Shown: positions 1 through 64,000 of the stretch, in pieces
How positions within the stretch are numbered: position 1 is the stretch's first letter
How the letters are laid out: each line of letters begins with the position of its first letter
From: Streptomyces griseorubiginosus
GTDB lineage: Bacteria; Actinomycetota; Actinomycetes; Streptomycetales; Streptomycetaceae
Assembly (NCBI RefSeq): GCF_001514195.1
Contig: NZ_KQ948736.1
Coordinates: 563,328 to 627,327, forward strand
Length of the DNA stretch: 64,000 nucleotides
Reading direction: 5' to 3'
Notes under the pieces: generated by a model
What the model saw: only the letters and a program-made list of their open reading frames with translations
Databases searched by the model: none
Told to the model about the DNA's origin: nothing
Position numbers and translations under genes: made by a program

Positions 1-58
1 GCGGACCCGGACGTTCGAGCTTCGGCACGGATCCCTGCGGCAGTCCTGTCGACAGCAT
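1..58 (-). CDS. 5' end of a probable GntR-family regulator (partial)
   Basis: Only the first 19 codons lie in the window; the gene runs off the left edge. The ATG at 58 has a strong ribosome binding site, GAGGAGGGGG, six bases upstream. The visible N-terminus (MLSTGLPQGSVPKLERPGP) resembles, from memory, the start of FadR/FCD-type GntR repressors of streptomycetes, whose helix-turn-helix would begin just beyond the edge. The call is an inference from 19 residues. It gains some support because its upstream region carries the core CTGTAGAC that also forms a palindrome in front of fdhD and the OFA transporter. Confidence 0.4.
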   Translation of the reverse strand, partial: MLSTGLPQGSVPKLERPGP

Positions 59-100
59 CGCGGTCCCCCTCCTCGACAGGCGGACTTGTCCATTGCGTTT

Positions 101-114
101 TGTCTACAGTCTAC
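101..114. promoter_or_regulatory. Candidate GntR-type operator, regulator promoter
   Basis: The plus strand reads TGTCTACAGTCTAC, 43 to 56 bases upstream of the leftward gene that starts at 58. Its reverse complement contains CTGTAGAC, identical to the core of the 18-bp palindrome at 2844-2861. A shared core in front of a regulator-like gene and its probable targets suggests autoregulation. This copy is not a full palindrome. Confidence 0.35.
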
Positions 115-189
115 GGCGTAGGGTGACCAGGTAAACCGGCAGTCGGTCTCCTCACACACCTGACCGCCCTTGTCAGGACAGCGGCTCGG

Positions 190-1128
190 TCAGGGACAGC
201 GGACGACCTGGCCCGCATACGAGAGGTTGCCGCCGAAGCCGAACAGAAGAACCGGGTCCCCGCTGGAGATCTCGCCCTGCTCGAACAGCTTGGAGAAGGC
301 CATCGGGATGCTCGCCGCCGAGGTGTTGCCGGACTCGGTCACATCGCGGGCGACCACCGCGTTCACGGCGCCGATCTTCTCCGCGAGGGGCTCGATGATC
401 CGCAGGTTGGCCTGGTGCAGGACCACCGCGGCCAGGTCTGACGGGGTCAGACCGGCGCGCTCGCAGGCCTGCCGGGCCAGCGCCGGCAGCTTGGTGGTGG
501 CCCAGCGGTAGACGCTCTGCCCCTCCTGCGCGAACCGTGCCGGCTCGCCCTCGATCCGCACGGCGTGTCCCATCTCGGGCACCGACCCCCACAGCACGGG
601 CGAGATGCCGGGAACGTCGGCCCCCTCCACGACCGCCGCGCCGGCCCCGTCACCGACGAGCACACAGGTGGTGCGGTCGCTCCAGTCGGTCACCGCGGAC
701 ATCTTGTCGGCGCCGATGACGAGCGCCCGGGTCGCCGCACCGGCCCGCACGGTGTGGTCGGCGGTGGCCAGCGCGTGGGTGAAACCGGCGCACACCACGT
801 TGACGTCCATGGCCGCGGGCGAGGGGATGCCCAGCCGGGACGCGACCCGCGCGGCCATGTTCGGGGAACGGTCGACGGCGGTCGAGGTGGCGACCAGGAC
901 CAGGTCGATGTCCGCGGGGGCGAGCCCGGCCGCGGCCAGCGCCTTGGCGGCGGCGTGCGCGGCGAGCTCGTCGACCGGCTCGTCGGGTCCCGCGATGTGG
1001 CGGGTACGGATCCCCACCCGGGACCTGATCCACTCGTCGCTGGTGTCGACCAGGGCCGCCAGGTCCTCGTTGGTGAGCACCTTCGCGGGCTGGTAGTGGC
1101 CGACGGCAGCGATCCGCGAGCCGTTCAT
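190..1128 (-). CDS. Beta-ketoacyl-ACP synthase III family protein (FabH-like)
   Basis: A thiolase-fold ketosynthase of 312 residues, the normal size for FabH, which condenses an acyl-CoA starter with malonyl-ACP in the cytoplasm. The triad is visible: Cys113 in VNVVCAGF, His238 in VLHQANLRI and Asn268 in SGNTSAAS, with the glycine-rich C-terminus GFGGNLSYAG. The ATG at 1128 has GAGGGGG about eight bases upstream, within a self-complementary GGGGGACCCCC that could partly hide it. The gene lies alone, away from fabD/acpP/fabF, between the GntR-like gene and the OFA transporter, so it is more likely a specialised KAS III than the housekeeping FabH. The starter substrate cannot be read from the sequence. 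Confidence 0.88.
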   Translation of the reverse strand: MNGSRIAAVGHYQPAKVLTNEDLAALVDTSDEWIRSRVGIRTRHIAGPDEPVDELAAHAAAKALAAAGLAPADIDLVLVATSTAVDRSPNMAARVASRLGIPSPAAMDVNVVCAGFTHALATADHTVRAGAATRALVIGADKMSAVTDWSDRTTCVLVGDGAGAAVVEGADVPGISPVLWGSVPEMGHAVRIEGEPARFAQEGQSVYRWATTKLPALARQACERAGLTPSDLAAVVLHQANLRIIEPLAEKIGAVNAVVARDVTESGNTSAASIPMAFSKLFEQGEISSGDPVLLFGFGGNLSYAGQVVRCP

Positions 1129-1275
1129 GGGGGTCCCCCTCGTTGCCTTGGGTAGCCGGATTCACCAGTCTGAACAGTGACTCGCGGGTACGCGGGCACG
1201 TAAGGCCACAGGAATCGGGCGCCCGAGTTGTCGGCTTCCCTCACACTCTCGGACGCCCGAACACCTGCCGAACAG

Positions 1276-1413
1276 TTACCCGGTGAACAGCTGGGTCGCC
1301 TTCTGGACCAGCTCGTAGAGCCCGTACGCGAGCGGCGCGCCCACCCACACCCAGGCGAGGGCGATCAGCGGGCGGCGGTCAGGCGGACTCTGGCTGCTGT
1401 CGTGCTCCGACAT
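1276..1413 (-). CDS. 45-residue membrane companion of the OFA transporter
   Basis: A small gene starting ATG at 1413 and ending TAA at 1276. The protein is MSEHDSSQSPPDRRPLIALA at its N-terminus, followed by one hydrophobic segment (about residues 16-34) and a short polar tail ending QLFTG. The start lies inside the last 35 bases of the OFA-family transporter gene, so the two are probably translationally coupled. Size, position and the pattern RRPLIALAWVWVGAPLAYGLYEL match what is annotated elsewhere as the MFS transporter small subunit. Its role is unproven; it may be a stabilising subunit packed against the transporter in the membrane. Confidence 0.72.
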   Translation of the reverse strand: MSEHDSSQSPPDRRPLIALAWVWVGAPLAYGLYELVQKATQLFTG

Positions 1414-2713
1414 CGGCTGCCTCCCTCGGTGCGGGGATGTGGTGACGGACGTCGACGGGGCGGACCAGCTCGTTGGCGACGAAACCCACCACGAGCAGCC
1501 CGATCATGATCACGAACGACAGGCCGTAGAGCGCGGATCCGCTCTTGCCCGCCTCCTCCTGCCGGTCGGCGATCCAGTTCACGATGAGCGGCCCGAGGAC
1601 GCCCGCCGTGGACCAGGCGGTGAGAAGCCGGCCGTGGATGGCGCCGACCTGGTAGGTGCCGAAGAGGTCCTTCAGATAGGCGGGGACGGTGGCGAAGCCG
1701 CCGCCGTAGAACGACAGGATCACCAGCGCGCACAGGATGAACAGCGGCTTGGAGGAGTCGCCGAACAGGGCGATGAGCCCGTACATCACCGCGCCGACGC
1801 CCAGGTAGAGCCGGTAGATGTTCTTGCGTCCGATCAGGTCGGAGGTGGAGGACCAGCCGATCCGGCCCGCCATGTTGGCCGCCGACAGCAGCGCGACGAA
1901 ACCGGCCGCGGCCGACACCGAGACGGGGGTGGAGGTGCCCTTGAAGAAGTCCGTGATCATCGGGGCGGCCTTCTCCAGGATGCCGATGCCGGCGGTCACG
2001 TTCATGCAGAGCACGACCCACAGACACCAGAACTGGGGCGTGCGCACGGCGTTGCGGGCCGAGACCTGGGGCCCCTCGAAGGCGCTGGGGGCGCTCTCGA
2101 CGGGCTTCTCGCTGCGCGGCACACGCACCAGCAGCACGCCGAGGAGCATGAAGACGGCGTACGACAGCCCGTGCACGAGGAACGCGAGCGCGATCCCGGA
2201 GCTGTCGGAGCCGAAGGACTCCAGCATCTGCGCCGACCAGGGCGAGGCGATGAGCGCGCCGCCGCCGAAGCCCATGATGGCGATGCCGGTCGCCATGCCG
2301 GGCCGGTCCGGGAACCACTTGATCAGGGTGGAGACCGGGGAGATGTAGCCGATGCCGAGGCCTATGCCGCCGACGAAGCCGTAGCCGAGGACGATCAGCC
2401 AGTACTGCTCGGTGGCAGCGCCCAGCGAGGACAGCAGGAAACCGGACGAGAAGCAGATCAGCGCCACGGTCATCGCCCAGCGCGGTCCGTTGCGCTCGAC
2501 GAGGGTGCCGCCGAACGCGGCGGACAGGCCGAGCATCACGATGCCGAGCTGGAAGGGCAGTGCGCTCTGTGTGCCGCTGAGACCGAGCGCGGACTCGAGC
2601 GGCGGCTTGAACACGGACCAGGCGTAGGCCTGACCGATGGAGAGATGGACCGAGAGAGCGGCCGGGGGCACGAGCCAGCGGCTCCAGCCCGGGGGCGCGA
2701 CAGGGGGACTCAT
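1379..2713 (-). CDS. OFA-family MFS transporter (oxalate/formate antiporter type)
   Basis: A 12-helix major facilitator of about 444 residues from the ATG at 2713. The N-terminal WLVPPAALSVHLSIGQAYAWSVF and later RPGMATGIAIMGFGGGALIASP and NMAGRIGWSSTSDLIGRKN are characteristic of the OFA family, whose founder exchanges oxalate and formate across the membrane. A GTG at 2758 would add 15 residues; neither start has a clear Shine-Dalgarno, and I prefer the ATG because the family motif starts close to it. The gene overlaps its small companion at the 3' end. It is divergent from fdhD, across a region with a strong palindrome, suggesting formate or a related carboxylate as substrate. The substrate is inferred from family and context. 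Confidence 0.88.
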   Translation of the reverse strand: MSPPVAPPGWSRWLVPPAALSVHLSIGQAYAWSVFKPPLESALGLSGTQSALPFQLGIVMLGLSAAFGGTLVERNGPRWAMTVALICFSSGFLLSSLGAATEQYWLIVLGYGFVGGIGLGIGYISPVSTLIKWFPDRPGMATGIAIMGFGGGALIASPWSAQMLESFGSDSSGIALAFLVHGLSYAVFMLLGVLLVRVPRSEKPVESAPSAFEGPQVSARNAVRTPQFWCLWVVLCMNVTAGIGILEKAAPMITDFFKGTSTPVSVSAAAGFVALLSAANMAGRIGWSSTSDLIGRKNIYRLYLGVGAVMYGLIALFGDSSKPLFILCALVILSFYGGGFATVPAYLKDLFGTYQVGAIHGRLLTAWSTAGVLGPLIVNWIADRQEEAGKSGSALYGLSFVIMIGLLVVGFVANELVRPVDVRHHIPAPREAADVGARQQPESA

Positions 2714-2843
2714 GATCCCGGACGGTAGGAAGGAACCGGGGAGTTGAAAAGACGGCACGTCGACCGTATGCGATGAGCGGTATCCAGCACGCGCCGAACG
2801 GTCGTAGCGGTGGATCGGCCTCTTGCTCGCCCCCGACGGACTT

Positions 2844-2861
2844 CATACTGTAGACAGTATG
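2844..2861. promoter_or_regulatory. 18-bp palindromic operator between OFA transporter and fdhD
   Basis: CATACTGTAGACAGTATG is a perfect inverted repeat (8-bp arms, 2-bp centre) in the divergent intergenic region, 89 bases before fdhD and 131 bases before the transporter ATG. The core CTGTAGAC recurs upstream of the GntR-like gene at the left edge. Palindromes of this length and spacing are typical of FadR-subfamily GntR repressors. A further CATACT follows at 2872-2877. Confidence 0.55.
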
Positions 2862-2949
2862 GGCTGTGTTTCATACTCCATGTGCAGGACACTGAGATCG
2901 TGAAGGCCGTTCGGCCACCAGCACGTACAGAACCGGGACTGAGACACAT

Positions 2950-3798
2950 ATGGGACGAGTCACGGAACGACGCAAGGTGATCCGCATCCGCGACGGGGCG
3001 GTCTCGTCCCGGCCGGACACACTGGTCGCCGAGGAACCGCTGGAGATCCGGCTGAACGGCAAGCCGCTCGCGATCACCATGCGCACACCCGGGGACGACT
3101 TCGCGCTCGCCGCCGGTTTCCTGGTGAGCGAGGGAGTGCTCGCCGAGCAGGACGATCTCCAGAACATCGTCTACTGTGCGGGCGCCACGGTGGACGGCTC
3201 GAACACCTACAACGTCGTGGACGTGAAGACGGGCCCCGGTGTGGTGATCCCCGACATCACGCTGGAGCGGAACGTCTACACGACCTCGTCCTGCGGACTG
3301 TGCGGAAAGGCGAGCCTCGACGCCGTCCGGACGACGGCCCGCTGGCCGATAGCCGACACCCCTCCGGTCCGTGTGGACCCGGAGCTGCTGGCGACCCTGC
3401 CCGACCGGTTGCGCGCGGCCCAGCGGGTGTTCGACCGGACCGGCGGCCTGCACGCCGCCGCGCTGTTCAGCGAGGACGGCGAACTGGTGGACGTACGGGA
3501 GGACGTGGGCCGCCACAACGCCGTCGACAAGCTGGTCGGCCGTGCCCTGCAGAGCGGCGACCTGCCGCTGTCCCGCACCACGCTGCTCGTCTCCGGCCGG
3601 GCCTCCTTCGAGCTCGCGCAGAAGGCGGTGATGGCCGGCATCCCGGTCCTCGCGGCGGTGTCCGCGCCGTCGTCGCTGGCGGTGGACCTGGCCGCGGAGA
3701 CGGGGCTGACGCTGGTGGGCTTCCTGCGGGGCAGCTCCATGAACGTGTACGCGGGCGAGCACCGGCTGGCACTGGAGACGGCGGTCGCCACGAACTGA
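2950..3798 (+). CDS. fdhD: FdhD, sulfurtransferase for formate dehydrogenase maturation
   Basis: FdhD passes sulfur from a cysteine desulfurase to the molybdenum/tungsten bis-PGD cofactor, which activates formate dehydrogenase. The 282-residue length is usual. The essential cysteine pair is visible as Cys115 and Cys118 in SSCGLCGK, and other conserved blocks are PGDDFALAAGFLVSEG, REDVGRHNAVDKLVG and VSGRASFELAQKA. The ATG at 2950 has only a weak ribosome binding site. No formate dehydrogenase structural gene lies in the window. The divergent OFA transporter and shared palindrome tie the gene to formate metabolism. Confidence 0.95.
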   Translation: MGRVTERRKVIRIRDGAVSSRPDTLVAEEPLEIRLNGKPLAITMRTPGDDFALAAGFLVSEGVLAEQDDLQNIVYCAGATVDGSNTYNVVDVKTGPGVVIPDITLERNVYTTSSCGLCGKASLDAVRTTARWPIADTPPVRVDPELLATLPDRLRAAQRVFDRTGGLHAAALFSEDGELVDVREDVGRHNAVDKLVGRALQSGDLPLSRTTLLVSGRASFELAQKAVMAGIPVLAAVSAPSSLAVDLAAETGLTLVGFLRGSSMNVYAGEHRLALETAVATN

Positions 3799-3812
3799 CC
3801 GCGCCGGGGGGC

Positions 3813-4343
3813 TCAGTCCGCCGAGGTGAAGCGCACCTGATCCGCCGTCACCACCGTGCCCAGGCGCGGGAAGTCGAGCCTGGTGGACGCCTCGTGCTCG
3901 GCCGTGGTGAAGGCGGCCATGGCGTCCTCGACGAAGACCAGGTCGTAGCCGAGGTCACCGGCGGCGCGGGCAGTGGACTCGACACCGAGGTTGGTGGCGA
4001 TCCCGCCGAACACCAGCGTGGTGACGTCGTGTTCCCGCAGGCGCGCGTCCAGGTCGGTGCCCTGGAACGCGCCGATGGTCCGCTTCACGATCTCGATGTC
4101 GCCGTCCCGGGCGAGACCGGCCACAAGTCCGCTGCCGGGCGGCTGGTCGGCGACGCCGGGCCGCTGAACGCGCACCAGCACGACGGGCGCGCCGGCCGAG
4201 CGGAACGCGGACGCCAACTCCTCGGCGGCGGCGAGCACTTCGGTGCCCTTCCGGGGCTCGAGGGGCAGCGCGACGATACGGTCCATCAGGTCGACGAGCA
4301 CGAGGGCGGTGCGTGCGGGGTCGAGCGCGAGGGGTGCGGTCAT
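3813..4343 (-). CDS. Isochorismatase-like hydrolase, YecD type
   Basis: An alpha/beta hydrolase of the isochorismatase superfamily, 176 residues. Asp18 (LVLVDLMD) and Lys87 (IVKRTIGAFQGTDL) match two of the catalytic residues. At the position where amidase-type members have the nucleophilic cysteine the sequence reads GIATNLGVESTAR, with Gly120 in its place, as in isochorismatase proper and in E. coli YecD, which this protein resembles over GIATNIGVESTAR-like sequence. An amide-cleaving nitrilase-type mechanism is therefore unlikely and a vinyl-ether hydrolase type is possible. It lies 19 bases downstream of the MarR gene, probably in one transcript, and is convergent with fdhD with a 14-base gap. 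Confidence 0.85.
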   Translation of the reverse strand: MTAPLALDPARTALVLVDLMDRIVALPLEPRKGTEVLAAAEELASAFRSAGAPVVLVRVQRPGVADQPPGSGLVAGLARDGDIEIVKRTIGAFQGTDLDARLREHDVTTLVFGGIATNLGVESTARAAGDLGYDLVFVEDAMAAFTTAEHEASTRLDFPRLGTVVTADQVRFTSAD

Positions 4344-4362
4344 GACGGAACGTTATCCGCCG

Positions 4363-4800
4363 TCAGCCCTCCGTGCCGGAGATCCGGATCAACAGGCCCA
4401 AGAACTGCGCGCGTTCGGTGGCCGAGAGCTGGGCCAGCAGCTCGTCGTTGGCCTGCCGGGCCGCCCTCTCGCAGCGCTTGAGCAGCCGTGCACCCTCGGC
4501 GGTGAGGGACACCGCGTTCTTGCGGCGGTCCGTGGGGTGCGGCTCGCGCAGGACGAGGCCGGCGGCCTGGAGGTCGTTCAGGATGCCGACGAGGTCCTTG
4601 GGGTCGAGGTGCACCCCGCGGCCGAGGTCGGCCTGGGCGACGGGGGCGAGGTCCCGGACGGCCGAGAGCACCACGTGGTGCCACATCTTCACGCCCTCCG
4701 CGGCCAGCGCCTCGGCCACCAGGGCCCGGCCTCGGGCGGCGGCACGGCCGAGGAGCCAGCTGGGGAGGGAGCGGATCGCAGGGAGGGGGGCTTCGGCCAT
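4363..4800 (-). CDS. MarR-family transcriptional repressor
   Basis: A winged-helix dimeric regulator of 145 residues. The DNA-binding part is recognisable as QADLGRGVHLDPKDLVGILNDLQAAGLVLREPHPTDRRKNAVSLTAEG (residues about 57-105), with the typical wing and the DRRKNAVSLT motif. It is transcribed away from a quinone oxidoreductase gene, and the 111-bp gap holds two copies of an inverted repeat. It very likely represses both directions and responds to an electrophile or quinone-like ligand. The downstream YecD-like gene appears to be in its operon. Confidence 0.9.
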   Translation of the reverse strand: MAEAPLPAIRSLPSWLLGRAAARGRALVAEALAAEGVKMWHHVVLSAVRDLAPVAQADLGRGVHLDPKDLVGILNDLQAAGLVLREPHPTDRRKNAVSLTAEGARLLKRCERAARQANDELLAQLSATERAQFLGLLIRISGTEG

Positions 4801-4821
4801 GAGGTCAGCCTAGCCACTTTT

Positions 4822-4868
4822 CGTTGGACTTCCCAACGACTGCTCCCCTATCGTTGGAATCCCCAATG
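4822..4868. promoter_or_regulatory. Twin MarR operators (CGTTGG-N5-CCAACG)
   Basis: CGTTGG-ACTTC-CCAACG at 4822-4838 is a perfect inverted repeat. CGTTGG-AATCC-CCAATG at 4852-4868 repeats it with one mismatch. Both have a 5-base spacer and their starts are exactly 30 bp apart, about three helical turns, so two dimers would sit on the same face. They fill the divergent region between the MarR gene and the oxidoreductase. Confidence 0.62.
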
Positions 4869-4911
4869 AATTCCTCGTCGGGGTCACACCCATCCACGGG
4901 AGGTCGGTCCG

Positions 4912-5829
4912 ATGCGTCGGGTCCGTTACGAGTCCACAGGTGGCCCCCTGTTCCTTGAGGAGGTGCCGGTGCCACAACCGGGGGCCGGCGAACTCCTCGT
5001 ACGCTGCGAGGCGGTCGGTGTCACGCTGCCCGTCGTCCGCAAGGTCACCGAGGCCCCGGAACCGGTGCCCCTCGGGGGCGAACTCGGCGGGGAGGTGGTC
5101 TCCGTGGGCGCCGGGGTCACCCGCTTCCGTCCCGGTGAGCGGGTCACCGGCCTGTGCTTCGGGCATGGGTACGCCGACTTCGCGCTCCTGCACGAGGCCA
5201 TGGCGTCCCCGATACCCGACGACGCCACGTCGGTCGACGCGGTCGCGCTGGTCCGCGGCGGGCTTGTCGCGCTCGGGTCCCTGGAGGCGGCCCGCCCCGA
5301 ACCCGGCGAGTCGGCCCTGATCACGGCGGCCGCGAGCGGGGTCGGACACCTCGCTGTGCAGCTAGCCCGCATCCGGGGCGCCGCTCGCGTGGTGGGCGCG
5401 GTCTCCGACGCGGCCAAGGCGGACTTCGTGCGGGCGCTCGGCGCCGACGCCACCGCCCTCTACGGGGACGGCAGTTGGGGCGACCCGGTGGACTACGTCC
5501 TCGACGCGGTCGGCGGCGACCTGCTCACCCCGGCACTCGCGGCCCTCGCCCCGGGCGGGCGGCTGGTGGCGTACAGCTCGGGCGGCGGGACGATCCAGGC
5601 GTACGACCTCCTCGTCGGCGCGAAGTCCGTGACGGGCTTCCAGATGGCCCGGATCTCCCGGGAGCGGCCGGAGTTGTACGAGAGGTGGCGGCGGGACCTG
5701 TGGCGGATGTTCTCGGCAGGCACCCTCCGGCCCGTGGTGCACGGGGAGTTCGCCCTGGAGGACGCGGCGAAGGCACACGCGGCGATCGAGTCGCGGAGCA
5801 ACCTGGGAAAGGTGGTGCTGCGTCCGTGA
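4912..5829 (+). CDS. Zinc-independent quinone oxidoreductase (MDR family)
   Basis: A medium-chain dehydrogenase/reductase of 305 residues. The GroES-like N-terminal domain covers about residues 1-120, and the Rossmann domain has the NADPH-binding stretch ALITAAASGVGHLAVQLARIRGAARVVGAVS (about 135-165). The cysteine ligands of structural and catalytic zinc are absent, as in NADPH:quinone reductases. It is divergent from a MarR repressor with paired operators, the usual arrangement for an inducible electrophile-detoxification gene. The electron acceptor cannot be told from sequence. Confidence 0.88.
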   Translation: MRRVRYESTGGPLFLEEVPVPQPGAGELLVRCEAVGVTLPVVRKVTEAPEPVPLGGELGGEVVSVGAGVTRFRPGERVTGLCFGHGYADFALLHEAMASPIPDDATSVDAVALVRGGLVALGSLEAARPEPGESALITAAASGVGHLAVQLARIRGAARVVGAVSDAAKADFVRALGADATALYGDGSWGDPVDYVLDAVGGDLLTPALAALAPGGRLVAYSSGGGTIQAYDLLVGAKSVTGFQMARISRERPELYERWRRDLWRMFSAGTLRPVVHGEFALEDAAKAHAAIESRSNLGKVVLRP

Positions 5830-6036
5830 CCGCCGCCACCTCACGGATCGCCGCACAGCGCACTCTGCGCGTCCCCAGGCCCACCGCCGGGACACCCGGC
5901 CCGCACACCGCCTCGCGGACACCTCCCGCGACCACCGCCCCCGACACCCAACCCGCACACCTTCCTTCGCCACCGCCCCGCGCCCCCGTCCCGCCCCCAT
6001 GGACCAGCCGCCCCCCAGCCGCTAACGTCGCCAACC

Positions 6037-7263
6037 GTGCCCGAGGACGGACGAGTGCGGCGGTGGAGCGGGAGCGGGGTCGGTCTGCTGCTGGTGCTGG
6101 TGCTCGTGGCCGTCGGGGTGGGCGTGCTGACCGGCCGCGACGGGGGTGAGAGCACCGGCTGCACGCCGCGCACCATCGGCGCCTGGTCGGCCGACGACCG
6201 GCTCACCGCCGAGTTCGCCCGGTACGGCGACGACCCCGCCCGCGCCGACGACTGGACCGGCGGGGACGGCACGCACTCGGTGCGGCTGCCGGACGGCCGC
6301 TTGCTGTGGCTGTTCTCCGACACCTATCTCGGCGCGGTGCACGGTCCGCCCAACCCGTTCGGCGAGCCGTACTCCTGGCGCGACACCACCGCCCCGCTGG
6401 TGCGCAACTCGGCGGTGCTGATGCGCGGCGGCCGCCTGGAGACCACCCTCCCCGCCCCGCTGTTCCCGGACCCGGCCCCCAACCAGTGGCGCTGGCCGGT
6501 CGCGGCCCGGGTCGAACCCCGCTCCCCCGGCTCCGCCGAAAAGGTCGTCCGGGTGCTGCTGTGGGTGCGGACGACGGGCCCGTACCCGTGGATCTACGGC
6601 GTCCCGACCGCCACCGAGGTCGCCACGCTCTCCCTTCCCGACCTGCGCGTCGAGTCCGTCACGAAGGTCCTGGACGAGCAGCGGGTCGAGGACCCGTCCC
6701 GGCGGGTGCTGTTCGGGACCACGCTGGTCGGGGACAGCGAGTGGACGTACGTCTTCGGGGGCGACGACGGGCAGGCCGCGTCCCGGAACGCGTCCTCCGC
6801 GTACGTGGCCCGGGTGCCGGCCGGCGGCCTCGCGGAACCGGGCGCCTGGGAGTACTGGGACGGCTCGGCGTGGACGACGGGCGCCCGTCCGCGTCCGGTG
6901 CTCGGTGACGGGCAGCGTACCGGGGTGGGCAGCGCCTTCTCCGTCGTACGGCAGGACGGGACGTACGTGCTGTTCACCATGGCCGCGGGGACGAAGGGAC
7001 TCGCGGCGGTGACGTCGTACTGGGCCTGCTCCCCCACCGGGCCCTGGCACGGCCCCGAGGGGGACTTCACCCCGTCCCTGCCCGCGGGCCAGGTCGCCGC
7101 CTACAACCCGCAGACGCATCCCGCCGTGTCCGGAGGCGGCCGGCTGGTGCTCAGCTACGACGTCAACTGGCTGGAGACGGCGGGGGCTTCGGCGCAGCTC
7201 AACCGGAACGTGTCGCTGTACCGACCGCGGTTCGTGACGCTGAGGCTGGTCCCGCGGCGCTGA
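6037..7263 (+). CDS. Membrane-anchored or secreted propeller-like protein (DUF4185/DUF5005-like)
   Basis: A 408-residue protein with a single hydrophobic segment near the N-terminus (VGLLLVLVLVAVGVGVL, about residues 14-30), then an extracellular domain rich in W/Y-G-D motifs such as HSVRLPDGRLLWLFSDTYLG and WTYVFGGDDG. These resemble the five-bladed GH43-like propeller of DUF4185/DUF5005 proteins, which are common exported proteins of streptomycetes with unproven activity. The annotated GTG lacks a clear ribosome binding site; another GTG at 6055 would also leave the anchor intact. Its last 65 bases overlap the convergent SBF transporter gene. No enzymatic function is assigned. Confidence 0.6.
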   Translation: MPEDGRVRRWSGSGVGLLLVLVLVAVGVGVLTGRDGGESTGCTPRTIGAWSADDRLTAEFARYGDDPARADDWTGGDGTHSVRLPDGRLLWLFSDTYLGAVHGPPNPFGEPYSWRDTTAPLVRNSAVLMRGGRLETTLPAPLFPDPAPNQWRWPVAARVEPRSPGSAEKVVRVLLWVRTTGPYPWIYGVPTATEVATLSLPDLRVESVTKVLDEQRVEDPSRRVLFGTTLVGDSEWTYVFGGDDGQAASRNASSAYVARVPAGGLAEPGAWEYWDGSAWTTGARPRPVLGDGQRTGVGSAFSVVRQDGTYVLFTMAAGTKGLAAVTSYWACSPTGPWHGPEGDFTPSLPAGQVAAYNPQTHPAVSGGGRLVLSYDVNWLETAGASAQLNRNVSLYRPRFVTLRLVPRR

Positions 7264-8260
7264 CCGCCGCCGTCTCCCCCGCCTCGGCCGGGACCGGGTC
7301 CTGCGAGCGACGCTTGGCGATCACCGCGCAGACCATCAACTGCATCTGGTGGAACAGCATCAGCGGCAGCACGGCGAGCGAGGCGTGCGCGCCGAACAGG
7401 ACGCTGGCCATGGGCAGTCCGGAGGCGAGGGACTTCTTCGAGCCCGCGAACTGGATGGCGACGCGGTCCTCCCGGTCGAAGCCGAGCACCTTGCCGCCGT
7501 ACCAGGTCAGGGCGAGCATCAGGGCGAGCAGGACGGCCTCGACGACCATCAGTCCGCCGAGCCTGAGCGGGCTCACCTGGTGCCAGATGCCCTGGACCAT
7601 GCCCTCGCTGAACGCGGTGTAGACGACCAGCAGGATCGAGCCGCGGTCGACCAGCCCGAGGACCTTCTTGTGGCGGGTGATGAACGCGCCGATCCAGCGG
7701 CGGGTCACCTGCCCGGCCAGGAACGGCACGAGCAGCTGGAGCACGATCTCCAGGAGCGAGTCGGCCGAGAACCCGCCGCCGCTGCTGCCGAGCAGGGCGG
7801 CCGCCAGCAGCGGGGTGACGACGATGCCGACCAGGGAGGAGAAGGAGCCGGCGCAGATCGCGGCGGGGACGTTGCCGCGGGCCATCGAGGTGAAGGCGAT
7901 GGAGGACTGGATGGTGGAGGGGACCAGGGTGAGGAAGAGCAGGCCCTGGTAGAGCGGGTTCGTCAGGAAGACCGGGACGAGTCCGCGGGCGGCGAGGCCC
8001 AGCAGCGGGAAGATCACGAAGGTGCAGGCGAGCACGGTGACGTGCAGCCGCCAGTGCTTGAGGCCGTCGAGGGCCTCACGGGTGGAGAGGCGGGCGCCGT
8101 ACAGGAAGAAGAGGAAGGCGATCGCCGCCGTGGAGGCTCCGGAGGCCACGTCCGCAGAGGTTCCGCGCGCCGGCACGAGGGCGGCGAGGCCCACGGTGCC
8201 GAGCAGCAGCAGGATGTACGGGTCGACCGGCATCCAGGCCGGCCACTTCAGGCGCTTCAC
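7199..8260 (-). CDS. SBF-like (bile acid:sodium symporter family) transporter
   Basis: A polytopic membrane protein of 353 residues with about ten hydrophobic segments, starting at GTG 8260 just after GTGGAG. The segments FLFFLYGARLSTREALDGLKHWRLH, TLVPSTIQSSIAFTSMARGN and QFAGSKKSLASGLPMASVLF match the SBF-like group (YfeH/SLC10A7-related), relatives of bile acid:sodium and arsenite transporters. The open frame upstream of the GTG is antisense to the LysR gene and is not part of it. The divergent LysR regulator probably controls it. The C-terminal 30 residues are polar and low-complexity. The transported organic anion is unknown. Confidence 0.88.
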   Translation of the reverse strand: MKRLKWPAWMPVDPYILLLLGTVGLAALVPARGTSADVASGASTAAIAFLFFLYGARLSTREALDGLKHWRLHVTVLACTFVIFPLLGLAARGLVPVFLTNPLYQGLLFLTLVPSTIQSSIAFTSMARGNVPAAICAGSFSSLVGIVVTPLLAAALLGSSGGGFSADSLLEIVLQLLVPFLAGQVTRRWIGAFITRHKKVLGLVDRGSILLVVYTAFSEGMVQGIWHQVSPLRLGGLMVVEAVLLALMLALTWYGGKVLGFDREDRVAIQFAGSKKSLASGLPMASVLFGAHASLAVLPLMLFHQMQLMVCAVIAKRRSQDPVPAEAGETAAVSAAGPASASRTAVGTATRSG

Positions 8261-8416
8261 GATGCTCCACTTACTCAAGTTCGACGGCGGTACGAGGACA
8301 TGCCGGGTGTCTCCCCTCAGGGCGGGAGTTCCCCCTCCATCGTCCTCCTTCACTCCTTGATCGGGAATCCCGCATACCACTCTGACTGTCATCACGTTTC
8401 GCGATAACCTGCCGGT

Positions 8417-9280
8417 GTGTACGACCCGTCGCAGTTGCGTACGTTCCTGGCGGTGGCGCAGACGCTGAGCTTCACGCAGGCCGCCCGGCGGCTCGGGCTG
8501 CGCCAGTCGACCGTGAGCCAGCATGTCCGGCGCCTGGAGGACGCGGCGGGGCGGCAGCTGTTCAGCCGGGACACCCATTCCGTGGAGCTGACCGAGGACG
8601 GCGAGGCGATGCTCGGCTTCGCGCGGCGGATCCTGGAGGTGCACGACCAGGCGACGGCGTTCTTCACGGGCACGCGTCTGAGGGGGCGGCTGCGGTTCGG
8701 GGCGTCGGAGGACTTCGTGCTGACCCGGCTGCCGGAGATCCTGGAGGGCTTCCGGTACGACCATCCCGAGGTCGATCTGGAGCTGACGGTCGAGCTGTCG
8801 GGCACGCTGCACGAGCAACTCGCCGCCGGGAAGCTCGACCTGGTGCTGGCCAAGCGGCGTCCCGAGGAGCCGCGCGGTGAACTGGTGTGGCACGACCGGC
8901 TGGTGTGGATCGGGGCGGAGCGGCTGCGCCCGGACACCGAGCGGCCCGTGCCGTTGATCGTCTACCCGCCGCCGGGGATCACCCGGGCGCTCGCCCTGGA
9001 GGCGCTGGAACGGCAGGGGCGGGAGTGGCGGATCGTCTGCACCAGCGGAAGCCTGAACGGCCTGATCGCGGCGGCGCGGGCAGGGCTGGGCGTGATGGCG
9101 CACTCCCGGGGGCTGGTGCCGCCCGGCCTGGTGCGGGTGCCGGACCGGTTCGGACTGCCGGAACTGGGACGGGTCGACTTCGTCCTGGTGCACGGCCCAC
9201 GCCGCACCGCGGCCCAGGGCGCGGCGGACGCCCTCGCCGCAGCGATCCTGGCAGCCGGCGACCGCCTCCACCGAGCCTGA
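8417..9280 (+). CDS. LysR-family transcriptional regulator
   Basis: A 287-residue LysR regulator. The winged helix-turn-helix is at residues 1-60 (YDPSQLRTFLAVAQTLSFTQ, then AARRLGLRQSTVSQHVRRLED), and the periplasmic-binding-protein-like ligand domain runs from about residue 85 to the end. It starts at a GTG and faces away from the SBF transporter gene, the classical arrangement for a LysR activator and its target. The divergent gap (8261-8416) contains a short perfect inverted repeat, CGGGAATCCCG at 8362-8372, but it is too short to call an operator with confidence. The ligand is unknown, presumably the transported anion or a metabolite of it. Confidence 0.92.
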   Translation: MYDPSQLRTFLAVAQTLSFTQAARRLGLRQSTVSQHVRRLEDAAGRQLFSRDTHSVELTEDGEAMLGFARRILEVHDQATAFFTGTRLRGRLRFGASEDFVLTRLPEILEGFRYDHPEVDLELTVELSGTLHEQLAAGKLDLVLAKRRPEEPRGELVWHDRLVWIGAERLRPDTERPVPLIVYPPPGITRALALEALERQGREWRIVCTSGSLNGLIAAARAGLGVMAHSRGLVPPGLVRVPDRFGLPELGRVDFVLVHGPRRTAAQGAADALAAAILAAGDRLHRA

Positions 9281-9317
9281 CCCACCGGCGCTGAGCAGAC
9301 CCCCCGTCCCGTGCCCC

Positions 9318-10310
9318 CTACCGCCCCCGCTCCCGATAGGTCAGTTGCTTGATTCGGCGCAGGAACACCGTCGTGTCCACGTGCCGTACCCCCTCCAGCT
9401 GCCCCAGTGGGCCGCTGAGGTAGGCGTACAGGTCGGCGGTGTTCCGGGCCAGTACGGAGGCGATGATGTTGCAGGGGCCGGTCGCCGCCGACGCGTGGGC
9501 GATGCCGGGATGGCCGGCCAGCGCCTCGCCCACGGAGTGCAGCGCGGAGGGTGCCGCGGTGATCCACAGGAGGGCCGAGACCGGGTGGCCGAAGATCCCC
9601 GGATCGCACTCCGAGTCGACGAACACGGCACCCGACGCGAGCAGCGCCGCTAGCCGGCGTCTGGCGGCGGACTCGGTGAGACCCGTGGCCCGCTGCAACT
9701 CGGGGTAGCCGGCCCGCCCGTCCCGCTCCAGCGCGGCCAGCAGCGGCTCGTCGTCCGGGGTGATTCGCACGTGGCCCGGGGCCGCTTCGTGACGGGGACG
9801 CAGCGCCTCGGTCTCCGCGGCGGTGAGCGCGCCGAGCTTGGAGACCCAGCTCTGCGCGCCGCCGTAGAAGCGGTGCAGCAGTTGGTGTGCGCGGATCTCC
9901 ATCACGCTGGGGGTACGCGGGAGTTTGCCGAGCAGCAGGTCGTCGTGGTCCCCGGAGCTGCGCGGCCGGGTCATGCACAGGACCTCGGTGCCGCCCGAGG
10001 CGAGGCCCACCCAGGAGGTGTCGGGGCGCTTGGCCAGCGCCTCCGCGATGGCCGGCGCGCTGTCCGGGGCGCAGCGCACCCGCAGCATCCACTGGTCCTC
10101 GCCGAGCCGGTGGGCGTCCCGCATCACCACGACCCGCAGCCCGCCGTCGGCGCACAGCCTGCGGTAGCGGCGGGCGACGGTCTGGTCGGAGACGCCGAGC
10201 ACCGCGGCGACACGGCTGAAGGAGGCCCGGCCGTCGAGGGCCAGCGCCGACAGCAGCCGTCGGTCGAGTGCGTCGAAGCCGGGCGAGGAGGTGTGGGATT
10301 CCGTCTGCAC
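9318..10310 (-). CDS. Lrp/AsnC-family regulator with duplicated modules
   Basis: A 330-residue protein, twice the length of a classical Lrp. The start is GTG 10310 with GGAGGG six bases upstream. An N-terminal AsnC-type helix-turn-helix (FDALDRRLLSALALDGRASF, then SRVAAVLGVSDQTVARRYRR) is followed by a RAM-like domain, then a second helix-turn-helix (DDEPLLAALERDGRAGYPEL, then QRATGLTESAARRRLAAL) and a second RAM-like domain ending in HVDTTVFLRRIKQLTYRERG. This tandem architecture is known in actinomycetes. It is divergent from a DHA2 exporter, its likely target. The long open frame 5' of the GTG is antisense to the exporter. Confidence 0.88.
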   Translation of the reverse strand: MQTESHTSSPGFDALDRRLLSALALDGRASFSRVAAVLGVSDQTVARRYRRLCADGGLRVVVMRDAHRLGEDQWMLRVRCAPDSAPAIAEALAKRPDTSWVGLASGGTEVLCMTRPRSSGDHDDLLLGKLPRTPSVMEIRAHQLLHRFYGGAQSWVSKLGALTAAETEALRPRHEAAPGHVRITPDDEPLLAALERDGRAGYPELQRATGLTESAARRRLAALLASGAVFVDSECDPGIFGHPVSALLWITAAPSALHSVGEALAGHPGIAHASAATGPCNIIASVLARNTADLYAYLSGPLGQLEGVRHVDTTVFLRRIKQLTYRERGR

Positions 10311-10421
10311 AGGGCCCTCCGGTATCGGATTCCGGCACCGAGGCGCCCCCAGCCGTGCCGTTCGGCCGGTGTGGCCCATCGTACGAAGTCGTTCGCATCC
10401 GTCGCAGGAGGAGTTGAGGAC

Positions 10422-11921
10422 ATGCGTACATGGGGGCCGCTTACGGCCGTCTGTCTGAGCACGTTCATGTTGTTGCTGGACGTGACCATCGCGGTGGTCG
10501 CGCTGCCGGACATGGCGAGGTCGCTGGACGCCTCGCTGAGCGATCTTCAGTGGGTGATGGACGGCTACGCGCTGGCGCTGGCCGCGCTGCTGCTCGGCGC
10601 GGGGGCCGCGGCCGACATCCTGGGGCGGCGCCGGGTGCATGTCGTGGGGGTCATGGTGTTCGCGGCGGCCTCCCTGATGTGCGGGCTGGCGAGCGGTCCC
10701 GGGATGCTGGTCGCCGCACGCGCGGTGCAGGGGCTCGGGGCGGCCGCGATGCTCGCGACCACGCTGCCGCTGCTGGGCTCCGTCTACCAGGACAGGCGGC
10801 GCTCGGTGGCGCTCGGTGTGTGGGGCGCGGTCAGTGGTGCCGCGGCCGCGGTGGGGCCGCTGCTCGGCGGGGTGCTGACGGACGGGCCGGGCTGGCGGTG
10901 GATCTTCTACGTCAATCTGCCGGTGAGCGTGGCCGCGGTGTGGTTGACGCTGGGGGTCGTACCGGAGTCGCACGGTTCGCGCGAGCGGCGGATCGACTGG
11001 GCGGGCACGCTGACCTTCGCGGCCTTCGCGGGCGGGCTGACGTACGGGGCGGTACGGGCCGGGGAGCACGGCTGGGCCGAGACGGGCACCCTGCTGGTGT
11101 GCGCGGCGGCCGTCCTCGCGCTGGTCGCCTTCGTCGTCGTGGAGTGGCGCGGCGCCGACCCGCTGCTGGACCCGCGGCTGTTCCTGAAGCCGGCGTTCTC
11201 GGGGGTGATGGTGGGCGCGCTCGCCTTCAACGCGGCCGCGTTCAGCCTGATGGCGTACGACTCGATCTGGATGCAGACGCTGCTCGGGATGAGTCCGGTG
11301 CGCGGTGGGCTGGTCTTCCTGTGGCTGTCGCTGTCGTCGTTCGTGGTGGCGGCGGCCGGTGGCCGGCTGCTGCACGGGGTTCCGGCGCGGATCACCGTCG
11401 GGGGCGGTCTGCTGCTGACGGGCACGGGGCAGTTCTGCGTGACCGGCCTGGACGCGACGTCGACGGCGTCCGCGCTGGTGCCGGGGATGGTGCTGCTGGG
11501 TGTCGGTACGGGACTGGTCGCGCCCGGCATCGCCGGCGCCGCGCTGGCCGCCGTACCGCAGGACCGGGCCGGGATGGCGGGCGGAGCGGTCAACGCCTTC
11601 CGGCAGCTCGGGTTCGCCCTCGGCATCGCCGTGTACGGCACGGTGCTGACCTCGCGGATGCGGGACACCCTGCCGGACGACGCGGCCCACGCGCTGGCCG
11701 GCGGGGCGGCCGGTGCGCTGCGGGGCGCCTTCTCCGAGCGTGCGCTGCGAGCGGCGTTCGCCTCCGGTCTGAACTCCGCCGCCGTGGTCGCGGGGCTGAC
11801 CGCGACGGTCGCCGGGGCGCTGGTGCTGGCCCTGGTCCGGACGGATCGCGCGACGCGGAGCGGAGTGACAGATTCCGGGCCGGCGGCGCTGAAGGAGGAG
11901 AGGGTCGCCCCTCGGGGGTGA
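10422..11921 (+). CDS. DHA2-family MFS multidrug exporter
   Basis: A 14-helix drug:proton antiporter of 499 residues in the cytoplasmic membrane. The ATG at 10422 follows AGGAGGAG about eight bases upstream. Motifs of the family are visible: LDVTIAVVALPDMARSL (motif D1 of TM1), GAAADILGRRRVHVVG (motif A) and GAVSGAAAAVGPLLGGVLTD (motif C). The divergent Lrp-type gene is the likely regulator. The substrate is unknown; with no biosynthetic genes nearby, a small amphipathic toxicant or an endogenous metabolite is equally plausible. Confidence 0.9.
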   Translation: MRTWGPLTAVCLSTFMLLLDVTIAVVALPDMARSLDASLSDLQWVMDGYALALAALLLGAGAAADILGRRRVHVVGVMVFAAASLMCGLASGPGMLVAARAVQGLGAAAMLATTLPLLGSVYQDRRRSVALGVWGAVSGAAAAVGPLLGGVLTDGPGWRWIFYVNLPVSVAAVWLTLGVVPESHGSRERRIDWAGTLTFAAFAGGLTYGAVRAGEHGWAETGTLLVCAAAVLALVAFVVVEWRGADPLLDPRLFLKPAFSGVMVGALAFNAAAFSLMAYDSIWMQTLLGMSPVRGGLVFLWLSLSSFVVAAAGGRLLHGVPARITVGGGLLLTGTGQFCVTGLDATSTASALVPGMVLLGVGTGLVAPGIAGAALAAVPQDRAGMAGGAVNAFRQLGFALGIAVYGTVLTSRMRDTLPDDAAHALAGGAAGALRGAFSERALRAAFASGLNSAAVVAGLTATVAGALVLALVRTDRATRSGVTDSGPAALKEERVAPRG

Positions 11922-11939
11922 CCGGTTCGCAAGGGGCGT

Positions 11940-11982
11940 GAGCCGTAAGCGGGTCGTACAGATTCGGTGGAGATTACGGCTC
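11940..11982 (+). terminator. Possible terminator hairpin after the DHA2 exporter
   Basis: GAGCCGTAA at 11940-11948 pairs with TTACGGCTC at 11974-11982 across a 25-base loop, starting 18 bases after the exporter stop. There is no U-tract, as usual in this GC class. The loop is long, so the call is tentative. Confidence 0.3.
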
Positions 11983-12051
11983 CGAACCTCTCTCAAACCG
12001 TCGGTTCTGTGCCCGACCCTTCCCCATGTGAGCGTATTTTCCGGCAGCTAC

Positions 12052-12066
12052 CTCACGGTACGTGAG
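12052..12066. promoter_or_regulatory. Palindrome upstream of acyl-CoA synthetase
   Basis: CTCACG-GTA-CGTGAG is a perfect inverted repeat with a 3-base centre, 105 bases before the TTG start of the acyl-CoA synthetase and outside any gene. It has the length and symmetry of an operator for a TetR- or GntR-type fatty-acid regulator. No such regulator is next to it in the window. Confidence 0.42.
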
Positions 12067-12170
12067 CAGCGTTCGGTTTCGACCCCTCTCCCGTCGGATG
12101 CCCGGGTGGGGTAGCTTTCACGGCGCTGTGCGGAGCGTCACTGAGCGCCAGGGAGAGCGGGGAGCGGGGT

Positions 12171-13997
<1,827 letters not shown>

Positions 13998-14004
13998 CGG
14001 TTCG

Positions 14005-16032
14005 TCAACCGATGGTCACGCGCAGGATCTTGTCCGATCCGTCGGCCGCACCCCCGTTGTTGTCGCAGTTGGTGGTCGACAGCCACAGCTGGTCGGCGCC
14101 CGGCACCTTGGTGACCGTACGCAGCCGGCCGTAGGTGCCCACGTAGTACGCGGTCGGTGTGCCGACGCTCTCGTTGTCGCCGTTGATCGGGATCCGCCAC
14201 AGCCGCTCGCCGCGCAGCGAGGCCATGTAGACGACGTTGCGCACGATCGCGATGCCGCTCGGGGACGCCTCCGAGACGTTCCAGGTTGCCTTGGGGTTGG
14301 TCATCCCGGAGACGCTGCACGTGCCCTCGCAGGTCGGCCAGCCGTAGTTGGCGCCGGGCTTGATCAGGTTCAGTTCGTCCTTGGAGCTGTTGCCGAACTC
14401 CGCTTCCCACAGGCGGCCGTTGCGGTCGAAGGCGAGGCCCTGCGGGTTGCGGTGCCCGAGGCTGTAGACGTAGGTGCCGAAGGGGTTGCCGGGTGCCGGA
14501 CTGCCGTCGGTGGTCATGCGCAGGATCTTGCCGTTGAGGGAGCTCTTGTCCTGCGCGAGGTCGGGTGTCTGGGCCTCGCCGGTGGAGACGTAGAGGTAGC
14601 CGTCGGGGCCGAAGGCGAGGCGTCCGCCGTTGTGGTAGCGGTTCTTCTTGATGCCCTGAAGGAGCACGGTGTAGCCGCTCAGCGTGGTCCCGTCGTACGT
14701 CATGCGGACCACTCGGTTGCCCTCGGACGCGGTGTGCATGAAGTAGACGCGGTGGTTGGTCTCCCAGTTCGGGTCGACGGCGACGCCCAGCAGTCCGCCC
14801 TCGCCGTTGGTGGTGACGGCGTTCGGGACGGTCCCGACCTGCGTCTTCGTGCCGTCCTTGGTGACCTTCCAGACCCGGAAGTCGTCCCGCTCGGTGACCA
14901 GCGCGCTCTTGCCGTCGGGCAGCCAGAACACGCCCCAGGGGATGGTCCAGCCGGAGGAGAGCGTGGCGACGGAGGAGGGGACGCCGCCGTCGGTGGCGCA
15001 GGCCTTGGTGGTGAAGGTGACCGTGTTGCTCGGCGGGCTGACGTTGCCGGCCGTGTCGCGGGCGACGACGTTCAGGCTGTACGGGCTGTCGCAGGCGAGC
15101 CCGGTCAGCGTGGTCGAGGTGCCGGTGACGGACGTGTAGACGGTGGTGTCGCTGCGTACGTCGTAGCCGGCGACCGCCCGATTGTCGGTGGAGGCACCCC
15201 AGTTCAGGGCGGCGCTGTTCGCCGTGACGTCCGCCGCGGACAGGGTGCCGGGCCGGGTCGGCGGGGTGGTGTCGGAGCTGGGCCTGGTGGTGCAGTCGAC
15301 GACGGGGCTGGCCGGGGAGGTGTTGCCGGCCGCGTCACGGGCGATGACCGTGAGGTTGTAGGTGGTGCCGGGGGTCAGGCCGGTGAGCGCCTTGCTGGTC
15401 GAACCGCCGGGCGCCTCACCGATCTTGTTGCCGTGCTCGTAGAGGTCGTACGCCATCACGCCCACGTTGTCGGTGGCGGCGCCCCAGGCCAGCGTGAGCC
15501 CGTCCTCGCCGATGTCGGAGCAACTGGGCTGCCCGGGACGGCTCGGGGCCTGGGAGTCGGTGGCCGCGTCGACGCGGACGCGGTCGAGGTTGGGGCCTCC
15601 GGCGGCGCTGGTGGCGGTCGCGCGGATCTTCGCGGAGCCCGCGGTGAGCGGGACGTCGATCGTCTTGGTGGCCCAGGTGTTCCAGTCGGCGGTGGCCGGG
15701 AACGAGACGGCCGAGGCCACGACCGTGCCGTCCACGGAGAGGTCCATGGGCCGGTCGGTCGCGGTCCCGTTGGCGTAGCGGAAGGTGACGGCCGTGGTGC
15801 CCGCGGAGGCGGGCCTGACGGTGAACTCCACATAGGAGCCCTTGACGTTGGTGTAGTCGACGAAGCCGGTGCCCGTGTAACCCGTGTGGTTGGTGGCCAC
15901 CGTGCCCTGCACGACGGTCGCGTCCTCCGCCTGGTAGTCGGTGGCCGCGAACGCGGTGGCCTGGCTCAGGCCCGCGAGGGGCAGCGCGAGGGCCGCGGCA
16001 AGGCCGTAGGGCAGAACTCTCTTGATTTTCAC
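14005..16032 (-). CDS. Secreted PQQ-type sugar dehydrogenase with CBM6 and two FN3 domains
   Basis: A 675-residue exported protein from GTG 16032, with GGAGGA six bases upstream. A signal peptide (KIKRVLPYGLAAALALPLAG, about residues 2-32) is followed by a CBM6/35-like beta-sandwich (TDYQAEDATVVQG onward, to about 150), two fibronectin type III repeats (about 160-340), and a six-bladed propeller of the soluble glucose/sorbosone dehydrogenase family (about 350-675). The propeller has the catalytic-histidine motif YHNGGRLAFGPDGYLYVSTG and GHRNPQGLAFD. The family oxidises aldoses with pyrroloquinoline quinone or related cofactors. It is the last gene of a five-gene operon of exported carbohydrate-active proteins, 14 bases after the GH27-GH18 gene. 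No pqq biosynthesis genes are in the window. Confidence 0.85.
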   Translation of the reverse strand: MKIKRVLPYGLAAALALPLAGLSQATAFAATDYQAEDATVVQGTVATNHTGYTGTGFVDYTNVKGSYVEFTVRPASAGTTAVTFRYANGTATDRPMDLSVDGTVVASAVSFPATADWNTWATKTIDVPLTAGSAKIRATATSAAGGPNLDRVRVDAATDSQAPSRPGQPSCSDIGEDGLTLAWGAATDNVGVMAYDLYEHGNKIGEAPGGSTSKALTGLTPGTTYNLTVIARDAAGNTSPASPVVDCTTRPSSDTTPPTRPGTLSAADVTANSAALNWGASTDNRAVAGYDVRSDTTVYTSVTGTSTTLTGLACDSPYSLNVVARDTAGNVSPPSNTVTFTTKACATDGGVPSSVATLSSGWTIPWGVFWLPDGKSALVTERDDFRVWKVTKDGTKTQVGTVPNAVTTNGEGGLLGVAVDPNWETNHRVYFMHTASEGNRVVRMTYDGTTLSGYTVLLQGIKKNRYHNGGRLAFGPDGYLYVSTGEAQTPDLAQDKSSLNGKILRMTTDGSPAPGNPFGTYVYSLGHRNPQGLAFDRNGRLWEAEFGNSSKDELNLIKPGANYGWPTCEGTCSVSGMTNPKATWNVSEASPSGIAIVRNVVYMASLRGERLWRIPINGDNESVGTPTAYYVGTYGRLRTVTKVPGADQLWLSTTNCDNNGGAADGSDKILRVTIG

Positions 16033-16046
16033 GGATGTTCCTCCCT

Positions 16047-18296
16047 TCAGCCCGTGTACTGGGTGAAGACCTTGAGGTAGTCGTACGGCTGCTGCGTCAC
16101 ACCGCTGCACGAGTCGCCGTCGGTGCCCGAGCCGCAGGGGCGGTCGCGGTTGACAGACCAGTAGGTGAGGCGTCCGATGTGGTGCTGCTGGGCGTAGGCG
16201 AGCATGGTCCTGAAGTCGGCGACGCGGACGCGCTCACCGGAGTCGTCGGTCTTGCCGTTCATCGAGGACAGCCCGATGTGCGCGTAGGCGGTGGCGTCGC
16301 TGTAGCCGTACGCCGACTTCACCCGTGCCTTGAGTCCTTCCATGGCCTGCGTGGTCAGGGTGCCCATGTTCGTGGTGCCGCCGCCGAAGTCGAACGGCAT
16401 GATGCACCACACGTCGTTCGCCAGGCCCGAGTTCGCCGCCCGCTTGATCATGTCGACGCCGGTGGAGTCGGGGCCGCTGGTCGTGGTGCCGAAGGTGATG
16501 ACCGTCTTCAGGCCCGGGTTGTTCGCCTTGACGGTCTTCAGCGCGTCGACGACCCGCTGCCGAACGGTCGCGTTGGACCACTCGGTGTTCTCGATGTCGA
16601 TGTCGAGGGCCTTCAGCCGGTAGGCGTTGATCACTTTCTGGTAGGCGCCGGCGAGCGCCGAGGCGCTGGAGCACTTCTCGCCGAGCTTGTTCCCGCTCCA
16701 GCCGCCGACGGAGACCATGACGTCACCGCCGGCGGATCTGATCGCGTCGATCCTCGACTGGTCGGTGCCGCCGGTCAGCGGGCGCGAGCCGTCCCACTTC
16801 GGGGTGCAGCCGCCGTCGGAGAGGATGAACGCGAGGGTGAACCACTTGACGCCGGTCGCCGACATCACCGAGGTGGCGTTCTGCGGGTTGCCCCAGCCGA
16901 GGTACTCGTAGGGGGCGACGGCCATGCCCGGCGAAGCGGCCGCGCTCTTCAGGGAGTTGACGGGCTTCACGCGGACCAGCCGGGTCTCGCCGGGCCGCAG
17001 CGTCGCGCTGTAGGAGTCGGCGATCACGCCCTTGTGGGAGCCGGACCACAGGTCGGTGACGTCTCCGGAGCCGGTGAAGCCGACCTGGGACCAGTCCACG
17101 GCGACCGTCGCGCTGCCGGACGTACCCGTGTTGAACAGGGCCACCACGTACTGGCCGTCGCTCTCCTTCTTGCTCCAGACCTGCTTGACCCCGCTGCTGA
17201 CGATCCGCTTGGCAGCGACGCCGTCCTGGTCGACCCCGATGAGGCGGTCGTTGGTCAGCATCGCCTTGTCGACCGGGTCGAGATCGGTCAGGTCGGTGCC
17301 GAGCAGCAGCGGCGAGGCGGCCATCGCCCAAAGCGTGAAGTGGGACCGGCGCTGGTCGGCGGTCAGGCCCACCTGGTCGCCGTTGCCGATCTCCAGCGAG
17401 TCCAGGTCGTTCCAGCCTCCGGGGCCCGCGTGCGGCTGCCAGGAGGCCGCCGAGTCGAAGCGTTTGGTGACGTGGGACCAGTCGGTGAGCGGATAGCCGC
17501 TGCCGTTGCTCCCCGGCCCGCAGTAGCACTCGACGTCACCCTGGGTGCGCCAACTGTTGGCCAGTTTCCGCCAGGTGGAGGCGTCGGCGATGGGGAGGTT
17601 GTTGGACAGCGCGAAGTTGATGGGCCGTCCGGTGGCACGCAGGGCCTTGTCCCACGCCTCGACGTCGGGAATGTCCTGGCTGCCCACTCCGTCGATCTTC
17701 AGGTAGTCGACTCCCCAGGAGGCGAACTGCCTCGCCCAGGAGTTCACGAACTCCTGGGCTCCCGGCTTGGAGTAGTCGATGTAGTACATGTTCTTGCAGT
17801 TGTAGTTCTTCTCCGTCTTCGAGGTGTCCGCGATGTCCTTGGCGTGGTACGAAGTCCCCTCGATCGGTGTGTTCTTGGTGACGGCGTTCTTGGCGATGCC
17901 GGGCGTCACGTAGAAGCCGAACTTCAGGCCCTTGGAGTGGACGTAGTCGGCCAGCGCCTTGATGCCGGACGGGAACTTGGCGGAGTCGACGGTCCAGCGG
18001 CCGTAGGAGTCGACGACGAAGCCGTTCGAGTCGCACTTCTGCCAGAAGTCGTCCAGGTTGATGTGGACGAAGCCGTGGTTCTTGAGACCGGTCGACACGA
18101 GCGCGTCGGCCTGCGCCTTGATCTTCGCCTCGGTCGGTGTGCGGCGCACGTAGCTCCAGCTGGACCAGCCCATGGCGGGCCGGACGGACTGGCCGTTGTC
18201 CGAGGCGGCGGCCGGTTGGGCGGTGCCCAGGAGCGGCACGGCGGCGGTGAGGAGCAGGCCCGCCACCGCGGCCGTGAGCGATCTGATCCGGAACAT
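16047..18296 (-). CDS. Secreted GH27-GH18 fusion glycosidase
   Basis: One uninterrupted 749-residue frame. Residues 1-31 are a signal peptide. Residues about 38-345 form a GH27 alpha-galactosidase/beta-L-arabinopyranosidase barrel, with Asp202 (VDYLKIDGVG) as nucleophile and Asp254 (WRTQGDVEC) as acid/base. A C-terminal beta-domain runs to about 445. After an Ala/Ser linker, residues about 458-749 are a GH18 chitinase-like barrel whose signature reads LDIDIEN, with Glu569 as proton donor. There is no carbohydrate-binding module. The ATG at 18296 overlaps the stop of the upstream GH29-like gene by one base (TGATG), and GGGGGA serves as its ribosome binding site, so translation is coupled. Joining an exo-galactosidase or arabinopyranosidase to an endo-acting GH18 barrel is unusual and hints at a composite glycan. 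Confidence 0.85.
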   Translation of the reverse strand: MFRIRSLTAAVAGLLLTAAVPLLGTAQPAAASDNGQSVRPAMGWSSWSYVRRTPTEAKIKAQADALVSTGLKNHGFVHINLDDFWQKCDSNGFVVDSYGRWTVDSAKFPSGIKALADYVHSKGLKFGFYVTPGIAKNAVTKNTPIEGTSYHAKDIADTSKTEKNYNCKNMYYIDYSKPGAQEFVNSWARQFASWGVDYLKIDGVGSQDIPDVEAWDKALRATGRPINFALSNNLPIADASTWRKLANSWRTQGDVECYCGPGSNGSGYPLTDWSHVTKRFDSAASWQPHAGPGGWNDLDSLEIGNGDQVGLTADQRRSHFTLWAMAASPLLLGTDLTDLDPVDKAMLTNDRLIGVDQDGVAAKRIVSSGVKQVWSKKESDGQYVVALFNTGTSGSATVAVDWSQVGFTGSGDVTDLWSGSHKGVIADSYSATLRPGETRLVRVKPVNSLKSAAASPGMAVAPYEYLGWGNPQNATSVMSATGVKWFTLAFILSDGGCTPKWDGSRPLTGGTDQSRIDAIRSAGGDVMVSVGGWSGNKLGEKCSSASALAGAYQKVINAYRLKALDIDIENTEWSNATVRQRVVDALKTVKANNPGLKTVITFGTTTSGPDSTGVDMIKRAANSGLANDVWCIMPFDFGGGTTNMGTLTTQAMEGLKARVKSAYGYSDATAYAHIGLSSMNGKTDDSGERVRVADFRTMLAYAQQHHIGRLTYWSVNRDRPCGSGTDGDSCSGVTQQPYDYLKVFTQYTG

Positions 18297-20266
18297 CACT
18301 GTCCCCCGTTCGCGGGTGTGGCGTACGACGTGCCGATCCACGCCTCGTCGATGCGCAGTCGCTTGTAGCGGGTGGTGTCGGTGGCGGCGGCCCAGGTGGA
18401 GGTGACCTCCAGGCGGACATGGCGGGCGTTGGCCGCGGTCAGGTCGATGCCCTGCACACCGCGGCGGCTCGGCAGCTGGCCGGTCTTCACTGGGCTGCCC
18501 CAGGTCGTGCCGTCGGCGCTCAGATACACCTTGTAGTCCTTGATCCGCGCCGACTGCTCGGTGTCCGAACGGACGTAGGCGACGGAGTCCTCGCGCTGGT
18601 TGAGCCCGAGGTACTGGACCTTCTTCGAGCTGCCGAGGTCGAAGGTGAGGTTGACGGGCAGGGTCTTGTCGTTGTCCCAGTAGGTGCGGTAGTCGCCGTC
18701 ACCGGCGGCCGAACCCGCGTGACCGCTCGCCGAGGCGCTCGCGCTCACCTTGACGCCGGTGAGGATGCCCTGGCGGCCGGCCGTGACGACCTTGAACACC
18801 GTGTCGTACGGGTCCCAGTTCCCGAGCCCGGAGAGAGTGAGCACGCCGCCCGACTGCGACCACGAAACCGCCGCGCCCGTACGGAGGTTGGTGGCCGAGG
18901 CGACGCGGTAGCCGTTGTCGCGGATGCGCAGCGTGCTGGTGCTGGGCGGGGTCAGGACGTGGATGTACTGGCGGTCGGGGTCGCTCCTGCTGATCGTGGT
19001 CACGCCGTGGGCGCCGTCGTTCCAGAAGCCCGGCTTGAGCCCGCCGTACAGGTAGCCGCCGCCCTCCGTACCGTGCAGCGACTCCCAGATGGGGTTGAGG
19101 TAGGAGTTCGCGAAGTTGTTGAACTCGGCCTGTTTGGCGGGGAACTTGCCGTTGACCTGGGCGGTCTCGGCCATCAGTGCCTTCACGGACGATCCGGCGT
19201 TGGTGACGAGGCGGCCGAGGGTGAGCATCTTGTCGACCGACGGATCGGTGCCGCCGTACCACCACGAGCCGGTGGAGGGCAGTTTGAAGTCGGCCTCGGT
19301 GAGGCGGGGTTGGGCCGTGTAGACGGCCTGCGGGTAGTCGTACGCCGGCGTCATCCCCGTCTTCTGCTCATTGCTGATCATGTCCATGATCGGCGTGTCC
19401 TCGTTGTTGTTGCTGAGCGTGTAGTCCGGGCGCTTCTCGTAGATCTGCCGGTAGAGGTCGCGGCTCTCCCAGTAGGCGTTGTCGTTGTCGATCCAGAAGC
19501 CGCCGAGGTCGGGGTAACGGTCCATGACCTCGAAGAAGTTGTCGTAACTGAACTGCCCGAAGCCGTCGTTGGTGGTCAGGTCGACGTTCTTGCCCTTGTA
19601 GGCGGAGTAGGCGGCCGAGTCGAGCCACTCGTGGCCGCCCTCGTCGTGCCACTGGGGGTCGTTGGTCATGTAGAGGATGACCTTCAGCCCCTTGGCCTTG
19701 GCGGCCCTGACCAGCTCACCCAGGAAGTCGCGTTGGGTGGAGCAGGAGCCGGGGATCTTCGACGGCCAGGTGCGGGCGTAACCGAGGCGGCTGTGGAAGG
19801 AGGCGAGGACGAGGTACTGCGTGTGCAGCTTCTGGGCCTCCTTCACCCAGTAGTCGGCGTTCCAGCCGCCGTTCGTGACGTCGTTCTCCCAGGCCGTGCA
19901 ACTGGTGTGGGCCGGTGCGGTGCGCAGGCCCCAGTGCAGGAAGAGACCGCCGACGGAGTCGCGCAGGAAGTCCTGGCGGGGGTTCTCGAGGTCGAGCGGC
20001 TGCACCGCCGTACGGCCGCAGTCCTGACCTCCCGAGACCCGCAGGGCGCCGCCAGAGGTGTGGTGACTGCCCGTCAGGCAGTCGCCCGTCGTGTCCTGGA
20101 GGCCCACGTCGAACGGGGAGCCGCCGGGCGGGAAGCGGACGTCGAAGACGGCGGCGACCTGGGACGGCTCCTGCAGGGCGGCCGGGTGGCTGAGTCCGAG
20201 GACGACGGCGACGACGAAGAGGACGATCGCCGCCGCTCGGGAATGTCTGGCTGTGGGGGGTTTCAA
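18296..20266 (-). CDS. Exported GH29-like glycosidase (alpha-L-fucosidase fold) with CBM32
   Basis: 656 residues from TTG 20266, with GAGGAG eight bases upstream. An N-terminal hydrophobic signal (AAAIVLFVVAVVLGLSH) is followed by a barrel that begins GLFLHWGLRTAP, the counterpart of the GH29 FGLFIHWG motif. GGFWIDNDNAYWE occupies the place of the nucleophile strand. A beta-sandwich follows, and then a discoidin-type F5/8C (CBM32) domain at about residues 515-645 (KVQYLGLNQREDSVAYVRSD and RHVRLEVTSTW). GH29 enzymes remove alpha-L-fucose with retention. The substitutions in the first motif are large, so the exact family is less sure than the fold. It is the third gene of the operon, 12 bases after the lyase-like gene. 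Confidence 0.72.
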   Translation of the reverse strand: MKPPTARHSRAAAIVLFVVAVVLGLSHPAALQEPSQVAAVFDVRFPPGGSPFDVGLQDTTGDCLTGSHHTSGGALRVSGGQDCGRTAVQPLDLENPRQDFLRDSVGGLFLHWGLRTAPAHTSCTAWENDVTNGGWNADYWVKEAQKLHTQYLVLASFHSRLGYARTWPSKIPGSCSTQRDFLGELVRAAKAKGLKVILYMTNDPQWHDEGGHEWLDSAAYSAYKGKNVDLTTNDGFGQFSYDNFFEVMDRYPDLGGFWIDNDNAYWESRDLYRQIYEKRPDYTLSNNNEDTPIMDMISNEQKTGMTPAYDYPQAVYTAQPRLTEADFKLPSTGSWWYGGTDPSVDKMLTLGRLVTNAGSSVKALMAETAQVNGKFPAKQAEFNNFANSYLNPIWESLHGTEGGGYLYGGLKPGFWNDGAHGVTTISRSDPDRQYIHVLTPPSTSTLRIRDNGYRVASATNLRTGAAVSWSQSGGVLTLSGLGNWDPYDTVFKVVTAGRQGILTGVKVSASASASGHAGSAAGDGDYRTYWDNDKTLPVNLTFDLGSSKKVQYLGLNQREDSVAYVRSDTEQSARIKDYKVYLSADGTTWGSPVKTGQLPSRRGVQGIDLTAANARHVRLEVTSTWAAATDTTRYKRLRIDEAWIGTSYATPANGGQ

Positions 20267-20278
20267 GGTGACGGCTCC

Positions 20279-21070
20279 TCAGACCAGTTGGTAGCCGCGG
20301 AGATTGCTGAGCAGCAAGTAGGTGTTCTGGAGGGAGCCGGAGGTGTCGCCGAGGGAGCGGTAGATGCCCCACTTCGGGCGGACCCGGTCGGCCAGGAAGG
20401 TGTCGACGCCGGTCTTCGACGCGTCGACGACGGCCGAGCCGGCGGACTTGAGGATCCAGCGGACCGAACCCGCCGAGCCGTCGCCGACCTTGATCTGGAA
20501 GTCGACGTCGGTCCACTTGTCGTGCAGCGGGTCCAGGTCGGTGCGGCCGACGAGGATGTCGTCGATGGCGAGCTTCAGCTCGATGGTCTGCCTGCCGTTC
20601 ACGCGGCGCAGGGACTGCACGACGATCGGCGAGGTGCCGCTGCCCGGCTGCTTCATCTGCATGATGTGGGTGAAGGTGGTGGTCGCCTTCAGGGAGCTCG
20701 GGATGTACATCGAGTAGGTGACCCGCCAGGTCTGGCCCTTCGTCCACTTCAGGTAGTTGCCGCCGCTGCCGTTGCGCAGCCCGGTGACCTCCTGGCGCTG
20801 GCGGTCGGTCGAGGTGTCGCGGTCGACGGTGTGCATGTCGAAGCGCCAGTTGTTGCCGGTGGCGTAGATGTGCGGCTGCCCGGCGGAGTGCGAGTCGGCG
20901 CGGTCGTCCTCGACCGTCTCGAAGGCGCCGAGGCCGTCGGCGCTCGCGGAGGGGGCCCACTTCTGCTGCCAGGAGGCGGCGTGGGCGGCGGTCGCCGTCG
21001 GCAGACCGGCCGCGGCCGCCGTGGCACCGCCGAGCGCGGCCCCCAGCAACACTCTTCTGGATGTGCTCAT
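20279..21070 (-). CDS. Tat-exported lyase-fold protein (heparin-lyase/PL-like)
   Basis: A 263-residue protein from ATG 21070, with GAGGTG ten bases upstream. The signal peptide MSTSRRVLLGAALGGATAAA has a twin-arginine motif. The mature part looks like the concanavalin-like jelly roll of the PF14099 polysaccharide-lyase group: YLKWTKGQTWRVTYSMYIPS, TTTFTHIMQMKQPGSG and KWTDVDFQIKVG. A GTG four codons upstream (21082) would overlap the GH105 gene; I prefer the ATG because the Tat motif follows it directly. In an operon with GH105, which needs a lyase-generated unsaturated uronide, a uronate-cleaving role fits well, but that is inferred from context. The substrate is unknown. Confidence 0.6.
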   Translation of the reverse strand: MSTSRRVLLGAALGGATAAAAGLPTATAAHAASWQQKWAPSASADGLGAFETVEDDRADSHSAGQPHIYATGNNWRFDMHTVDRDTSTDRQRQEVTGLRNGSGGNYLKWTKGQTWRVTYSMYIPSSLKATTTFTHIMQMKQPGSGTSPIVVQSLRRVNGRQTIELKLAIDDILVGRTDLDPLHDKWTDVDFQIKVGDGSAGSVRWILKSAGSAVVDASKTGVDTFLADRVRPKWGIYRSLGDTSGSLQNTYLLLSNLRGYQLV

Positions 21071-21074
21071 GACA

Positions 21075-22253
21075 TCAATCACCTCGCAGTTGTTCGTTCA
21101 TGATCAGGAAGGCGCCCAGGCCGTGGAAGTCGTTGGTGGCCCGGTCGCGAGCGATGTAGTACGCGTAGTCGCCGACGTTGGTGCCGATGGAGATGTCGGC
21201 GAGGTTCGTGCGCCCGTCGGAGCCGACCGAGAGCCGGGCGAGCACGCCCTGGTAGCCGCGGTGCGCGACGGCCTTGAAACGCTGGTCCAGATACCCCTGC
21301 TGAGCACCGCGCGAGAGGGCGTACGTGAACATGCTGGAGCAGGACGTCTCGGTCCAGTTGTCGCCGCGGGCACCCTTGTCGATCACCTGGAACCAGCGGC
21401 CGGTCGCCGGGTCCTGGTACTTCTCCAGACCCGCCGCCAGCCTGCGGAGGATGCCGAGCAGCTGGGCCCGGCGCGGGTGGTTCTGCGGGATGCCGTCCAG
21501 CACGTCGACGATCGCCATGGAGTACCAGCCGACCGCACGGCACCAGTGCTCGGGGGCCAGTCCGGTGCGCGGGTCGGCCCAGCCGGCGGTCTTCGACTCG
21601 TCGTAGGCGTGCTTGAGCAGTCCGTTCGCGACCTGGAGGTGGCTTCCGTAGACGGCGAGCTGCTTCGCGGCCTCGTCGTCGGTGGACGAGCTGTCGCCGA
21701 ACTCCTCTCCGTACTCGACGAGGAACGGGTTCACCATGTAGACGCCGTCCGCCCAGAGCTGGTGGGCGCGGCTCGCGGTGTCGGCGTGCCAGAAGCCGCC
21801 GTCGCTCGTGCGGGGGTAGCCGGCCAGGCGGTCGACGATCTTCTTCGCCGCCCTGCGGTAGCGGTCCTGGCCGGTCTCGTGGTGCAGGATCACCAGGAGC
21901 CGGCCGGCCTGCATGCTGTCGAGGCTGTTGAAGGACTGGCCGATCGAGCCGTCGCTCTTCACGAAGCGGTCGACGTAGTCCTTGATGTAGGTCAGGTAAC
22001 GGGTGTCATGGGTGCGCTCGTACGCGAGGTACTGGCCGTAGAGGTAGAGGCCGACCGGGTAGGACCAGCCGCCGATGCTGCTCGGCGTGTAGCGGGCCAT
22101 GGTCGACTCGACCATCGCCACGGACCAGTCGCGGTCCGGGGACGGGCCGGTCGGGGAGCCGGCGGTCGGGGGTGCGGCGGCCGGCACGGTGACCAGGGTC
22201 GCGGCGGCGAGTGCAAGGGTCGTCAGAGCCGTGCGCAGACGACGGCGTCTCAT
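21075..22253 (-). CDS. Exported GH105 unsaturated rhamnogalacturonyl hydrolase
   Basis: 392 residues from ATG 22253 behind GGGAGGA. A signal peptide (residues 1-26) precedes an alpha6/alpha6 barrel of the GH88/GH105 type: the catalytic-aspartate motif QLWADGVYMVNPFL (Asp169), GGFWHADTASRAHQ, and LAPEHWCRAVGWYSMAI. GH105 enzymes hydrate the double bond of the 4,5-unsaturated uronic acid left by polysaccharide lyases, releasing it from rhamnose or another sugar. Most GH105 proteins are cytoplasmic; this one carries a signal peptide. It is first in the leftward operon and overlaps or abuts the lyase-like gene, with the stop four bases before the next ATG. Confidence 0.85.
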   Translation of the reverse strand: MRRRRLRTALTTLALAAATLVTVPAAAPPTAGSPTGPSPDRDWSVAMVESTMARYTPSSIGGWSYPVGLYLYGQYLAYERTHDTRYLTYIKDYVDRFVKSDGSIGQSFNSLDSMQAGRLLVILHHETGQDRYRRAAKKIVDRLAGYPRTSDGGFWHADTASRAHQLWADGVYMVNPFLVEYGEEFGDSSSTDDEAAKQLAVYGSHLQVANGLLKHAYDESKTAGWADPRTGLAPEHWCRAVGWYSMAIVDVLDGIPQNHPRRAQLLGILRRLAAGLEKYQDPATGRWFQVIDKGARGDNWTETSCSSMFTYALSRGAQQGYLDQRFKAVAHRGYQGVLARLSVGSDGRTNLADISIGTNVGDYAYYIARDRATNDFHGLGAFLIMNEQLRGD

Positions 22254-22290
22254 GTTCCTCCCTCTCCGTGAGCCAGGAGACACGGGAAAC

Positions 22291-22323
22291 ATCGGATGAA
22301 AGATCGGATGGATTCATATCCAT
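22291..22323. promoter_or_regulatory. Operator-like repeats upstream of the GH105 operon
   Basis: ATCGGATG occurs twice as a direct repeat (22291-22298 and 22303-22310, 12 bp apart). The second copy runs into a perfect inverted repeat ATGGAT-TCAT-ATCCAT (22308-22323). A further TCGGATG lies near 22405-22411. The AT-rich cluster is 38-70 bases upstream of the GH105 start, where a LacI- or GntR-type sugar repressor would be expected. No regulator gene is adjacent. Confidence 0.45.
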
Positions 22324-22441
22324 GAACAGAGTTCAGGATTCCGCCCGATGGCGCGATCCAGAGTCGCGGCAGGACCGTCGGTGGTCAATGGTCTGTACCG
22401 AAGACGTCGGATGCATTTCCGGCCAATTTCAGCCATGACTC

Positions 22442-22459
22442 ACTGACCGGCGGGTCAGT
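22442..22459. promoter_or_regulatory. TetR-type operator-like palindrome before the aldo/keto reductase
   Basis: ACTGACC-GGCG-GGTCAGT is a perfect inverted repeat with a 4-base centre, 93 bases before the aldo/keto reductase start. The pattern TGACC...GGTCA is typical of TetR-family sites. No TetR gene lies in the window, so the regulator would act in trans. Confidence 0.45.
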
Positions 22460-22551
22460 TCGGACGGATTCTCCGGTCAGGAATGCATCACGGCTCGTGA
22501 TCGTTGACGATGGGAGTACCACCGTCCGACAACCGTAAGGATCAAGAGCTC

Positions 22552-23388
22552 GTGAGCAGCAAGGTCCCCCCGATCATCCTCAACAACGGCGTCGAGATGC
22601 CCCAGTTGGGCTTCGGCGTGTGGCAGGTGCCGGACGACGAGGCGGAGCGCGCGGTCAGCACGGCGTTGGAGGCCGGGTACCGCAGCATCGACACAGCGGC
22701 GATCTACGGCAATGAAGAGGGCACCGGCAAGGCCATCGCGGCTTCCGGGGTCCCCCGCGAGGACATCTTCGTCACCACCAAGCTCTGGAACAGCGACCAG
22801 GGCTACGACGCGACCCTGCGCGCCTTCGACACCTCGCTGGCCAAGCTCGGCCTGGACTACGTGGACCTGTACCTGATCCACTGGCCGACGCCCGCCCGCG
22901 ACCTGTACGTCGACAGCTACAAGGCGTTCGAGAAGCTGCACGCCGATGGCCGGATCAAGGCGATCGGTGTCTCCAACTTCGAGCCCGAGCACCTGCGGCG
23001 GCTGATCGACGAGACGTCCGTCGTGCCGGCCGTCGACCAGATCGAGCTGCACCCGCACCTCCAGCAGCGGGCCGCCCGCGAGTTCCACGCGGAGCAGGGC
23101 ATCGCCACCGAGGCCTGGTCGCCGCTCGGCTCCGGCAAGGGACTCCTGGAGGTCCCGGCGGTCGTGGCCATCGCCCAGAAGCACGACCGCACCCCGGCCC
23201 AGGTCGTGCTGCGCTGGCACCTCCAGCTCGGCAATGTCGTGATCCCGAAGTCCGTGACGCCGTCGCGGATCAAGGAGAACATCGAGGTCTTCGACTTCAG
23301 CCTGGACACCGAGGACCTGGCGGCGATCAGCGCGCTCAACGAGGACCGGCGCCTCGGCCCGGACCCGTCGACGTTCAACGCCGCCTGA
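22552..23388 (+). CDS. Aldo/keto reductase (2,5-diketo-D-gluconate reductase type)
   Basis: An NADPH-dependent carbonyl reductase of 278 residues with the whole AKR tetrad: Asp and Tyr in SIDTAAIYGNEEG, Lys in VTTKLWN, and His in YLIHWPTP. The coenzyme-binding block VVIPKSVTPSRIKENIEVFDFSL is at the C-terminus. I place the start at GTG 22552, with AAGGA ten bases upstream; an ATG at 22504 would add 16 atypical residues. A TetR-like palindrome precedes the gene. Substrate specificity cannot be told; the family reduces sugar-derived and xenobiotic aldehydes and ketones. Confidence 0.92.
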   Translation: MSSKVPPIILNNGVEMPQLGFGVWQVPDDEAERAVSTALEAGYRSIDTAAIYGNEEGTGKAIAASGVPREDIFVTTKLWNSDQGYDATLRAFDTSLAKLGLDYVDLYLIHWPTPARDLYVDSYKAFEKLHADGRIKAIGVSNFEPEHLRRLIDETSVVPAVDQIELHPHLQQRAAREFHAEQGIATEAWSPLGSGKGLLEVPAVVAIAQKHDRTPAQVVLRWHLQLGNVVIPKSVTPSRIKENIEVFDFSLDTEDLAAISALNEDRRLGPDPSTFNAA

Positions 23389-23402
23389 CGCACCAGCGCT
23401 TC

Positions 23403-23444
23403 GGCCGGCGGTGGGCCTCCCGTATCGGGGACCCACCGCCGGCC
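23403..23444. terminator. Bidirectional terminator between AKR and SDR genes
   Basis: GGCCGGCGGTGGG at 23403-23415 pairs perfectly over 13 bases with CCCACCGCCGGCC at 23432-23444, with a 16-base loop. It lies 14 bases after the aldo/keto reductase stop and downstream of the convergent SDR gene, so it can serve both strands. Confidence 0.75.
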
Positions 23445-23451
23445 GTCGTGT

Positions 23452-23514
23452 GTCCGGCGCCGGCCGTCGTCTGTCCGGCGCCGATCGTCGTGGGTCCGGC
23501 GCCGGCCGTCAGAC
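23452..23514. repeat. Three 21-bp tandem repeats at the SDR 3' end
   Basis: Units starting GTCCGGCGCCGG at 23452, 23473 and 23494, each 21 bp and differing at two to five positions. The third copy enters the last codons and stop of the SDR gene at 23509. Each unit contains the palindrome GGCGCC. The array directly follows the terminator. Confidence 0.7.
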
Positions 23515-24210
23515 GGGCTGCCCGACGGGCCGTACGACGACGGTGTTGATGTCGACGCCCTCCGGCTGCCGTACGGCCCACACCACCGAGTCGGCGATCT
23601 GGTCGGCGGTGAGCAGGTGACCGGGCGGCAGGCTGCCGTAGCTGTCCCAGAACGGCGTCTCCACGCGCCCCGGGGCGACCAGGGTGACCCCGACACCGAA
23701 CTCCGTGACCTCGCGCCGGGCGTTCTCGGCGAGCCCGGTCACCGCCCACTTCGTGGCGCCGTAGATGTTGCCGGGCCCGTGCACGAACCCGGCCACGCTG
23801 CCGATCAGCACGATCCGGCCGCGGGTCTCCTTGAGCGCGTCGATGGAGGCCCGGATGAGCAGGGCGGGGCCGAGGACGTTGGTCAGCACCATCTCGCTCC
23901 AGCCCGCCGGGTCCCCCGCGGCCACGGTGTCGTGCGTGGCGAAGCCGGCGTTGGCGACGACCGTGTCCAGTCGCCCGAACTCCTTGAGCGTGCCGTCGAC
24001 GGCCGCCTGCACGTCGGCGTACTCGCCCGCGTTGCCGACGAACGTCAACAGACCCTCGGGGTTGCCGAGTTCCTCGGCGAAGGCGCGCAGCCGCGGCTCA
24101 CCGCGGCCGGTGACGGCCACCTTGTGCCCCGCGTCGAGCAGTTGCCGTGCGACCGCGGCGCCGATACCGCTGCCACCGCCGGTGATGAGTGCGACCGGTG
24201 CGTCGGACAT
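23509..24210 (-). CDS. Short-chain dehydrogenase/reductase
   Basis: A classical SDR of 233 residues. The Rossmann motif ALITGGGSGIGAAVARQL is at the N-terminus and NAG is at about residue 87 (VVANAGFATHD). The catalytic Ser is in VLIGSVAGF, and Tyr and Lys are in IYGATKWAVTG. The C-terminal substrate loop is short. It resembles oxidoreductases of the YdfG/SDR type of unknown substrate. It is convergent with the aldo/keto reductase and separated from it by a strong hairpin. No dedicated regulator is visible. Confidence 0.9.
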   Translation of the reverse strand: MSDAPVALITGGGSGIGAAVARQLLDAGHKVAVTGRGEPRLRAFAEELGNPEGLLTFVGNAGEYADVQAAVDGTLKEFGRLDTVVANAGFATHDTVAAGDPAGWSEMVLTNVLGPALLIRASIDALKETRGRIVLIGSVAGFVHGPGNIYGATKWAVTGLAENARREVTEFGVGVTLVAPGRVETPFWDSYGSLPPGHLLTADQIADSVVWAVRQPEGVDINTVVVRPVGQPV

Positions 24211-24346
24211 GGTTTCCCCCTGTGTTCCGCTGTGCTCTCGTGGATGGCAGGGAGTACATCAGTTGGAGCGTTCTCGAAGTCAAGTGCCGTGAGCCCGACG
24301 GCAGTCGGGCTCGCCGGTGCGGCGTCGGCCGCGAGGTTTCCGTGCC

Positions 24347-25240
24347 TCAGCCGGTCCGCACGGCGGTGTGCACGGTGTGCGCGGCGAGCAGGAAGACGTC
24401 CCCCCGCCGATGCACGCTCGCCGCGTCCTCGGGGTCGAGCAGCCGGTCGAGGGTCTCCCGGTCGTCCGGCGCCAGCTGATCGGCGAACACCTCCCGCAGC
24501 CGCCCCAGCGACGCGGCGATGTAGGCCCGGGCCCGATCCGTCGTCGGCGCCGGAAGATCCAGCAGGAAACTCCGGGTCCCCGTGTGCCGAAGCCCCGCGG
24601 CGGCCATCAGCGCGGGCCAGTCCTCGGTCTCGGCCACGGAGTCGGCCAGCCCCGCCCGCATCTCGGTGAACCACTCCTCCTCCAGGGCGTCGAGCCGCGC
24701 CTGGAGCCCCGGCCGCCCGATCCCGAGGTCCCGGGGCAGGAAGCGGGCGGGCAGACCGCCCTCCATCAGCGCCAGGGTGCCCCCGCGCACCAGCCGGGCG
24801 GCGAACGCGGCGATCCCGGCCCGCTGGTCCCCCAGGTGGTGCAGGCTCCGGCTGGCCCACAGCAGGTCGACGGGGTAGTCCAAGTCGTCGAGGACCCCGG
24901 GGAGTTCACCGGTGAGGGTGCCGAAGCGGTCGGCGAGACCGAGCCGCGCGGCCCGCGCCGAGGCCCGCTCCAGCAAGGGCTCGGCCGCGTCGACGGCGAC
25001 GACCCGGGCCCCGGGGAACGCCTCCGCGAGCAGACAGGAGAGCACTCCGGGCCCGCTTCCCGCGTCGACGATCAGCCCCGGTTCGGTCTGCTTGTGGCCG
25101 AGCCAGGCGAGGGCCCGCTCGTACAGGGGTGTGAACAGTTCCGCCTGGGTCTCCAGGTGCTCGGCCATCCTGGACCAGTCGATGTCGGTGTGCTGGTGAC
25201 CGTGGTGGTGGTCCTGGTCGTGGTTGTGGTGGTGCGCCAT
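24347..25240 (-). CDS. SAM-dependent methyltransferase with histidine-rich N-terminus
   Basis: A class I methyltransferase of 297 residues. Motif I is LIVDAGSGPGVLSCLLAEAF and the motif II region is VVAVDAAEPLLERA; the post-motif reads LLWASRSLHHLGD. The first 17 residues (MAHHHNHDQDHHHGHQH) contain nine histidines, which suggests metal binding or a metal-responsive role; this is not part of the catalytic fold. The C-terminal helical part (TEMRAGLADSVAETEDWPAL and following) would form the substrate lid. Its upstream neighbour is a divergent PhyH-type oxygenase. The methyl acceptor is unknown. Confidence 0.85.
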   Translation of the reverse strand: MAHHHNHDQDHHHGHQHTDIDWSRMAEHLETQAELFTPLYERALAWLGHKQTEPGLIVDAGSGPGVLSCLLAEAFPGARVVAVDAAEPLLERASARAARLGLADRFGTLTGELPGVLDDLDYPVDLLWASRSLHHLGDQRAGIAAFAARLVRGGTLALMEGGLPARFLPRDLGIGRPGLQARLDALEEEWFTEMRAGLADSVAETEDWPALMAAAGLRHTGTRSFLLDLPAPTTDRARAYIAASLGRLREVFADQLAPDDRETLDRLLDPEDAASVHRRGDVFLLAAHTVHTAVRTG

Positions 25241-25378
25241 GCCGTCAGCCTCTCCTCAGGATGCCGACAGCGTGCGCCGACGCACCGCACGGACGCCAGC
25301 GATGTTGCCGACACGGCAAAACGACGGCAGCGCGGACGCGGGGAAAAGGGGATGCGCCGGAGAGGCCGGTCCACCACC

Positions 25379-26164
25379 ATGACCCGCATGGACGACGAAC
25401 TGGTCGAGCGCTTCCTCGACGACGGATTCGTGAAGATCGAGGGCGCCTTCCCATCGCGCGTCGCCCAGCACTGCGCGTCACTGCTGTGGCGGGAGACGGG
25501 CTACGACCCCGAGGACCCGGCCTCCTGGAAGGACCCGGTGGTGCGGGTCCCCGGTATGGCCCAGGGCCCCTTCGCCGCGGCCGCCAACACCCCTGCCCTG
25601 CATACGGCGTTCGACCTGCTGGTGGGTGAGGACCGCTGGCAGTCCCGCTATTCGCTGGGCACGTTCCCGTTGCGGTTCCCGCACGCGGAGGAGCCGGACG
25701 ACGCCGGCTGGCACATCGAGGGAAGCTACCTCCCCGAGGGCGCGCAGCCGGGGATGTACCACACCAACCTCCGTTCCCGGGAGCGTGCGTTGCTGATGCT
25801 GTTCCTGTTCAGCGAGGTCACGGAGGAGGACGCCCCGACCCGCATCAGAGTGGGCTCCCATCTCGACGTACCGCCGGTCCTGGAGCCTTACGGCGAACAG
25901 GGCGCCTCCTTCCTGGAGTTGGGCCCGAAGGTGGACGAGGCATCGGCGCACCGCCCCCTCGCCCATGCCACCGGCAGCCCGGGGGACGTCTACCTCTGCC
26001 ACCCCTTCCTGGTGCACGCGGCCCAGCCCCACCACGGTACGAACCCCCGCTTCATGGCCCAGCCACCGCTGTTGCCGTCGGAGCGGTGCGAGGTGCACCG
26101 CCCCGACGGCGACTACTCGGCGGTGGAGCTGGCGATCCGCCGGGGCCTGGCCAAGGAGCACTGA
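25379..26164 (+). CDS. Phytanoyl-CoA dioxygenase (PhyH) family protein
   Basis: A non-heme Fe(II)/2-oxoglutarate oxygenase fold of 261 residues from ATG 25379 (a second ATG is at 25388). The facial triad is probably His and Glu in WHIEGSYLP, in place of the more common HxD, with the distal His in DVYLCHPFLVHAAQPHHG. The 2-oxoglutarate-binding arginine is likely that of HGTNPRFM. The family hydroxylates many small molecules, so the substrate is open. It is divergent from the methyltransferase gene. A dispersed GC-rich repeat follows its stop. Confidence 0.82.
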   Translation: MTRMDDELVERFLDDGFVKIEGAFPSRVAQHCASLLWRETGYDPEDPASWKDPVVRVPGMAQGPFAAAANTPALHTAFDLLVGEDRWQSRYSLGTFPLRFPHAEEPDDAGWHIEGSYLPEGAQPGMYHTNLRSRERALLMLFLFSEVTEEDAPTRIRVGSHLDVPPVLEPYGEQGASFLELGPKVDEASAHRPLAHATGSPGDVYLCHPFLVHAAQPHHGTNPRFMAQPPLLPSERCEVHRPDGDYSAVELAIRRGLAKEH

Positions 26165-26190
26165 CCAGACCCCGGTGGAGTTGATGTTCT

Positions 26191-26266
26191 CAGGGGCGCG
26201 GGACTGTATCGATCTGCGGCTCCGCCGCGGGGCGCGACCAGCCACGACGGACGGACAGCCGCAGTC
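26191..26266. repeat. Dispersed REP-like element, copy A
   Basis: CAGGGGCGCGGGACTGTATC and the following GATCTGCGGCTCCGCCGCGG, then GGCGCGACCAGCC, lie between the convergent PhyH and GH6 genes. The copy at 49031-49100 is nearly identical over about 60 bases, and the element shares GGGGCGCGGG and GCGCGACCAGCC with the shorter copies at 31606 and 53127. It is internally self-complementary (GCGGCTCCGCCGC). Confidence 0.65.
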
Positions 26267-26284
26267 CCACCGCACCCGGCGAAG

Positions 26285-28006
26285 CTAGAGCGCGGGGTAC
26301 GCGTTCTTCATGAGCTCCTGGAACTGCGCCGAGAACCAGTGCCCCGACAGCGGAGCGTTCGGCAGCGCACCGGACATGTTGTTGTTGTTCCGCGGGTTGC
26401 CGGTGTACGTCGGGTCGCACATCCGGTCGAAGCCCTTGCCCTCGTCGTTCGGAACGGCGCTGCTCGCCCCGTCGGACTCACCCGGGGGCTTGATCCACAC
26501 GTAGGCGTCGATCCCGGCCGCCGGGCTGGCCTGCGGACGCTCGCCGAGGCCGGCGCCGGACTGGTTGCACCAGTTGCCGGTGTTGAGGCGCCGGTCGATG
26601 CGGCCGCCGTCGACGTAGGTGTTCACATCGGTCTTGGCCCCGGGACCGGTCGGCCGGGCGCTGCCGCCCCAGCCGTTGCGGGAGGTGTCGATGAGCATGC
26701 CGACGCCCGACGGGAAGCCCTGGCTCACGGCCTCCTGACGGAAGGCCTGGGCGTAGGAGAGCTCGTCGACGTAACGGTTCCAGTCGACCCACTTCGACTC
26801 GCGCACGGACTTGCCGTTCACGGAGTCGTTGATGGTGTAGTACGGCTCCTTCAGCGCGCTGTAGTTGGCGGTGTTGGTGATGAAGCCGTGGACGTCGTTC
26901 ACCGTGGCGCCCTCGGCGGTCGCAGCCTGCTTGATCGTCTGGACGGTCGCCGAGAAGTTGTCGTCCCAGCCGAGCCAGCCGTGGTGCCCGGCGTCCACGT
27001 AGTTGTAGACGTTGGGGACGTCACCGAGCTTGTTCAGCGCGTAGCCGACACCCTTGATGTAGTTGCCGTTGGACTTCATCGTGTCGCAGTTGGGGGTGGC
27101 GGTGTTCCGGGGCGACACGTTGGTGACGAGGTTCGGCAGGGAGTCGAGCTCGACCGTGGTGACGATCCGCAGCGAGGCGTACTTGGAGTCGGCGAGGATC
27201 GCGGCGATCGGGTCGATGTACTGCGTCTTGTACTTGTCGATGTCCGTCGGACCGAACTCACCGTTGGAGGCGAGCGCGGCACAGTCACGGCCCGGCAGGT
27301 CGTAGATCACCAGCTGTACGGCGAGTTCGCCGCTGCCCTTCTGCTTGAGGGCCTCGTCGAGGTGCGCCCGCAGGCCCATCTTCCCGCCCGCGCCGTTGAT
27401 CGCGGCGACCCGGTCCAGCCACACGCCGGTGGGCTGGTTGGCGATGCGGCTGCCGCCCGGCTCGGCGGCGGCGTTGGCGGACCACTCGGGGTTCACGTAC
27501 ACCTTGGCGCCCGCGTAGGGGTTGTCGACCCGGGTGCCGGTGCCGGGGGTGCCCGGATCGGTCGGGCCCGGGTCGGTGGGGCCGCCGCCGTCGACGTTGC
27601 AGGTCACCCCGTCGAGCGTGAAGGTGGTCGGCACCGCGTTGGTGCCGCTGTAGGTGCCCTGGAAGCCGAAGCTGACCGAAGCGCCGGTGGCCAGCGAGCC
27701 GTTGTAGCTCTCGTTGTTCGCGGTGACGGCCGTACCGCTCTGACTGATCTTGGAGTTCCAGAAGTTGGAGACCTTCTGGTTTCCGGCGTACGACCACTTC
27801 AGCGACCAACTCGACTTGGCCGCGCTGTTGTTGGTGATCGTGACGGCGGTGGTGAAGCCGGTGTCCCACTGGTTCTGCACCTTGTAGTCCACGGTGCAGG
27901 GGACGGCGGCGATGCCCACGTCCCCGGGGACCACGGCGAGCGCGGTCCCGGAGGCCCCTGCGACGAGCGCAAGGGCAGCGAGGAGCGCTGTTCTCGTACG
28001 ACTCAT
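26285..28006 (-). CDS. Secreted GH6 cellulase (cellobiohydrolase type) with CBM2
   Basis: 573 residues from ATG 28006 with AAGGA eleven bases upstream. A signal peptide (1-33) is followed by CBM2 (about 35-140, VPCTVDYKVQNQWDTGFTTA onward), a Pro/Thr/Gly linker (142-160), and a GH6 inverting barrel (about 165-573). The catalytic-acid region YDLPGRDCAALASNGEF and the substrate-tunnel motifs AGHHGWLGWDDN and IDAYVWIKPPGESDG are intact, as in exo-acting GH6 enzymes. It faces away from GH48 and GH74 genes, as in other streptomycete cellulase clusters. The nearest CebR-like box is 444 bases upstream, beyond a small open frame. Confidence 0.93.
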   Translation of the reverse strand: MSRTRTALLAALALVAGASGTALAVVPGDVGIAAVPCTVDYKVQNQWDTGFTTAVTITNNSAAKSSWSLKWSYAGNQKVSNFWNSKISQSGTAVTANNESYNGSLATGASVSFGFQGTYSGTNAVPTTFTLDGVTCNVDGGGPTDPGPTDPGTPGTGTRVDNPYAGAKVYVNPEWSANAAAEPGGSRIANQPTGVWLDRVAAINGAGGKMGLRAHLDEALKQKGSGELAVQLVIYDLPGRDCAALASNGEFGPTDIDKYKTQYIDPIAAILADSKYASLRIVTTVELDSLPNLVTNVSPRNTATPNCDTMKSNGNYIKGVGYALNKLGDVPNVYNYVDAGHHGWLGWDDNFSATVQTIKQAATAEGATVNDVHGFITNTANYSALKEPYYTINDSVNGKSVRESKWVDWNRYVDELSYAQAFRQEAVSQGFPSGVGMLIDTSRNGWGGSARPTGPGAKTDVNTYVDGGRIDRRLNTGNWCNQSGAGLGERPQASPAAGIDAYVWIKPPGESDGASSAVPNDEGKGFDRMCDPTYTGNPRNNNNMSGALPNAPLSGHWFSAQFQELMKNAYPAL

Positions 28007-28108
28007 GAGTGCGGGTTTCCTTATCGATCGCGGGTGTTGTCCGTCGAGAGGGTGCCGTGCACGGGGCACGGGTGTGCGAGGGAACGGGTCGGTGCGGGCG
28101 CTGTCCGT

Positions 28109-28402
28109 TCAGGGCGCGCAGACGGTCGCGCAGCCCGGTGCCGAACGCCGTGGGTGTGCCGTCGTGATCCCAGGGCGAGCGTGGGTTTCCAGCAGCTCTC
28201 GTTCGCGCAGGCGAGCCCGCCGGCCAGGATCAGGTCGGTGGCGGGTGTCGGCCGTCGAGGCCCAGCAGAAGCTGGATGCGCTCCACCGAGAGCAGGCGGG
28301 GATGACGCCGAACGCCTTGGCCGCCGGAACCGTCACGGACCCGGCGAGGGCGCCCGCATCGGCGACGGCGGTTAAAAGTACTGAACGCGGGGGGTGTCGC
28401 AT
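28109..28402 (-). CDS. Small hypothetical exported protein or decayed gene upstream of GH6
   Basis: ATG 28402 has AAGGAG nine bases upstream and opens a 97-residue frame whose start (MRHPPRSVLLTAVADAGALA) looks like a signal peptide ending in PAAKA. After about residue 35 the composition becomes Arg-rich and loses the coding pattern, and another frame (LACANESCWKPTLALGS) looks more protein-like, so the gene may be frameshifted or degenerate. It includes a TTA leucine codon, rare in Streptomyces and dependent on bldA tRNA. A degenerate CebR box lies 48 bases upstream. I do not recognise the product. Confidence 0.3.
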   Translation of the reverse strand: MRHPPRSVLLTAVADAGALAGSVTVPAAKAFGVIPACSRWSASSFCWASTADTRHRPDPGRRARLRERELLETHARPGITTAHPRRSAPGCATVCAP

Positions 28403-28449
28403 GAGCGACTCCTTGCAGATCAGCGCGTCGTGACGGACGCGTCGACTGA

Positions 28450-28463
28450 TGGAATCGCTCCCA
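28450..28463. promoter_or_regulatory. Degenerate CebR-like box (12/14)
   Basis: TGGAATCGCTCCCA matches the CebR palindrome TGGGAGCGCTCCCA at 12 of 14 positions. It lies in the divergent region between the GH6 side and the GH48 gene, 143 bases from the perfect box. It is the nearest box to the leftward GH6 transcription unit. Confidence 0.5.
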
Positions 28464-28592
28464 CTGGTGTCAAGGAAGGTAGCGCCAAGTGACGGCAAAG
28501 AACAGAGGAGTCACCGGCCTTTTGCCCGGCCTGTTCGTCGAATCTTTTCGACTGTTCACAAGCCTTGACCCCTTGAAGACCCATCCTCACTA

Positions 28593-28606
28593 TGGGAGCG
28601 CTCCCA
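28593..28606. promoter_or_regulatory. Perfect CebR operator upstream of GH48
   Basis: TGGGAGCGCTCCCA is the exact 14-bp palindrome bound by CebR, the LacI-family cello-oligosaccharide repressor of streptomycetes. It sits 48 bases before the GH48 start. CebR would release it when cellobiose or cellotriose is present. Confidence 0.88.
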
Positions 28607-28653
28607 CTGGTTCAAGCCTTGACTTCTCCGAGCCGCACAAGGAGGAACCAGCA

Positions 28654-31569
28654 ATGCCCCCCACCAGGAGACGCCGGACCGCCCGGCGATTGTGGACCGC
28701 TGTCGTGGCGGCCATGGCACTGCCGTTCGCGATGCTGAGTGCGGCTTCAACTCCCGCACAGGCAGCCGCCGTTCAGTGCAGTGTCGACTACAAGACCAAT
28801 GACTGGGGCTCCGGTTTCACCGCGGACCTGACGATCACCAACCGCGGCACGGACGCCATCAACGGCTGGACCCTGACGTACGGCTACGCCGGCAACCAGA
28901 AGCTGAGCAACGGCTGGAACGGCGTCTGGTCCCAGTCCGGCCAGAACATCAGCGTCAAGGACGCCGGCTACAACGCCACCATCGCCGCGGGCGCCGCCGT
29001 CTCCACCGGGGCGCAGTTCACCTACAGCGGCACCAACACCTCGCCCACCAACTTCGCGGTCAACGGCACCAGTTGCACCGGAGCCCACCAGCCGCCGATC
29101 ACCGTGCTGACCAGCCCGGCCGCGGGAGCGGTCTACACCCAGGGCACCGCGGTCCCGCTCGCCGCGACGGCCGCCGCCGCGGACAACGCGACGATCAGCA
29201 AGGTGGAGTTCTACGACAACACCACGCTGCTGGGCACGGACACGACATCGCCGTACTCGCTCTCGGCCTCCAGCTTGACCGTGGGCAGTCATTCGCTGCT
29301 CGCGAAGGCGTACGACAGCCTGGGCGCGTCCGCCGAGTCGACGCCGGTCGGGATCACCGTCGCCTCGGGCCCCGCGATCGTCGCCTCGACCACCCAACTG
29401 GCCGTCCAGCAGGGCAAGACGGGCGCCTACACCGTGAAGCTCTCGACGCAGCCCTCGGCCAACGTGACAGTCACGACGGCCCGTACGAGCGGCAACTCCG
29501 GCCTCTCGGTCACGGGTGGCGCCTCGCTCACCTTCACGCCGTCGAACTGGAACACCGCGCAGACGGTGACCATCACCGGCAACGCCTCCGGCACCGGCGC
29601 GGCCACCTTCGAGTCCACGGCCACCGGCCACGCCAAGGCCTCGGTGAACGTCACCCAGATCGCGGCGACGGGCACGTACAACGCCCGCTTCCTGGATCTG
29701 TACGGGAAGATCACCAACCCGGCGAACGGCTACTTCTCCCCCGAGGGCATTCCCTACCACTCGGTGGAGACGCTGATCGTCGAGGCGCCGGACCACGGTC
29801 ACGAGACCACCTCGGAGGCGTACAGCTACCTCCTGTGGCTCCAGGCCATGTACGGCAAGGTGACCGGCGACTGGTCCAAGTTCAACGGCGCCTGGGAGAT
29901 CATGGAGAAGTACATGATCCCCACCCACGCCGACCAGCCGACCAACTCCTTCTACAACGCCTCCAAGCCGGCCACCTACGCACCCGAGCTGGACACCCCC
30001 AACGAGTACCCGGCCAAGCTGGACAGCGGTGTGTCGGTGGGGTCCGATCCGATCGCCGGTGAGCTGAAGTCGGCGTACGGCACGGACGACATCTACGGCA
30101 TGCACTGGCTCCAGGACGTCGACAACGTCTACGGCTACGGCAACTCGCCCGGCAAGTGCGAGGCCGGACCTGCCGACACCGGACCGTCGTACATCAACAC
30201 CTTCCAGCGCGGTGCGCAGGAGTCGGTGTGGGAGACGGTGCCGCAGCCGACCTGCGACGCCTTCAAGTACGGTGGCAAGAACGGGTACTTGGACCTGTTC
30301 ACCGGTGACTCCTCCTACGCCAAGCAGTGGAAGTTCACCAACGCCCCGGACGCCGACGCACGGGCCGTGCAGGCCGCGTACTGGGCGGACATCTGGGCCA
30401 GGCAGCAGGGCAAGGGCTCCGACGTCTCCGCGACCGTGGGCAAGGCCGCGAAGATGGGCGACTACCTGCGCTACGCCATGTACGACAAGTACTTCAAGAA
30501 GATCGGCAACTGTGTCGGGCCGTCCACCTGCGCGGCCGGCAGCGGCAAGAACTCCTCGATGTACCTGCTGTCCTGGTACTACGCCTGGGGCGGCGCGACC
30601 GACACCTCGGCAGGGTGGGCCTGGCGCATCGGCTCCAGCCACGCGCACAGCGGCTACCAGAACCCGATGGCCGCGTACGCGCTGAGCTCCTACGCCGACC
30701 TGAAGCCCAAGTCGGCCACCGGCGCGGCGGACTGGAACACCTCGCTGACCCGGCAGTTGGAGTTCTACCGGTGGCTCCAGTCCGACGAGGGCGCCATCGC
30801 GGGCGGTGCGACCAACAGCTGGGCGGGCCGCTACGCCAGTCCCCCGGCCGGCAAGTCCACCTTCTACGGCATGTACTACGACGAGCAGCCCGTCTACCAC
30901 GACCCGCCGTCCAACCAGTGGTTCGGGTTCCAGGCCTGGTCGATGGAGCGCGTCGCCGAGTACTACCAGCAGACGGGCAATGCGCAGGCCAAGGCGGTCC
31001 TCGACAAGTGGGTCAAGTGGGCGCTGTCCAAGACCACCATCAACCCGGACGGCACCTACCGGATCCCCTCGACCCTCCAGTGGTCGGGCCAGCCCGACAC
31101 CTGGAACGCGTCAAGTCCCGGCGCCAACAGCGGACTTCACGTCACCGTCGCCGACTACACCAACGACGTCGGTGTGGCCGCCGCCTACGCCAAGACGCTG
31201 AGCTACTACGCCGCCAAGTCCGGTGACACCGCGGCGAAGACCACGGCCAAGGCGCTCCTGGACGGCATGTGGAACAACTACCAGGACAGCCTCGGCGTCG
31301 CGGTGCCGGAGGACCGCGCGGACTACAACCGGTTCGACGACTCGGTGTACGTGCCGAGCGGGTGGACCGGGACCATGCCGAACGGGGACGCGATCAACTC
31401 GTCGTCCACGTTCGAGTCCATCCGGTCCTTCTACAAGAACGACCCGGCCTGGTCGAAGATCCAGGCGTATCTCGCGGGCGGCGCGGTGCCGTCGTTCACG
31501 TACCACCGGTTCTGGGCCCAGGCGGACATTGCCTTGGCCATGGGTTCGTACGCGGAGCTTCTCGAATAG
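28654..31569 (+). CDS. Secreted GH48 cellobiohydrolase with CBM2
   Basis: A processive reducing-end cellobiohydrolase of 971 residues. The ATG at 28654 is preceded by AAGGAGGAA. Order: signal peptide (1-37), CBM2 (about 40-140), an Ig-like/Big domain (about 145-240, [20 protein letters not shown]), a second Ig-like beta-domain (about 243-340), then the GH48 alpha/alpha barrel to the C-terminus. The catalytic-acid region [20 protein letters not shown] and the base-side motif [12 protein letters not shown] are present. The frame upstream of the ATG contains the operator and is not translated. With GH6 and GH74 this forms a complete extracellular set for cellulose and xyloglucan. Confidence 0.95.
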
Positions 31570-31605
31570 CCCCCGCCGAGCACTCCGTGGGGAGACCGTT
31601 GTCGA

Positions 31606-31648
31606 CTGCGGGTCCGCTGTGGCTGGTCGCGCAGTTCCCCGCGCCCCT
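31606..31648. repeat. Dispersed REP-like element, copy B
   Basis: The plus strand reads CTGCGGGTCCGCTGTGGCTG followed by GTCGCGCAGTTCCCCGCGCC. It is the reverse orientation of the GGGGCGCGGGGAACTGCGCG family, 36 bases after the GH48 stop. It is related to the copies at 26191, 49031 and 53127. Confidence 0.65.
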
Positions 31649-31703
31649 AAAAGCGCTACAGGCACCGTTTCTCCCTCGGAGCCGCTCGAAGGCTCCGCGT
31701 ATA

Positions 31704-31728
31704 GGCCCCGCCACCTGACGGCGGGGCC
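31704..31728 (+). terminator. Terminator hairpin after GH48
   Basis: GGCCCCGCC pairs perfectly with GGCGGGGCC across a 7-base loop, 135 bases after the GH48 stop and before the GH74 operator-like box. It would insulate the GH74 gene. Confidence 0.65.
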
Positions 31729-31786
31729 GACCGGCCGGGCGGCCCCCTCCCGCACTGGGGGTCGCCCGGCGCTTCTCGCTGTGAAC

Positions 31787-31800
31787 GGAAAGCGCTCCCC
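31787..31800. promoter_or_regulatory. Degenerate CebR-like half-site upstream of GH74
   Basis: GGAAAGCGCTCCCC matches TGGGAGCGCTCCCA at 10 of 14 positions, with the right arm GCGCTCCC intact. It lies 39 bases before the GH74 start, and a second GCGCTCCCC follows within 25 bases. It is a weaker candidate than the GH48 box. Confidence 0.4.
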
Positions 31801-31838
31801 CCACTCCATGCGCTCCCCTTTCCGGAAAGGACTCCCCC

Positions 31839-34496
31839 GTGCGAAGAACCCGCATCCTGACGGCGGTGCTCGCGCTCGCGGCCGGGCTGCTCGCGGGCAC
31901 CCCGCCCGTGGTGGCCGCCGGCAACGCCTCCGAGGTCCCGCTCGCCGCCGACACGTACACCTGGAAGAACGCCCGGATCGACGGCGGCGGATTCGTGCCG
32001 GGCATCGTCTTCAACCGCAAGGAGAAGAACCTCGCGTACGCCCGCACGGACATCGGCGGCGCCTATCGCTGGCAGGAGTCCTCGAAGACCTGGACCCCGC
32101 TGCTGGACTCGGTCGGCTGGGACGACTGGGGGCACACCGGGGTGGTCGGCCTGGCCTCCGACCCGGTGGACCCGGACAAGGTGTACGCGGCCGTCGGGAC
32201 GTACACGAACAGCTGGGACCCGAAGAACGGCGCGGTCATGCGGTCGTCCGACCGGGGTGCGAGCTGGCAGAAGACCGTGCTGCCCTTCAAGCTCGGCGGC
32301 AACATGCCGGGGCGGGGCATGGGTGAGCGGCTCGCCGTCGACCCGAACAGGAACAGCGTGCTGTACCTGGGCGCGCCCAGCGGCAAGGGGCTGTGGCGTT
32401 CGACCGACTCGGGCGTCAGCTGGTCCCAGGTCACCGCCTTCCCCAACCCCGGCACCTACCAGCAGGATCCGGGCGACACCAGCGGCTACGCCAGCGACAA
32501 CCAGGGCGTCGTCTGGGTTACCTTCGACGAGTCGACGGGGACGGCGGGGACGGCCACCCGGTCGATCTACGTCGGGGTCGCCGACCTCCAGAACTCGGTG
32601 TACCGGTCGACGGACGGCGGTGCGAGCTGGAGCAGGCTCGCCGGGCAGCCGACGGGGTACCTGGCGCACAAGGGCGTCCTGGACGCGGTGAACGGCTATC
32701 TGTATCTCACGTACAGCGACAAGGGCGGGCCGTACGACGGCGGCAAGGGCCAGGTGTGGCGGTACGCGACCGCGACCGGCACCTGGACGAACATCAGCCC
32801 GGTCGCGGAGGCGGACACCTCCTACGGCTTCAGCGGTCTGACGGTGGACCGGCAGAAACCCAGAACCGTCATGGCGACCGCCTACAGTGCCTGGTGGCCG
32901 GACACCCAGATCTTCCGCTCCACGGACAGCGGGGCGACTTGGACGAGGGCGTGGGACTACACGTCGTACCCCGACCGCGCGAACCGCTTCACCCTGGACG
33001 TCTCCTCCTCCCCGTGGCTGACCTGGGGCGCGAACCCCTCGCCGCCCGAGCAGTCGCCCAAACTCGGCTGGATGACCGAGTCGTTGGAGATCGACCCGTT
33101 CAACTCCAACCGCATGATGTACGGGACGGGAGCCACCCTCTACGGCACGGAGAACCTCACGAACTGGGACTCCGGCGGCAAGTTCACCATCAAGCCGATG
33201 GTCCAGGGCCTGGAGGAGACGGCGGTCAACGACCTGGCGTCACCGCCCTCGGGTGCCCCGCTGCTGAGCGCCCTCGGTGACGTCGGCGGTTTCCGGCACA
33301 CCGACCTCACCAAGGTCCCGCCGATGATGTTCACCCAGCCGAACTTCACCACGACCACGAGCCTGGACTTCGCCGAGACCGACCCGAACACGGTGGTGCG
33401 GGTGGGGAATCTGGACTCCGGACCCCACATCGCGTTCTCGACCGACAACGGGGCCAACTGGTTCGCGGGGACCGACCCTTCGGGGGTGAGCGGCGGCGGC
33501 ACGGTGGCCGCCTCCTCCGACGGCAGCCGGTTCGTGTGGAGCCCGGACGGCTCGGGAGTGCGGTACACGACGGGGTTCGGTACGTCGTGGTCGGCGTCGA
33601 GCGGGATCCCGGCCGGGGCGATCGTGGAGTCGGACCGGGTGGACGCGAAGACCTTCTACGGCTTCAAGTCCGGGAAGTTCTACGTGAGTACGGACGGCGG
33701 CGCGACCTTCACGGCCTCGGCGGCCACCGGCCTGCCGAGCGGTGACAGCGTGCGCTTCAAGGCACTGCCCGGGGTGAAGGGCGATGTGTGGCTGGCGGGC
33801 GGGGCCGCCGACGGGGCGTACGGCCTGTGGCACTCGACCGACTCCGGCGCGACCTGGACGAAGCTCTCCAACGTCGACCAGGCCGACACCGTCGGCTTCG
33901 GGAAGGCGGCGCCGGGGGCGTCGTACCAGACGCTCTACACCAGCGCGAAGATCGGCGGGGTCCGGGGCATCTTCCGCTCCACGGACAAGGGCGCGAGCTG
34001 GACCCGCATCAACGACGACGCCCACCAGTGGGGTTGGACGGGTGCGGCCATCACGGGCGACCCCCGGGTGTACGGCCGGGTGTACGTGTCGACGAACGGC
34101 CGGGGTGTGATCTACGGCGACACCTCCGACACCGGCGGGGGCGGCCCCACGGATCCGACCGACCCGCCCCCGACGGGCGCCTGCGCGGTGGCCTACAAGA
34201 TCACCAACCAGTGGTCGGGCGGCTTCCAGGCGGACGTCCAGCTCACCAACACGGGGTCAAGTGCCTGGACCGGCTGGACACTTGCCTGGACCTTCCCCAA
34301 CGCCCAGACGGTCACCCAGACCTGGAACGCCGAGACCACCCAGTCCGCCTCGACGGTCACGGCGAAGAACGTCAGCTGGAACGCCACCGTGGCAGCAGGC
34401 TCGTCCGTGAGCTTCGGCTTCACGGGAACCTGGTCGGGCACGAACGGCAAGCCGACGACGTTCAGGACGGGCGACCGGAACTGCGTGGTGTCCTGA
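31839..34496 (+). CDS. Secreted GH74 xyloglucanase with C-terminal CBM2
   Basis: An 885-residue exported enzyme starting at GTG 31839, with AAAGGA eleven bases upstream. A signal peptide (1-27) precedes a double seven-bladed propeller of GH74. The two catalytic aspartates are probably those of NARIDGGGFVPGI and LSALGDVGGFRHTDL. BNR-like repeats (STDSGVSWS, STDGGASWS, STDSGATWT) recur. A Pro/Thr linker (DPTDPPPTG) leads to a CBM2 (about 780-885). GH74 enzymes cleave the xyloglucan backbone, complementing GH6 and GH48. It ends with its own stop before an unrelated membrane-anchored gene. Confidence 0.95.
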   Translation: MRRTRILTAVLALAAGLLAGTPPVVAAGNASEVPLAADTYTWKNARIDGGGFVPGIVFNRKEKNLAYARTDIGGAYRWQESSKTWTPLLDSVGWDDWGHTGVVGLASDPVDPDKVYAAVGTYTNSWDPKNGAVMRSSDRGASWQKTVLPFKLGGNMPGRGMGERLAVDPNRNSVLYLGAPSGKGLWRSTDSGVSWSQVTAFPNPGTYQQDPGDTSGYASDNQGVVWVTFDESTGTAGTATRSIYVGVADLQNSVYRSTDGGASWSRLAGQPTGYLAHKGVLDAVNGYLYLTYSDKGGPYDGGKGQVWRYATATGTWTNISPVAEADTSYGFSGLTVDRQKPRTVMATAYSAWWPDTQIFRSTDSGATWTRAWDYTSYPDRANRFTLDVSSSPWLTWGANPSPPEQSPKLGWMTESLEIDPFNSNRMMYGTGATLYGTENLTNWDSGGKFTIKPMVQGLEETAVNDLASPPSGAPLLSALGDVGGFRHTDLTKVPPMMFTQPNFTTTTSLDFAETDPNTVVRVGNLDSGPHIAFSTDNGANWFAGTDPSGVSGGGTVAASSDGSRFVWSPDGSGVRYTTGFGTSWSASSGIPAGAIVESDRVDAKTFYGFKSGKFYVSTDGGATFTASAATGLPSGDSVRFKALPGVKGDVWLAGGAADGAYGLWHSTDSGATWTKLSNVDQADTVGFGKAAPGASYQTLYTSAKIGGVRGIFRSTDKGASWTRINDDAHQWGWTGAAITGDPRVYGRVYVSTNGRGVIYGDTSDTGGGGPTDPTDPPPTGACAVAYKITNQWSGGFQADVQLTNTGSSAWTGWTLAWTFPNAQTVTQTWNAETTQSASTVTAKNVSWNATVAAGSSVSFGFTGTWSGTNGKPTTFRTGDRNCVVS

Positions 34497-34651
34497 GGGC
34501 AGGGCGGGGGCGGATGCCGACAGGTGCGTCCGTCCCCGCCACACGTGCGGAATGTTCGGATCACAACTGAATCACCGTGCCCGCACAGCCCTCACCCTTT
34601 CTTGACACCTCTCGTTACGCTCATCCCCCACGAAAGACCTCAGGGGGGACC

Positions 34652-35284
34652 ATGTCGTACATCCAGCCGCCTCCGCCTCCCGGCACTCCGCCGACTGGTT
34701 TCGGTCCACCGCCTCCCCCGCCCCAGCCACCTTTTCCACCCGCTCCTCGGCCTGGTTGGGCCCGTAAGCGAGTGCTCGTCCCCGCAGCCGTGGTCCTCCT
34801 GCTCATCGGTATGGTCATCGGTTCCGCGGGCAAGAGCGCCGGCGGGAAGAAGACCGCCGCCGCGCCCGCACCCACCGTCACGATCACGGCCCCGGCTCCG
34901 GCCGCCTCCGAGGCCGAACCCGCGCCGACAGTGACCGTCACCAGGACGGCGACGGCCAAGGCAGAGGCGAAGACCGCCGATGACTCCGACACCGCGCCCA
35001 GCGGGAAGGCGGTGTTCAAGGTCTGGGGCTCGGCGCCGTCAGGGGTCGAGATCACTTACGGCAGTGACGGCACCAACCTTCAGGGCAAGGGGCTGCCCAT
35101 GGAGAAGACCCTGACCGTCGACGCGGACGCCTTCTACTACCAGGTGACCGCCCAGCTCATGGGCGGAGGCAACGTCCAGTGCTCGGTGACCATCGACGGG
35201 AAGACCAAGAAGGGGCGTGCACAGGGCGGCTACAACATCTGCTCCGCCCAACTGAACAGCGACTTCAGCGGTGGCTTCAGCTAG
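34652..35284 (+). CDS. Proline-rich membrane-anchored protein with MmpS-like domain
   Basis: 210 residues from ATG 34652, with AGGGGGG upstream. A cytoplasmic Pro/Gly-rich segment (residues 5-35, many PPPPP runs) is followed by a transmembrane helix (VLVPAAVVLLLIGMVIGSAG), an Ala/Thr/Pro-rich stalk (60-115), and a C-terminal beta-domain. The last (AVFKVWGSAPSGVEITYGSD, LQGKGLPMEKTLTV and VQCSVTIDGKTKKGRAQGGY) resembles the extracellular domain of mycobacterial MmpS proteins. No MmpL transporter is adjacent. Its function is unknown. It follows GH74 on the same strand but with its own upstream gap, and is convergent with the WYL regulator. Confidence 0.72.
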   Translation: MSYIQPPPPPGTPPTGFGPPPPPPQPPFPPAPRPGWARKRVLVPAAVVLLLIGMVIGSAGKSAGGKKTAAAPAPTVTITAPAPAASEAEPAPTVTVTRTATAKAEAKTADDSDTAPSGKAVFKVWGSAPSGVEITYGSDGTNLQGKGLPMEKTLTVDADAFYYQVTAQLMGGGNVQCSVTIDGKTKKGRAQGGYNICSAQLNSDFSGGFS

Positions 35285-35290
35285 ACCTCC

Positions 35291-36247
35291 TCAGTGTCCG
35301 CTCGGAGAAGCCGGGTTGCCGTATCTTTCTGCCAGTTCGGCGATGGTTCGGGCCATGTGGGCGCGTAGTTCGGGGGGTTCCAGGACTTCGACGTCCGTGC
35401 CCAGGCGGAGGAATACGCCCTGGGCGTGCTCGACGGACTCGATCGGGACGCGGGCCACGGTCCGGCCCTTCTCGTCCGTGGCGCACACGACCGCTCTCGG
35501 CAGCCGCACGCCCGGCGCCAGCCGTACGACCGCCTCGCCGCGGTGCAGCCGGTCGTGGAAGTCCCGCTGGTGAACCGTCCAGTACGCGCCCAGATCGAAG
35601 CCCTCCGGGCGATTGAACTCCTCTTCCGAAACCGTGAGTTGGAGAATCTGGTCGACACGGTAGGTGCGCGGTCCCGGGCCGGCGACCACGTACCAGCGGC
35701 CCGCCTTCAGGACCAGCCCGTACGGTTCCAGACGGCGCCGGACATCGGTCGGCTCCCGCCAGCGCCGGTACACGACATCCAGGACGCGGCTCTTCCACAC
35801 CGCCTCCGCCACCTCCGGCAAGTACGGCGCCTCGTCGCCCGCCGCATACCATCCGGGCGCGTCGAGGTGGAAGCGCCCGCTGATCCGGTCCGCGTGCGCA
35901 CGAAGCTCGGCCGGCAGCGCGGCCCGCACCTTCAGCTGGGCGGCTGCGAGCACCGGGCCCAGCCCCAGCTCGGCCGCCGGCCCCGGCACTCCGGCCAGGA
36001 ACAGAGCCTCGGCCTCGCCCGCGGTGAGACCGGTCAGCCGGGTGCGGTAGCCATCGAGCAGGCGGTAGCCGCCGGCGTGGCCCGCGTCGCCGTACAGCGG
36101 GACACCGGCCGCGCCGAGCGCCTCGACGTCCCGGTAGACCGTGCGCACCGAGACCTCCAGCTCCTCGGCGAGCTGGGCGGCGGTCATCCGGCCACGGATC
36201 TGGAGCAGAAGCAGGATCGAGACGAGTCGGCTGGACTTCACGGCCAC
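35291..36247 (-). CDS. WYL-domain transcriptional regulator (YafY/DeoR-like HTH)
   Basis: 318 residues. The N-terminal winged helix-turn-helix (RLVSILLLLQIRGRMTAAQL, then AEELEVSVRTVYRDVEALGA) is followed by a linker and a WYL domain (about 140-220, RRLEPYGLVLKAGRWYVVAG), and then a C-terminal WCX extension (VLEPPELRAHMARTIAELAE). WYL domains bind ligands such as nucleotides or DNA ends. It is divergent by 56 bases from a small gene coupled to a pseudogene, its most likely target. Confidence 0.9.
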   Translation of the reverse strand: MAVKSSRLVSILLLLQIRGRMTAAQLAEELEVSVRTVYRDVEALGAAGVPLYGDAGHAGGYRLLDGYRTRLTGLTAGEAEALFLAGVPGPAAELGLGPVLAAAQLKVRAALPAELRAHADRISGRFHLDAPGWYAAGDEAPYLPEVAEAVWKSRVLDVVYRRWREPTDVRRRLEPYGLVLKAGRWYVVAGPGPRTYRVDQILQLTVSEEEFNRPEGFDLGAYWTVHQRDFHDRLHRGEAVVRLAPGVRLPRAVVCATDEKGRTVARVPIESVEHAQGVFLRLGTDVEVLEPPELRAHMARTIAELAERYGNPASPSGH

Positions 36248-36303
36248 ACCATCCCAGACTTCACTGCCACAGGATGTCAGTGGAGGGGGCCTAGCGTCCC
36301 GCC

Positions 36304-36783
36304 ATGAGCTTCACCGAGAAACTCCTGACCGTGCCGCCGCCCATCGAAATCGCCGGGCGGCACATCAAGCGCTACCACGTCACCGCCGACCCGGCCGGCA
36401 TCGCGCCCGACGTCGAGAAGGCGGCGTACGAGATCCTGCCGGGGCTGCTGCCGGAGCCCGACGGCACCCCGCCGGCGACCTTCGTCGTACTGCACCGGGG
36501 CGCGGACAGCGGCGCCTACCTCAACGCCTACAGCTGGGTGTGGGACAACGTGCTGCACTTCCGGGGCGCCGCGGCAGGCCAGCCGGCGCTCCACTGTCCC
36601 GACCTCGACCCGACGCACTTCGTCACCCCCGAACTGCCCTGGATCGGCTGCGTCTGGGAACTCCCGCCGATCCTGCAGGAACGGAACGCCTGGGTGCAGC
36701 ACTTGCTCACGCCCGAAGTCCCGGACCTGGACGCCTACTTGACCGACTCACTGCCCGCGGGGACCACAGGAGCCCGCTCATGA
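36304..36783 (+). CDS. Conserved hypothetical protein, 159 residues
   Basis: I do not recognise the family. The protein is soluble and mixed alpha/beta, with a conserved-looking core ATFVVLHRGADSGAYLNAYS and WVWDNVLHFRGAAAGQPALH and a Trp-rich C-terminal half (WIGCVWELPPILQERNAWVQ). There is no signal peptide or membrane helix. Its stop overlaps the ATG of the following gene (ATGA), so the two were built to be co-translated; the partner is now a frameshifted pseudogene. The divergent WYL regulator probably controls the pair. Confidence 0.7.
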   Translation: MSFTEKLLTVPPPIEIAGRHIKRYHVTADPAGIAPDVEKAAYEILPGLLPEPDGTPPATFVVLHRGADSGAYLNAYSWVWDNVLHFRGAAAGQPALHCPDLDPTHFVTPELPWIGCVWELPPILQERNAWVQHLLTPEVPDLDAYLTDSLPAGTTGARS

Positions 36784-37255
36784 GCGGCCCGCGCGACTTC
36801 GACTTCCTCCACGGCGACTGGGCGGTCGTGAACCGCCGCCGCACCGACTTCCTCGACCCAGCAGCAGGTGGGAGGAGTTCCCGGGAACGAGCCGCTGTTG
36901 GCCGCTGTTCGACGGGGCCGCGAACATCGATGAGATCGACCTGCCGCACCTCGGAGCGAAGGGCGCCACGCTGCGGCTCTTCGACCGGGCGGCCGAACGG
37001 TGGTCCCTGCACTGGGCGGCGAGCCGCAGCGGGACGCTGTTCCCGCCGGTTACCGGCCGGTTCGAGGGCGGGCGCGGTGTGTTCTACGGCGATGACCTCC
37101 ACGACGGCAAGGGGGTCCGGGTGCGGTTCGTGTGGGCGGACACCTCCGCGACCGGGGCCCACTGGGAGCAGGCCTTCTCCCTCGACGGCGGGGAGAGCTG
37201 GGTGACCAACTGGACCATGGACTTCAGCCGGCCTTCCGGAAAGCCCGGACGCTGA
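36780..37255 (+). pseudogene. Frameshifted DUF-type small beta-barrel protein gene
   Basis: The gene starts ATG 36780 as MSGPRDFDFLHGDWAVVNRR, a known beginning of a family of small soluble proteins. Within 36861-36871 (GCAGCAGGTGG) the frame slips: reading on from TGG at 36869 gives WEEFPGTSRCWPLFDGAANI, then DEIDLPHLGAKGATLRLFDR, to a natural stop at 37253-37255. One G appears to be missing (GCAGCAGGGTGG expected). The intact protein would have about 158 residues. The first frame instead continues as an Arg/Ser-rich artefact. It may be a true mutation or a sequencing error. It overlaps the convergent methyltransferase by 32 bases. Confidence 0.8.
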
Positions 37256-37967
37256 ACACCGGGTCCTCGCGTGGGAGTTCCTGGTCGGGCAGGGACTCCA
37301 GCTGCTCGGCGAACCGTTCGGTGAGCGGGTCGCCGGGACGGAGCTGGGTGAACCAGCCGCGGCGCAGGTCCGCGGCGGTGCGCCGGGGGCTGCGGCCCTG
37401 CCCCCGGCCCGGGAAACGGGCCTGCCCCGCCGGGTGGAGAAGGTGGGCGGCGGCGTACGACTCCACGAGCGGCGCCGCGTCCGGGGCCGGGCGGCGCGGG
37501 CGCGGGGCCAGGACGGCGTCGACGTCACTGCCGACGTCGTGGGCGGCGGCCTTGTCGACGGTGGTGACGTACACCCCGCCCGGTCTGAGGACCCGGGCGC
37601 ACTCGGCGACCGCGGCCCGGACGTCCTCGGGCCGGTCGAGGAGGTGCAGCAGCCACACACTGGTCACCGCGTCGAACACCCCGTCGGGGAACGGCAGCGC
37701 GCGGCTGTCGGCCAGCACGACCGCGCCGGGCAGCCGTACGGCGGCCATGCGGGCCATGCCGTAGGTCAGATCGGCGCCGGTGACCCGGGTCGCGGGCCGG
37801 GCGGCGGCGAGCCTGCGGGTGACGATCCCGGTGCCGCAGCCCGCGTCGAGGAGGCGTCGGGTGCCGGGCGGGACCAGGCCGAGCACCGCGTCGGCGGCCG
37901 CGGCGGCCCTGGGCTCACCGCCGCGGGTGTCGTCGTAGGCGTGGGCCTCCTTGTCGTAGTCGAGCAC
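37224..37967 (-). CDS. Class I SAM-dependent methyltransferase
   Basis: 247 residues from GTG 37967, which lies four bases after the stop of the pterin dehydratase gene. The Methyltransf_11-type core shows motif I RRLLDAGCGTGIVTRRLAAA, VTGADLTYGMARMA, and PFPDGVFDAVTSVWLLHLLD with RVLRPGGVYVTTVDKAA. The substrate is unknown. It is co-transcribed with the pterin dehydratase, which may be functional linkage or convenience. Its 3' end overlaps the convergent pseudogene. Confidence 0.88.
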   Translation of the reverse strand: MLDYDKEAHAYDDTRGGEPRAAAAADAVLGLVPPGTRRLLDAGCGTGIVTRRLAAARPATRVTGADLTYGMARMAAVRLPGAVVLADSRALPFPDGVFDAVTSVWLLHLLDRPEDVRAAVAECARVLRPGGVYVTTVDKAAAHDVGSDVDAVLAPRPRRPAPDAAPLVESYAAAHLLHPAGQARFPGRGQGRSPRRTAADLRRGWFTQLRPGDPLTERFAEQLESLPDQELPREDPVFSVRAFRKAG

Positions 37968-37971
37968 GGGC

Positions 37972-38277
37972 TCACTGGGCCCCGTGGCCGGCGGCGAGGG
38001 CGTCCACCCGTTGCGCGAGCTGGAAGTCCTTCTCGGTGAGGGCACCGCCCGCACTGTGCGTGTGCACGGCGAGCGCGACCGTGTTGTAGCCGAGCGTGAG
38101 GTCGGAGTGGTGGTCGAGCTCCTGCTGGACCTGGGCGATGTGCACGACCATCGCGGTCGCGGCGAAGTGATCGCCGAGCCGGTACGAGCGGGTGAGGCGG
38201 CCGTCGTCGACGGACCAGCCCGGCAGTTCCGCGAGCCGGTCCTCGATCTCCTTCTGTGACAGGGGTTCGACGGGCAT
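37972..38277 (-). CDS. Pterin-4a-carbinolamine dehydratase (PCD/DCoH family)
   Basis: 101 residues, the normal length. The signature is complete: GWSVDDGRLTRSYRLGDHFA followed by QQELDHHSDLTLGYNTVALAVHTHSAGG, including the conserved His-His pair. The enzyme dehydrates 4a-hydroxytetrahydrobiopterin made by aromatic amino acid hydroxylases. No such hydroxylase is adjacent, so a more general pterin-recycling role is possible. It is the first gene of a two-gene leftward unit with the methyltransferase. Confidence 0.92.
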   Translation of the reverse strand: MPVEPLSQKEIEDRLAELPGWSVDDGRLTRSYRLGDHFAATAMVVHIAQVQQELDHHSDLTLGYNTVALAVHTHSAGGALTEKDFQLAQRVDALAAGHGAQ

Positions 38278-38458
38278 GGCCTCGCTCCTTCCTGGGGTCG
38301 GCTTTCCGTCCAGGCTGCCACAGGACGACTGCCGCGGTCCTGGTCGGAGGGTTCCCCCGGGTGAGAGGCGGGCACTGGCCCGGCCGATCTCCGGCCGCTC
38401 TCCCGCGTACCGTCCCGGTGAGGTCGTCCGCCACCTCGGGGATCACGGCCGTCCGACG

Positions 38459-38556
38459 GAGAAGGACGAGGGGTCCCACGGCCCGTCCCGCGGAGAGGGA
38501 CGAGAGGTCCAACGGCCCGTCCCGCCGAGAGGGACGAGAGGTCCACGGCCCGGTCA
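38459..38556. repeat. Three 34-bp tandem repeats with GGAC-N5-GTCC dyads
   Basis: Units at 38459-38492, 38493-38526 and 38527-38556 follow the pattern GAGAGGGACGAGAGGTCCAA followed by CGGCCCGTCCCGC; units 1 and 2 differ at four positions and unit 3 is slightly truncated. The second and third contain GGAC-GAGAG-GTCC; the first has GGAC-GAGGG-GTCC. They fill the last 130 bases before the XRE gene at 38588. The remaining intergenic stretch (38278-38458) shows no gene. The dyads resemble, imperfectly, hypoxia boxes of DevR/DosR-type regulators (GGGAC-N4-GTCCC), but the spacer is one base longer. Confidence 0.6.
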
Positions 38557-38587
38557 CCTGCTCGCCCCCTCGACTACGGTCGTACTC

Positions 38588-39412
38588 ATGACCACTGCCC
38601 CCTCCGCCACAACCACCCCCTCCGACCAGGGAGTCGGCCCGCTGCTGCGCGCCTGGCGGGAGCAACGGCGCGTCAGCCAGCTGGAGTTGGCGCTGCGGGC
38701 GGACTCCAGCGCCCGGCACATCAGCTTCGTCGAGACGGGCCGCTCCCGGCCGAGCGAGGCGATGGTGCTGCGCCTCGCCGAGCATCTGGAGGTGCCGGTG
38801 CGGGACCGCAACGCCCTGCTGCTGGCCGCCGGTTACGCCCCGCGCTTCCCCGAGACCCCGCTGGACGACCCTGCCCTGGACGCCGTGCGCGAGGGGATCG
38901 AGCGGCTGATCCAGGGCTACGAGCCCTACCCGGCCCTGGTGTTCGACGCCTCGTACCACGTCGTGGCCGCGAACCGCGGGATCATGATGCTCCTCGACGG
39001 TGTCCCCGAGTCGCTGCTGCGGCCGCCGCTCAACACCATGCGGCTCACCCTGCACCCGGAGGGTCTCGCCCCGCGCATCCTCAATCTGCCTCAGTGGCGC
39101 GGGCATCTGCTGGAACAGATGCGGCGCCAGATCGCCCTGCGCCGCTCCGAGCAGCTGCGTGAGCTGTACGAGGAGGTGGCGGCCTATCCGGTGCCGGACC
39201 CGCAGGAGGACACCGGCGCCGAACAGGACGAGCCCGTCCCCTACTTCGCGCTGCCGATGCGGATCGAGCACGAGGGCAGGACGCTGTCGTTCATCTCCTC
39301 CACGGCCACCTTCAACACCCCCATGGACGTGACCGTCGCCGAGCTGGCCATCGAGACGTTCCTCCCGGCCGACCCGGCGACGGTCAAGTACCTGCACGCG
39401 CTGCTGCCCTGA
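38588..39412 (+). CDS. XRE-family regulator with MmyB-like ligand-binding domain
   Basis: 274 residues from ATG 38588. An N-terminal Cro/C1 helix-turn-helix (LLRAWREQRRVSQLELALRA, then DSSARHISFVETGRSRPSEA) is followed by the MmyB-like domain (about 105-270: YEPYPALVFDASYHVVAANR, NTMRLTLHPEGLAPRI, MDVTVAELAIETFLPAD). This PAS-like C-terminal domain is thought to bind fatty acids or other small ligands. Such proteins are usually next to an oxidoreductase they control; here the neighbours are the pterin dehydratase operon (divergent) and another XRE gene. The tandem dyad array lies immediately upstream. Confidence 0.9.
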   Translation: MTTAPSATTTPSDQGVGPLLRAWREQRRVSQLELALRADSSARHISFVETGRSRPSEAMVLRLAEHLEVPVRDRNALLLAAGYAPRFPETPLDDPALDAVREGIERLIQGYEPYPALVFDASYHVVAANRGIMMLLDGVPESLLRPPLNTMRLTLHPEGLAPRILNLPQWRGHLLEQMRRQIALRRSEQLRELYEEVAAYPVPDPQEDTGAEQDEPVPYFALPMRIEHEGRTLSFISSTATFNTPMDVTVAELAIETFLPADPATVKYLHALLP

Positions 39413-39528
39413 ACGGAGGTGCGGAGGGCGGAGAGCGGAGGTAAGGAGCAAAGCGAGCGTGACCGGTGAGCGGGACACCGGGACATGACACACTGCACGC
39501 AAGCTTCGACGCGTAGGGGAGGCGTGGC

Positions 39529-40392
39529 GTGAGTGAGCGGCGACCTGCGCCGACCGTGGGCCAGGTGGTGCTCGGCAGGCGGTTGCAGGAACTGCGGGAG
39601 GCGGCCGGCCTCAAGCGCGAGGAGGCCGCCCAGGTCCTGCGGGTGGCCCCCGCGACCGTACGGCGGATGGAAATGGCCGAGGTCGCCCTGAAGATCCCGT
39701 ACGTCCAGGTGCTCCTGGAGACGTACGGGGTCCCCGCGGCCCAGGTCGAGGACTTCGTCCGGCTGGCCGAGGAGGCCAACCAGCCGGGCTGGTGGCAGCG
39801 GTTCCACGACGTGCTGCCCGAGTGGTTCAGCCTCTACGTGAGCCTGGAGGGCGCGGCCGCGATCATCCGCTCCTACGAACCGCACTTCGTGCCCGGTCTG
39901 CTCCAGACCGAGGACTACGCCCGGGCCGTCCTGGAGGCCGGGACGATCGGACAGTCCGGGACGGAGGCGATCGAGCGGCACGTGTCGCTGCGGATGGCCC
40001 GCCAGAAGCTCCTCGACCGCCCGAACCCGCCCCACCTGTGGGCGATCATGGACGAGACGGTGCTGCGCCGCCCGGTGAGCATCCGCTCCGAGGTGATGGC
40101 CGAACAGCTGGACAAGCTGCTGGAGTTCGCCGAGCGCGACCGGGTCACGCTCCAGGTGTGCGAGTTCGAGGAGGGTCCGCACCCGGGGACGTACGCGCCC
40201 TTCTCGCTGTTCCGTTTCTCCGAACCGGAGCTGCCCGACATGGTCTTCACCGAGTACCTGACCGGCGCGCTGTACCTCGACTCCCGCCAGGAGGTCGCCA
40301 CGCATCTGGAGGTCCTGGACCACATGTCGGCGCGGGCCGCGTCGGCCGAGCGGACGAAGAAGCTGCTGCGGGACCGCCGCGCGGACTTCTGA
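39529..40392 (+). CDS. XRE-family regulator with DUF5753 domain
   Basis: 287 residues. The helix-turn-helix (LGRRLQELREAAGLKREEAA, then QVLRVAPATVRRMEMAEVAL) is followed by DUF5753 (about 95-280: IIRSYEPHFVPGLLQTEDYA, then LWAIMDETVLRRPV and GALYLDSRQEVATHLEVLDH). This is the abundant streptomycete BldB/WhiJ-like context type in which an XRE protein is usually paired with a small DUF397 protein. No DUF397 gene is present here. It is followed after 59 bases by a methyltransferase gene, with a 24-bp duplication at the junction. Confidence 0.92.
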   Translation: MSERRPAPTVGQVVLGRRLQELREAAGLKREEAAQVLRVAPATVRRMEMAEVALKIPYVQVLLETYGVPAAQVEDFVRLAEEANQPGWWQRFHDVLPEWFSLYVSLEGAAAIIRSYEPHFVPGLLQTEDYARAVLEAGTIGQSGTEAIERHVSLRMARQKLLDRPNPPHLWAIMDETVLRRPVSIRSEVMAEQLDKLLEFAERDRVTLQVCEFEEGPHPGTYAPFSLFRFSEPELPDMVFTEYLTGALYLDSRQEVATHLEVLDHMSARAASAERTKKLLRDRRADF

Positions 40393-40437
40393 GCACAGGC
40401 GTCCTGACGAATCTGAGCACAGGCATCCTGACGAAGG
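40390..40437. repeat. 24-bp direct duplication containing the XRE stop codon
   Basis: TGAGCACAGGCGTCCTGACG (then AATC) at 40390-40413 is repeated with three changes at 40414-40437. The first copy starts with the TGA stop of the DUF5753 regulator. It looks like a recent tandem duplication at a gene end. Confidence 0.75.
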
Positions 40438-40451
40438 GGAGAAGACACCGC

Positions 40452-41246
40452 ATGACCGCATCCGACGCGCCCAGGATCGACACCAGCCGGCCGCACCCGG
40501 CCCGGGTGTACGACTGGTGGCTGGGCGGCAAGGACAACTACCCGGTGGACGAGGAACTGGCCCGCCGGATCCTCGCCGTGGACGGCACGGTGATGCGCGG
40601 GGCGCGGGCCAACCGCCGGTTCATGCAGCGGGCGGTGCGGACGGTCGCCGAGGCCGGGATCCGCCAGTTCCTGGACATCGGCACCGGCATCCCCACCGAG
40701 CCCAACCTGCACCAGGTGGCCCAGGAGGTCGCGCCGTCGTCGAGGGTGGTGTACGCGGACAACGACCCGATCGTCCTCAGGCACGCGCAGGCGCTGCTGC
40801 ACAGCACCCCCGAGGGGGCGACGAACTACGTCCACGCGGATGTCCGCGAGCCGGACACCATCCTGCGGCTGGCGGCCGAGACCCTGGACTTCTCGCAGCC
40901 GGCCGCCCTGTCCCTGGTCGCGCTGACCCACTACCTGGGCGACGAGGCGTACGGCCTGCTCACGCGATACGTCGACGCGCTCGCCCCGGGCAGTTTCCTG
41001 ATCCTCTCGCAGGTCACGCCCGATCTCAGCCCCCAGGCCATCGAGAAGGCCGCGGAGCAGTTCCGTCGCAGCGGCACACCGTTCTTCCCCCGCTCGCTGG
41101 CCGAGTTCTCCCGGTTCTTCGACGGCCTGGAGCTGCTCGGGCCCGGCGTGATCCCGGTGTCGGGCTGGCGGCCGGGCCCGGAGGACGTGGCCGCTCAGGC
41201 GGAGGGCATCGTGCCGGTGTACGCGGGGGTCGCGCGCAAGGCCTGA
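40452..41246 (+). CDS. SAM-dependent methyltransferase, DUF574/Methyltransf_19 family
   Basis: 264 residues from ATG 40452. The family signature is RIDTSRPHPARVYDWWLGGK at the N-terminus, and the SAM site is QFLDIGTGIPTEPNLHQVAQ, with VVYADNDPIVLRHAQALL. This family is greatly expanded in streptomycetes and often accompanies XRE/DUF397 regulators, as here; its substrates are unknown. It may be co-transcribed with the preceding XRE gene. Confidence 0.92.
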   Translation: MTASDAPRIDTSRPHPARVYDWWLGGKDNYPVDEELARRILAVDGTVMRGARANRRFMQRAVRTVAEAGIRQFLDIGTGIPTEPNLHQVAQEVAPSSRVVYADNDPIVLRHAQALLHSTPEGATNYVHADVREPDTILRLAAETLDFSQPAALSLVALTHYLGDEAYGLLTRYVDALAPGSFLILSQVTPDLSPQAIEKAAEQFRRSGTPFFPRSLAEFSRFFDGLELLGPGVIPVSGWRPGPEDVAAQAEGIVPVYAGVARKA

Positions 41247-41330
41247 CCCGTACGGGTGCGGATACCGGGTGCCCTCCCGCACCCCGCCCTAGGTTCGAAG
41301 GACCCGTGGGCCGGCGAGGAGGGAGCACGC

Positions 41331-41525
41331 GTGACCGCCACCTGGACACCACCGCGGACGCGGCATGTCTGCGCCGACCGGCACGCGAAGCTGCCTCGAC
41401 CGCGCGGACGGGTCCCGACCGGCTCGGAAGGCCCGAGGTGCAGTCAGCTGCCGTTCGTGTCGGTGGAGGGGCTCCACGCGCCGCGCCCACGGCAGACCAC
41501 CGACCACGTTCAGGAGGCGGCCCCG
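41331..41525 (+). pseudogene. Possible scar of deleted narG/narH fused in frame to narJ
   Basis: GTG 41331 has a strong ribosome binding site (GAGGAGGGAG, five bases away) and is in frame with narJ 195 bases downstream. The intervening 65 residues have poor codon structure, but the last part (PFVSVEGLHAPRPRQTTDHV) looks like the C-terminal tail of actinobacterial NarH (pattern P-V-E-x-FHAL-x-x-RQT as I remember it). The simplest reading is that most of narG and narH was deleted, leaving an upstream start, a fragment of narH, and narJ. It could also be an N-terminal extension of narJ. Confidence 0.35.
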
Positions 41526-41990
41526 ATGCCCTCGGATGCGGTGTTGTACCAGGCGGCGGCGCTCTGCCTGACGTACCCCGACGACGACCTCCGCGCCCGG
41601 CTGCCGCTGTTGCGGGAGGCGGCTCCGCAGCTGCGGGAGTTCGCCGACCACGCGGCCGTGACGTCCGCGCAGGAACTGGCGGCGCACTACGACCAGGTCT
41701 TCGGCTCCGGGAACCGGCACAGTCTGTACCTGAGCCGGTGGCAGGACGGGGGCACCCGGAAGCGGTTCACGGAGGTGTTCCGGGCGGCGGGGCTGGAGTT
41801 GACCGGTGAAGAGGTGCCGGACTTCCTGCCCGCGGTGCTGGAGTTCACGGCCCGGACCGGGGACACGGACCTGCTCGCCGGACACCGGGAGGGCCTGGAG
41901 CGACTGCGCTCCCGGCTCACCGCTGCCGGCACCCCGTACGCGTCGGTCCTGGACGCCGTGTGCGCCGCACTGCCGACGAGGGTGCGCTAG
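41526..41990 (+). CDS. narJ: NarJ-like nitrate reductase assembly chaperone (orphan, short)
   Basis: 154 residues from ATG 41526, with AGGAGG eight bases upstream. NarJ inserts the molybdenum cofactor into NarG. The family blocks are visible: LYQAAALCLTYPDDDLRARL, AHYDQVFGSGNRHSLYLSRW, FTEVFRAAGLELTGEEVPDF, LPAVLEFTA. The protein ends ASVLDAVCAALPTRVR, shorter than typical NarJ, whose C-terminal tail is missing. No narG, narH or narI exists in the window, so there is no local client. It is probably a relic of a nar operon, perhaps still translated. The end is followed by a 19-bp tandem array. Confidence 0.82.
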   Translation: MPSDAVLYQAAALCLTYPDDDLRARLPLLREAAPQLREFADHAAVTSAQELAAHYDQVFGSGNRHSLYLSRWQDGGTRKRFTEVFRAAGLELTGEEVPDFLPAVLEFTARTGDTDLLAGHREGLERLRSRLTAAGTPYASVLDAVCAALPTRVR

Positions 41991-42000
41991 GTCCCCGAGT

Positions 42001-42078
42001 CCTCAGGCGGCCCGGCCCTCCTCAGACGGCCCGGCCCTCCTCAGACGGCCCGGCCCTCCTCAGGCGACCCGGCCCTCC

Positions 42079-42095
<17 letters not shown>
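42001..42095. repeat. Five 19-bp tandem repeats at the dnaK 3' end
   Basis: Five units of the form CCTCAGACGGCCCGGCCCT at 42001, 42020, 42039, 42058 and 42077, each 19 bp with zero to two changes except the last, more diverged unit. The last unit contains the stop codon and final codons of the leftward dnaK gene, so the array seems to have grown from that end. The narJ stop is 11 bases away on the other side. Confidence 0.85.
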
Positions 42096-43965
<1,870 letters not shown>

Positions 43966-43980
43966 CGCCGTCCCCTTCCG

Positions 43981-44075
43981 CCAGGAGTTCCGCTCCGGAG
44001 TTCCGCCCAGGAGTTCCGCTTCGCCAGGAGTTCCGCTTGCCGGGAGTCCGCTTGCGCCAGGAGTCCCGTCAGGGA
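43981..44075. repeat. Imperfect CAGGAGTTCCGCT repeats in the dnaK leader
   Basis: About six degenerate copies of CAGGAGTTCCGCT, with period 13 to 17 bases, occupy the leader between the dnaK promoter region and its ribosome binding site. On the transcript they read AGCGGAACTCCTG. They could form alternative pairings near the start, or be neutral slippage products. Confidence 0.6.
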
Positions 44076-44099
44076 GCCGTCCCGCACTCCAGCACAAAA

Positions 44100-44120
44100 C
44101 TTGAGCGCGTTCTTGTCAAT
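44100..44120 (-). promoter_or_regulatory. Degenerate HAIR (HspR-like) site and -35 of dnaK
   Basis: CTTGAGC-N7-TGTCAAT matches the HspR inverted repeat CTTGAGT-N7-ACTCAAG at 10 of 14 positions with exact spacing. On the minus strand the same bases contain TTGACA (44119-44114), a consensus -35 element 149 bases upstream of the dnaK ATG. It overlaps the stop codon of the upstream CorA-like gene. Confidence 0.42.
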
Positions 44121-45498
44121 GGCGCGCGGGGTCCTGCTCAGGGGAACGAGTACCCCGCGACCGGGGGGCCGGCACCGGCGCGGACCTGTTCACCTGCGAG
44201 GTCGCCAGGAAGGAGGCGGAGCGCCTGCTGACCCGCCTGAGCAGCAGGTACCCGATGCCGGCGAGGGCGATGAAGGGCAGCCAGGCCAGCAGATAGGCCG
44301 GGAGGTAGCGGGCGTCGAAGATGGAGCGCCGGTTGTCCACGTTGGAGGCGTTGGCCCCGAAGAACCCGAGCAGCAGCGTCGGCGGCAGCGCGATACCGGT
44401 GGCCACCGCGGCGAGCGCCGAGACCGTACGGTCCCTGCGGTCGTCGCGCTCGGCGAGCTGGGCGTCCAGGGCCGCGGACCGGGCGCTGATCACCGAGGTC
44501 AGGCGCTCGACCATACGGGCCGAGTTGTCCAGGCCGGCCGGGATGCCGAGGGCGTCCCGCAGCGAGGACTGGAAGGACTGCATGACCATCTCCGGGATCA
44601 GCAGGCCGTCGACGTACGCCTCGACCCCGAAGGCCAGGTCCAGCTGGAGTTCGTTGACCCCGTCGGAGAGCCGGGAGATCAGCCTGCGGATCTCGTACGG
44701 CGACTCGGCCGCGGCCCGTTCGTTGGCGCGCATGGTCCCGAAGGCGGCCAGCCGGGTGCGCTGGAGGACGGCGAGCGCGGAGACCATGCCGACGGCGACC
44801 AGGGTCAGCCCGTTCTCCACGTGTTCGGCCCAGCCGGCGTGCACGGAGACCCCACGGCCGTGGGCGGACAGGGTGTGGCCGTTCCTCATGAGGTGGGGCG
44901 GCCCGGACGCGGATGGCCGGCCGCGGTACACGATCTCGTGGAGCAGGGCGGTCAGCCGGATCTCGTCGGGGTCCAGCAGGTCGCGCTTCAACTCGCCGCC
45001 GGGAAAGACCAGTTGGTGGACGTTCTGGCCGAAGGCGAGTGGTTCGGCCGGGGCGAGCCGTCCAGTGAGCGAGTCGAGCAGGCCGGATGCGCCGAGGGTG
45101 ATCCGGTCCCGGTGGAAGCAGGTGTCGGCGAGCCAGGCCGCGAGGGCCTCGGGGGGTGTCTGCCCGGCGAATCCGCAGTCCAGGGCCAGGGTGACGTCCC
45201 CACGCGGGGTGGCGACGACGGCGATCTGGAGGGAGGCGAGGTCGAGGCCGTGATCGCCGTGCGGCAGCCCGAGTTCCGCGGGCGGCACGTCCTCGACGAG
45301 CACCGGCACGGGCAGGACGGCCTCGCTGGACGCCAGGTGCAGGGCGAAGCGGCCGAAGTCGAAGGTGTCGACGAGGCTGCCCGGCGAGGGCAGTCCGGGG
45401 TCCAGCCGTCCGGTCAGGCTGAACAGCGTTACGACACGGGTCAGTTCACGGGTGCCGGAGTCCAGTGCCGTCGTACCGCCGGCCGTTCCCGGAATCAT
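44116..45498 (-). CDS. CorA-like membrane protein of unknown function
   Basis: 460 residues from ATG 45498, with AAGGAAGGG upstream. A large soluble alpha/beta part (1-350) is followed by a long helical region (ELQLDLAFGVEAYVDGLLIP and SARMVERLTSVISARSAALD), two C-terminal transmembrane segments (about 365-385 and 408-430), and a basic tail. The layout, and LLLGFFGANASNVDN between the segments, recall CorA magnesium channels, whose loop is GMN; here it reads GAN, so magnesium selectivity is doubtful. I do not recognise a specific family. It is possible that it is a signalling or sensor relative of CorA. Confidence 0.62.
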   Translation of the reverse strand: MIPGTAGGTTALDSGTRELTRVVTLFSLTGRLDPGLPSPGSLVDTFDFGRFALHLASSEAVLPVPVLVEDVPPAELGLPHGDHGLDLASLQIAVVATPRGDVTLALDCGFAGQTPPEALAAWLADTCFHRDRITLGASGLLDSLTGRLAPAEPLAFGQNVHQLVFPGGELKRDLLDPDEIRLTALLHEIVYRGRPSASGPPHLMRNGHTLSAHGRGVSVHAGWAEHVENGLTLVAVGMVSALAVLQRTRLAAFGTMRANERAAAESPYEIRRLISRLSDGVNELQLDLAFGVEAYVDGLLIPEMVMQSFQSSLRDALGIPAGLDNSARMVERLTSVISARSAALDAQLAERDDRRDRTVSALAAVATGIALPPTLLLGFFGANASNVDNRRSIFDARYLPAYLLAWLPFIALAGIGYLLLRRVSRRSASFLATSQVNRSAPVPAPRSRGTRSPEQDPARH

Positions 45499-45517
45499 CG
45501 CCCTTCCTTTCACGCCA

Positions 45518-45537
45518 CCGGTCCGCTGCCGGACCGG
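45518..45537. promoter_or_regulatory. 20-bp palindrome before the CorA-like gene
   Basis: CCGGTCCG-CTGC-CGGACCGG is a perfect inverted repeat 20 bases upstream of the ATG of the CorA-like gene, just 5' of its ribosome binding site. It directly adjoins the osmC terminator hairpin. It could be an operator or an RNA hairpin that controls translation. Confidence 0.42.
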
Positions 45538-45539
45538 AC

Positions 45540-45576
45540 TTCGCGCAGACCGCCCCGGACGGGCGGCCTGCGCGAA
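45540..45576 (-). terminator. Terminator hairpin after osmC
   Basis: TTCGCGCAG-A-CCGCCC pairs with GGGCGG-C-CTGCGCGAA around a CGGAC loop: 15 base pairs with one internal mismatch. It begins five bases after the osmC stop and would insulate the downstream CorA-like gene. Confidence 0.72.
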
Positions 45577-45581
45577 CGGGT

Positions 45582-46010
45582 TCAGGCCAGCTTCGCATCC
45601 AGGGTGATCGGTACGGCCTTCAGGGCCTGGCTGACCGGGCAGTTGGCCTTGGCGTCGGCCGCGGCGGCGGCGAAGCCCTCCTCGTCGAGGCCCGGCACGG
45701 TGCCCTCGACGGTGAGGTGGATGCCGGTGATGCCCTCGCCCGGCTGGAAGCTGACGTCGGCCGAGGTGACGAGCTTGGTGGGCGGGGTGCCCGCGCCGCT
45801 CAGGGCGTGCGACAGCGCCATCGAGAAGCAGCTGGAGTGCGCGGCGGCGATCAGCTCCTCGGGGCTGGTCTTGCCGTTGGCGTCCTGGGAGCGCGAGGCC
45901 CACGTGACCGGCTGTGCCGCGATGGCACCGGAGGAGTCGAAGTCGACGACACCGCTCCCCTCGAGGAGGTTGCCTTCCCAGACGGTGTGTGCGGAGCGCG
46001 TGGTAGCCAC
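45582..46010 (-). CDS. osmC: OsmC-family peroxiredoxin-like protein
   Basis: 142 residues from GTG 46010, with AAAGGA seven bases upstream. The two redox cysteines are visible, in AAAHSSCFSMALSHAL and AKANCPVSQALKAV. The beta-sheet N-terminus AHTVWEGNLLEGSGVVDFDS matches OsmC rather than Ohr. OsmC reduces organic hydroperoxides and is induced by osmotic and oxidative stress. The open frame 5' of the GTG is antisense to nothing real and belongs to another frame of the metallopeptidase gene. Hairpins flank the gene on both sides, so it is probably monocistronic. Confidence 0.92.
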   Translation of the reverse strand: MATTRSAHTVWEGNLLEGSGVVDFDSSGAIAAQPVTWASRSQDANGKTSPEELIAAAHSSCFSMALSHALSGAGTPPTKLVTSADVSFQPGEGITGIHLTVEGTVPGLDEEGFAAAAADAKANCPVSQALKAVPITLDAKLA

Positions 46011-46027
46011 GATCAGTCCTTTCCTGT

Positions 46028-46053
46028 GGTCCCGCTGACGGGGGTGCGGGACC
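46028..46053. terminator. Hairpin between the VWA gene and osmC
   Basis: GGTCCCGC pairs perfectly with GCGGGACC across a 10-base loop. It lies 20 bases after the stop of the metallopeptidase/VWA gene and 18 bases before the osmC start, so it could terminate the former or regulate the latter. Confidence 0.5.
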
Positions 46054-46072
46054 CATCCGATCACACTACGGC

Positions 46073-47866
46073 TCAGCTCACCCGGAAGACCGGTCCGCGG
46101 GCGGTGAACGGCAGCCGGGCGCCCTGCGGGATGAGGTAGGCGTGCTCGCGCCGGACCCGCAGGACGTCGCACCAGCCGTCGGTGATCACCAGCACGGGCG
46201 CGCCCGCAGGGAAGTCGTCGGCGCGGTGCAGCAGGTCGATGCCGGGCTGGAGGACGGTGCCGCCGCGGCCGTGCACCCGGACCCGCTGGGCGATCTCGGT
46301 CACGGGCAGATAGCCGGCGTCGTGCGGGGCCGCGTCGCAGAACACGACCCGGGCGGCCGGTACGTCCCGGGCCTCGGCGTAGGAGGCGATCGCGCCGAGC
46401 GCCTTGCCGAGCAGGGTGCGGCTCATCGAGCCGGAGGTGTCCAGGACGACGCCGAAGGTGCAGCGGGCGATCTCCTCGGGCGGGAAGTACCGTCCGGCGC
46501 GCGGGATGCCGGGGGTGGCGGACTGGCGGCGCGAGGGACGGGCGTAGGACCGCACGGGTTGCGGGCTCGGAACGAACTCGTCGAACCAGCGGGCGAGTTG
46601 GGCGTCCCAGGGCAGCGGTGGATGGCTGAGCGCGCGGATCTCCTCGACGAGTCCGCCGGGCAGGAAGCCGCGCTCCTGCTGCTGGTGCAGGTCCAGGCCC
46701 CGGGCGAGCCCGCGGCGGTAGAACTCGTCGAGGTCGACGTAGTCGCGAGGCGAGCCGAGGGGGCCGCCCAGGATGTCGCCGACGCCCTTGCCGCGCAGGG
46801 TGGCCAGCCGGCGCATGCGGCGCAGGTCGCCGGCGATGCGGTCGTAGACCTCCTCGGAGGACAGTCCGGCCAGCTGCGGGTCGTGGAGCAGGCCGTCGGG
46901 CATGGTGCCGATCTGCATCTCGTTCAGCCAGCCGTTGATGACGTAGTCGCAGGCGATGTTGAAGAGGTAGGGGTCGCGGGTGCCGCAGCGGTCGCCGTGG
47001 CGCAGGGCGGCGTGCAGCATCTCGTGGGCGAGGATGAACCGCCATTCCTCGTCCTCGAAGCGGCGCAGCGGGTTGACGTAGATCTCGGCGGCCTCGGTGT
47101 TGACGGCGGCGATCGCGATGCCGTGGGCGCGGGCGAGTTCGGCGTCGGCGACCAGTTCGATGCCGGCCGCGATGCCGCCGAGCAGCGGGTAGGAGGTGAT
47201 GAACCAGCTCAGGGCCCGCTCCCAGGGGCGGCGGGGCGGGCGTTCGCCGGTCAGGGAGTCCCGGCGGCCGCCGGCCACGTCCATGGCCGCCGAGACGGTC
47301 CGGGTGAGCGCGGTGGCGAACGCCAGCTGGTGATCAGGGGGTGGCTGGGACCAGCCGTACCAGGGCATGAGCACCTGGTCAGGGCGGTCGTGCGCGGTGC
47401 CGCAGCGCTCGTACACGGCCGGCAGTCCGTCGCGCCGCCAGCGGGCGGCGAGCCGCTCCTCGTCGCCGTCGGGGTAGGAGGCGGGCAGGTGCTCGGGGGT
47501 CTCGCCCACGGGGAAGCCGAGCAGGAAGCGGTTGACGACGACACAGCGGGCGGCGAGCTCGAACCGGTCCGGCTGGATCCGCGGGCCCTTCGCTGCCGGG
47601 ACGTGCCCGAAGCCGAGGTGGAGGACGGCGTGGGCGAGGGCCCAGGCCCAGGCGGCGGGCTCGGCCAACCGGTGGGGGTGGACGTGCAGTTCACCGTGGG
47701 AGTCGACGGCCACGAGCCCGTCCCGGGGCGCGTACTCGCACTTCTCGTCGCGGCAGACGTCGAACTCGACCGCGGCGAGCGCCGGGTTGGTCTTCAGCAG
47801 CCGCATCCCCTCGGCGAAGGCCTCGGCGGCGAGGTCCCGCTTCTTCTTGGCGGGCTGCTGCTTCAC
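46073..47866 (-). CDS. Metallopeptidase-like and VWA-like protein (DUF2201), MoxR partner
   Basis: 597 residues from GTG 47866, which overlaps the MoxR stop by four bases (GTGA). The N-terminal two thirds carry a zinc-peptidase-like helix (EWRFILAHEMLHAALRHGDR, HExxH form) followed by DPYLFNIACDYVINGWLNEM. The C-terminal part is a degenerate von Willebrand A-like domain with a MIDAS-type TFGVVLDTSGSMSRTLLGKA and VLVITDGWCDVLRV. It fits the DUF2201 putative metallopeptidase pattern. With its MoxR ATPase it would form a chaperone-like assembly or remodelling complex, probably metal-dependent. Clients are unknown; no nearby cofactor-enzyme gene points to one. Confidence 0.85.
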   Translation of the reverse strand: MKQQPAKKKRDLAAEAFAEGMRLLKTNPALAAVEFDVCRDEKCEYAPRDGLVAVDSHGELHVHPHRLAEPAAWAWALAHAVLHLGFGHVPAAKGPRIQPDRFELAARCVVVNRFLLGFPVGETPEHLPASYPDGDEERLAARWRRDGLPAVYERCGTAHDRPDQVLMPWYGWSQPPPDHQLAFATALTRTVSAAMDVAGGRRDSLTGERPPRRPWERALSWFITSYPLLGGIAAGIELVADAELARAHGIAIAAVNTEAAEIYVNPLRRFEDEEWRFILAHEMLHAALRHGDRCGTRDPYLFNIACDYVINGWLNEMQIGTMPDGLLHDPQLAGLSSEEVYDRIAGDLRRMRRLATLRGKGVGDILGGPLGSPRDYVDLDEFYRRGLARGLDLHQQQERGFLPGGLVEEIRALSHPPLPWDAQLARWFDEFVPSPQPVRSYARPSRRQSATPGIPRAGRYFPPEEIARCTFGVVLDTSGSMSRTLLGKALGAIASYAEARDVPAARVVFCDAAPHDAGYLPVTEIAQRVRVHGRGGTVLQPGIDLLHRADDFPAGAPVLVITDGWCDVLRVRREHAYLIPQGARLPFTARGPVFRVS

Positions 47867-48924
47867 CGCCGCGCCTCCACCAGCCGGGGCATGTCCCGGG
47901 CCGCCTCGACGAGGAACCAGGACGGCAGGACGGGGTTGCCGTCCTCGTCGGAGGCGATGACGGTCTGGGCCACCTCGACGGAGATCTCGGCGAGTTGGAC
48001 GAGCAGCGACTTGGCGCGGTAGGCGGTCTGGCGGCCGGCGGCCGACATGTGCTCCTTGCCGGCCGGGAGTTCCTTGATGAGACGGCCGCGGAAGGACTCG
48101 GCGAGGTAGTAGAGCAGGTCCCGGTCCTCCAGGCGGTTCGGCCAGCGCGCCTCGCCCTTGATGACGGCCTCGATGCCGAAGCGGCTGCGCACGATCTTGA
48201 CGTAGCCGCAGAACGCGGTGGCGTGCCGCGGGGTGAGCGTGCCGTGGGCGAGGACCTTGAGGGTCTCCTCGTCGAGGTCCCGGCCGAAGGAGTGCAGCGC
48301 GTCGGAGAGCATGTGCCAGGAGCGGGGCGTGGAGAAGGGCTCCTCGGTCTTGGGCGGCTTGGACCACAGGTGGTCGGGCCGGTCGGTGAGGTGGTCGAGG
48401 ATCCAGGGGTGGATGCCGTGCTCGCCGGCCCACACCAGCCAGTCCTTCGCGGAGACTTCCAGGTGGACGTGGGTGAGGCGGTTGACGAGGGCGGACGCGA
48501 TGGGACGGGCCAGCGCGTTGTCGGTGGCCCGGTTGCCGGCGCCGATGACGACGGAGCCCTTGGGGAGTTCGTAGTCCCCGATCCGGCGGTCCAGGATCAG
48601 CGAGTAGAACGCCTTCTGCACATCCGGGGTGGCCGCGTTCAGCTCGTCCAGGAACAGGCAGTACGGCTCGTCGCGCGCGATGGACTCCGGCGGGCAGAAC
48701 ACCGAGCGGCCGTCCCGGATCTGCGGCACCCCGATGAGGTCCTCGGGAGCGAGCTGCGTACCGATGAGGCTCACGCACTCCAGCCCCAGGGAGGCGGCGA
48801 ACTCCCGGACGAGGGAGGACTTCCCGATGCCGGGGGCACCCCAGACGAAGACGGGCCGCACGGTGGCGAGGCCGAGGAGAAGGTCGGGTATACGGGAGGG
48901 CGTGACGGTGACGGCAGCCTGCAA
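47863..48924 (-). CDS. MoxR-family AAA+ ATPase
   Basis: 353 residues from TTG 48924, which follows CTGGAG at a good distance. Walker A is FVWGAPGIGKSSLVREFA, Walker B is CLFLDELNAATPDVQKAFYS, sensor 1 is VVIGAGNRATDNALARPI, and the helical lid includes SKPPKTEEPFSTPRSWHMLS. MoxR ATPases work with VWA proteins to mature or activate metalloenzymes and complexes. The partner gene follows with a 4-base overlap, showing tight coupling. An upstream GTG at 49029 would add 35 residues of atypical sequence and is less likely. Confidence 0.9.
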   Translation of the reverse strand: MQAAVTVTPSRIPDLLLGLATVRPVFVWGAPGIGKSSLVREFAASLGLECVSLIGTQLAPEDLIGVPQIRDGRSVFCPPESIARDEPYCLFLDELNAATPDVQKAFYSLILDRRIGDYELPKGSVVIGAGNRATDNALARPIASALVNRLTHVHLEVSAKDWLVWAGEHGIHPWILDHLTDRPDHLWSKPPKTEEPFSTPRSWHMLSDALHSFGRDLDEETLKVLAHGTLTPRHATAFCGYVKIVRSRFGIEAVIKGEARWPNRLEDRDLLYYLAESFRGRLIKELPAGKEHMSAAGRQTAYRAKSLLVQLAEISVEVAQTVIASDEDGNPVLPSWFLVEAARDMPRLVEARR

Positions 48925-49030
48925 AGCGGTGGCTCCAGGGAGTGTTCGAAAAGGGAGGTGCAACTCGAACAGTGTGGTTGCCCGGCCAAACGAACGCAGC
49001 TGAATTTTTCGCAGGGTGCCTGCACCCACT

Positions 49031-49100
49031 CAGGGGCGCGGGGCTGTATCGATGTGCGGCTCCGCCGCGTGGGCGCGACCAGCCCCCACCGGCCCGCAGA
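49031..49100. repeat. Dispersed REP-like element, copy D
   Basis: CAGGGGCGCGGGGCTGTATC followed by GATGTGCGGCTCCGCCGCGT and GGGCGCGACCAGCCCC, almost the same as the element at 26191. It lies between the phosphatase gene stop (49108) and the MoxR gene start. It shares its ends with the copies at 31606 and 53127. Confidence 0.65.
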
Positions 49101-49107
49101 TGACAAA

Positions 49108-51156
49108 CTACGCGGCCTTCTCCTCAGCCTGCTCCAACGGCACTTGAGGACCCCCCGCTTCGTCGAGCCACCGCCGCAGCACCTGATGAACCCTCTCCGC
49201 TCCGACCAGTCCCTCCGGCGGCTCGGAGAGCGCGAGCGGCGACAACAAGAACGGCTTGGCCTGCGCGCCGCCCAAGCCGCCGTGGGACCCGATCTGTTCC
49301 TCGAAGGCCAGCACCTCGCCCTCGGCCGGGTCGTACCAGGAGTTGACCATGATGTCCGCGGTGTGCGGGAACGAGTGCGTCCGGCGCACCGCCTCGACCG
49401 CGCCGGGCCCGAAGTCGGCCAACGGCCCAGGGTTCTCGTCCAGTCGGTCCAGCGGTATCTCGGTGCCGAAGGGTCCGAGGACCACCCCGCCGTGCTCCTC
49501 GCTGCGCACCAGGAGGAACCCGATGCCGGGGTGGTTGGCGAGCGTGGTCAGCAGCGCCGGGTGCCGTGCGTCGATCTCCTCCTTGCTCATCCGGTGGGGC
49601 ACGTCGGGGAAGGACACCAGTCCGAGGTTCCCCGAGGCCAGCACGATCGGCTCGGAGTCCCGCCCGGGCCGGTACTGTTCGCGGCTTTCCTTGCCCGGTC
49701 TGCGCAGCGCGGCCCGGACGGCGGCGCGGGCCTCGGCCCCGCTGTGGGTGCGCTCGGCCTTGCGCGGCACGGGCAGCCCGCAGCCGGCCCGGACCAGGTC
49801 GGCGAGGGTGAGGCCGTAGCGGGTGCGGAAGGTCTCGCCGGGGCTCTGGCCGTGGTCGGAGAGGAGCACGATCCGGTAGCGGCGCGGGGCGTGCTCGGCG
49901 GCGTTCTCGATCAGGGCGAGCGAGCGGTCCAGGCGCTGGAGGACCTTCCCGGCGTCCCGGCTCATGGGTCCGGAGTGGTGGGCGACCTCGTCGTAGGCCA
50001 CCAGGTCGGCGTAGATGGCGGTGCGCCCGGCGAGCATGTCACCCATGACGGCGGCGACCACGACGTCCCGTTCCACGACGGTCGCGAAGGCCCGCACGAG
50101 CGGGTACAGGCCCCCGCGGCCCACGCGCGGGCGCTCCTTGCGGGCGCGGGCCAGGACGGACTGGCCGATCTCGCGGCCGACCTCGGCGAAGAAGGACAGG
50201 GCGGTGCGGACCGCGTTGGCGGGGTCGGAGAAGTAGGCGAAGTAGCCCGCCCGGGAGCGGGTCTCGCGGCTGCGGCGGCGGGTGGCGATGGACAGGACGA
50301 GGGCCTGTTCCTCGGCACCGCCCGAGAAGAGGTTGCCGCGGCTGGCGCCGTCCACGGCCAGCAGTCCGCCGTGTCCGGCCCGCTCCACGGCCCGGCGCTG
50401 GAGCTCGACGGCGCTGGTGGGCCGGTTGCAGACCATCACCTCGCCGCGGTCCTTCTCGTACCAGCGGAACGCGGGGACGTCGTGGTTGCTGCCGTGCAGG
50501 ATGCCGAGCTGGCTGGCGCCGGTCTGGCTGGACCAGTCGGTGCGCCAGGAGGTGAGCCGGTGGGTGGGGCGCTCCAGCCAGCGGGCGACGGTGGGCATCA
50601 GGCCCTTGTCGACGGCCGCGAGCAGGACGTCGTGACCGACGCCGTCGAGCTGGAGGAAGAGGGTGCCGGGGGTGGCGGTGCCGGGCGGGTGGCTTCTTCG
50701 GCGGCGGTCGGCGAGCCGGTAGAGCCGGCGCCGGTAGGCGTCGTCGTCGCGTACCGCGAGCGCGCCGCCGGTGGCGGAGGCCACGGCCGACATCACGGCG
50801 GCCACCACCACGGCCGTCTCGGGGGCCACCTCGCCCCGCCCGGACGGGTTGATCCGCAGGGCGAGCAGCAGCAGGGAGCCGTTGAGCACGAAGACCAGCA
50901 GCCCGAGGACGAGGGTGGGCACGAGCAGGAAGAGCCGCACGAGCAGCGGCCACACCACGGCCGACAGCAGACCGAAGGCACCGGCGCCGAACGCGGCCGT
51001 CACGGCGATCCGGGTGGCGCTGTCCCCGTCGGGGGACTGGATCTGGAAGTCCGGCAGGATGCCGGCCAGCACGAGCATGGTGAGCGTCGAGACCGCCCAT
51101 ACCGTGACGCTCCGCCCGACCTGACTGGCCACCCGCCGCCAACGCCCCGCCACCAC
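49108..51156 (-). CDS. Holin-like membrane domain fused to alkaline-phosphatase-superfamily hydrolase
   Basis: 682 residues from GTG 51156. The first 150 residues hold four transmembrane segments of the phage holin IV_2 type (VTVWAVSTLTMLVLAGILPD, LLSAVVWPLLVRLFLLVPTL, LVFVLNGSLLLLALRI). Residues about 165-660 form a phosphodiesterase/alkaline phosphatase fold, with metal-ligand motifs TLFLQLDGVGHDVL, AIYADLVAYDEVAHHSG, VLLSDHGQSPGETF and EEQIGSHGGLGG, and a nucleophile candidate Thr in SSQTGASQLG. A membrane-tethered phosphate-ester or phosphonate hydrolase, perhaps of cell-envelope polymers or lipids, is likely. It lacks close operon partners. Confidence 0.85.
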   Translation of the reverse strand: MVAGRWRRVASQVGRSVTVWAVSTLTMLVLAGILPDFQIQSPDGDSATRIAVTAAFGAGAFGLLSAVVWPLLVRLFLLVPTLVLGLLVFVLNGSLLLLALRINPSGRGEVAPETAVVVAAVMSAVASATGGALAVRDDDAYRRRLYRLADRRRRSHPPGTATPGTLFLQLDGVGHDVLLAAVDKGLMPTVARWLERPTHRLTSWRTDWSSQTGASQLGILHGSNHDVPAFRWYEKDRGEVMVCNRPTSAVELQRRAVERAGHGGLLAVDGASRGNLFSGGAEEQALVLSIATRRRSRETRSRAGYFAYFSDPANAVRTALSFFAEVGREIGQSVLARARKERPRVGRGGLYPLVRAFATVVERDVVVAAVMGDMLAGRTAIYADLVAYDEVAHHSGPMSRDAGKVLQRLDRSLALIENAAEHAPRRYRIVLLSDHGQSPGETFRTRYGLTLADLVRAGCGLPVPRKAERTHSGAEARAAVRAALRRPGKESREQYRPGRDSEPIVLASGNLGLVSFPDVPHRMSKEEIDARHPALLTTLANHPGIGFLLVRSEEHGGVVLGPFGTEIPLDRLDENPGPLADFGPGAVEAVRRTHSFPHTADIMVNSWYDPAEGEVLAFEEQIGSHGGLGGAQAKPFLLSPLALSEPPEGLVGAERVHQVLRRWLDEAGGPQVPLEQAEEKAA

Positions 51157-51229
51157 GCCCCGTACACCTCACGTCCTGGCCCGTCGTCGGTGCGGGCGCT
51201 GGGACCAGCGTGTCACACGGGTCGGACAG

Positions 51230-51631
51230 TCACCGCCCGTCGTATCCCGCCGTCGGCATCGACAGCCTGCGGTGGACGCTGGCCTTCATCTGGGCGTCGT
51301 AGCGGGGCTCGGCGAAGCCCACCGTCTCCACCCGCACCCCGCGCCGGGCGCACTCCGCGGTGAACTCCTCCACCGACGACAGGGCGCTCTCCAGGACCCG
51401 CCGGCTGGGTGCGACGAACAGGTCGCTGCCGGCCCGCACGCCGTCCCACAGCACGCAGTGGTCGGCTCTGAGCCCTCGCACCAGCAGTTCCCGCCGCACG
51501 GTGTACCCGCGCTCGGCGGCCCAGCGCGCGCACATCGCGTGCTGGCTGCGGGAGTCCACCAGGAAGGGATCGGCGTCCAGCTCTTCCAACGGCGTCAGAC
51601 TCGCGATCGCCGTGACACGGACCGATCCCAT
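51230..51631 (-). CDS. Hypothetical protein with serine-recombinase-like fold pattern
   Basis: 133 residues. No specific family is recognised. The order of elements (MCARWAAERGYTVRRELL, DLFVAPSRRVLESALSSVEE, FTAECARRGVRVETVGFA) recalls the catalytic domain of serine resolvases, where an N-terminal strand and the 'EF..EL..RGV' helix occur, but the active-site serine region is not evident and there is no DNA-binding domain. It is probably a domesticated relative of unknown function. It stands divergent from the metallo-beta-lactamase-fold gene. Confidence 0.6.
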   Translation of the reverse strand: MGSVRVTAIASLTPLEELDADPFLVDSRSQHAMCARWAAERGYTVRRELLVRGLRADHCVLWDGVRAGSDLFVAPSRRVLESALSSVEEFTAECARRGVRVETVGFAEPRYDAQMKASVHRRLSMPTAGYDGR

Positions 51632-51714
51632 GGTGTCCCCCTCACCTCCGGGTTTCGCCGCCGACCCTACTCCAGCCCGTAGGCTTCGGGGAGTCGCGCG
51701 GAGGAGGCAAAGAG

Positions 51715-52488
51715 GTGCCGGTGGAGATCACCTGGTGGGGTCACGCGACCTGCACGGTCACGGATGCGGACGTACGTGTGCTCACCGACCCCCTGTTCGC
51801 ACGCCGGCTCGCGCATCTGCGCCGGCGCCGCGGAGCGGTACCACCTCCCGACGCCTGGCAGGCGCAGGTCGCGCTCGTCTCCCATCTGCACGCCGACCAC
51901 CTGCACGTTCCCTCGCTGGCCCGGCTCGCGCCGGGCACGCACCTGCTCGTGCCCCGGGGCGCACCACGCCAGGTGCCGGGGCTGCGCCGGCTCACCCACC
52001 TCAGGGTGGACGAGGTGGCGCCGGGGGACGAACGCCGGATCGGCGACCTCCTGATACGCGCGGTCCCCGCCCTGCACGACGGGCGGCGCCTGCCGGTCGG
52101 CCCGCACCGCTCCCCCGCGCTCGGTTACGTCGTCGAGGGCTCGGCACGGACGTACTTCGCCGGGGACACCGGGCTGTTCGACGACATGGCCAAGGAGGTC
52201 GGCCCGGTCGACGTGGCCCTGCTGCCGGTCGGCGGGTGGGGGCCGTACCTCGGGGAGGGGCATCTCGACGCGGGGCGCGCGGCCCGGGCGCTGGCGCAGC
52301 TGGCGCCGCGCAGTGCGGTGCCGGTGCACTACGGGACGTACTGGCCGATCGGGATGGACGCGGTGCGGCCGCACGAATTCCACGCGCCGGGCGCCGAGTT
52401 CGTGCGGTGGGCGGCCGAGTTCGCGCCGGAGGTGGACGTGCACCGGCTCGAACACGGGGAGAGTGTGCGGTTGGAGGTCGCGCGGTGA
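51715..52488 (+). CDS. Metallo-beta-lactamase-fold hydrolase (UlaG-like)
   Basis: 257 residues from GTG 51715, with GGAGGAGG ten bases upstream. The signature is VALVSHLHADHLHVPSLARL (HxHxDH), then a GDTG motif in TYFAGDTGLFDDMA, and PVHYGTYWPIG. The protein starts EITWWGHATC, the typical UlaG/YycJ beginning. Such enzymes hydrolyse lactones, phosphodiesters or thioesters. It overlaps the DedA gene by four bases (GTGA), pointing to coupled expression and perhaps a membrane-lipid substrate, which is an inference. Confidence 0.88.
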   Translation: MPVEITWWGHATCTVTDADVRVLTDPLFARRLAHLRRRRGAVPPPDAWQAQVALVSHLHADHLHVPSLARLAPGTHLLVPRGAPRQVPGLRRLTHLRVDEVAPGDERRIGDLLIRAVPALHDGRRLPVGPHRSPALGYVVEGSARTYFAGDTGLFDDMAKEVGPVDVALLPVGGWGPYLGEGHLDAGRAARALAQLAPRSAVPVHYGTYWPIGMDAVRPHEFHAPGAEFVRWAAEFAPEVDVHRLEHGESVRLEVAR

Positions 52489-53105
52489 CGTGGCTCGCAG
52501 CCGCCTCCACGGGGGCGACGCCGGGGGCGGCGGGGCAGGCGATCGGCTATCCGACGCTGTTCCTGCTGGTGTTTCTGGGGGCGCTGGTGCCCGTGGTACC
52601 GACGGGGGCGCTGGTGAGTTCGGCCGCGGTGGTGGCCTTTCACCGGACCGAGCCGCTGAGCCTGACGCTGGTGTTCGTCACCGCCTCGCTCGCCGCGTTC
52701 CTCGGGGACATCGCGCTGTACTGGCTGGGGCGGCGCGGGATGGGGTCGAAGAACGGCTCACGGTGGCTGGAGGCGATCCGGCGCCGGGCCCCTGAGGAGC
52801 GGCTCGCGCAGGCGCAGGGGAAGCTGGCGGACCACGGGGTCGCGCTGCTGGTGCTGTCCCGGCTGGTGCCGGCCGGGCGGATTCCGGTGATGCTGGCGTG
52901 TCTGATGGCGGAGTGGCCGCTGCGGAGGTTTGTGCGGGGGAATCTGCCGGCGTGTCTGGCGTGGGCGGTGACGTATCAGTTGATCGGGATTCTGGGTGGG
53001 TCGCTGTTCGAGGAGCCTTGGGAAGGGGTGCTTGCGGCGGTGGTGCTGACTGTGGCGATCAGTGCGGCGCCCACCGTTTGGAAACGGGTTCGGCCTGCCA
53101 AGTGA
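52485..53105 (+). CDS. DedA-family membrane protein
   Basis: 206 residues from GTG 52485, overlapping the hydrolase stop. About five transmembrane segments and the DedA/SNARE-associated motifs FLGDIALYWLGRRGMG and LVLSRLVPAGRIPVMLACLM, with WVTYQLIG-like sequence (WAVTYQLIGILGGSLF). DedA proteins are undecaprenyl-phosphate or lipid scramblases/flippases or proton-coupled transporters. Coupling to a metallohydrolase is unexplained. A dispersed repeat follows the stop. Confidence 0.88.
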   Translation: MTWLAAASTGATPGAAGQAIGYPTLFLLVFLGALVPVVPTGALVSSAAVVAFHRTEPLSLTLVFVTASLAAFLGDIALYWLGRRGMGSKNGSRWLEAIRRRAPEERLAQAQGKLADHGVALLVLSRLVPAGRIPVMLACLMAEWPLRRFVRGNLPACLAWAVTYQLIGILGGSLFEEPWEGVLAAVVLTVAISAAPTVWKRVRPAK

Positions 53106-53126
53106 AGTTTCGTCGCGGGGTGCCGG

Positions 53127-53163
53127 TGCGTGGGGGCTTGTCGCGCAGTTCCCCGCGCCCCCT
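53127..53163. repeat. Dispersed REP-like element, copy C
   Basis: GCGTGGGGGCTTGTCGCGCA followed by GTTCCCCGCGCCCCC, related to copies at 26191, 31606 and 49031 and in the same orientation as the one at 31606. It lies between the convergent DedA and metallohydrolase genes. Confidence 0.65.
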
Positions 53164-53185
53164 AGGGAGATCCGCTCGACCCTTG

Positions 53186-54235
53186 CTATGACAGGACCCT
53201 CGAACCGCCTACCGGCAGATCCCACAAGTTCTCGCGGTCCAGGCCAGCCTTCTCCCATGCCGCCCGCACCCGCGTGAGCGGTTCCAGCACCGGTTCCGCC
53301 GAGAGTACGAACGTGGCCCAGTGCATCGGGGCCATCCGCTGTGCGCCCAGGTCCTGGGCCGCCCGGACCGCCTCCTCCGGGTCGCAGTGGACGTCGCTGA
53401 GCCACCAACGGGGGTCGTAGGCGCCGATGGGGAGGAGGGCGAGGTCGATGCCGGGGTAGCGGTCGCCGATGCGGGAGAACCAGTGGCCGTAGCCCGTGTC
53501 GCCGGCGAAGTAGACGCGCTGTCCGTCCTGGGCGGTGAGGACCCAGCCGCCCCACAAGGTGCGACAGGTGTCGGTGAGGGAGCGCTTGGACCAGTGGTGG
53601 GCGGGGACGAAGTCGAAGCGGACGCCCTGGAGTTCGGCCGCCTCCCACCAGTCCAGCTCGGTGACCGCGGTGAAGCGGCGGCGGTGGAACCAGCGGGCGA
53701 GACCGGCCGGGACGAAGACCGGGGTGTCGCGCGGCAGGCGGCGCAGGGTCGGGGCGTCGAGGTGGTCGTAGTGGTTGTGGCTGATGACGACGGCGTCGAC
53801 GCGCGGCAGGGCCTGCCAGTCGATGCCGACCGGGGTGACCCGGGCCGGGGTGCCGAGGATACGGCGGGACCAGACGGGGTCGGTGAGGACCGTCAGCCCG
53901 CCGATCCGGACCACCCAACTGGCGTGTCCCGCCCAGGAGACGGCGACCGTGCGGGCGTCGACGGCGGGCAGCGGGGCGGGGGCGTAGGGCAGCTTGGGGA
54001 TGTCGGCGAGGCCCTCGGGGCCGGGGCGTACGGCGCCTTCGCGGGCGAAGCGGGCCATGGCCTTGAGGCCGGGCAGCGGGGCGGTCAGGCGGTCGTGGAA
54101 GGACCGCGGCCACACTCTGCGCTCACCCAGCGGCCGGGGTTCGGCGAGTGGCGGGGACGCGGGCGCGACGGCGGACGGGGCCCGGGATTCGTCGGCCGGC
54201 CGGGTGCTGGCGGTCGACTCGGACTGCTGCGTCAT
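53186..54235 (-). CDS. Metallo-beta-lactamase-fold hydrolase (NAPE-PLD-like)
   Basis: 349 residues. ATG 54235 overlaps the stop of the upstream aminotransferase-like gene (ATGA), so I choose it. After an Ala/Ser/Pro-rich N-terminus of about 40 residues comes the catalytic region: VAVSWAGHASWVVRIGGLTV, DAVVISHNHYDHLDAPTLRR (HxHxDH), FVPAHHWSKRSLTDTCRTLW, VYFAGDTGYGHWFSRIG, and APMHWATFVLSAEP. The pattern matches N-acylphosphatidylethanolamine phospholipase D-like proteins, which cleave lipid phosphodiesters. The substrate here is not known. It is convergent with DedA. Confidence 0.88.
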   Translation of the reverse strand: MTQQSESTASTRPADESRAPSAVAPASPPLAEPRPLGERRVWPRSFHDRLTAPLPGLKAMARFAREGAVRPGPEGLADIPKLPYAPAPLPAVDARTVAVSWAGHASWVVRIGGLTVLTDPVWSRRILGTPARVTPVGIDWQALPRVDAVVISHNHYDHLDAPTLRRLPRDTPVFVPAGLARWFHRRRFTAVTELDWWEAAELQGVRFDFVPAHHWSKRSLTDTCRTLWGGWVLTAQDGQRVYFAGDTGYGHWFSRIGDRYPGIDLALLPIGAYDPRWWLSDVHCDPEEAVRAAQDLGAQRMAPMHWATFVLSAEPVLEPLTRVRAAWEKAGLDRENLWDLPVGGSRVLS

Positions 54236-55476
54236 CGAGGAGGCTCCCATCGCTGAGCGTCGTCGCGGAGGTCGTCGAAGACCGACTTCAAGGTGATCAA
54301 CGCGCGTTGCACGTGTGGCAGTTCCAACGGAGTGGGTGACGTGAGGCATTCCGCGCGTCGCTCGTCGGAGTCGCCGAGCAGCGGGCCGGTGGACAGCCGT
54401 ACGCGCAGGGCGCCGAGGTCGTCGCCGAAGCGGTGGCCGCCGGGCGCGGGCATGCCCAGCCGGGTGGTGAGGAGGTCCTCCAGGTCCTGCGCGTCGCCGA
54501 CGCCCTGTGGGGTGAGGGCGGGGCGCAGCGGGCCGAGGTCGGCGTAGAGGTGGCGGCCGGCCCGTGGGGGCAGCGAGAGGGCGCCCGCGCCGACGACGAC
54601 GGCGTGCGCGGCGGCGGCCACGCGCGCGTGGAGCTTCACGACGGCCGCGCGGTGGGCGGTGACCGTCTCGGGCTCGGTGAGGGCGTGGGCCGCGGCCGCG
54701 GCGACCGGGGCGGCGACCCGGGCGCCCAGGGCGGTCAGGACGTCCAGCACGCGCGCGCGGAGGCCGTCCCCGCTGCCGTTCGCCGGGAAGCGGGCGATCG
54801 CGGCCGGCCAGCCGGTGGGCAGCAGGGCGCCGGCCAGGTCGGTGACGACGGTGACCCGGTCGGGCAGCATGTCGGCGGGGCTGAGCAGCACCGTCTCGTG
54901 GGGGGCGTGCACGGTGTCGCGCCAGGTCTCGTCGCTGACCAGGTGCAGGCCCTCGCCCGCGGCGGCCTCGACGGTCTCGTGCAGCACCTCCGGCGGGGCG
55001 ACGGTGGCCGTGGGGTCGTCGGCGACGGACAGCACCAGCAGCCGCGGGTCACCGCCTTCGGCGCGCACCCGGCGCACGGTCTCCAGGAGGGCGTAGGGGT
55101 CCGGGACGCCGCCGCACTCGGCCGGTGTTGCCACGTGGAAGACGGGTCTGCCCAGCAGGCGCGCGTACGGCGCCCACCAGGCGGCGCAGGGCCGGGGCAC
55201 CAGGACGTCACCGCCGAGCGCGGCGGTCAGGGCGAGCAGGAGGGCCGGGGCGCCGGGGGCGGCGGCCACGTGGTCGGGCCGGACGAGCAGGCCGCGCCGG
55301 GCCGTGTAGTCGCAGGCGGCCTCCAGGAGCGCGGTGCCGCCGCCGACCGGTTCGGCACGGTGGCGGGTGGCCGCGGCGGCGAGGACGGCGGCGAGCTCGG
55401 GAAGTACGGGCAGTCCGTCGTCGGGGAGCGGGGGGCCGTAGCGGACCGGGCCGTGGTCCTTCGGGTCGGTCCGCAT
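54232..55476 (-). CDS. Aminotransferase-fold (class I/II) protein lacking the PLP lysine
   Basis: 414 residues from ATG 55476, with GGAGGT six bases upstream. The fold-type I pattern is clear: LPELAAVLAAAATRHRAEPV, APGAPALLLALTAALGGDVL, PDPYALLETVRRVRAEGGDP, and HLVSDETWRDTVHAPHETVL. Where class I enzymes have the Schiff-base lysine (DLAKAL...GWRLG) this protein reads TDLAGALLPTGWPAAIARF, with Gly for Lys. Only three lysines exist in the protein, none near that site. It is either catalytically dead, binding PLP or another ligand non-covalently, or a regulator-like remnant. Translation is coupled to the NAPE-PLD-like hydrolase. Confidence 0.82.
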   Translation of the reverse strand: MRTDPKDHGPVRYGPPLPDDGLPVLPELAAVLAAAATRHRAEPVGGGTALLEAACDYTARRGLLVRPDHVAAAPGAPALLLALTAALGGDVLVPRPCAAWWAPYARLLGRPVFHVATPAECGGVPDPYALLETVRRVRAEGGDPRLLVLSVADDPTATVAPPEVLHETVEAAAGEGLHLVSDETWRDTVHAPHETVLLSPADMLPDRVTVVTDLAGALLPTGWPAAIARFPANGSGDGLRARVLDVLTALGARVAAPVAAAAAHALTEPETVTAHRAAVVKLHARVAAAAHAVVVGAGALSLPPRAGRHLYADLGPLRPALTPQGVGDAQDLEDLLTTRLGMPAPGGHRFGDDLGALRVRLSTGPLLGDSDERRAECLTSPTPLELPHVQRALITLKSVFDDLRDDAQRWEPPR

Positions 55477-55658
55477 GGTCACCTCCGTCAGCCGCTCCGC
55501 GGTGGCTCGTCGGGTCCGCCGTCTCGTTCTGCCCCGCCTGTCGCGCTCCTCGCGATCTGAGTACCCACGGTGCCGAGGGGCCATGGCCGCCCGTGCGGGT
55601 TGCGCCCGTCACACCGTCCTGACGTTTCGGCCGGGGCCTGCCCGTCCCGTGGGGCCGG

Positions 55659-56351
55659 TCAGGTGTCCCTCGTCGGGACCTTGCGGCGCAGCCGGTACAC
55701 GGCGCCGCCGGCGGCGCCCGCGATCAGCAGTCCCCCGGCGACCAGGGCGGGCACGCTGTCGGTGAAGCTGCCGCCCTGGCCGGCCCGGACCGGGCGCTGG
55801 ATGACGGCGGCGGCGCAGGCGTCGGTGCGTGGCTCGGTGTGCTGCGTGGTGTACGGCTCCACGCTCGGCGCGGCGCAGGGGCGGTGGCTGCCGGTGGCGG
55901 TGCCGGTGCCGGTGCCGGTGCCGCGGGTGACGGTGAACGTGGCGCTCCAGGCCTTGCCGGCTGCGCGGTCGGCGCTGGGGCAGGTGCCGTCGACGGTCCA
56001 CGCGGAGTCCGGTCCGACACCACCGGCGCCGTCCTGGAGCTCCTGGTCGGCGGAGACCCGCGCGGTGCCGCTGTAGGCGGGGCCAGTGACCGCGTCCTCG
56101 TTGCCGGGCACCAGTTGCAGCCGTACGGTCTCCGTCTCGAAGGCCTCGGAGGTGGCGTCGAGGGTGGCGGGGGGCGTACCGGTGCCGGGGTCGCAGGACA
56201 CGGACACCGTGACGCTGCCGCCCGGCTGGACACTGCCGGGGCTGACCTCCGCGGACGGATCCGCGAAGGCGCTGTGCGCGGTGCCGCCCAGGGCGATCCC
56301 AAGGGCGGGAAGGACGACGGACAGGGCCCGGAGACGGGCGGTGCGGCGCAT
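55659..56351 (-). CDS. Secreted, C-terminally anchored hypothetical protein
   Basis: 230 residues from ATG 56351, with AAGGAG seven bases upstream. A signal peptide (RALSVVLPALGIALGGTAHS, to about residue 29) leads to an Ig-like beta region (SPGSVQPGGSVTVSVSCDPG), a region rich in Thr and Gly (TRGTGTGTGTATG), a Cys-containing stretch, and a C-terminal transmembrane helix (VPALVAGGLLIAGAAGGAVY) with a basic tail RLRRKVPTRD. There is no LPXTG-type sorting signal. It is probably a surface protein. It lies downstream of the sigma-factor gene with a 299-base gap; no clear promoter was seen there. Confidence 0.7.
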   Translation of the reverse strand: MRRTARLRALSVVLPALGIALGGTAHSAFADPSAEVSPGSVQPGGSVTVSVSCDPGTGTPPATLDATSEAFETETVRLQLVPGNEDAVTGPAYSGTARVSADQELQDGAGGVGPDSAWTVDGTCPSADRAAGKAWSATFTVTRGTGTGTGTATGSHRPCAAPSVEPYTTQHTEPRTDACAAAVIQRPVRAGQGGSFTDSVPALVAGGLLIAGAAGGAVYRLRRKVPTRDT

Positions 56352-56650
56352 GGGGAGGACTCCTTCGGCCGACGGCTGCGGGGCCCGTCGTCGGGCGTCG
56401 GGGATACGACGACTGGACCGGGGCGCGACGGTCGCACCCACAGCCATCACAGCCCGCCCTGCCCCGTCCCGCGCGCGGCCGGAGTCCATTGGCGGGACGG
56501 CGGGGGCCGACCGGGTGACACGAAGCCGACGGGGCCCCCGGATCCCACCGACACGGCCACCAGCGAACCCGGGCCGACCACAGAACCTGCGCCGACCCTC
56601 ACTACCAGGCAGTACCTCCCGGCGCTCCCCTCAGGGAACACCCCCCGCGC

Positions 56651-57448
56651 TCACGCCCCCGCATCCCGCATGATCTGCTCCCGCAGCCGGCCGCAGCAGC
56701 GGCTGATCAGGCGGGAGACGTGCATCTGGGAGATGCCCAGCTGCTCGGCGATGCGGCTCTGGGTCATGTCGGCGAAGAACCGCATGTAGAGGATCGCCCG
56801 CTCCCGCTCGGACAGTGCGGCGAGGCGGGGCTTGACGGACTCGCGGTCGACGACCGTGTCCAGCGCGGGGTCGGCCGAGCCGAGGGCGTCGGCGAGGGAG
56901 TAGCCGTCCTCGCTCCCGGGCAGCTCGGCGTCCAGAGAGAGCGCGGTGAAGCTCTCCAGGGCCTCCAGGCCGGTCAGGACCTCGTCCTCGGTCATGCTCG
57001 CGTGCCCGGCGATCTCGGCGACGGTGGGCCCGCGGCCCGGAATGGTCTGCGAGAGGTCCTGGACGGCGCACCGGACCCGGTTGCGCAGGTCCTGGACCCG
57101 GCGCGGCACGTGCAGCGTCCACATGTGGTCGCGGAAGTGCCGCTTGATCTCGCCGGTGATGGTGGGCACGGCGTAGCTCTCGAAGGCGTTGCCGAGGCCG
57201 GGGTCGTAGCGGTCGACGGCCTTGACCAGGCCGAGCGCGGCGACCTGGCGCAGGTCGTCGAGGGTCTCGCCACGGTTGCGGAAGCGGCCGGCGAGCCGGT
57301 CGGCCATGGGCAGCCAGGCCTCCACGAGCCGTCCGCGCAGGGCTTCGCGCTCGGGCCCCGGGGGCAGTTCGGCGAGCGTGCGGAAGGCCTCGGCGGTGTC
57401 GGGGGCGTCGTCGTGCGGGTGGTGCTTCGCGCTTGCTGGAACGGGCAT
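56651..57448 (-). CDS. SigB/SigF-family RNA polymerase sigma factor
   Basis: 265 residues from ATG 57448. It is a group 3 sigma factor: region 2 (LPMADRLAGRFRNRGETLDD, LRQVAALGLVKAVDRYDPGL, FESYAVPTITGEIKRHFRDH), region 3 (VPRRVQDLRNRVRCAVQDLS), and region 4 (LSERERAILYMRFFADMTQS, RIAEQLGISQMHVSRLISRC). Members of this group direct osmotic, oxidative and developmental stress regulons in streptomycetes and recognise GNNT-N14-16-GGGTAY promoters. No anti-sigma factor gene is adjacent. Two genes or operons within 3 kb have such promoters. Confidence 0.92.
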   Translation of the reverse strand: MPVPASAKHHPHDDAPDTAEAFRTLAELPPGPEREALRGRLVEAWLPMADRLAGRFRNRGETLDDLRQVAALGLVKAVDRYDPGLGNAFESYAVPTITGEIKRHFRDHMWTLHVPRRVQDLRNRVRCAVQDLSQTIPGRGPTVAEIAGHASMTEDEVLTGLEALESFTALSLDAELPGSEDGYSLADALGSADPALDTVVDRESVKPRLAALSERERAILYMRFFADMTQSRIAEQLGISQMHVSRLISRCCGRLREQIMRDAGA

Positions 57449-57628
57449 CAGCGTCGCAACTCCCTGGATCGTGCTCCGGGTTGAGCGATCGGGGTGGGAG
57501 CGCGTCCGCGAGGGGGGACCGGACGGGCGCGACCGTGGCGGCAGGGGGCCGCTCCCACGGACGTGCCTCCGGTCCGAAGCACTGGGAATGCGCCTGCCCC
57601 CGACCCTCGACGCCAAACGCCGAGGCAG

Positions 57629-57652
57629 GTTTTCCCGGCGCGTGCAGGGTGA
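57629..57652 (+). promoter_or_regulatory. Sigma-B-type promoter of the ThDP-enzyme gene
   Basis: GTTT-N14-GGGTGA lies 47 bases before the ATG at 57699. It fits the streptomycete sigma-B consensus GNNT-N14-16-GGGTAC/T except for the last two bases of the -10. Confidence 0.45.
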
Positions 57653-57698
57653 CTCGTAGGGCTGCTGCCTGTGCCATCTATGTCCGGGAGGTCAGCAC

Positions 57699-59495
57699 AT
57701 GAGCACCAAGGTGTCCGATCACATCCTCGAACGGCTGCGCGAGTGGGGTGTGGACCATGTCTTCGGTTATCCGGGCGACGGCATCAACGGTCTGCTGGCG
57801 GCCTGGGGACGGGCCGACAACCAGCCGCGGTTCGTGCAGTCCCGGCACGAGGAGATGTCCGCGTTCGAGGCGGTCGGTTACGCCAAGTTCAGCGGGCGCA
57901 TCGGAGTGTGCGCCGCCACGTCGGGGCCCGGGGCGATCCATCTGCTCAACGGCCTGTACGACGCGAAGCTGGACCATGTGCCGGTGCTGGCGATCGTCGG
58001 CCAGACGCACCGTACGGCGATGGGCGGGTCGTACCAGCAGGAGGTCGATCTGCACACCCTGTTCAAGGACGTCGCCTCGGAGTTCGTGGAGACGGTGACG
58101 GTCCCGGAGCAGCTGCCGAACGTCCTGGACCGGGCGATCCGCACCGCGTACGCCCGCCGCTGTCCCACCGCGATCATCATCCCCGGGGACGTACAGGAGC
58201 TCGACTACGCGCCACCCACGCACGAGTTCAAGATGTTGCCGTCCAGCCTGGGCCGCAGCAACTGGACCACGGTGCCCTCCGAGGAGTCGCTCCAGCGGGC
58301 CGCGGAGATCCTCAACTCCGGTGAGAAGCCCGCGATCCTGATCGGTCAGGGCGCGGCCGGGGCGCGGGCCGAGGTGGAGCGGGTGGCCGAGATGCTCGGC
58401 GCCGGGGTCGCCAAGGCGCTGCTCGGCAAGGACGTCCTGAGCGACGAACTCCCTTATGTCACCGGCTCGATCGGGCTGCTGGGCACGCGTCCGTCGTACG
58501 AACTCATGCGGGACTGCGACACCCTGCTGACCATCGGGTCGTCGTTCCCGTACACGCAGTTCATGCCGGAGTTCGGCAAGGCGCGGGCGGTGCAGATCGA
58601 CATCGACCCGCACATGATCGGAATGCGCTACCCGTACGAGGTGAACCTGGTCGGCGACGCGAAGGCCACGCTCCAGCGGCTGATCCCGATGCTGGACGCG
58701 GAGCGCGGTGAGCGCAAGTGGTACGAGACGGTGTGCGACAACGTCAAGCGCTGGCGTGACGTGATGGACCGGCGGGCGCAGCAGTCGGCCGACCCGATCA
58801 ACCCGGAGTACGTGGCCCGGGCGCTGGACCCGCTGCTGCCGGACGACGTGATCGTCACCTCGGACTCCGGCTCCACCGCCAACTGGTACGCCCGGCACCT
58901 GACCATGCGGCCCGGTATGCGCTCCTCGCTGTCCGGCACGCTCGCCACGATGGGCCCGGGAGTGCCGTACGCGATCGGCGCGAAGTTCGCGCACCCGGAC
59001 CGGCCGGCGATCGCCCTGGTCGGGGACGGGGCGATGCAGATGAACGGTATGGCGGAGCTGATCACGGCGGCCAAGTACCGGGAGTTGTGGGAGGATCCGC
59101 GGCTGATCATCGCCGTCTGGAACAACCACGACCTCAACCAGGTGACCTGGGAGATGCGGGCCATGGAGGGCGCTCCGTCGTTCCTGCCCTCGCAGCAGCT
59201 TCCGGACGTGCAGTACGCCGCGTTCGCCCGCTCGCTGGGCCTGACCGGGATCCGGGTGGAGAAGCCGGAGGACGTCGAGGCGGCCTGGCGGGCCGGTCTC
59301 GCGGCCGACGGGCCCGCGGTGCTGGAGTTCCTGACCGATCCGGCCGTACCCCCGATCCCGCCGCACGCGACCTGGGAGCAGATGGAGGCCACGGCCGCCG
59401 CCATCCTCAAGGGCGACGCGGACCGCGGCTCCATGGTGAAGCAGGGCTTCAAGGCGAAGGTGCAGGAGTTCCTGCCGGGGCGGGAGAAGAAGTAG
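57699..59495 (+). CDS. Thiamine-diphosphate-dependent enzyme (pyruvate oxidase/acetolactate synthase-like)
   Basis: 598 residues from ATG 57699, with GGGAGG nine bases upstream. Order: N-terminal pyrimidine domain with the activating glutamate (SRHEEMSAFEAVGYAKFSGR, Glu51), central transhydrogenase-like domain (KPAILIGQGAAGARAEVERV), and C-terminal PP domain with the ThDP motif ALVGDGAMQMNGMAELITAA, ending in WNN at about 30 residues on (VWNNHDLNQVTWEMRAMEGA). It is annotated in other streptomycetes simply as a ThDP-requiring protein, so whether it oxidises pyruvate to acetate or acetyl phosphate is open. A sigma-B-type promoter precedes it. Confidence 0.9.
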   Translation: MSTKVSDHILERLREWGVDHVFGYPGDGINGLLAAWGRADNQPRFVQSRHEEMSAFEAVGYAKFSGRIGVCAATSGPGAIHLLNGLYDAKLDHVPVLAIVGQTHRTAMGGSYQQEVDLHTLFKDVASEFVETVTVPEQLPNVLDRAIRTAYARRCPTAIIIPGDVQELDYAPPTHEFKMLPSSLGRSNWTTVPSEESLQRAAEILNSGEKPAILIGQGAAGARAEVERVAEMLGAGVAKALLGKDVLSDELPYVTGSIGLLGTRPSYELMRDCDTLLTIGSSFPYTQFMPEFGKARAVQIDIDPHMIGMRYPYEVNLVGDAKATLQRLIPMLDAERGERKWYETVCDNVKRWRDVMDRRAQQSADPINPEYVARALDPLLPDDVIVTSDSGSTANWYARHLTMRPGMRSSLSGTLATMGPGVPYAIGAKFAHPDRPAIALVGDGAMQMNGMAELITAAKYRELWEDPRLIIAVWNNHDLNQVTWEMRAMEGAPSFLPSQQLPDVQYAAFARSLGLTGIRVEKPEDVEAAWRAGLAADGPAVLEFLTDPAVPPIPPHATWEQMEATAAAILKGDADRGSMVKQGFKAKVQEFLPGREKK

Positions 59496-59622
59496 CCACG
59501 GAGAGGGCGGCCGGTTCGAGCCGGTCGTCCTCCGGGTCCGGGAGCATCAGCTCCTCGTAGCGGCCGAGCGCGAGCAGGGCTGCGAGCATCAGGATCGGTA
59601 TGAGCGCGGCGAGGACGACCAT
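59449..59622 (-). CDS. 57-residue membrane protein
   Basis: ATG 59622 with AAGGA eight bases upstream. The protein starts MVVLAALIPILMLAALLALG, one transmembrane helix, followed by an acidic segment (RYEELMLPDPEDDRLEP) and an Ala/Pro-rich tail. It overlaps the 3' end of the convergent ThDP gene by 47 bases. It belongs to a common type of small membrane proteins in streptomycetes of unknown function, and shares the intergenic region with the sigma-B operon promoter. Confidence 0.6.
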   Translation of the reverse strand: MVVLAALIPILMLAALLALGRYEELMLPDPEDDRLEPAALSVATSSPAPAGTPAPSP

Positions 59623-59679
59623 CGCCAGTCCTTCCCAGGGGAGGTGCGCGGGGGGTTCGCATCGGGTCTCCCCGCTTGC

Positions 59680-59715
59680 GCCGGACAAACCCCCTGCTTC
59701 GGCCGGACAAACCCC
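59680..59715. repeat. 14-bp direct repeats 22 bp apart, upstream of the stress operon
   Basis: GCCGGACAAACCCC occurs at 59680-59693 and 59702-59715. The 22-bp period equals two helical turns. The second copy touches the -35 element of the sigma-B promoter. It may bind an activator, or be a small duplication. Confidence 0.5.
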
Positions 59716-59740
59716 GTGTCGGCCTCCGGTCCTCGGGTAC
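59716..59740 (+). promoter_or_regulatory. Consensus sigma-B promoter of the DUF2795-catalase operon
   Basis: GTGT-N15-GGGTAC at 59716-59740 is an exact match to the streptomycete sigma-B consensus GNNT-N14-16-GGGTAC. The first gene starts 33 bases downstream of the -10. The large catalase in the operon is the type known to be sigma-B controlled in S. coelicolor, which agrees with this. Confidence 0.72.
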
Positions 59741-59772
59741 GCGGTGCGGACCCGAAGATCTGGAGTGGAGAC

Positions 59773-60159
59773 ATGCAGCGAGGCAGCGACCGGCTGAGCC
59801 GCCACCGCGACGACGAGATGAAGCACGAACTCCAGGGTCTGCTCCGCTCCGGGCACCCCACCCGGAGCGAGGAGTGGAACGACCCGGAGCCGACCGCCGA
59901 CGACGATCCGCAGGTCTGGGGCGGCCCCGTGGTACCGGGCGATGAGGGGGCGTCCCTGGAGGGCGTCCGACTGGAACTGGCCCGGATCCTGGGCCGCACC
60001 TCGTTCCCCGCCGGCCCCGTGGAGCTGGTGCGGGTGCTGCGCCGCCAGAACGCCCCCGACGCCCTCACCGAGGCCGTGGCGGGGCTGCCGCGCAAGGAGC
60101 ACTACGCCAACGTCCAGGAGCTGGCGCGGGCACTCACCGGGACGGAGGGCACGCCGTGA
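59773..60159 (+). CDS. DUF2795 domain protein
   Basis: 128 residues from ATG 59773 behind GGAG. The N-terminal half is charged and disordered (RLSRHRDDEMKHELQGLLRS). The C-terminal half is a DUF2795 domain (about 60-125: LARILGRTSFPAGPVELVRV, LPRKEHYANVQELARAL). DUF2795 proteins are small stress-associated proteins of unknown function. It is the first gene of the sigma-B-type operon and overlaps the CBS gene by four bases. Confidence 0.8.
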   Translation: MQRGSDRLSRHRDDEMKHELQGLLRSGHPTRSEEWNDPEPTADDDPQVWGGPVVPGDEGASLEGVRLELARILGRTSFPAGPVELVRVLRRQNAPDALTEAVAGLPRKEHYANVQELARALTGTEGTP

Positions 60160-60608
60160 CGGCCGCGCTCGTACGGGACGTGATGACGCCCGGGGTGGTG
60201 GCCGTCCGCCCGGACGCCTCGCTGGTCGAGGCGGCGCGGCTGATGCGCTCGCAGGACATCGGCGACGTGGTGGTGGCCGACGGCCAGGAGGTCGTCGGGG
60301 TGCTCACCGACCGGGACATCACGATCCGGGCCGTCGCCGACGGCATCGATCCCTCGACGGTGAGCGCCCGGTCGGTGTGCACCCCGGATCCGGTGACGGT
60401 GGCCCCGGGCGACCCGGTGACGCAGGCGGCGGCGCTGATGCGGGCGCACGCCGTGCGGCGGCTGCCGGTCGTCGAGGACGGTCTGCCCGTCGGCATGGTC
60501 AGCCTCGGCGACCTCGCCGCGGACCGGGACCCCGGCTCGGCACTCGCCGACATCAGCCGCGCCACGCCCGACCCGGAGCCCGGGGCGGACCCGAGGGACC
60601 TGCTGTGA
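60156..60608 (+). CDS. CBS-domain pair protein
   Basis: 150 residues from GTG 60156 (GTGA overlap). Two CBS motifs: VRDVMTPGVVAVRPDASLVE with IGDVVVADGQEVVGVLTDRD, and TPDPVTVAPGDPVTQAAALM with RRLPVVEDGLPVGMVSLGDL. The pair forms a Bateman module that binds adenosyl ligands (ATP, AMP, SAM or NADH) and reports energy or redox status. It has no other domain. It is tightly coupled to the genes on both sides. Confidence 0.92.
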   Translation: MTAALVRDVMTPGVVAVRPDASLVEAARLMRSQDIGDVVVADGQEVVGVLTDRDITIRAVADGIDPSTVSARSVCTPDPVTVAPGDPVTQAAALMRAHAVRRLPVVEDGLPVGMVSLGDLAADRDPGSALADISRATPDPEPGADPRDLL

Positions 60609-61261
60609 GGGACCGGGCCGCGGAGATCGCCGCCGGGACCACCGTGGACGTCGGCGACGTCACCACCCGCTATCTCCTGTACGGCCTGCTGCCCGGCTGG
60701 TTCGTGCCGGGGCTCGCGGACTGGGTGATGCACCGGCGCACCCGCATCGAGGACACCTCGGGGACCAAGGAGTCCCTCATCCTCCCCCACTGCCCGAAAG
60801 GGCGTGGGGGGACCCCCACCCTGATGATGGCCGAGGTGGGCCTGCCCATCGCGCTGACCCTGCGCTACGAGGTCAACCCCCTGCTGCTGAGCGTGCAGTT
60901 GGGCGGGGCCGCGGTGCACGAGGCGACCGCGCTGTGGGACGTCAGGACGGCCGTCGACAGCGACCGCGAGGTCAAGCCGCTGGAGCAGCACATCCACAGC
61001 TTTCTGGAGTCGCTGCCGTTCGCCGCGCTGGCCGCCCTGATGTGTCTGCACGCCGACCAGGTCAAGTCGCTGGCGCGCGGCGGACGGGGCCACAAGGACG
61101 CCTGGCGGCTGGTGCCGCGCCGGCGGCCGCTGTCCCCCGGTTATCTGACGGGCATCGGCGCCGCGATCGGGGCGTGCGTGCTGCTGCCGTACGGGGAGGA
61201 GCTGCTGCGCTGCCTGCGCACCGCTCGTGCAAGCAAGAAGCTTTCGAGGAAAGGACGTTGA
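60605..61261 (+). CDS. Membrane protein, family seen in stress operons, with in-frame insertion
   Basis: 218 residues from GTG 60605 (GTGA overlap with the CBS gene). Hydrophobic segments are near LLYGLLPGWFVPGLADWVMH, LPIALTLRYEVNPLLLSVQL, SFLESLPFAALAALMCLHAD and GYLTGIGAAIGACVLLPYGE. The pattern ADWVMHRRTRIEDTSGTKES and LLSVQLGGAAVHEATALWDV with HSFLESLPF matches membrane proteins of unknown function often wrongly labelled diguanylate cyclase. A block of 13 residues (LPHCPKGRGGTPT) interrupts ESLI...LMMAE and is encoded by a palindromic repeat. The protein may still be functional, because the insertion keeps the frame. Confidence 0.72.
   Translation: MRDRAAEIAAGTTVDVGDVTTRYLLYGLLPGWFVPGLADWVMHRRTRIEDTSGTKESLILPHCPKGRGGTPTLMMAEVGLPIALTLRYEVNPLLLSVQLGGAAVHEATALWDVRTAVDSDREVKPLEQHIHSFLESLPFAALAALMCLHADQVKSLARGGRGHKDAWRLVPRRRPLSPGYLTGIGAAIGACVLLPYGEELLRCLRTARASKKLSRKGR
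60782..60820 (+). repeat. 39-nt REP-like hairpin inserted in a coding frame
   Basis: CTCCCCCACTGCCCGAAAGG and the rest, GCGTGGGGGGACCCCCACC, form a stem CCCCCAC/GTGGGGG and GCCC/GGGC with one bulged T and a GAAA tetraloop. The following GGGGGGACCCCCA is a motif repeated through streptomycete genomes; GGGGGACCCCC also lies at the FabH start near 1130. It adds exactly 13 codons inside the membrane protein gene. Confidence 0.75.
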
Positions 61262-61266
61262 GTCTC

Positions 61267-61809
61267 ATGCGTATCGCGTTTCTGACCGCACCCGAGGGCG
61301 TCGAGCAGATCGAGCTCACCGATCCCTGGCAGGCCGCGGTGGACGCGGGCCACGAGCCCGTGCTCGTCTCGACGGAGCCGGGGAAGATCCAGGCGTTCAA
61401 CCATCTCGACAAGGGGGACACCTTCCCCGTGCAGGAGGTCGTGGGCGAGGCGTCCGCGGACTCCTTCGCCGCCCTGGTGCTGCCGGGCGGGGTGGCCAAC
61501 CCGGACTTCCTGCGGACGGACGAGAAGGCCGTGGCGTTCGTGCGGGACTTCTTCACCCAGGGGCGCCCGGTGGCCGCGATCTGCCACGCGCCCTGGACGC
61601 TGGTGGAGGCGGACGTGGTCCGGGGCCGGGTGCTCACCTCGTGGCCGAGTCTCCGGACGGACATCCGCAACGCGGGCGGCACCTGGGTGGACGAGCAGGT
61701 GAAGGTCTGCGACCACGGGAACAACAAGCTGGTCACCAGCCGCAAGCCGGACGACCTCAAGGCGTTCTGCCAGACGTTCCTCGACGTGTTCGCCCAGGAG
61801 GCCGCCTGA
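61267..61809 (+). CDS. DJ-1/PfpI-family protein
   Basis: 180 residues from ATG 61267. The class I glutamine-amidotransferase-like fold shows ALVLPGGVANPDFLRTDEKA and the nucleophile elbow PVAAICHAPWTLVEADVVRG with Cys and His. The C-terminal KVCDHGNNKLVTSRKPDDLK matches the PfpI subgroup. Members act as proteases, deglycases or chaperones under oxidative stress; the exact activity is unproven. Its stop overlaps the catalase ATG (TGATG), so the two are co-translated. Confidence 0.9.
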   Translation: MRIAFLTAPEGVEQIELTDPWQAAVDAGHEPVLVSTEPGKIQAFNHLDKGDTFPVQEVVGEASADSFAALVLPGGVANPDFLRTDEKAVAFVRDFFTQGRPVAAICHAPWTLVEADVVRGRVLTSWPSLRTDIRNAGGTWVDEQVKVCDHGNNKLVTSRKPDDLKAFCQTFLDVFAQEAA

Positions 61810-63953
61810 TGGACCGCACCGACCAGGACGCCGCCGCGTCCGCCGACCGCAAGCAGCGTCAGCGCGAGGCCTTCCACGCCGACGACCCGGCCGCCGGGCC
61901 GCTCACCACCGACCAGGGCGTCGAGGTCGACCACACCGACGACTCGCTCACCGCGGGTGAGCGCGGTCCGACGCTGATGGAGGACTTCCACTTCCGGGAG
62001 AAGCTCACCCACTTCGACCACGAGCGGATCCCGGAACGGGTGGTGCACGCGCGGGGCGCTGGCGCCTACGGGTACTTCCAGCCGTACGAGTCCTGCGCCG
62101 AGTTCACCCGGGCCGCCTTCCTCCAGGACCCGGCGGTCCGCACCCCCGCCTTCGTGCGGTTCTCGACCGTGCAGGGGCCGAAGGGCTCCGCGGACACCGT
62201 GCGGGACGTGCGCGGTTTCGCCACCAAGTTCTATACGTCCGAGGGCAATTACGACCTGGTCGGGAACAACTTCCCGGTCTTCTTCATCCAGGACGGCATC
62301 AAGTTCCCGGACTTCGTGCACGCGGTGAAGCCGGAGCCGCACAACGACATGCCCACCGGCGCCTCCGCGCACGACACCCTGTGGGACTTCGTGTCGCTCC
62401 AGCCGGAGACCCTGCACGCGATCATGTGGCTGATGTCGGACCGTGCGATCCCGCGCAGCTACCGCATGATGCAGGGCTTCGGCGTGCACACCTTCCGCTT
62501 CGTCAACGCGGAGGGCAGGGGCACCTTCGTGAAGTTCCACTGGAAGCCGAGGCTGGGCTCGCACTCGCTGGTGTGGGACGAGGCGCAGGAGTGCCAGGGC
62601 CGCAACCCGGACTTCAACCGGGGAGACCTGTGGGACGCCATCGAGGCCGGCGAGTACCCGGAGTGGGAGCTGGGGGTGCAACTGGTGCCGGAGGAGGACG
62701 AGTTCGCCTTCGACTTCGACCTCCTCGACGCCACGAAGCTGATCCCGGAGGAGCAGGTGCCGGTACGGCCGATCGGCCGGATGGTGCTCGACCGCAACCC
62801 GGAGAACTTCTTCGCGGAGACCGAGCAGGTCGCGTTCCACACCGCGAACGTGGTGCCCGGCATCGACTTCACCAACGACCCGCTGCTCCAGGCCCGCAAC
62901 TTCTCCTACCTGGACACCCAGTTGACCCGCCTCGGCGGCCCCAACTTCGCGCAGCTGCCGGTGAACCGGCCGGTTGCACCGGTGCGCACCAACCAGCGCG
63001 ACGGCGCCCACCAGAGCGCGATCCACCGGGGCACGAACTACTTCCCGAACTCCCTCGGCGGTGGCTGCCCGGCCCACGCCGGTGTGGACGGGAAGGCGTT
63101 CACGCACTACACCGAGCGGGTCGACGGGCACAAGATCCGGCGGCGCAGCCCGAGCTTCCAGGACCACTGGAGCCAGCCGGCGCTGTTCTGGAACAGCATG
63201 AGCGACTGGGAGAAGCAGCACATCGTCGAGGCGTTCCGCTTCGAGCTGGGCAAGGTGGACGCCCGGGCGGTGCGGGCCCTTACGGTCGAGCAACTGGCCA
63301 AGGTGAACGGTGAGTTGGCGACCGAGGTGGCCCGTGGCATCGGCGTGCCGCTGCCGTCGGGGCCCGCCGCCGAGGCCGCCGAAGCCACCGAGGCCTCCAA
63401 GTCCGCCTCTCCCGCGCTCAGTCTGGAGGCGCAGCGCGGTGACGGCTCGATCCGCACCCGGAAGATCGCGGTCCTGGTCACCGACGGGATCGACGCCGAG
63501 CAGGTGACCTCGGTGCGGGAGCGGCTGGCCGCCGAGGGCGCGATCGTGGAGGCGCTGGCCCCGGTCGACGGGGAGGTGCGGGGCGCCGACGGCGAGCTGT
63601 ACACCGTGGACCGTGCGCTGCCGACCGTGGCGTCGGTGCTGTACGACGCCGTCCTGCTGCCGGGCGGGCCCGTGGGCACCTCGCCGGCCGCCGCCGACCC
63701 CGACGCGCTGCGGTTCGTCCGGGACGCCTACCGGCACGGAAAGCCGATCGGGGCGCTCGGCTCGGGCGTGGGGATCCTGTCGGCCCTGGAGCCGGAGGGG
63801 CTGCGGCTGTCCACCGAGTTCCACCACGTGGAGTCCGACCTGGGCGTGGTCACGGAGACGTCGCCGGGCGCGGCGGGCGAGGAGTTCCTGGACGCGTTCG
63901 TGGCCGCGATCGCCGCGCACCGGCACTGGGACCGGCTGCCCACGCGCCACTGA
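61809..63953 (+). CDS. katE: Large-subunit monofunctional catalase (HPII/CatB type)
   Basis: 714 residues from ATG 61809. It is a clade 2 catalase with an extra C-terminal flavodoxin-like (DJ-1-like) domain. His80 ([15 protein letters not shown]) and Asn153 ([12 protein letters not shown]) are the distal-side residues, and [18 protein letters not shown] holds the proximal tyrosine ligand (RxFxY). The C-terminal domain, about 565-714, starts [20 protein letters not shown]. The enzyme dismutates H2O2. The S. coelicolor homologue CatB is osmotically and developmentally induced by sigma-B, matching the promoter of this operon. It is the last gene, followed by only 47 bases in the window. Confidence 0.95.
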
Positions 63954-64000
63954 CCCCTCGGGGCACGTCGACGGTGACCTGCTGATCATGCGATCGGCGG

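Follow-up and report, generated by a model that had tools for sequence, protein, structure and literature searches.

A conserved secreted-type operon of Streptomyces griseorubiginosus as a candidate degradation set for a fungal glucuronan

What would a streptomycete do with five carbohydrate-active genes in a row, beginning with an unsaturated uronyl hydrolase and ending with a sugar dehydrogenase? The question is raised by a locus of Streptomyces griseorubiginosus, placed here in a window of 64,000 nucleotides (the whole stretch of DNA that was analysed). Our answer, which we hold at slightly better than even odds (about 0.55), is that the operon encodes a secreted set for degrading a fucose- and galactose-bearing β-glucuronan tied to chitin or chitosan, most likely that of the wall and slime of Mucoromycota. 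Both the substrate and the order in which the enzymes would act on it are what we infer from the observations below.

Layout of the operon

All five genes lie on the minus strand, from 22253 down to 14005, so that the co-directional operon seen by an earlier note is real. The interval given there, 16032–22253, misses most of the fifth gene; the operon covers 14005–22253. The genes and their two neighbours are as follows.

21075–22253, minus strand: gene 1, GH105 (YteR-like) unsaturated uronyl hydrolase with a signal-like N-terminus (PF07470, 6.6e-89)
20279–21070, minus strand: gene 2, twin-arginine polysaccharide lyase, predicted jelly roll, glucuronan-lyase-like (PF14099, AF2 model)
18296–20266, minus strand: gene 3, GH29-like domain and CBM32, TTG start (Pfam)
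16047–18296, minus strand: gene 4, GH27-GH18 fusion (Melibiase_2, 1.4e-41; solved chitinases)
14005–16032, minus strand: gene 5, CBM35-FN3-FN3-glucose/sorbosone-type sugar dehydrogenase (PQQ family, AA12-like; GSDH, 2.1e-70)
22504–23388, plus strand: aldo/keto reductase, divergent boundary gene, outside the operon (PF00248, 1.8e-57)
12171–13997, plus strand: acyl-CoA synthetase-like, convergent boundary gene (named by eye)

From gene 1 to gene 5 the gaps measure 4, 12, −1 and 14 bases, exactly as had been claimed, and the five genes would share a single transcript; scans for sigma-70 promoters and terminators gave nothing above shuffled sequences. Read by eye, every protein starts with a signal-like stretch, of the twin-arginine type in the lyase, which agrees with the export signals attributed to all five, and the enzymes are probably exported. 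A transporter had been said to be absent. The Pfam search returned neither a transporter nor a regulator among the five operon genes, and no GH8, other chitosanase or mannosidase.

Enzymes and their probable tasks

The lyase is the member on which the choice of substrate turns. Pfam places it in Polysacc_lyase (PF14099) with 30.6 bits against a cut-off of 29.9 (3.9e-7), and its relatives fall on both sides of this cut-off (34.1 bits for L195, 22.2 for L067), L075 and L081 not being listed for the family at E 0.001. No PDB entry matched it in sequence or profile searches taken as far as E 1. Its AF2 model (pLDDT 79) was compared with solved structures by re-aligning Foldseek's candidates against it, a procedure termed here VIA-align. 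The top row was 2zzj, an endo-β-1,4-glucuronan lyase (Z 19.6, rmsd 2.6 Å, 198 aligned) that we take to belong to family PL20 and that had been tentatively named as the expected match ahead of the search; it leads by 2.4 Z over the rows that follow, GH131 (Z 17.2) and heparin lyase I (Z 17.1). Foldseek's own order put PL7 alginate lyases at the top (7oof, 1.1e-8) and 2zzj 20th, and the identity between the model and 2zzj is 12%. The predicted fold appears to be that of 2zzj, a jelly roll and not a β-helix. Cip1, a Trichoderma protein whose fold is similar, showed no convincing glucuronan lyase activity according to the part of PMC3764139 that was available. The motif FTHI.Q.K is present in 114 of 114 distinct lyase copies of more than 55% identity, and one relative has a CBM5/12 attached to its lyase. 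Cleaving glucuronan by β-elimination, the enzyme would create 4,5-unsaturated uronate ends, and these are what gene 1 would take off.

Gene 1 scores 298.8 bits on the GH88/GH105 profile (Pfam; cut-off 26.6, 6.6e-89) and matches YteR (1nc5) at 5.8e-80 over residues 46–388. It retains the Asp, aligned to that of YteR, which is read as Asn in entry 2gh4, and LW.DG occurs in 53 of the 54 distinct GH105 copies from the loci described below. YteR, its nearest relative, presumably acts on rhamnogalacturonan products.

Gene 3 matches Alpha_L_fucos in Pfam (46.1 bits, cut-off 25.2, 5.9e-12) as well as F5/8C, and the loose motif F[WL].D, whose Asp we assume to be the GH29 nucleophile, is found in all 51 distinct GH29 copies; its AF2 model is poor (pLDDT 51.6). 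A full-length relative, P0006 (1080 aa), carries GH28 (6e-21), and the full-length protein also matches Pect-lyase_RHGA_epim. To judge from DNA alignment to the gene of L031, which leaves in-frame gaps of 99 and 1158 bases, gene 3 is evidently the remnant of a GH28-GH29-CBM32 protein that lost its GH28 as two in-frame pieces, with a scar in between.

20127–20141, minus strand: 15-base scar of the lost GH28, between the two in-frame gaps (DNA alignment to L031)

Ten proteins devoid of GH28 were compared, two of them (L071 and L160) with no interpretable junction, and the loss occurred at differing junctions. The lost domain lay beyond the view of the earlier note, as did the conservation of the upstream element and the missing PQQ genes, both treated below.

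The GH27 part of gene 4 matches Melibiase_2 (143.1 bits, cut-off 23, 1.4e-41, Pfam), with YLK.D in 43 of 44 distinct GH27 copies; comparison with solved structures did not tell α-galactosidase and β-L-arabinopyranosidase apart. No GH18 profile was listed for this gene by Pfam at E ≤ 0.01. Its C-terminal part matches the exochitinase 9buf (6.8e-50) and the chitinase 2dsk (1e-24), and all 35 distinct GH18 copies keep D.D.E. Gene 3, with its GH29 and CBM32, and the GH27 of gene 4 would strip fucose and galactose branches, and the GH18 would attack the chitin partner.

The sugar dehydrogenase was rightly seen as the last gene. It matches GSDH (238.1 bits, cut-off 25, 2.1e-70) and fn3 in Pfam, and the solved dehydrogenase 3das at 2.1e-94; on NCBIfam TIGR03606 (non_repeat_PQQ) it reaches 141.4 bits, below the curated cut-off of 434.55 and thus outside that subfamily. 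Two motifs that presumably take part in PQQ binding, GHRN[PV]QG and HNGGRL, occur in 60 and 57 of 60 distinct dehydrogenase copies. Of the family labels given earlier, GH105, GH29, GH27, GH18 and dehydrogenase are upheld. The label CBM6, which does correspond to the best Pfam score (CBM_6), gives way to CBM35: the nearest solved relative of the module is 2vzp (1.3e-42), the CBM35 of an exo-β-D-glucosaminidase that we take to be CsxA, and the alignment is free of gaps. This exo-glucosaminidase CBM35 is counted among uronate binders in the accessible text of PMC9843283, which also gives a rhamnogalacturonan acetyl esterase as the source of the next-nearest relatives, 2w47/2w1w. We assigned four simple motifs to regions described in that text; of the 95 distinct CBM35 copies that the loci contain, 50 have all four and 45 are without at least one. 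The module would be a CBM35 of the uronate type, predicted to anchor the dehydrogenase on uronate-rich material. With PQQ, the enzyme would then oxidise a released sugar, L-fucose and galactose being the candidates; a fungal AA12 dehydrogenase oxidises L-fucose, according to the part of PMC4332668 consulted. In the strain's own genome none of pqqB, pqqC and pqqE scored over its cut-off, the pqqC family model having been run alongside genomes that gave matches. The dehydrogenase would therefore need scavenged PQQ.

Relatives and the upstream element

Relatives were gathered by their lyase, which is why it is constant in all the loci. The set comprises 114 unique lyase-centred loci, the window included, after 12 duplicates of two sources had been merged and ten loci excluded, eight with a lyase identity below 60% and two with broken lyase matches (L084, L085). 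Named loci come from the best 80 of 491 confirmed, and counts are per unique locus, irrespective of species kinship. GH105, GH29, GH27 and the dehydrogenase are found together in 38 of the 114, in the order of the window in all 38, and this identity of order argues that the grouping is not due to chance. Absence of the order elsewhere had been named earlier as the refuting result; what was found is its presence in every comparable locus. The boundary genes are also recurrent on the opposite strand: the aldo/keto reductase in 84 of 114 loci, the acyl-CoA synthetase-like neighbour in 79, both in 77. The lyase occurs with no other module in 40 loci, and 27 of these have both boundary genes.

Some sister loci are richer than the one in the window. 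Eight of the 114 have a GH8 gene, in the form CBM35-GH8 in the four that were scanned; the one GH8 compared matched the glucanase 5xd0 at 1.5e-96 and the chitosanase 1v5c at 1.3e-68. CBM35 modules are borne by most enzymes in L051, L057, L160 and L164. Genes for the PQQ cofactor (pqq) lie within sister loci, at the front of the operon; pqqC and the dehydrogenase were counted over 103 of the 114 loci, the 11 that end at contig ends being dropped.

A short conserved site stands before gene 1.

22383–22399, minus strand: conserved site GGTNNNRACCATTGACC, 129 bases before gene 1, resembling an element that precedes chitinase genes

Its 3′ end reads TTGACC, a −35-like hexamer. The exact sequence GGTNNNRACCATTGACC is found nowhere else in the window, and 0 times in 100 shuffles. 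The 16-base element was derived by lining up matches of a DasR consensus scan, and the loci that yielded it are also those in which its copies were counted; independent support comes from its strand bias, its position and a search of 17 genomes. As to strand, 84 of 114 loci have one copy each, all on the operon strand and 0 on the opposite strand (2.25 Mb); the other 30 have none, some of these being cut by contig ends. As to position, 74 of the 84 copies lie 20–700 bases before the first called gene, ten in pqq loci, and the element precedes that gene whichever it is, pqqC included. An earlier count in 320-base windows had left 41 copies outside; the present one used operon coordinates on unique loci. 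Of the 17 genomes, 6 carry the locus and 11 have no such lyase; together they contain 24 exact copies: 6 at the lyase locus, 14 before chitinases (13 GH18, 1 GH19) and 4 others. The reversed pattern gave 0 copies. With one mismatch the strain's own genome has three sites, one preceding a GH18 chitinase; with two mismatches it has 23 against 14 for the reversed control, near background.

DasR is the regulator of GlcNAc and chitin metabolism. The element resembles the DasR-bound site of chiD, aatggtccgaaccatt, and is close in sequence to the published sites of chiD, chiA and chiJ, as these are given in the available part of PMC4398421. The copy in the window, GGTACAGACC, is a weak match and departs further from the DasR consensus than do most copies in the relatives. 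A plain 16-base consensus scan gave little signal by itself: its mean best score was 9.81 of 16 for loci starting with GH105, scarcely above the shuffled 9.55, and 10.35 (9.56 when shuffled) for those starting with the lyase. DasR may regulate the operon. Transcription would start from a promoter with a chitinase-type element, and since that element is found before chitinase genes, induction together with the chitin/GlcNAc system is to be expected.

Target and kinship with known systems

The slime of Mucorales is mainly β-1,4-linked glucuronic acid with fucose, mannose and galactose, and the glycuronan of M. mucedo (Fuc:Man:Gal:GlcA 5:1:1:6) binds non-covalently to a glucosamine polymer, according to the portion of PMC6433966 available. 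The same portion describes mucoran, one polymer of Mucorales, as α-glucuronic acid alternating with mannose; a β-1,4-glucuronan lyase should not cut it, and this counts against the main reading. That a single branched uronate glycan is the target, as had been proposed, is in keeping with the families. The gum, rhamnogalacturonan side chain or exopolysaccharide then suggested fit less well, because of the glucuronan-lyase-like model, the GH18, the GH8 and CBM5/12 of relatives, the CBM35 of exo-glucosaminidase type and the chitinase-type element; we rank them as weaker rivals of a glucuronan in a chitin-type wall.

Pectin would fit as well on two counts, the proximity of gene 1 to YteR and the GH28 of full-length gene 3, to which the Pect-lyase_RHGA_epim match and the relatives 2w47/2w1w from a rhamnogalacturonan acetyl esterase (PMC9843283, in part) may be added. 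The operon would then remove rhamnogalacturonan or pectic side chains, its lyase cutting a plant uronate polymer, GH105 acting on unsaturated galacturonate and the GH28 of relatives on galacturonan, with GH29 and GH27 to trim fucose and galactose. We find this unlikely: the predicted fold of the lyase, a jelly roll nearest a glucuronan lyase, is no β-helix, the GH18, GH8, CBM5/12 and chitinase-type element are left with no evident role, and the Pfam matches of the five operon genes include neither a rhamnosidase nor an arabinanase nor a pectin esterase. Ranking just after it, and likewise improbable, is some other acidic glycan, be it an arabinogalactan-protein or gum, a uronate exopolysaccharide of algae or bacteria, or a polymer resembling glycosaminoglycans; the alginate lyases that head the Foldseek list, the closeness of heparin lyase I (VIA-align Z 17.1) and the suitability of GH27 and GH29 for branched gums speak for it, against the chitin-type enzymes and chitinase-type element of the loci. 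Least probable of all is a loose collection, between two boundary genes, of secreted enzymes each useful on its own, with no single polymer as target: solitary lyases (40/114), variable modules and GH28 loss at differing junctions speak for it, and the strict order in 38 of 38 loci, CBM35 across most enzymes of L051, L057, L160 and L164, and a single element before the first called gene, whichever it is, even pqqC, speak against it.

If the glucuronan reading is right, a matched set of enzymes would be at hand for dissecting the acidic polymer of Mucorales walls, a wall whose precise structure is called still unknown in the accessible part of PMC6433966, and the operon would shed light on the recycling of these fungi by soil bacteria. 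The element common to chitinase genes opens the substrate hypothesis to direct test, and pqq genes at the front of a glycan operon, along with genomes having the quinone enzyme without pqq, point to an exchange of PQQ in soil. A bolder version, which we put forward tentatively and at somewhat less than even odds, is that of a system dedicated by actinobacteria to the glucuronan-chitin/chitosan composite of Mucoromycota, with a bacterial lyase for glucuronan, from a so far uncharacterised family, at its core, DasR-like control, uronate-binding CBM35s common to its enzymes, its own pqq genes within the operon in many species to load the secreted, CBM35-bearing dehydrogenase, and scavenged PQQ where these are absent, as in the present species.

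Among the papers listed in literature searches, none described a system of this kind in its title or at the start of its abstract. Several known systems share parts with it. Like polysaccharide utilisation loci it co-locates enzymes that would serve one glycan, but its five genes include no transporter or regulator. Gene 1 resembles YteR-type GH105 (1nc5, 2gh4) over residues 46–388 and in its kept Asp; it differs by its signal-like N-terminus and by neighbours that form no pectin set. Gene 2 shares with Trichoderma reesei 2zzj a predicted jelly-roll fold (top VIA-align row, over model residues 35–262), yet it is bacterial, has a Tat-type signal, sits within an operon and is 12% identical, with no match at sequence level. 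Gene 5 has the GSDH profile and PQQ-site-like motifs of glucose/sorbosone PQQ dehydrogenases (3das; the fungal AA12 enzyme CcPDH), from which it departs by its CBM35-FN3-FN3 architecture and by a genome without pqqB, pqqC or pqqE over cut-off. Its binding module has its nearest solved relative in the CBM35 of exo-β-D-glucosaminidase (2vzp, 1.3e-42), here joined through two FN3 domains to a dehydrogenase of the PQQ family. With the chitinase genes of the Streptomyces DasR regulon, chiD for instance, the operon has in common the element ahead of the gene; there it precedes a lone chitinase, and here a multi-enzyme operon that is probably directed at a uronate glycan.

The operon and its five genes

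The genes concerned form a conserved enzyme set, probably transcribed as one unit. The earlier note had seen five genes for exported, carbohydrate-active proteins following one another, and this observation stands; the interval that it gave, by contrast, omits the last gene. The features of the region, in a genome of 9.87 Mb, are as follows.

22253 down to 14005, minus strand: operon, in the order (5' to 3') GH105, lyase, GH29-like protein with CBM32, GH27-GH18, CBM-FN3-FN3-dehydrogenase; intergenic gaps of 4, 12, -1 and 14 bases
Boundary gene, divergent: aldo/keto reductase
Boundary gene, convergent: acyl-CoA synthetase-like, assigned by eye
20127-20141: 15-base scar between two gaps in gene 3, from DNA comparison with relatives
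22383-22399: the window's copy of the conserved element ahead of the first gene

Gene 1 matches the GH105 protein YteR across residues 46-388, and the PF14099 score of the lyase is only just over the cut-off. Gene 3 comprises an alpha-L-fucosidase domain, distant yet above threshold, and a CBM32. Gene 4 fuses GH27 to a chitinase-like GH18 that is absent from the Pfam listing and is supported by matches to solved chitinases. Gene 5 encodes a dehydrogenase of the glucose/sorbosone type. Its binding module is nearest to the CBM35 from an exo-beta-D-glucosaminidase, and some modules of that type are uronate binders, for which one Trp, two Asn and one His are the hallmark residues (excerpt of PMC9843283). 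Cellulase genes lie nearby, GH6 with CBM2 (26285-28069, minus strand) and GH48 with CBM2 (28489-31569, plus strand), and beside them a BNR/sortilin-repeat protein with CBM2 (31839-34496, plus strand).

Related loci in other genomes

Of 246 genomes sampled from the genus, 51 have a lyase match at E<=1e-10, this one and distant groups included. The window, 55 fetched stretches and 80 named loci, the best of 491 that were confirmed, together gave 122 unique loci with a lyase, 114 of which, at 60% lyase identity or more, were used for counts. Those best 80 named loci include some from Kitasatospora, Actinomadura, Nonomuraea, Catellatospora and Planotetraspora alongside Streptomyces. Because contig ends cut some loci, module counts are lower bounds: at least 52 of the 114 loci have GH105, 41 GH28, 48 GH29, 46 GH27, 35 GH18, 8 GH8, 58 CBM35, 58 the dehydrogenase and 28 pqqC, and at least 77 have both boundary genes. 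GH105, GH29, GH27 and dehydrogenase occur together at 38 or more, in the window's order in 38 of 38. The lyase stands without any other module at 40 loci, 27 of them with both boundary genes.

The composition varies. Four loci (L051, L057, L160, L164) carry CBM35 modules on most of their enzymes, and the extra GH8 found at eight loci is joined to CBM35 in each of the four GH8 loci scanned; the best solved relatives of one such GH8 are glucanase 5xd0 and chitosanase 1v5c. The lyase itself is fused to a CBM35 in one genome (L067:6839-8191); in another (L075:6958-8664) its fusion partners are FN3, CBM32-type and chitin-binding CBM5/12 domains. A second lyase group, of 42-44% identity, sits in a rearranged cluster with other orientations (L076, L077, L078), having GH29, dehydrogenase, GH105 and pqqC nearby and a distant GH27 in two of the three. 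A third, of 34-36%, occupies five other places (L079-L083) that lack accessory enzymes; its scanned member, L081, has no Pfam family match at E 0.001.

In close relatives gene 3 encodes 1080 residues, with a GH28 preceding GH29 and CBM32. The window's copy is 419 codons shorter, through two in-frame gaps of 99 and 1158 bases. GH28 is present at 41 of the 114 loci, and GH29 occurs without it at 11, including the window. Among ten such GH28-less proteins compared, the junctions differ between the window, locus L052 and the group of L033 and L088, and from these sequences GH28 was apparently lost on more than one occasion, signal peptide and GH29 being kept in frame.

Probable substrate, and possible fate of a released sugar

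The AF2 model of the lyase, built from 40 sequences, has pLDDT 79 and pTM 0.79. Foldseek placed PL7 alginate lyases on top and glucuronan lyase 2zzj, tentatively named in advance as the match to look for, 20th. When the top 1000 candidates were re-aligned, 2zzj came first (Z 19.6, rmsd 2.6, 198 residues), followed by GH131 (17.2, 3.1, 198) and heparin lyase I (17.1, 3.5, 204). A fold shared by a predicted model does not prove a substrate: the Trichoderma protein Cip1, of similar fold, displayed no convincing glucuronan lyase activity (excerpt of PMC3764139), so that fold alone can mislead.

Mucorales slime is described as essentially beta-1,4-glucuronic acid with fucose, mannose and galactose, and the glycuronan of M. 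mucedo (Fuc:Man:Gal:GlcA 5:1:1:6) as held non-covalently by a glucosamine polymer; mucoran, another wall fraction, alternates alpha-glucuronic acid with mannose (excerpt of PMC6433966; see also the excerpt of PMC10481521). The enzymes needed against material of this kind, namely glucuronan lyase, unsaturated uronyl hydrolase, fucosidase, galactosidase and enzymes for chitin or chitosan, are of the types found in the lyase loci; a mannosidase is missing among the window's five genes. The earlier note had proposed a gum, a rhamnogalacturonan side chain or a microbial exopolysaccharide. Its reading is right in part; the likeliest target is instead the glucuronan of chitin-rich fungal walls, to which we give a probability somewhat above even (about 0.55). 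Pectin is alive as a rival, favoured by the YteR-like GH105 and by the GH28 in the relatives' gene 3.

Fucose released by GH29 would be a candidate substrate for gene 5, since a fungal AA12 dehydrogenase oxidises L-fucose (excerpt of PMC4332668). Among untruncated loci pqqC accompanies the dehydrogenase at 24 of 52, versus 3 of 51 without dehydrogenase, counts uncorrected for species relatedness. In family searches that were positive for two other genomes (G193, G212), this genome gave no pqqC or pqqB match and no pqqE over the cut-off (best 58 bits, versus 381); its dehydrogenase is nevertheless of the PQQ family and carries the site motifs. Likewise, 10 of the 23 genomes whose fetched locus has the dehydrogenase (among 51 searched, three of the 43% lyase group counted in) have no pqqC match anywhere. 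Both PQQ-site-like motifs are retained in 29 of 32 dehydrogenase copies from loci without local pqqC. An idle enzyme is possible in genomes without pqq; the simplest reading is that it runs on scavenged PQQ.

The element ahead of the operon

Of the 114 loci, 84 contain a single copy of the 16-base dre-like element GGTNNNRACCATTGAC, in every case on the operon strand, and the opposite strand has none in the 2.25 Mb searched; its longer form is absent from 5600 base-shuffled upstream regions. In 74 loci it lies 20-700 bases ahead of the first called gene, namely the lyase (33), GH105 (23) or pqqC (18). The remaining ten carry pqq genes: in nine of them pqqC lies 1.16-1.44 kb downstream of the site, and one, L041, has a partial pqqC match. 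These positions suggest that the pqq genes, in loci that have them, open the operon.

A search of 17 genomes of the genus, 6 with a lyase locus and 11 with no lyase match, found 24 exact copies (reversed control, 0): one at each of the six lyase loci, 14 before chitinases (13 GH18, 1 GH19), and four others, at L203 and L204 (no gene called at either), L207 and L208 (before an ORF). At L207, which has no gene within 450 bases on that strand, a second dre-like stretch follows the exact copy. With one mismatch, three sites appear in the window's own genome: that of the operon, one before a GH18 chitinase, and one (L169, C7:387764) shortly ahead of a 326-residue FN3-repeat protein. With two mismatches the number, 23 versus 14, is near control. 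We infer from the sequence that DasR, the regulator of N-acetylglucosamine and chitin use, would bind before the operon; its published bound sites include aatggtccgaaccatt (chiD), ggtggtccagaccaat (chiA) and cttggtccagacctct (chiJ) (excerpt of PMC4398421).
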